Shown: piece after piece, positions 1-16,663 of the stretch
How positions within the stretch are numbered: position 1 is the stretch's first letter
How the letters are laid out: each line of letters starts with the position of its first letter
Source: a bacterium
GTDB lineage: Bacteria; Spirochaetota; Spirochaetia; JABEVK01
Reading direction: 5' to 3'
NCBI GenBank assembly: GCA_021781625.1
Contig: JAJXWL010000021.1
Coordinates: 1 to 16,663, forward strand
Length of the DNA: 16,663 nt
Notes under the pieces: generated by a model
Told to the model about the DNA's origin: nothing
What the model saw: only the letters and a program-made list of their open reading frames with translations
Database searches by the model: none
Made by a program: the position numbers and the translations under genes

Positions 1-586
1 GGATTCTTGAAGTCATTGATCTTTTTTGGAGGGACGAGCCTTCGGCTTTGTCACGGCTCCAACCGGCTCAGCGAAGACCTTGACTTCAAAGAAGGGACCT
101 CTTTCACCAAAGCTCTCTTGGACCAAATTCGAGAGGGAGCCGAGGCTACTATCGAATCACTATCAGGTGGATCTCGGCACCGCAGGCCTAATCGTTCAGG
201 TACAATCTCGCAAAGAAACCTACACCGACAAACTGATTGCCTTTGCCTTGCGTAACCGGATCAAAGCCTGCGATATATGGGACATCCTTTGGCTGAGGCA
301 ATCCCTTGACGACACCTCCCCCGTCCACCTCGGTGAAAAGATCAACGAACATCACCGAACTATTTCAGACTTCCTCAGCGCCTATGAACAACATCTGGAC
401 TTAGTGAAAAACGACCCAGAAGTTAGAAAACAGTATCTTGATGAGATGGGGAGGTTTCTTCCCCCACAGCTATTGGCCACAGTCCAAAATCCTGAGTTCT
501 GGAACTACACGGCCGTCGTACTAGAAGAAGAACTCGATCGATGCCGTCGAGATCTCAGTGGCACCGTGCCGCGTTGGAAGATGTAG
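1..586 (+). pseudogene. AbiEii-type nucleotidyltransferase toxin, frameshifted remnant
   Basis: AbiEii proteins are nucleotidyltransferase toxins of type IV abortive-infection toxin-antitoxin systems. The first frame, open from the window edge to about base 150, carries the signature GGTSLR followed by GSNRLSEDLDF, which holds the GS and DxD elements of this fold. The conserved C-terminal half (VQSRKETYTDKLIAFALRN, then DIWDILWL) is in the next frame and runs to a stop at 584-586. Only about 30 residues separate the two motifs where I would expect roughly 60-70, so one deletion with a length not divisible by three, near bases 140-185, could explain both the lost segment and the frame change. 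The 5' end and any AbiEi partner lie outside the window. The family call is secure from the motifs; the exact break is inferred. Confidence 0.8.
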
Positions 587-669
587 GTTGCTTTACACGG
601 TATACTTTGCATCGGAAGACAAACTGAAACCAATTGTTAAAAACAAGGAAAATGCGGGGGTGAAAGTAA

Positions 670-852
670 ATGGAATATAAGGGCTATATTGGGTTAGTAT
701 CTTACGATGACAGGGCAAAGATTTTTCATGGGGATGTGATCAACACGCGTGACGTGATCACCTTTCAGGGGACCTCAGTTGAGGAAATTGAGAAAGCATT
801 TAAAGAGTCTATAGAAGACTATCTCGAATGGTGCATGAAAGATATACTCTAG
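670..852 (+). CDS. HicB-like antitoxin, lacks C-terminal domain
   Basis: This 60-residue protein matches the N-terminal partial RNase-H-like domain of HicB antitoxins: EYKGYIGLVSYDD, then IFHGDVINTRDVITFQGTSV and FKESIEDYLEWC. In intact systems HicB neutralises the HicA mRNA-cleaving toxin and represses the operon through a C-terminal ribbon-helix-helix or HTH domain. Here the frame ends right after the EDYLEWC helix, so the DNA-binding part (about 40-50 residues in relatives) is absent. There is no room for HicA: 83 bases separate it from the gene before, and the next frame is unrelated. A purine-rich Shine-Dalgarno (GGGGGTGA, 7 bases upstream) precedes the ATG, so it could still be translated. 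It is either a truncated orphan or a short stand-alone HicB relative. Confidence 0.7.
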   Translation: MEYKGYIGLVSYDDRAKIFHGDVINTRDVITFQGTSVEEIEKAFKESIEDYLEWCMKDIL

Positions 853-861
853 ATAGGCCGT

Positions 862-1086
862 TTGATCGGGAAAAAATTTCAATCCTACGAAAAAGATTTT
901 GAAATGAAGAAAAAACAAGACGCGCAACAAAAAAACAGCACTCCCGAAGGCACAACAAAGGACTCTCCAGAGTTTCTCGGCCCTACTCCCATTACAGATA
1001 AAGTTGCCGGAATGTTTTCTAAAGATTATTCAGGTCAAGATTACAAAGAGTTGCTTGAAGCAGCAATCCTGGAACGAAATTTATGA
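862..1086 (+). CDS. small VapB-like antitoxin candidate
   Basis: The frame opens at a TTG (862) with AGG close upstream; an in-frame ATG at 904 has no visible ribosome-binding site, so the start is uncertain (74 or 60 residues). The N-terminal half is lysine- and glutamine-rich and low in complexity. The C-terminal part (PITDKVAGMFSKD, then DYKELLEAAILERNL) looks like the toxin-wrapping tail of VapB-type antitoxins. No DNA-binding domain is recognisable. The strongest support is context: its TGA overlaps, in the arrangement ATGA, the start of a frame that begins like a PIN-domain VapC toxin. The gene lies in an AT-richer patch than its neighbours. The function is inferred from the tail and the neighbour, not from a full-length match. 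Confidence 0.45.
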   Translation: MIGKKFQSYEKDFEMKKKQDAQQKNSTPEGTTKDSPEFLGPTPITDKVAGMFSKDYSGQDYKELLEAAILERNL

Positions 1087-1127
1087 TCAAAAAGAACTTT
1101 GTAGATTCGGCTGTCATACTAGTTTAA
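1083..1127 (+). pseudogene. VapC (PIN toxin) N-terminal stub
   Basis: A 14-codon frame starts at the ATG that overlaps the preceding stop by four bases (ATGA) and reads MIKKNFVDSAVILV before TAA. PIN-domain VapC toxins begin this way: a short beta strand, the first catalytic aspartate in (V)DSS/AVIL, and an ATGA overlap with vapB. The remaining 110 or more codons are missing, and the tRNA-Ala terminator hairpin begins 15 bases after the stop. A deletion that removed the toxin would explain this. The stretch is too short for certainty, but motif and overlap together are suggestive. Confidence 0.45.
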
Positions 1128-1141
1128 CGGCCTGAAAGGAC

Positions 1142-1167
1142 AAATAAACCGCCTTTCACGGCGGTTT
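1142..1167 (-). terminator. Terminator of tRNA-Ala
   Basis: An 8-bp perfect stem (AAACCGCC at 1146-1153 with GGCGGTTT at 1160-1167) has a 6-base loop. On the - strand it is followed by a modest T-rich run (TTTATTTG), and it lies 11 bases past the tRNA 3' end. The T tract is weak, so efficiency may be modest. Confidence 0.65.
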
Positions 1168-1178
1168 AGGGTGGGTTT

Positions 1179-1251
1179 TGGAGAATAGGGGATTCGAACC
1201 CCTGACCTATTGATTGCGAACCAATCGCTCTACCAACTGAGCTAATTCCCC
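1179..1251 (-). tRNA. tRNA-Ala (anticodon CGC)
   Basis: A complete 73-nt cloverleaf is visible on the - strand: acceptor GGGGAAT/ATTCTCC, D arm GCTC/GAGC, anticodon stem ATTGG/TCAAT with loop TTCGCAA (anticodon CGC, read as Ala), a 5-base variable loop, and T arm AGGGG/CCCCT with TTCGAAT. The acceptor contains the G3-U70 wobble pair, the identity element of tRNA-Ala. The discriminator base is A. The 3' CCA is not encoded (AAA follows), so it must be added after transcription. The toxin-antitoxin remnants lie on its 3' side. Confidence 0.96.
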
Positions 1252-1263
1252 ATCTAAGGTGTT

Positions 1264-1292
1264 AACCTACTGTAAAGTTCGTCCTTTGACAA
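1264..1292 (-). promoter_or_regulatory. Promoter of tRNA-Ala
   Basis: On the - strand, TTGTCA (1287-1292), 17 bases, then TAGGTT (1264-1269). The hexamer ends 12 bases before the mature tRNA 5' end, so transcription would begin a few bases upstream of the tRNA. It matches the sigma-70 type consensus in both boxes and spacing. Confidence 0.7.
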
Positions 1293-1324
1293 GAGTGACA
1301 ATTGCAGGAGTTTTCACACAGCCC

Positions 1325-1353
1325 TTTTCATCGGGCAGGTTAGGCATTACAGT
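1325..1353 (+). promoter_or_regulatory. Promoter of the HAD / (p)ppGpp synthetase run
   Basis: TTTTCA (1325-1330), 17 bases, TACAGT (1348-1353). The predicted start near 1360 leaves a very short leader that still holds the Shine-Dalgarno GGGAGGGG just before the GTG at 1372. Confidence 0.5.
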
Positions 1354-1371
1354 TAAAGCAGGGAGGGGTCA

Positions 1372-1854
1372 GTGCGACGATTTCGCCTTTTTGTTGATCT
1401 AGATGGAGTCCTAGCAGATTTTGACCGTGGTGTCTTGGAGGCAACAGGACGCTACCCTACGCAGATGTCCGATCGTGAGATGTGGCCTTTGGTGGCTAAA
1501 GTCTCTGGTTTTTACGAACACTTACCCTGGATGCCCGATGGGCGCCAACTGTGGGAATATGTGGTCCCCTTTAACCCTATCATTTGCACAGGCTTACCGC
1601 GTGGAAACTGGGCAGAGCCACAAAAACGTCAGTGGTGTCGCCGTGAACTTGGCACTGAAGTGCCCGTCTTGACCTGCTTAAGTCGTGATAAAGGTCAAGC
1701 CGCCCGTGAATTCCTCGACGCGGACGAGACCCCAATTCTTATCGACGATCGCTTAAAGTCTCAGCCCGGCTGGGTCGATCTGGGAGGGCTCTTTGTCCTC
1801 CACACCTCTGCCCAAGACAGCATTCAAGCCCTCCGGGAATTAGGGTTGGCATGA
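1372..1854 (+). CDS. HAD-family 5'-nucleotidase-like phosphatase
   Basis: This 160-residue protein has the haloacid dehalogenase phosphatase motifs: motif I VDLDGVLADF with nucleophile D9 and acid D11, motif II threonine T73 in ICTGLP, a lysine near K107 (SRDKGQ), and motif IV acids D125/D126 in ILIDDR. Size and spacing resemble the 5'(3')-deoxyribonucleotidase branch, cytosolic enzymes that dephosphorylate nucleoside monophosphates; the substrate cannot be read from sequence. The GTG start is supported by GGGAGGGG a few bases upstream and a promoter match just before it. Its stop overlaps the next start by four bases (ATGA), so translation should be coupled to the (p)ppGpp synthetase that follows, which suggests a shared role in nucleotide turnover. 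Confidence 0.8.
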   Translation: MRRFRLFVDLDGVLADFDRGVLEATGRYPTQMSDREMWPLVAKVSGFYEHLPWMPDGRQLWEYVVPFNPIICTGLPRGNWAEPQKRQWCRRELGTEVPVLTCLSRDKGQAAREFLDADETPILIDDRLKSQPGWVDLGGLFVLHTSAQDSIQALRELGLA

Positions 1855-3050
1855 ACCTTCCGAATCGTAAACAGCTAGAACTGCAATACAACGCCGACCG
1901 CAAACTCTACGAAATGATCCTTCAAAATTTGGGGCATCGCTTTCAAGGCTGGCTTGAACCCTTAGGCCTGCACCCCGGCATTAAAATGCGGGTGAAGTCC
2001 TTCCATAGTTGGTTTGAAAAGGTGTTGCGCAAAATCCGTCAAGGCGTTCCCTCAGAACAGGTCCAGATTCAAGACGTTCTAGGAATGCGGATCGTCTGTC
2101 CGTTTATGGAAGACGTAAAAAAGATCGAAGATGTGGTGCGGACCCGACTGACCGTCCTCGAAGAAGAAAAAAAGGGAGCCCTGCAGTCCTTCAAAGAATT
2201 CGGCTATGAATCGACTCACTTTCTGGTTGCCGTCCCCCAGGATCTCATCGAAGCGCTTTCTTTAGATCACCCTCCCCCGTGCGAAATTCAAATTCGTACC
2301 ATCCTTCAAGACGCCTGGGCTGAAGTGGAACACGAGCTGATCTACAAGTCGCAGTTTTTTCCCTTTGACCAACCGTTAAAGCGAAAACTCGCCGCCTTGA
2401 ACGCCAACCTCAGCCTCAGCGATATCATCTTTCAAGAAATCCGGGATTACCAGAGGCAACTCAACCATGAACTAGAAAAACGCCGTCGGAGTTTTCTAGA
2501 CCGGCTCAAGACCCCGCAGATCCCTGAATCGTCAACGCGCACGGATGAGCACTATGCCTCACTGCCCGCAGATAATATGGACCAAGTTCTCTTAGAGGCC
2601 CTTTCGGCTCACAATCAAAAGCAGTATAAGAGGGCGATCAACCACTACACAGCCATTCTTAAGCGTGGGCCTCAAAGTTTTGTCCAGTCGTTGGTCCTGA
2701 CCCACCGAGGCATGGCATATTTTGCCGAAGGTCTCTATGAAAACGCTTTGGATGATTTTGACAGTGCCGTAGAACGCGATGAACGAAATGCCAAAGCCTA
2801 CTATTACCGGGGTATGGTCCGAGACTCGATCGAACAATACGACGCCGCTTTAACGGATTTTGCTCATAGTCTTGAGCTGGTTCCGTATCAGTTTGAAGTC
2901 CTGTTAGCCCGGGCTAGAACCTGGCTTAAACTGGGACAACAAACCAAAGCCCAGCAGGATTGCGAGGCGGCCCTCAACATAGCCCCTGAAGACCCAGAAG
3001 GATTAGCCTTACAACACGAATTAATTCTAGAAAAAAACAGTGGAGCGTGA
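1851..3050 (+). CDS. RelA/SpoT-type (p)ppGpp synthetase fused to TPR repeats
   Basis: Residues 1 to about 215 form a RelA/SpoT nucleotidyltransferase domain, which transfers pyrophosphate from ATP to GDP/GTP to make the stringent-response alarmone. Visible motifs are MRVKSFHSWFEKVLRKI (46-62), QDVLGMRIVCPF with D75 and R80, GYESTHFLV (118-126) and EIQIRTILQDAWAEVEHELIYK, which starts at E145, the catalytic-glutamate position. There is no HD hydrolase domain, so it is a synthetase only. Residues 245-390 hold about three to four TPR units (for example YKRAINHYTAILKRG and YENALDDFDSAVERD), a protein-binding scaffold. Small alarmone synthetases are usually 200-260 residues, so the extra 150 are notable. 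It overlaps the HAD gene by 4 bp and sits 12 bp before the propeller gene. Confidence 0.88.
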   Translation: MNLPNRKQLELQYNADRKLYEMILQNLGHRFQGWLEPLGLHPGIKMRVKSFHSWFEKVLRKIRQGVPSEQVQIQDVLGMRIVCPFMEDVKKIEDVVRTRLTVLEEEKKGALQSFKEFGYESTHFLVAVPQDLIEALSLDHPPPCEIQIRTILQDAWAEVEHELIYKSQFFPFDQPLKRKLAALNANLSLSDIIFQEIRDYQRQLNHELEKRRRSFLDRLKTPQIPESSTRTDEHYASLPADNMDQVLLEALSAHNQKQYKRAINHYTAILKRGPQSFVQSLVLTHRGMAYFAEGLYENALDDFDSAVERDERNAKAYYYRGMVRDSIEQYDAALTDFAHSLELVPYQFEVLLARARTWLKLGQQTKAQQDCEAALNIAPEDPEGLALQHELILEKNSGA

Positions 3051-3062
3051 TAGCGTAAGTTT

Positions 3063-4250
3063 ATGAGCGTACTTCGCCCCTTTTTAACACTTTCGGTAAC
3101 TTTACTCTTTTCGGTCAGTCTTACGACGGTGGCCTGGGCAGATAGTTTTCAAGTCCGCCTTCGAATCTTTCCCCAAAACACCCAGGTTTTTGCCAATGGC
3201 ATTCCCCTGTCATCCACTTCCGAGTCAGATACGGTACGAGATGTCACCGTTCCTTCTGGAGTCCAACTTCTCAGCTTTGGGGCTTTGGGGTGGCTACCCG
3301 TCAGCGCCAAGATTCCTGAAGACGTCAAAAATGGCGCGATTTGGTCTTTTAAATTAGAACCTGAAGGAACCACCTTGGTGAAATTTGCCGAGTTCACCGT
3401 TGGCAAACACCCTCGGGGCCTAGCCTTTACCCCAGATGGAAAAAATCTGCTGGTGGCGACAACCGACGGGCTTCAAACTTTTACTCGCTTAGGTAAACTC
3501 CTGCCTTCGCCTGAGGTACAAGGCTCGTTTACCGATGCCACTTTGGTTCAAAATACAGTAGCGGCCTTGAATACCAATGGGACCATTTCGTTGTTTCCCT
3601 CTACCGTACCGGCTGTGAATTGGGGTTCGTCGGGAAGAGGGTCGTTAGCCGCCCTTCCCTCAGGTCAACTCGCGGTCATGGGGTGGGACGATCCTAGCAT
3701 CTCTTTACTAGACATCTCCAACGCAAAAATCATCACATCCTTAAAACTAGATGACTTGGTAACTTCGGCGGCGCCAGCTCCCGGGGGAGTGGTGGCCACA
3801 CAATTCAATGAAGGCAAGCTGTTGTGGATTTCTCCTGATGGCACTCTGGCATCGACAAATATCGGGGGGAACCCGAGTTATGTGGCCTCTGCCGGCTCTT
3901 TGCTTTGGGTTGCGGATATGGCAACCGGTAAAGTTAGCGCCGTTGATGCCACTCAACGAACCGTATTGTTTTCGGTTCCGGTAGGTCCAAACCCTCAAAC
4001 CCTCTCAGTTTCACCCAATGGAAAAATCCTAGCCGTTGCCCTTCGAGGAACCAACAATCCTGATAATTACGCCCTACAAGGACCTGACTATGGGCAAGTC
4101 GTTTTTCTCGATGCCAAAACAGGTGCGAAACTTGGGTTTGTTTGGGGTCGAGACCAGCCTAAAGGACTAGCTTGGTCTCCATCGGGTCGCTTTTTAGCGT
4201 TTACCGACTTCTTAACGGGTGATGTGGAAGTGTACCGGATTAGCTTTTAG
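3063..4250 (+). CDS. Exported YncE-like beta-propeller protein
   Basis: A 395-residue protein with a clear signal peptide (hydrophobic 8-24, cleavage likely after VAWA at 26). Residues about 28-110 look like a PEGA-type surface domain (VFANGIPL...VPSGVQLLSF). The rest is a seven-bladed beta-propeller of the YncE/surface-antigen type, shown by repeated blade motifs: GKHPRGLAFTPDGKNLLVAT, GPNPQTLSVSPNGKILAVAL and QPKGLAWSPSGRFLAFT. It probably acts in the periplasm or on the cell surface as a binding scaffold; no catalytic residues are evident. It starts 12 bp after the synthetase stop without a clear Shine-Dalgarno, so it is either coupled to it or weakly leaderless (TAGCGT lies six bases before the ATG). 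Confidence 0.75.
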   Translation: MSVLRPFLTLSVTLLFSVSLTTVAWADSFQVRLRIFPQNTQVFANGIPLSSTSESDTVRDVTVPSGVQLLSFGALGWLPVSAKIPEDVKNGAIWSFKLEPEGTTLVKFAEFTVGKHPRGLAFTPDGKNLLVATTDGLQTFTRLGKLLPSPEVQGSFTDATLVQNTVAALNTNGTISLFPSTVPAVNWGSSGRGSLAALPSGQLAVMGWDDPSISLLDISNAKIITSLKLDDLVTSAAPAPGGVVATQFNEGKLLWISPDGTLASTNIGGNPSYVASAGSLLWVADMATGKVSAVDATQRTVLFSVPVGPNPQTLSVSPNGKILAVALRGTNNPDNYALQGPDYGQVVFLDAKTGAKLGFVWGRDQPKGLAWSPSGRFLAFTDFLTGDVEVYRISF

Positions 4251-4288
4251 TTTGGAGTTAGCATTTGGTTAGCGGCTTCTCAAAATGA

Positions 4289-4324
4289 TTGACCGGCAGG
4301 ACAACTCGTGTTATTCTTGGTGAC
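4289..4324 (+). promoter_or_regulatory. Promoter placing transcription start at GTG 4325
   Basis: TTGACC (4289-4294), 17 bases, TATTCT (4312-4317), then 7 bases to GTG at 4325. A transcription start 7 bases past the -10 would fall on the start codon, giving a leaderless mRNA. The -35 box occupies the only upstream in-frame start candidate (TTG 4289), which argues against initiation there. Confidence 0.6.
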
Positions 4325-4633
4325 GTGGAACAGGATACAGTTTACGGAAAAATTTATTGTGCGAATTGTGCTCACTGCAAAGTCGTCCGTGTTCCAGCTG
4401 GGGACGGTAGTCAGTACCTGCTTCGCGTGCGTTGTGCGGCGGGCAAGTGGAAAACCAAAAACGGTGAAGACAAACTTTACAAGTATTTTACTTTAACCCG
4501 ACGCAGCCTTCTGACGTGCGAGTCGTATTGCTCAATGGGAGATACCCGAGGGTATCTGCGACAATTAAGGTCACTGTTGCCGCAAAAAGACGAAACCTAT
4601 ACCCAAAATTCTGAAACTCTTCCTTCTTCCTGA
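4325..4633 (+). CDS. Small cysteine-rich protein of unknown function
   Basis: A 102-residue protein when started at GTG 4325. It has a cluster CANCAHC (C12, C15, C18), a further cysteine in VRCAAGKW (C37) and two more in TCESYC (C65, C69). This pattern could hold zinc or an iron-sulfur cluster. The core (IYCANCAHCK, RVRCAAGKWK, LYKYFTLTRR) feels like a conserved small family I recall from treponemes, but I cannot name a function. A TTG at 4289 would extend it by 12 residues, but that codon lies inside a good -35 box and the extension has no Shine-Dalgarno, so 4325 is preferred. It has no signal peptide, so it is likely cytosolic. Its stop lies in the first copy of an 18-bp tandem repeat. Confidence 0.65.
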   Translation: MEQDTVYGKIYCANCAHCKVVRVPAGDGSQYLLRVRCAAGKWKTKNGEDKLYKYFTLTRRSLLTCESYCSMGDTRGYLRQLRSLLPQKDETYTQNSETLPSS

Positions 4634-4667
4634 TGTTTATTCTCAGTAAGATGTTTATTCTCAGTAA
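4632..4667 (+). repeat. Perfect 18-bp tandem duplication
   Basis: GATGTTTATTCTCAGTAA occurs twice back to back (4632-4649 and 4650-4667), starting within the stop codon of the cysteine-rich gene and lying 33 bp before the lipoprotein ATG. Each copy contains TATTCT, and the copy boundaries create TAAGAT and TAAACT, all -10-like. Confidence 0.95.
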
Positions 4668-4700
4668 ACTGAAATCTCTTTATCCCCAAAGGATGTTCTC

Positions 4701-5105
4701 ATGAAAAGGTTCTACTTTTTGGGAGCTACGGTTGCTCTGTTGCTCTCTTTGTCTGCCTGCAAAACCATCGACACCAATTTAGCGCCCAATACCCCCACCG
4801 AGGTATATTTTCAACGCGCCCAGCAGGCCTCTGATGAGTATGAGTACCAGGATTCTTTGAAAATCTATGCTGAATTGCTGGCGAGAACGGACATCGACAT
4901 GAATACTCGTGTTTCTGCACAGTACGAAGTGGCCTTTCTCCATTTCAAAATGGGGGATTATCCCCTGGCCAAAGAACAGTTTCAAAATATCTTAAAACTT
5001 TACAATGATCCGACCCTTAGCAACTTGCCCATTTGGGTGCAGATCCTTTCCACCAAGATTCTGAAAGAAATAGAAACGGGGAAAAAGGCAAACCGCGTTA
5101 AATAA
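4701..5105 (+). CDS. Lipoprotein with TPR-like repeats
   Basis: A 134-residue protein with a lipoprotein signal peptide: basic MKR, a hydrophobic stretch and lipobox LSAC with the acylated cysteine at 20. Residues about 33-110 form helical TPR-like pairs (VYFQRAQQASDEYEYQDSLKIY, then AQYEVAFLHFKMGDYPLAKEQF). It is probably a periplasm-facing lipoprotein that scaffolds other proteins; it recalls BamD-type TPR lipoproteins but is far shorter, with room for only two to three repeats. AAAGGA eight bases before the ATG supports the start. It ends 15 bp from the convergent VWA gene with no terminator between them. Confidence 0.75.
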   Translation: MKRFYFLGATVALLLSLSACKTIDTNLAPNTPTEVYFQRAQQASDEYEYQDSLKIYAELLARTDIDMNTRVSAQYEVAFLHFKMGDYPLAKEQFQNILKLYNDPTLSNLPIWVQILSTKILKEIETGKKANRVK

Positions 5106-5120
5106 GCTTTTGCCATTCCT

Positions 5121-6230
5121 CTAATTGCCGCCATTACCGCCAGGGGGAAGTTTCACAATTTGAATTTCCACATTCTTTTCCAGGGCGGTTTGGTGTACCA
5201 TGGCTTCAGTAATCGAACCCCGAGGCAAATTGTGCTGAGGAGCATCGCCAATCACTAAGATCAACCGATGTCCAGCTTGCCAGTCAAACGAATTGAGGGC
5301 AGACCAAAGCCCTTCGACCACAGCTTCGGGGATGTCACCGCCCCCAGCGGCAGTGGCTTGATTCAAAGCCTTTTGGATCACGGAGACATCTGACTGAAAG
5401 GTCACCACTTGGGTAAGATAATCCTCCATATAATCTCGGTAAAAGACTAACCCCAGCCGAAAGTGTTGAAAATTTTTGGCTTCCTGAGAAATTGGACCCA
5501 AGAAATCTTTTTGAAGCGCCTTCAAGTACTCTTTCATACTATTGGTCGTATCGATGCAAAGTACCATATCCAAATCATCTTGGACTGAACTCTGCACACG
5601 CTGTATGCCTTGCGTAATATTCGACGCTTCATAGACCGGACCAAGCCGCCTTAAACGTGCCACAGCCGAGTCGGATGCGGGCATAGGTTTAGCCTTGGCG
5701 ACCAACTGACTGAGTTCAAAGGCATTGTCTTGGTATTGCCCCGTATAATCCGCATACGGACGCGAAAACGTTCTGACCGAAAACCATAGGGCTTTTCCCT
5801 GCTGGATGAGCTGAGTTAAATCCATGCGGCCAAAACGGGCCCCCGGTTCGTGATAACCATATTCCACGACAGACGGAATCAGAATCACGAAGGCCTGGCC
5901 AAACTCTTTATCGGGAACTACCGTCGAAGAGAGTAAGTCGGTATTGGGCTGTGGCAAGAAATGACCATTTAAAAGACGTTTTTCTTGACCGTTGAGGGCA
6001 TTAGGTTCTAGACCCCGCCAGCTATAGGTCGCCAGTTTATGCCCGACTGGTTCGAACGCCTCGGTCAATAGGACTGAGTTTACGGCTGGCGTTTTCTTAA
6101 CCACCAAGTGGTACCCATCCGCGTAGGCTTCGAGGCGGACGTCTGATCCTGACAGTTTCAAGCTACTGTTTACGGTCAAGCCACTTAAGGGGAATGCCGT
6201 CAAGGCGGCCAGAAACACGATCAGCTTCAT
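5121..6230 (-). CDS. Exported von Willebrand factor A domain protein
   Basis: A 369-residue protein with an N-terminal signal peptide (hydrophobic 3-17). Residues 1-215 are beta-rich and unassigned. Residues about 220-362 form a VWA domain: strand DMVLCID, MIDAS loop D227-T-T-N-S231, the second metal-loop region GGGDIPEA (297-304) and strand LILVIGDAPQH (323-333). The DTTNSM/GGGDxPEA/GDAPxH combination belongs to a VWA subfamily that typically binds ligands through a divalent cation. It is likely periplasmic or surface-exposed. The C-terminus ends in a glycine/asparagine-rich tail (PPGGNGGN). It follows the Crp-like gene by 37 bp but has its own -10 (GATAAT) six bases before the ATG and no Shine-Dalgarno, so it may be leaderless. 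Confidence 0.85.
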   Translation of the reverse strand: MKLIVFLAALTAFPLSGLTVNSSLKLSGSDVRLEAYADGYHLVVKKTPAVNSVLLTEAFEPVGHKLATYSWRGLEPNALNGQEKRLLNGHFLPQPNTDLLSSTVVPDKEFGQAFVILIPSVVEYGYHEPGARFGRMDLTQLIQQGKALWFSVRTFSRPYADYTGQYQDNAFELSQLVAKAKPMPASDSAVARLRRLGPVYEASNITQGIQRVQSSVQDDLDMVLCIDTTNSMKEYLKALQKDFLGPISQEAKNFQHFRLGLVFYRDYMEDYLTQVVTFQSDVSVIQKALNQATAAGGGDIPEAVVEGLWSALNSFDWQAGHRLILVIGDAPQHNLPRGSITEAMVHQTALEKNVEIQIVKLPPGGNGGN

Positions 6231-6242
6231 GACGTTATTATC
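6231..6242 (-). promoter_or_regulatory. -10 element for a leaderless VWA gene
   Basis: On the - strand GATAAT is followed by AACGTC and then ATG; six bases separate the hexamer from the start codon. No convincing -35 is seen at 16-18 bp, and there is no Shine-Dalgarno. Confidence 0.5.
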
Positions 6243-6254
6243 GGAAAATTTCCG
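6242..6254. repeat. 13-bp inverted repeat in the VWA promoter
   Basis: CGGAAA-A-TTTCCG is a perfect inverted repeat with a one-base centre. It touches the first base of the GATAAT -10 and fills the spacer just upstream, where a repressor would block polymerase. The adjacent upstream gene encodes a Crp/Fnr-type regulator, an obvious but unproven candidate to bind it; the repeat is not a classic TGTGA-N6-TCACA Crp site. Confidence 0.5.
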
Positions 6255-6267
6255 GTGAGACTTATCG

Positions 6268-6873
6268 TTAACTCGCCCCTAAACTCATCAGCTTATCTAA
6301 TTCTAAGACTTCGATTTGGTTGCCGTTCCGCTTGAGGACTTGAGCCAGCACTAATTCTTCGAGAGTTTGCTGAACTTCGGACCGGGCCAAGGACAACGAA
6401 AGTGATAATTCGTCCGCCAATTTGACTTCCTCGCCGAGAAGGGTGGATTGGTGGGCTAAAACTTGCAGAGCTCCCCACACAGCCTGATGCGTCGAGTTCT
6501 GAGCTAACTTTTGAATTTGAGCATTGGCGTTTTGAAGCCTGCGGCACAGTTTGTCGATAATGCTCAAAGCAATTTTGGGGTTCTTTTCGATCATTTGCTC
6601 TAAACCTACCCGGTCAAAGGCCAGCAAGGTCGTAGGAGCCAACGTGGTGGCAGAAGCCGTCCGTTTGATTCGGTTGACGATGGCCATTTCCCCAAAGAAC
6701 TCCCCTTTTTCGAGCACGGCAATGGGAGTTTCTTTCCCGGCAATTTGACGGCTTATTTGAACTTTGCCCTCTTGAATAATGTACATTTGATCGCCTTCCT
6801 CATTTTCCTGAAAAACGGTTTGTGAAGAGGCAAGAACTTTGCCGTATTTTTGCAAAAGAGGGTTCGTTTCCAT
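6268..6873 (-). CDS. Crp/Fnr-type cyclic-nucleotide-binding regulator
   Basis: A 201-residue protein. Residues 15-110 form a cyclic-nucleotide-binding beta roll with a good phosphate-binding cassette: GEFFGEMAIVNRIKRTASATT (57-77), including G61, E62, R71 and T72. A long helix (98-125) is followed by a C-terminal winged-helix-like region (about 128-198), whose recognition segment would be SLARSEVQQTLEELV. It probably binds cAMP or a related ligand and acts on DNA as a dimer. No CxxC cluster of the Fnr iron-sulfur type is present; C110 is the only cysteine. Its ATG follows TATATT by six bases; GGAG sits only two bases from the ATG, too close for a normal Shine-Dalgarno, so leaderless initiation is likely. 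The VWA gene lies immediately downstream. Confidence 0.85.
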   Translation of the reverse strand: METNPLLQKYGKVLASSQTVFQENEEGDQMYIIQEGKVQISRQIAGKETPIAVLEKGEFFGEMAIVNRIKRTASATTLAPTTLLAFDRVGLEQMIEKNPKIALSIIDKLCRRLQNANAQIQKLAQNSTHQAVWGALQVLAHQSTLLGEEVKLADELSLSLSLARSEVQQTLEELVLAQVLKRNGNQIEVLELDKLMSLGAS

Positions 6874-6888
6874 TTCTCCAATATAATC
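6874..6888 (-). promoter_or_regulatory. -10 element for a leaderless Crp-like gene
   Basis: The - strand reads GATTATATT, six bases (GGAGAA), then ATG. The same nine bases precede the PilZN-like gene at 14812-14820 at the same distance. No good -35 is visible at 17 bp. Confidence 0.5.
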
Positions 6889-6958
6889 AAAACCTTCATC
6901 CGGAGCGAGAGCGGTTTCACCGAGAACTGAAGCACAACTAAGTCCAGCCCCGTTTCCT

Positions 6959-6968
6959 TTCCTAGGAA
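6959..6968. repeat. 10-bp palindrome over a ribosome-binding site
   Basis: TTCCTAGGAA is a perfect palindrome that contains the AGGA Shine-Dalgarno of the gene starting at 6975. It could be a protein-binding site; a hairpin would be short (about 4 bp in CCTT...AAGG). Confidence 0.35.
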
Positions 6969-6974
6969 GGTGCT

Positions 6975-7964
6975 ATGAATCCTCTTTATGCCACGACAAA
7001 ATCCTGTTCTAGGGTCTGCCTCTTTTTCTTGTCAACCCTGCTTCTTGGCTGCCAAGTCTTTGCCACAGCGGCTCCGGCCCGCTTGCTCGACTTTCAATCT
7101 GAAGAGCGGACTTTGGGCTTTACGTTTGATCATCCTCTCAAAAGCGCTCACATGACCACCGAGCCACCCGACTTGCTTTCACCAGCCATACTCCAAGGCA
7201 ACCGAGTGAGCCTCAAGCGGCAAGTGGAACCACCGGGGCAAGAAATCCGCTATTCGCTAGAAGTCCAGGATGCTCAAGGGACAGTGACAGGTATCCAAGG
7301 GAGCTATTGGGGCCTTAACCCTCGTGTAGCCCTCTTACGACTCTCAGAAATCCGCACGGCCGGAAATAGCCGAAACCCAGATGCCCTTGAGCTAGAAGTT
7401 GTCAAAGCAGGGTCGCTAGCGGGACTCTGCCTGGATTTGACTTCACCTGGTAGGTTTGAACGCTTTAACTTTCCCGAACAAGACGTTCAAGCGGGACAGT
7501 TTTTAGTTTTGGTGGCGGGACCTCGTTGCCCATCTCCCCTACCCGGCAAAGTGTTTTTTTGGGCTATCCCCGGTTTGACCAATCAAGGTCTGTTGGTCTT
7601 GCGCACCGCCCCCGACAAAGGCGCCCAAGATGCCTTTTTATGGGGTAAAGACCTCAAACGAGCCTCATCGCTCCTTCAGGTGTATCATCACCGGGAACCT
7701 CGAGCTTGGACTTCACAGGCTCCCTGGACCGGACCTCCGTGGTGGCCAGAGGGAGCAACGGCCACAAGGACTTGGTGTCGACTAAAAGAAAGCGCAAGTC
7801 CCGCTGGAGTAAGCCAATGGCTGTTGGTGGCCAATGGGTGCCAAACCTTGGGGAAGGCCAACCGGCTAATTCCCTACGAAGAAAGTCCTGGTAAGACCCT
7901 CAGCGCCAAGGTCGCCAAGAAGAAAAAGACCAAAAAAGGCCGTTCCCCGCAGGCTCCCAAGTGA
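6975..7964 (+). CDS. Exported protein with a lamin-tail-like domain
   Basis: A 329-residue protein with an N-terminal export signal; LLLGC at 22-26 could be a relaxed lipobox, or cleavage may occur near ATA-AP (about 33). Residues about 119-215 resemble a lamin-tail domain: LRLSEIRTAGN, NPDALELEVV, LAGLCLDLTS, then VQAGQFLVLVAG. Such immunoglobulin-like domains occur in exported bacterial proteins and are thought to anchor or bind. The C-terminus turns strongly basic (AKVAKKKKTKKGRSPQAPK), and this tail overlaps the convergent gene by 65 bp. The ATG follows AGGAAGG, a good Shine-Dalgarno. The region upstream has a weak promoter match (TTTCAC, 17 bp, CTAAGT). I cannot assign a specific function. 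Confidence 0.65.
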   Translation: MNPLYATTKSCSRVCLFFLSTLLLGCQVFATAAPARLLDFQSEERTLGFTFDHPLKSAHMTTEPPDLLSPAILQGNRVSLKRQVEPPGQEIRYSLEVQDAQGTVTGIQGSYWGLNPRVALLRLSEIRTAGNSRNPDALELEVVKAGSLAGLCLDLTSPGRFERFNFPEQDVQAGQFLVLVAGPRCPSPLPGKVFFWAIPGLTNQGLLVLRTAPDKGAQDAFLWGKDLKRASSLLQVYHHREPRAWTSQAPWTGPPWWPEGATATRTWCRLKESASPAGVSQWLLVANGCQTLGKANRLIPYEESPGKTLSAKVAKKKKTKKGRSPQAPK

Positions 7965-8283
7965 AGTAAGCAATACGACCCGTTTGCCAGGTGTAAGGTG
8001 GAACGGAAAAGACCGTCCAGTCTTCAGGAGCTTTCCAGCCCAGCCAAAACTTTAGTCCTGGCAAAGGGCCTTCTAAGTAAGGACCTTCTTCACGGGGCAA
8101 CCATTTGCCTAACGAGATTTCAACCAATTCAGTTTTAGTGGGAAAAGGGGTGTTTTCTGGGGCCATGAGTAGTGGCGGGAAGGCACGGAAGGTGTCACCC
8201 ACCTTGAGGGCGACGTCCTCTTGAAACCTTAAGAGGCGAACATCTCCCTGGGGTGGAAGCCACACCCAACGGGATTTCTTCAT
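7900..8283 (-). CDS. Small protein of unknown function, tryptophan/proline-rich
   Basis: A 127-residue protein starting MKKSRWVWLPPQGDV at ATG 8281-8283, supported by AAGGA seven bases upstream; a longer version from 8316 would overlap the divergent gene's start and lacks that support. It is rich in Trp, Pro and Phe and has no signal peptide or transmembrane segment. I recognise no family. Its 3' end overlaps the convergent lamin-tail gene by 65 bp, and its promoter region abuts the divergent gene at 8315, with a possible -10 (CATAGT) overlapping that gene's -10 on the opposite strand. The reading frame, start signal and placement support a real gene; a role is not evident. Confidence 0.6.
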   Translation of the reverse strand: MKKSRWVWLPPQGDVRLLRFQEDVALKVGDTFRAFPPLLMAPENTPFPTKTELVEISLGKWLPREEGPYLEGPLPGLKFWLGWKAPEDWTVFSVPPYTWQTGRIAYFTWEPAGNGLFWSFSSWRPWR

Positions 8284-8301
8284 TTTTTCTTTTCCTTGTG
8301 G

Positions 8302-8307
8302 TACTAT
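8302..8307 (+). promoter_or_regulatory. -10 element for the gene starting at ATG 8315
   Basis: TACTAT, then seven bases, then ATG at 8315. The upstream ATG at 8306 overlaps this hexamer and would lie upstream of the predicted transcript, so 8315 is the better start. The -35 region is T-rich without a clear hexamer. Confidence 0.4.
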
Positions 8308-8314
8308 GCCTGCC

Positions 8315-9085
8315 ATGATTCAGAAAATCAACCGCTTAGTCGAGAGTCTTTTGCAGGGCTTTAAAACCTGGCCCCACCTCGAAGCTGTGCAAAAGATTCC
8401 CTATCAAAGCTACTCAGAAGCTTTATTTGAATTTGCCAGTATCAAACTCGATGTCTTTCTTGAGGGGTCGATTCCCCCTCAACAAGACCGAATCCAGCTC
8501 TTTCCCCCCCACGAGTTTCTCGAAACCTCTTTAGCCGAAACCAAGGACCGTTTTTTCCTCGAAAGTCTGCCGGTCCACATTGAATATAAGAAGACTCGTG
8601 ATCTTGAAGCCTTACTGAAGGGTATTCGAAATGAACCTTTCACGTTGTTACAAGGCTCCACCTACGGTTTGTACCGCCTCTTGTGGGGTGTCCCAGTCTT
8701 TTCGCGATCGGGTTGGGTGGATCAACAAAAGCAAATACTCGAGTCACTTCCTGAGGCTTTTTGGCAATGGCACCTGAACAACCTGAAAGCTCGGCTTGAA
8801 CATTACGTAGCGGACCTGGGCACGGCCCTATTTCATCAAGACCCCTTACAGTTCCCTATCAGTTTAGCCCAACTGCTCGAGACCGTGACAGAACTTGTGT
8901 TGAGTTCTCATCACCAATTTCTGTGTCCCCCTGAACAGCGGCTGAGAAGCTTGGAAGCTTTGCCGAACTTGCCCTCAGGCTTTATGGGCTTATTGAATTC
9001 TTTAATTCGCACGGACGGGGCCCTGGATCAAGAAAGAAAGCTCACGGTAGCCCGAAAACTGGTCGAACAACTTTTGAGTTTGTAA
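8315..9085 (+). CDS. Probable degenerate nucleotidyltransferase-fold protein
   Basis: A 256-residue cytosolic protein. The middle and C-terminal parts recall the helical portion of DUF4037-like nucleotidyltransferases: GLYRLLWGVPVFSRSGWV, then HLNNLKARLEHYVADLGTAL, then HHQFLCPPEQRLRSLEALPN. The N-terminal segment (YSEALFEFASIKLDVFLEG) sits where such enzymes carry GS...DxD, but only one aspartate of that signature is present, so catalysis is doubtful. The family call is from memory and tentative. The start at 8315 rather than 8306 is chosen because the earlier ATG lies within the -10 hexamer. Its TAA is immediately followed by the ATG of the secreted HExxH protein, so the two are probably co-translated. 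Confidence 0.5.
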   Translation: MIQKINRLVESLLQGFKTWPHLEAVQKIPYQSYSEALFEFASIKLDVFLEGSIPPQQDRIQLFPPHEFLETSLAETKDRFFLESLPVHIEYKKTRDLEALLKGIRNEPFTLLQGSTYGLYRLLWGVPVFSRSGWVDQQKQILESLPEAFWQWHLNNLKARLEHYVADLGTALFHQDPLQFPISLAQLLETVTELVLSSHHQFLCPPEQRLRSLEALPNLPSGFMGLLNSLIRTDGALDQERKLTVARKLVEQLLSL

Positions 9086-10612
9086 ATGCGCATCCTCTTG
9101 GCGGTTTTGCTTCTTGGCGGCAATATTCCCTTCCTTTTGGGGGCGGATGTATTTCGCCAAGAAAATCAGCAAAGCTTTCTAGAGCGCCAACGAGTGACCT
9201 GGAACGGACAAACTTCGAGCTTTGAGTGGGTCCTTCCCCAACTCGCCCCAGGCAACTGGCTAACCTTGGGCCCCCTTCCCCCGGGTCAGATCACCTTACA
9301 AATCGACCCCGAAACCCAGGGAGCAGAAGTCCACTTTCCAGAAGTTTCGGGAATCCAGGTATGGCTGGCCTGGAAACTTCCCTTCCAAGTTCATCGCCTT
9401 CGCCTCATCACCTCGGGGCTTATCCCTCCCCCGCTTACCCTAAGTCTACAAAAACACTTGTCGACGCAGGAGCCTCTGGTAGCCCTTTCAGGCTCCACCT
9501 TGACCTTTTCTCTGCCCCCCTGGCATACAGCGTCTGGTTTCACCTCCGCCTTAGAGCTGTCTTGGGCTCATAATACGGGGTTTACCTTGCAGGCGAATCG
9601 GCTTGACCAAAAAGACGCCTCGGTAAAGTTTCATTTCTCGGCTCCTACAGGGACTTGGTTCTACTACCCTCAAGTTTGGAAGACCTCAACCCGCCGTTGG
9701 TTGGTCACCGTCCAGGGTGACCAACAGGTTCCTTTGACTCGTCTTCGCCTTGCCGCAACGGCTCCCCAAGACCCCCTTCCGGTAGACCTCGCAACACTTC
9801 TTCACTGGCCAACTCAAAGCTTTCGAAACCAAGAGCAAGAGTGGTTTCTTTGGCAAGGGCAAAAGAACATTTTGATTTTGTTGACTAAGGACTACGCCCT
9901 TCAAGCTCGGTTTTTGACACGACTAGCCTTCTTTGTCGAGAAACAAAACTACCGAGGGAGGTTCTTAACCTTAGACGAGGCCGCTAAGTTGCACGGTTGG
10001 AATGCCCATGATTACGCCCCAGAAGATTTGGCCAATTTCTTTAATTTAGCCAGTGCCGAAAACTATGCCTTATCCCCTCAAGAGCAAGAACTTCGGCAAC
10101 GGCTTGAACAGCAAAAAATCTTGATCCTCACCTCGCCGGGGCACTGGAAAGGCGGCGAAGGCGCCCTATTAGGGATCAGTGAAGAATCACCGCCTCCCTT
10201 GCGAGCTTTTTTGTTGACACACGAAAGTTTTCACGGCTTGTATTTCACAACCCCTCAGTATCGCAGTAGTGTAGCCAGGATTTGGGCTTCACTTCCCGAA
10301 GCTTGCCGTCAACAATTTCGCAATTTTCTTGCCGCTTCATACTATGATGTGACGGATGCGGCTTTGGTTGTGAATGAATTCCAGGCCTACAGCCTTCAGC
10401 AAGACTCGGATGGCTGGGAAGATTTCTTTCGTGACAAAGTATTGAAGGCCCCCAGTTTAATGGCTCATAATGAACTTCTTGCGGCGTATTTAACCGCCGC
10501 AAAAGAATTAGATCAAACCGTCTTTGAAGATTTTGGTTTTCATTCGGGTGAGCTTCAAGACCCGGTAGTTTTCTTTGCCGGCAAAAACAACCGCACTCTC
10601 GCTCCCCCTTGA
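9086..10612 (+). CDS. Exported protein with HExxH zinc-peptidase signature
   Basis: A 508-residue protein with a signal peptide (MRILLAVLLLGGNIPFLLGA, cleavage near 20). Residues 30-240 are beta-rich. The C-terminal half contains LLTHESFHGLYF, with H379-E380-x-x-H383 as a zincin motif, and VVNEFQAYSLQQ with E431 placed 47 residues later as a plausible third zinc ligand, the gluzincin arrangement. This suggests a periplasmic or surface metallopeptidase, or a descendant of one. I know of no named family for the whole protein. It abuts the preceding stop (TAA-ATG) without a Shine-Dalgarno, implying translational coupling. Its last 58 bp overlap the end of the convergent receiver-kinase gene. Confidence 0.65.
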   Translation: MRILLAVLLLGGNIPFLLGADVFRQENQQSFLERQRVTWNGQTSSFEWVLPQLAPGNWLTLGPLPPGQITLQIDPETQGAEVHFPEVSGIQVWLAWKLPFQVHRLRLITSGLIPPPLTLSLQKHLSTQEPLVALSGSTLTFSLPPWHTASGFTSALELSWAHNTGFTLQANRLDQKDASVKFHFSAPTGTWFYYPQVWKTSTRRWLVTVQGDQQVPLTRLRLAATAPQDPLPVDLATLLHWPTQSFRNQEQEWFLWQGQKNILILLTKDYALQARFLTRLAFFVEKQNYRGRFLTLDEAAKLHGWNAHDYAPEDLANFFNLASAENYALSPQEQELRQRLEQQKILILTSPGHWKGGEGALLGISEESPPPLRAFLLTHESFHGLYFTTPQYRSSVARIWASLPEACRQQFRNFLAASYYDVTDAALVVNEFQAYSLQQDSDGWEDFFRDKVLKAPSLMAHNELLAAYLTAAKELDQTVFEDFGFHSGELQDPVVFFAGKNNRTLAPP

Positions 10613-11754
10613 GGTAAGTTGTCCACTTGAACTTTTCCCCCTAGGGTCAAGACAATTAAGTCGACCAAGGAGAGTCCCAAACCCATTCCCTCCGAATGAT
10701 TCATGATCCCCCCCGAAAGAAAGGGCTGAAAAATATTGGCCAAAGCATAATCAGAAAAACCGGGACCATTATCCTGTACCGCTAAGACTAGCCATTCACC
10801 GGATCTTTCCAGCGAGATTCGAACCTCGGGGGTTTTTCCGGCGTATTTTTGAATATTCTCAAACAAATTGAACAAGGCTTCTTGCAACAAATCTTCGTCA
10901 CAGCGGAGTTCCAGGATTTCTCCCTGCACGTGGTAGACAGCCTTTGGAGCCTCGGGATACTGTTCTTTCAGCCGACGACAAGCTTTTTCTACCAAGTCCT
11001 TCAGAGAGATTTGATGGTACTCAAGCTGGCGCACAGAGGTCGATATTCCGGCATATTCCAAAGCTTTTTTGGTCGAGCGTTCTAGCCGCTGAGCAGAGTC
11101 ATCAACAAATTTTAAAAACTCTTTAGCCTCGTCTTGGACCACGTAAGGTTTTAACATTTCAATAAAACCTAAAATCCCGCTTAACGGCGTGCGAAGTTCA
11201 TGACTGACCAGGGCCACCATGTTCGAACGAGCTTCCTCGAGCCGATGAATTTGATAATACGCCTCTTGAAGTTCTTGAGTTCGCAAGGCGACTTCTTTCT
11301 CTAAACGGCGTTGATGCCGCTGTTCCAAATCTTGATTACGAACAAAAGCCAACTCTTTTCTGAGCATGGCCAAAAGCATATGCCAATCGATGGGTTTCAG
11401 AACAAAGTTTCCTACACCGAGATTGATTAAAGGAATCAAATGCCTAGCTTCACTGTAGGCCGAGGTAACCAAGAAGCTTTGCTGAGGCTTGAGTTTTTGA
11501 ATTTCTTGAATCAGGCCAATCCCATCCAACTCAGGCATGCTGATATCGGTGATCACCACAGAAAACGATTCTTGAGAAAACCTCTGAAGGGCATCTAAAC
11601 CGTTTTCTGCCGTTACCACCTTGGGAAAGATCGATTGAAGAATTTCAGCGACTTCAGAACGCACGCTGGCTTCATCTTCCACATAAAGAACACTCGAGTC
11701 TTCCGCGAGTTTCAAGAGCTCCGAAAGGAGGGGGTCACGTACCGTTGTGGGCAT
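10555..11754 (-). CDS. Receiver-histidine kinase hybrid
   Basis: A 399-residue cytosolic signalling protein. Residues 20-135 are a CheY-like receiver with acidic residues E26/D27, phospho-acceptor D70 (VITDISMPELDG), T97 and K120. Residues 140-178 form a coiled coil. The HisKA domain holds phospho-histidine H185 in SHELRTP. The HATPase domain (about 250-393) shows N-box N296/N300, DNGPGF (328-333) and GMGLGLS (356-362). All catalytic residues are intact. No DNA-binding output or membrane segment is present. It overlaps the upstream kinase gene by 20 bp, and its own Shine-Dalgarno (CAGGAG, 7 bases before the ATG) lies within that gene. The receiver is likely phosphorylated by the neighbouring kinase, forming a relay whose final target is not in the window. 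Confidence 0.92.
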   Translation of the reverse strand: MPTTVRDPLLSELLKLAEDSSVLYVEDEASVRSEVAEILQSIFPKVVTAENGLDALQRFSQESFSVVITDISMPELDGIGLIQEIQKLKPQQSFLVTSAYSEARHLIPLINLGVGNFVLKPIDWHMLLAMLRKELAFVRNQDLEQRHQRRLEKEVALRTQELQEAYYQIHRLEEARSNMVALVSHELRTPLSGILGFIEMLKPYVVQDEAKEFLKFVDDSAQRLERSTKKALEYAGISTSVRQLEYHQISLKDLVEKACRRLKEQYPEAPKAVYHVQGEILELRCDEDLLQEALFNLFENIQKYAGKTPEVRISLERSGEWLVLAVQDNGPGFSDYALANIFQPFLSGGIMNHSEGMGLGLSLVDLIVLTLGGKVQVDNLPQGGARVRLFLPAKKTTGS

Positions 11755-12820
11755 TTTCTAGCTCCTGAGGAAATTCGAGTAAAAATTTCGTCCAATTATC
11801 ATGACAAGACACCGTCAGGTGCCCCTCATGAAAATCTTCCACAATCATCTTGGCCATATATAACCCCATGCCAGCATTCTCTTGCTTGGACGTAAAGTAG
11901 GGGTCAAAGATTTTCGAAGTCAGGGAAGGATGAATCGCACCACCATTGTTCTCAATCAGAAGAAAAGCTTTGCCCTCTTGAGTATGTGCCTTCAGAATGA
12001 TCCGAGGCCTTCCGACATCTTGCTCCGCAAACGCGTCTCCGGCGTTCTGAAGAATTTCGAGGATAGCTTGAAGGATTTCTCCAGCAAACCCATTCAAGGG
12101 GATATCCTCACTAGAAAACTCCAAATCGACGTGAATGCCTTTCTTTTGGAAATTGGAGTGTAAGAGGTTTACAGCTCGGGAGGCCAGTTCACATAAATTG
12201 TGACGTTTAGCAATCCCTAAAGACGTATAAAAACCTCGGAAGGTATCAATCGTTTGCGAAAGTGATTGCACGGTGGCCGTCACTTTATTGAGTTTTTCAT
12301 GTAAATAGTCGTGATCCAGGGTACCGAGTTCCATTTTTAGCTGGACATTTCCCACCAAAGAATTGATAAGCGTCAGGGGTTGCCGCCATTCATGGGCAAT
12401 CAGACTTAAAAGATCGCCCATTTGAGCTTGGCGGGAACGGATTAACAGAATACCTTGTTCCCGTCGCTTCGCTTCTTCACGCATGACGTCTTGTGTGGTA
12501 TCCGCATGGACCACGATGTATAAGGGATTTCCGCTTTGGGGAACGAGGGGAAATACCGTAATTGTATCAATAAAAAGGTCCTCTCCCCGAGAAAGCGACA
12601 CAGAAGTACGCCAAAGCGGAGATTTTTTTGCCTGGTCCCACCAATCTGCCTCGGTAAGAAGCAAAAAACTCGGACTTTTTTGTCCTAAATAATCTTGATA
12701 ATTTTGAGAAAAATATTGAGAAAAAAAAGGATTCGCATACAAAAGCACCCCCCCTTCGTCCAAAATCTCAATGGGGAGCGGACATTGATCAAGAACGAGC
12801 GATAAAGCCGAGTTGTCCAT
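11735..12820 (-). CDS. PAS-domain histidine kinase
   Basis: A 361-residue soluble sensor kinase starting MDNSALSLVL. Residues 5-110 look like a PAS fold (LPIEILDEGGVLLYANPFFSQYF, then GNPLYIVVHADTT). The dimerisation domain carries H143 in LIAHEWRQPLTLI, the HEWRQP variant typical of NtrB-like soluble kinases. The HATPase domain shows EILQNAGDAF (N259), ENNGG (290-294) and GMGLYMAK (317-324), so it should be active. The ATG at 12820 is chosen over GTG 12838 because TACAAT lies six bases upstream of it and neither has a Shine-Dalgarno. The signal sensed by the PAS domain is unknown. The receiver-kinase encoded next is its likely phosphorylation partner. Confidence 0.88.
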   Translation of the reverse strand: MDNSALSLVLDQCPLPIEILDEGGVLLYANPFFSQYFSQNYQDYLGQKSPSFLLLTEADWWDQAKKSPLWRTSVSLSRGEDLFIDTITVFPLVPQSGNPLYIVVHADTTQDVMREEAKRREQGILLIRSRQAQMGDLLSLIAHEWRQPLTLINSLVGNVQLKMELGTLDHDYLHEKLNKVTATVQSLSQTIDTFRGFYTSLGIAKRHNLCELASRAVNLLHSNFQKKGIHVDLEFSSEDIPLNGFAGEILQAILEILQNAGDAFAEQDVGRPRIILKAHTQEGKAFLLIENNGGAIHPSLTSKIFDPYFTSKQENAGMGLYMAKMIVEDFHEGHLTVSCHDNWTKFLLEFPQELENAHNGT

Positions 12821-12832
12821 AACGTTATTGTA
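12821..12832 (-). promoter_or_regulatory. -10 element for a leaderless PAS-kinase gene
   Basis: TACAAT, six bases (AACGTT), then ATG on the - strand. ATAACGTTAT is a 10-bp palindrome across the predicted transcription start. No clear -35. Confidence 0.5.
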
Positions 12833-12858
12833 ACCCACTTTTGGGGAAAGAAAAGGGG

Positions 12859-12887
12859 TTTACATACTCAGCTTTTCTATGTTAGTT
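12859..12887 (+). promoter_or_regulatory. Promoter of rpmB
   Basis: TTTACA (12859-12864), 17 bases, TTAGTT (12882-12887). It gives a leader of about 25-30 bases containing the GAAGGGG ribosome-binding site. Confidence 0.5.
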
Positions 12888-12920
12888 TGCCTTTCTAGAG
12901 TTTCTGTGAAGGGGTTTCTT

Positions 12921-13148
12921 ATGGCCAGAAGATGCGATATTTGCGGCAAAGGAACAATGTTTGGTAATAATGTTCCACGCAAAGGTCAGCCGAAGAAGCA
13001 GGGTGGCGCTGGACAGCACATCGGGGTGAGAACCCTGAGAACTTTTAAGGCCAATATTGTGAATGTCAAAACCAGCTTGAACGGGACTGTACAGACCATT
13101 AAGGTTTGCACTTCGTGCCTAAAAGCCAATAAGGTACAAAAAGCCTGA
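12921..13148 (+). CDS. rpmB: Large ribosomal subunit protein bL28
   Basis: A 75-residue protein, MARRCDICGKG at the N-terminus and KVCTSCLKANKVQKA at the C-terminus, typical of ribosomal protein bL28. Two CxxC pairs (C5/C8 and C63/C66) form the zinc-binding version of the protein. Relative to short bL28 forms, residues 18-38 (a Lys/Gly-rich loop, PRKGQPKKQGGAGQHIG) look like an insertion. ATG 12921 has GAAGGGG six bases upstream; an upstream in-frame extension to 12879 has no such support. It is monocistronic, with its own promoter and a strong terminator. It is divergent from the kinase operon and convergent with the metallohydrolase gene. Confidence 0.95.
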   Translation: MARRCDICGKGTMFGNNVPRKGQPKKQGGAGQHIGVRTLRTFKANIVNVKTSLNGTVQTIKVCTSCLKANKVQKA

Positions 13149-13194
13149 TAGGGAATGCTGTCAGACAAGACGTTCTCGCGCTTTCTACGGAGAG

Positions 13195-13223
13195 AAAAAC
13201 CGGCATTGTGCCGGTTTTTTTTT
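13195..13223 (+). terminator. Bidirectional rho-independent terminator after rpmB
   Basis: An 11-bp perfect stem (AAAAACCGGCA / TGCCGGTTTTT, loop TTG, 13195-13219), followed by T's to 13223. On the other strand the A run gives TTTTTCT, so it should also stop the convergent metallohydrolase transcript. Confidence 0.9.
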
Positions 13224-13258
13224 ATTCCTCTAAATCTTTTATTTCTCTAAATCCACAA

Positions 13259-14017
13259 TCATAAATCCACTATCAAACCATCCCAGGCGGCAAGAATCCC
13301 TTCAGGGAGCCGGGCTTGGAGTTCCTCATGACGAATCTCGTGCCCAATGTGCGTTAAAACTGTTTTGCCCGCCCCTAGCTGCCGCGCTAATTGTACGGCC
13401 CCTTCAAAGGTTAAATGTGTGGGATGCGGAGTCCATTGTAGTCCATCCAAAAAAAGTACTTCGAGTCCTTGCAACTGTTCGAGGCTGGCCGGGGGGAGTC
13501 CCGAGCAGTCGGTGACATAGCCCATTTTCCCAATTCTAAACCCCAGGATCTGATCTTTTCCATGGAATACCTTGACAGGTAAGACCTCAAGCCCCGAGGC
13601 TTCGAAACGTTGACCAGCACGAATTTCATGGACGCGAAGCTTCGGTCTAGAATTCAGGCTTTCGCCGGTGGTAAAGGCGTAAGGAAACATTCTATTCAGT
13701 TGATGAAGTAAATTTTGTTCCGCCCAAATATCTATACCCTGACGGTATGAAAGGGGTCTCAGATCGTCTAACCCCAAAATATGGTCCGCGTGCCCATGCG
13801 TATAAAATACGCCTTCTAACCTGGTTAACCCCACCCGTAAAGCTTGGACCCGAAAGTCAGGGCCCGTATCGATGACCCAATTCTTACCCTGGTCGCTAAT
13901 GAGCAACGAGGATCTTAAACGTCGATCACGAGAGTCTGGCGAGGTGCAGAGTGCACACGAACAACCTATGACGGGCAAACCTGTTGAGGTTCCTGAGCCT
14001 AGAACAGTGAATCTCAC
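13259..14017 (-). CDS. PhnP-like metallo-beta-lactamase-fold hydrolase
   Basis: A 252-residue cytosolic protein starting MRFTVLGSGTSTGLPVIGC. The metal-binding motif THGHADH (H74, H76, D78, H79) is followed by GLDDLRPL, H152 (FHGKD), D170 (VTDCSG) and H223/H226 (LTHIGHE), the residues needed for a dinuclear site. The N-terminal cysteines C19, C21 and C24 match the position of the extra structural zinc site of PhnP-type phosphodiesterases. The likely reaction is hydrolysis of a phosphodiester or cyclic phosphate; a full phosphonate pathway is not in view, so a specific substrate is not claimed. The GTG start overlaps the preceding stop (GTGA, positions 14014-14017), implying coupling with the PilZN-like protein. 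Confidence 0.85.
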   Translation of the reverse strand: MRFTVLGSGTSTGLPVIGCSCALCTSPDSRDRRLRSSLLISDQGKNWVIDTGPDFRVQALRVGLTRLEGVFYTHGHADHILGLDDLRPLSYRQGIDIWAEQNLLHQLNRMFPYAFTTGESLNSRPKLRVHEIRAGQRFEASGLEVLPVKVFHGKDQILGFRIGKMGYVTDCSGLPPASLEQLQGLEVLFLDGLQWTPHPTHLTFEGAVQLARQLGAGKTVLTHIGHEIRHEELQARLPEGILAAWDGLIVDL

Positions 14018-14805
14018 GTAGCTTCGCCTGCCTCAGCGGCCTTCTTTTTTGCCAAAACGGTTTTTCGAAATTGATAATCTTCGAGTAACGAAAGCAATTC
14101 ATTCGAATAGTCGAGGGACAAGCTTCCTTTAGCATTCGACTTCCCCGTCACAGTCAGTACACCCGAGCGAAAGTACAGCTTTAGGTGCAACTCTTGGGCT
14201 TCGTCGGGGGCTTCGGAGGCTTCAGGTAGCACAAATTCTACAGACTTTGGGCTTAACGTTTTCAAGGTAATTTTCCAACGCTTTTCCCCCTGCCACAATT
14301 CTGCATAATGGTTGTAGCCTAGCAAAGTCGCTTCGGCGGCATCCAACAGGATTTTGGTCTCCCACTTTTGATAGGCTTCAAATCGTAATTCTTGCTCTTC
14401 CCAATATTGCCCCAAGATTTGAACCAACTCAGCAGGGGTTGTCAAGAACTTCACTTGCAACAAGCAGACATTTTTGCGTTCGGGAAGAGGGGTAATCGAC
14501 TGAAGATGAACTTTGATATGAAAGCGTGCGGTTTCTTTTTGTTCAGGATTCTCAAAGACCAAAACCAAAGTATTGATCGTCGAAAGAAAACGAGAAAACA
14601 GCGTCACTTCGGAAGGGGTCAAAACGCCCAAGAGCTGAGCTCCCTGCAATCCTAGCAGCCCAGGAACCACAGTTAAGTTGTATTCCCCCAGTTTTAAGAG
14701 AGTTTGGTGAGGGACTAGTCTTGTTCGCCGTTGAAAATACGGATCAACCTTGACTTGACGGTCGGCGAACTTAGTCTGGAGCTGCTGAACGTCATAGACC
14801 TGCAT
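14014..14805 (-). CDS. PilZN/PilZ-like protein, binding residues missing
   Basis: A 263-residue soluble protein starting MQVYDVQQLQTKFADRQVKV. The N-terminal 135 residues fit the PilZN domain found before PilZ in spirochaete c-di-GMP receptors (QQLQTKF, LVPHQTLLKL, then KVHLQSITPL and VKFLTTPAELVQILGQYW). The C-terminal part (about 139-245) has the size and strand order of a PilZ barrel but lacks the RxxxR and [D/N]xSxxG residues that hold c-di-GMP: ELRFEAYQKW and TLSPKSVEFV stand at those places. The start at 14805 is chosen because a longer frame would run into the divergent gene and TATATT lies six bases before this ATG. It is translationally coupled to the metallohydrolase (overlap GTGA). 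The family assignment is from memory. Confidence 0.55.
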   Translation of the reverse strand: MQVYDVQQLQTKFADRQVKVDPYFQRRTRLVPHQTLLKLGEYNLTVVPGLLGLQGAQLLGVLTPSEVTLFSRFLSTINTLVLVFENPEQKETARFHIKVHLQSITPLPERKNVCLLQVKFLTTPAELVQILGQYWEEQELRFEAYQKWETKILLDAAEATLLGYNHYAELWQGEKRWKITLKTLSPKSVEFVLPEASEAPDEAQELHLKLYFRSGVLTVTGKSNAKGSLSLDYSNELLSLLEDYQFRKTVLAKKKAAEAGEAT

Positions 14806-14820
14806 ACTTCTAATATAATC
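14806..14820 (-). promoter_or_regulatory. -10 element for a leaderless PilZN-like gene
   Basis: GATTATATT, six bases (AGAAGT), then ATG on the - strand; the same nine-base -10 region and spacing precede the Crp-like gene. It lies back to back with the promoter of the divergent gene. Confidence 0.5.
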
Positions 14821-14827
14821 TCTCCTC

Positions 14828-14862
14828 TTGCACTCTGCTAGACTCCCCTTTAGAGTGAGCGT
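14828..14862 (+). promoter_or_regulatory. Promoter of a leaderless membrane-hydrolase gene
   Basis: TTGCAC (14828-14833), 17 bases, TAGAGT (14851-14856), then exactly six bases (GAGCGT) to ATG 14863. Both boxes and the spacing fit sigma-70, and no Shine-Dalgarno lies between the -10 and the ATG. Confidence 0.7.
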
Positions 14863-16305
14863 ATGCGATTTTGGGAAACGGCCTTTTTGCTTAGCCTTTT
14901 GGCATATCATCTCGCCCTCTTGGCTCCACGTCGACGCCGCGCGTTAGCTTGGAACTGGCTTGCCCCCTTAGCTGGCTTACTCGCCCTCATTTCAGCCCAG
15001 TTTGAAGGTTTACGGTGGACGACGATGCCAGCCTGGGTCATGGTCATTCTGGATATCCTCGTCCTGATGTTCAGTTTTAGAACACTCAAAGGCCGTCCCC
15101 AACGTAAAGGCTTTTGGAAAGCTCTTCGCTCTACCGTACGACTCGTCGTGGTCTCCGTCGCCCTGGTCGCGGTTTTGGCTATTGTCTCCCTTTCTTTTTG
15201 GTTTCCCCTCCCGGTAAACAGTTGGTCAGGTCCCTTTAACTCTGCTTTACGGATAGAATCTCTCCCCACAGGCCTTTCTGGGGACTCTAAACTTGGGGAC
15301 GCTAAACCTGGGGACTCTAAACCCACCAACCTTCTTCTTTGGTATCCGGCTTCCGGCAACCTGAGTCCCGGAATACGACCCTTACAAACGAGAGCCGCCT
15401 GGGTCACGCTTCAAGAACGCGGAGGGCCTCCGCCCTTCTTAGATTCCCATTGGGCACTCTTACCCTCTGGAAATCCGACTCATTTTATTCAAGGCGGTAA
15501 ACTTGCAAGACAAGCGAGCCAGTTCCCTGTTGTGCTTTTGATTCCTCCCCAAGGCACACCGGCTTGGGAATACGAATATGTCGCTGAGGATTTTGCTTCG
15601 CAAGGTTTCGTGGTGGCTTCCCTCTCCGCCCCCCTCAAAGATCCCGCCCCCAAAACGGTTTTTCAAGATCTAGCGGCTTTTGTTCGCTCGTTTGCTTGGG
15701 GCCCAACTTTTTGGAATTCGTTCTGGTACCTCGAACAACAGCAAGCTAAAGCCCTCAACCGCCCCGTCACAGAACAAGCCGAACAATTAAAGACCGTCCT
15801 AACTCAAATGGCCGAAACACCGGGGAGTTTTTTGTACCAAGGTGTGGATTTGACCAAAATTGCCCTTTGGAATGCTGGGGCAACACCATTGGATTGTACT
15901 CCCCTTGCAGCACAAGGGTTCAAGGTCTTAATTACACCCTGCGCCCGTCAGACTGGTTCCATGACCATACTTCAAGTCCCTTATTCGGGTGAAAGTTTTG
16001 CTCCTGGGACCGGACCATCCGTATGGACACTGAAAATTCGGGGCTTACACCCTGCCGATTTAACGGACATGGCTTTTCTCAAGCCTTACTTAGCCTTCTG
16101 GAACCTCAAGGGCCGATTTGATGCGCATCCCCAGCTCTTATTCCGCGCTTATGCCGGTACGTTCTTCATGAAGGCTTTTTACTCCCCTGGGCGTAAGTTT
16201 ACCGAGGATTTACCCCTTTTAGAGGAAGTCTCAGTGACTCACAATTTCCCCGCCGGAAGTAAATCGTCCCAAACTAACCCTTCACCCGCAGAGATTTCTC
16301 GCTGA
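14863..16305 (+). CDS. Membrane-anchored alpha/beta-hydrolase-like protein, no catalytic serine
   Basis: A 480-residue protein with about four hydrophobic segments (7-22, 31-46, 56-72, 92-115) and then a large domain resembling platelet-activating-factor acetylhydrolase-type alpha/beta hydrolases: FPVVLLIPPQGTPAWEYEYV, AEDFASQGFVVASLSAPL, and a C-terminal segment (LKGRFDAHPQLLFRAYAGTFF). In that fold the nucleophile sits in GxSxG; here the corresponding IALWNAGATPL (336-340) has no serine, and the oxyanion-hole SHG is replaced by IPP. A histidine (H396, RGLHPADLTD) remains where the catalytic histidine would be. It is therefore probably not an esterase but a binding protein. A threefold GDSKP-type repeat lies at about 140-154. 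The last 67 bp overlap the convergent neuB gene. Confidence 0.6.
   Translation: MRFWETAFLLSLLAYHLALLAPRRRRALAWNWLAPLAGLLALISAQFEGLRWTTMPAWVMVILDILVLMFSFRTLKGRPQRKGFWKALRSTVRLVVVSVALVAVLAIVSLSFWFPLPVNSWSGPFNSALRIESLPTGLSGDSKLGDAKPGDSKPTNLLLWYPASGNLSPGIRPLQTRAAWVTLQERGGPPPFLDSHWALLPSGNPTHFIQGGKLARQASQFPVVLLIPPQGTPAWEYEYVAEDFASQGFVVASLSAPLKDPAPKTVFQDLAAFVRSFAWGPTFWNSFWYLEQQQAKALNRPVTEQAEQLKTVLTQMAETPGSFLYQGVDLTKIALWNAGATPLDCTPLAAQGFKVLITPCARQTGSMTILQVPYSGESFAPGTGPSVWTLKIRGLHPADLTDMAFLKPYLAFWNLKGRFDAHPQLLFRAYAGTFFMKAFYSPGRKFTEDLPLLEEVSVTHNFPAGSKSSQTNPSPAEISR
15280..15324 (+). repeat. Three 15-bp tandem repeats inside the hydrolase-like gene
   Basis: Units at 15280-15294, 15295-15309 and 15310-15324 share GGGGAC[TG]CTAAAC[TC][TC] and encode five residues each (GDSKL, GDAKP, GDSKP). 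They sit in a linker between the last hydrophobic segment and the hydrolase domain and keep the frame, so copy number could vary without breaking the gene. Confidence 0.9.
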
Positions 16306-16663
16306 AGAGGGCGACCAAGCACCAGATCTAAAAATTGAGGCGGTAACCCAGGCCGGAGAATCTTTTCTGTCCGAAGCACAGCAACATCCTCTGGCGTGAT
16401 CACATGTCCAGGTCTTAACGTTCTTACCACATGCAAACTGCGGTTTGTCCGTTCGTAGTGGACTTTCTCGCTGGGTGCCAGCTCTTTTTTACCGCTACCT
16501 AAGATCAGGTCTAGGTGCTTTCCAAACTTGTCCCGGGCCCACTGGTGTCGTTCGATCTCGGGCACAGCCTCACCTTCGCGAACAGTTTTTACCATGAGTT
16601 GAAATTGCTGGGGGTCCAAAGCTATGGGATCATCTAAACCAGGGTCACCCCGATCAAGACAGA
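16239..16663 (-). CDS. neuB: NeuB-family sialic acid (nonulosonate) synthase, 3' part
   Basis: The frame is open across the window edge, so the 5' end and most of the catalytic barrel are outside. The visible 140 residues begin LDRGDPGLDDPIALDP, the NeuB segment that follows the barrel (family pattern LDR..PG.D...L.P). Residues QFQLMVKTVREGEAVPEI continue the linker, and then comes the C-terminal SAF (antifreeze-like) domain: RSLHVVRTLRPGHVITPEDV, LDLVLGRPLQREISAGEGLVWDDLL. NeuB/PseI/LegI enzymes condense phosphoenolpyruvate with a hexosamine to make a nine-carbon sugar acid used in surface glycans or flagellin glycosylation; the substrate class cannot be told from the SAF domain alone. The stop overlaps the convergent hydrolase-like gene by 67 bp. 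Confidence 0.85.
   Translation of the reverse strand, partial: CLDRGDPGLDDPIALDPQQFQLMVKTVREGEAVPEIERHQWARDKFGKHLDLILGSGKKELAPSEKVHYERTNRSLHVVRTLRPGHVITPEDVAVLRTEKILRPGLPPQFLDLVLGRPLQREISAGEGLVWDDLLPAGKL

What the first reader, a model, noticed from the sequence alone, without database searches (positions are those of the whole stretch)
4289..14863. At least seven genes appear to have leaderless mRNAs
In seven places a -10 hexamer ends exactly 6 or 7 bases before a start codon with no Shine-Dalgarno: GTG 4325, ATG 6230(-), 6873(-), 8315, 12820(-), 14805(-) and 14863. Two (4325 and 14863) also have clear -35 boxes at 17 bp. Other genes (1372, 4701, 6975, 8283, 11754, 12921) have ordinary Shine-Dalgarno sites. 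Leaderless first genes alternating with led internal genes suggests a dedicated initiation mode common in this organism, and it also corrects several gene starts.
Basis: partly seen in the sequence, partly recalled or inferred. Interest (0 to 1): 0.7.

Follow-up and report, generated by a model that had tools for sequence, protein, structure and literature searches.

The report
Leaderless genes in an uncultured spirochaete
Several neighbouring genes of an uncultured spirochaete have their promoter pressed right against the start codon, so their messages probably begin at the start codon itself; this is a known bacterial habit that appears widespread in this class of bacteria.

Summary
All seven sites have a -10-like hexamer ending exactly 6 (five genes) or 7 (two genes) bases before the start codon. 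In a syntenic relative, L001/G001 (72% DNA identity), all seven keep hexamer position and spacing: hexamers differ at 1 of 42 bases, spacers at 16 of 44. ATG 3063 is an eighth candidate. In a 0.86 Mb sample of G001 the spacing peaks at 6; the gene-level excess over decoy spacings is 7.9% of 573 genes there and 12.6% of 415 in relative G073, enriched at divergently transcribed genes. Across 118 genomes of G001's class, the -35/-10/N6-7/ATG arrangement outnumbers N12-13 in 117. Best explanation: sigma70-type promoters making leaderless mRNAs. Not supported: a 'dedicated' initiation mode, or 'leaderless first genes alternating with led internal genes' (four led genes are first genes). Leaderless genes are already described in spirochaetes (PMC3160421; PMC5243855), so this is a new member of a known kind, with useful start corrections and a class-level count. 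No RNA 5' end was available.

The parts
3051..3056 (+). candidate -10 TAGCGT (preceded by TGA, extended -10-like), N6 before ATG 3063; eighth candidate, weak hexamer
   Evidence: hexamer and spacing same in L001
4289..4294 (+). -35 box TTGACC of the 4325 gene (17 bp spacer)
   Evidence: same in L001
4312..4317 (+). -10 TATTCT, N7 before GTG 4325
   Evidence: TATCCT-N7-GTG in L001, spacer differing at 6 of 7 bases
4325..4633 (+). leaderless ORF, 102 aa cysteine-containing protein, relatives in spirochaetes, function unknown
   Evidence: relative P0241 (91%) is annotated from the matching GTG
6237..6242 (-). -10 GATAAT, N6 before ATG 6230
5121..6230 (-). leaderless ORF, VWA-domain protein
6880..6885 (-). 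-10 TATATT, N6 before ATG 6873
6268..6873 (-). leaderless ORF, cyclic-nucleotide-binding (Crp/Fnr-type) protein
8302..8307 (+). -10 TACTAT (TGG before it, extended -10-like), N7 before ATG 8315
8315..9085 (+). leaderless ORF, no Pfam match; alternative in-frame ATG 8306 overlaps the -10 and is also present in L001
12827..12832 (-). -10 TACAAT, N6 before ATG 12820
11735..12820 (-). leaderless ORF, histidine-kinase ATPase-domain protein; upstream GTG 12838 is GTA in L001
14812..14817 (-). -10 TATATT, N6 before ATG 14805
14014..14805 (-). leaderless ORF, PilZN3-domain protein
14828..14833 (+). -35 box TTGCAC of the 14863 gene (17 bp spacer); TTGCGC in L001
14851..14856 (+). -10 TAGAGT, N6 before ATG 14863
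14863..16305 (+). leaderless ORF, 480 aa, hydrophobic N-terminus by eye, no Pfam match

Best explanation
Each of these genes has its own sigma70-type promoter whose -10 element begins 12-13 bases upstream of the start codon. RNA polymerase starts about 7 bases after the -10, so the transcript begins at, or one base before, the start codon and has no leader and no Shine-Dalgarno site. Ribosomes then recognise the 5'-terminal start codon directly. Shown here: the motif, its exact spacing, conservation of hexamer and spacing while the spacer sequence changes, and an excess of that spacing in relatives and across the class. Inferred from general knowledge: the actual transcription start and the ribosomal route.
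For: All seven sites present and kept at the same spacing in L001; hexamers 1 of 42 vs spacers 16 of 44 differences, Fisher p 6e-5. For GTG 4325 the spacer differs at 6 of 7 bases and the L001 frame has five extra codons, yet -35, -10 and N7-GTG stay. G001 sample: TANNNT before candidate ATG peaks at d=6 (43 of 753; d=7 18; other d from 0 to 25 about 2-16); -35 matches >=4 of 6 in 24 of those 43; TTG-N19-21-TANNNT-d-ATG counts 50 at d=6, 27 at d=7 and 9-19 at the other d from 3 to 15. Gene-level excess over decoys 7.9% of 573 (G001) and 12.6% of 415 (G073), enriched at divergent genes. Best-match relatives in the family of G001, G001 included: crp 5 of 5 full-length and pilZN3 4 of 6 have TANNNT-N6-ATG. 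Class: N6-7 total 11519 vs N12-13 total 5800; 117 of 118 genomes in that direction, 103 at p<0.01. Leptospira interrogans has about 440 genes with a mapped TSS within 10 nt of the start (PMC5243855, passages).
Against: No RNA 5' end data. Without a -35 the signal is weak: TANNNT-N6-ATG 237 vs 174 control and TATAAT-N6-ATG 1 vs 1 in the G001 sample, the latter 11 vs 4 in whole G001. No peak for GTG starts with a -35 (10 at d=6, 14 at d=7, 7-16 elsewhere), so GTG 4325 rests on its own conservation. Clear -35 boxes exist at only two of seven sites, and a generic promoter scan found fewer sites than shuffles and only one of the seven. 2 of 6 pilZN3 relatives lack such a site, and of 30 Spirochaetota crp loci only 6 have it. 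One genome of 118, G060, goes the other way (75 vs 101).
Confidence: 0.9

Rival explanations
1. The genes have ordinary leaders: transcription starts further upstream and the -10-like hexamers next to the start codons are chance or AT-rich start-region composition.
For: TANNNT is a weak motif; TANNNT-N6-ATG without a -35 is only 237 vs 174 in control.
Against: Spacing peak at d=6 with matching -35 boxes; phase-matched decoy spacings do not show it; hexamers conserved while spacers change; no SD match at six of the seven sites and only GTGA at 14863.
Confidence: 0.05
2. The hexamers are promoters, but transcripts carry a short leader of 2-10 bases because RNA polymerase starts before the start codon, or the true start is a nearby downstream codon; translation is helped by a weak SD or another route.
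For: 6873 has GGAG 2 bases before ATG and 14863 has GTGA at gap 4; in L. interrogans about half of the roughly 440 such genes have UTRs of 2 nt or more (PMC5243855, passage).
Against: N6 is the commonest spacing, which by the usual -10 geometry puts +1 on the start codon; spacer sequences are not conserved.
Confidence: 0.12
3. A dedicated initiation system (special factor or ribosome) serves a regulated set of leaderless genes in this organism.
For: Functions at the window sites lean to signalling (Crp/Fnr type, histidine kinase, PilZN3).
Against: Sites look like ordinary sigma70 promoters; the arrangement is class-wide and also seen in a Nitrospirota MAG, G120 (66 vs 4 reversed control). No factor or common operator was looked for.
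Confidence: 0.03

Closest known systems
TA-led (leaderless) bacterial genes, Zheng et al. 2011 (PMC3160421; passages seen)
   Same: TANNNT around 12 bp upstream of the start, read as leaderless; Spirochaetes already listed (6 of 18 genomes, mean 3.9% of genes in those, range 1.8-6.9).
   Different: Here an uncultured family; excess of 7.9% and 12.6% of genes in samples of two MAGs, by a different method, and a class-wide excess in 117 of 118 genomes.
Leaderless mRNAs of Leptospira interrogans (PMC5243855, 2017; passages including part of the abstract seen)
   Same: Same phylum; about 440 genes with TSS within 10 nt of the start codon.
   Different: Measured by dRNA-seq there, only predicted here. 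The abstract passage says motifs other than sigma54 were not identified there.
-10 motif adjacent to ORFs in Deinococcus-Thermus, Zhong et al. 2025 (PMC12340547; outline, introduction and one results section seen)
   Same: TANNNT about 6-7 bp before the ORF; wrongly annotated starts corrected by the motif; -35 optional.
   Different: About one third of genes in D. radiodurans; fewer here.

Membership tests
Leaderless (TA-led) bacterial gene | TANNNT-like -10 ending 6-7 nt before the start codon | tested here: met
   7 of 7 (one as GATAAT)
Leaderless (TA-led) bacterial gene | no usable Shine-Dalgarno site | tested here: met
   no SD match at 6 of 7; 14863 has only GTGA at gap 4; 6873 has GGAG at gap 2, outside the tested range
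Leaderless (TA-led) bacterial gene | genome-wide excess of the spacing over chance | tested here: met
   on relative G001 (860,654 of about 2.6 Mb); the window's own genome is not held
Leaderless (TA-led) bacterial gene | -10 and spacing conserved in orthologues | tested here: met
   7 of 7 in L001; crp 5 of 5, pilZN3 4 of 6 in the family; crp 6 of 30 in the phylum
Leaderless (TA-led) bacterial gene | transcript 5' end at the start codon | not testable with these tools
   no RNA data
Leaderless (TA-led) bacterial gene | translation from a 5'-terminal start codon | not testable with these tools
   no proteomics or ribosome data
Dedicated leaderless initiation system | special factor, ribosome or common regulatory motif | not tested
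   not searched for

The most novel reading that the evidence does not exclude
Leaderless initiation is an ancestral, class-wide mode in Spirochaetia, used by very roughly a fifth to a third of divergently transcribed genes in this family (my subtraction of decoys: 30 of 155 in G001, 30 of 104 in G073), with genes such as crp and pilZN3 switching between leaderless and led starts; some divergent pairs pack two promoters and no leader into under 65 bp.
Probability: 0.4. Interest if true: 0.45.

Novelty: new member of a known kind. Interest (0 to 1): 0.27.

Why it matters
If true, gene starts in many spirochaete genomes may be misplaced, because gene finders tend to expect a Shine-Dalgarno site; the -10-N6-ATG rule would correct them and give the promoters at once. 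The ancestry of leaderless starts within a whole class becomes testable with orthologous genes that differ in mode. It does not need a new mechanism.

Tried and rejected
The window's own genome is not held, so counts were made on relatives. The first genome-contig scan with the MBL-fold protein found no relative; the CRP alignment did. TATAAT-N6-ATG as a counting pattern was too sparse and TANNNT alone too noisy, so a -35 TTGA was added. A preferred distance for back-to-back leaderless pairs was looked for: 6 pairs at inter-hexamer distance 30-39 in the G001 sample against about 1.6 in control, too few to claim, and 2 in the G073 sample against about 1. One search's generic promoter scan found fewer promoter-like sites than shuffles (9 vs mean 12.5) and listed only the 4325 promoter among the seven, so generic consensus scanning does not see most of these sites.

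Caveats on counts: my ORF callers are simple and gave 657 and 573 genes from the same 860,654 bases; the percentages are excess over decoys and count only TANNNT with ATG/GTG starts. In G073, 14 of 72 hits lie within 25 bases of a same-strand gene (3 of 85 in G001), so not all hits look like first genes. Of 31 Spirochaetota crp loci, 30 were examined (L027 lacks the start); the 6 of 30 was counted by eye, two of the six coming from one MAG. In one search, 8 crp loci out of the 29 given were read, and three (L152-L154) were dropped as paralogues or lacking the N-terminus; orthology of the rest is by best match. The class of G001 is not named by the tool; Spirochaetia is my reading of the record titles. 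Literature searches that ran; no claim is made that something is absent from print.

Full report
What was checked. The window comes from a spirochaete metagenome assembly: its best named protein matches are Spirochaetales MAGs and its nearest held relative is contig JABEVK010000069.1, Spirochaetales bacterium isolate MAG 30 (L001), syntenic with window 1179-16663 at 72% DNA identity. The window's own genome is not held.

The seven sites. All are present as described: TATTCT-N7-GTG 4325, TACTAT-N7-ATG 8315, GATAAT-N6-ATG 6230(-), TATATT-N6-ATG 6873(-), TACAAT-N6-ATG 12820(-), TATATT-N6-ATG 14805(-), TAGAGT-N6-ATG 14863. -35 boxes at 17 bp stand before 4325 (TTGACC) and 14863 (TTGCAC). Among the 17 starts that I listed, 7 have a -10-like hexamer at N6/N7, against 32 of all 736 ATG/GTG triplets; this comparison is partly circular because four of the seven starts were not the longest-ORF choice. 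Three listed starts (1851, 9086, 14017) have neither the hexamer nor a good SD; they overlap or abut the gene before them. ATG 3063 is an eighth candidate: TAGCGT-N6-ATG, preceded by TGA, same hexamer and spacing in L001, though the hexamer is weak.

Conservation. In L001 every one of the seven hexamers sits at the same distance from the start codon. The hexamers differ at 1 of 42 bases, the 6-7 base spacers at 16 of 44 (Fisher p 6e-5). The most telling case is 4325: in L001 the spacer differs at 6 of 7 bases and the frame has five extra codons, yet TTGACC-N17-TATCCT-N7-GTG is intact. The relative P0241, from an ncbi contig of the same length as that of L001, is 107 aa against 102 and begins at the residue this GTG encodes. 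The longer alternative TTG 4289 is the -35 box itself and its frame runs into TGA in L001; the longer alternative GTG 12838 is GTA in L001. For CRP, the database prediction P0122, identical to the window's protein, starts at M30, while P0124 starts ten codons early with MALPFDYIGD; FDYIGD is what TTTGATTATATTGGAGAT would encode, so that prediction probably reads through the -10 (inferred; its DNA was not seen). Both are errors expected when gene finders meet a leaderless start.

Orthologues. In the seven genomes that the tool groups as the family of G001, G001 included, crp has five full-length best matches (41-84% identity) and all five have TANNNT-N6-ATG; pilZN3 has six and four have it, the other two having a purine-rich SD-like stretch instead, by eye. 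Over 30 Spirochaetota crp loci, 6 have the arrangement and most others show an SD-like stretch by eye. So the mode is steady inside the family for crp but differs in the wider phylum.

Genome level. In 860,654 bases of G001 (of about 2.6 Mb), TANNNT before candidate ATG starts is found 43 times at d=6 and 18 at d=7 among 753, the other distances from 0 to 25 giving about 2 to 16. At d=6, 24 of 43 have a -35 with at least 4 of 6 matches. Counting TTG-N19-21-TANNNT-d-ATG on both strands for d = 3 to 15 gives 9, 15, 12, 50, 27, 16, 19, 10, 11, 12, 17, 14, 10. The same count for GTG shows no peak, so leaderless GTG starts are not shown to be common. At gene level, 85 of 573 genes have a hit against 32-46 at five decoy spacings (excess 7.9%); in G073, 72 of 415 against 10-25 (12.6%). 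About half of the hits are at divergently transcribed genes: 41 of 85 in G001 against 11 of 41 decoys, and 36 of 72 in G073 against 6 of 24 decoys.

Class level. The pattern TTGA-N18-20-TANNNT-N6-7-ATG was counted in 118 genomes drawn by the tool from the class of G001 and compared with N12-13, which keeps codon phase. Totals are 11519 and 5800; 117 of 118 genomes have more of the first, 103 at binomial p<0.01; the median ratio is 2.1 and G001 ranks 20th with 3.1. G060 is the exception (75 vs 101). A Nitrospirota MAG also shows many (66 vs 4 reversed control), an Acidobacteria MAG few (13 vs 4). The arrangement is therefore private neither to this organism nor to spirochaetes.

The led genes 1372, 6975, 8283 and 12921 lie next to opposite-strand genes (for 1372 a tRNA gene) and are themselves first genes; leaderless 6230 is 37 bp and leaderless 4325 is 74 bp downstream of a same-strand gene. 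The rule 'first genes leaderless, internal genes led' does not hold; what fits is that leaderless genes have their own promoter. No sign of a dedicated initiation machinery was seen, and none was searched for.

What is known. PMC3160421 (Zheng et al. 2011, passages) describes TANNNT around 12 bp upstream of starts as the mark of leaderless genes and lists Spirochaetes with 6 of 18 genomes and 3.9% of genes on average in those. PMC5243855 (2017, passages) mapped about 440 genes of L. interrogans with a TSS within 10 nt of the start. PMC12340547 (Zhong et al. 2025, outline and two sections) tested the same motif in Deinococcus. Direct binding of leaderless mRNA to the 70S ribosome and the role of IF2 are stated in PMC5397173 and PMC10783764 (passages). 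The finding is a well-supported new case of a known kind; the class-wide excess is the broader part of it.

Noticed in passing
window 14806-14862: The whole 57 bp between two divergent start codons holds two leaderless promoters whose -35 positions interleave, so both could hardly be bound at once (inference); 5 of 57 bases differ in L001 (counted by eye) against about 28% over the aligned window. Similar compact pairs occur in G001 (L085, L137).
   Followed up: partly
window 1-1178: The alignment with L001 begins at base 1179, at the 3' end of the tRNA-Ala (CGC) gene at 1178-1252(-): the stretch before it may be an insertion at a tRNA gene. Its first ORFs (1-255, 26-586) resemble pieces of one AbiEii-like nucleotidyltransferase in two frames (resemblance recalled, not searched).
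   Followed up: no
window 1851-3050: RelA/SpoT-type domain fused to C-terminal TPR repeats.
   Followed up: no
window 4325-4633: Small cysteine-containing protein with no Pfam match but 173 database matches at E<=0.001, of which 120 were listed; many of the named ones are Treponema or Spirochaetaceae hypothetical proteins.
   Followed up: no
L010: Record title says Borreliella garinii, but it is a contig of an environmental MAG at 49% GC; probably a wrong label.
   Followed up: no
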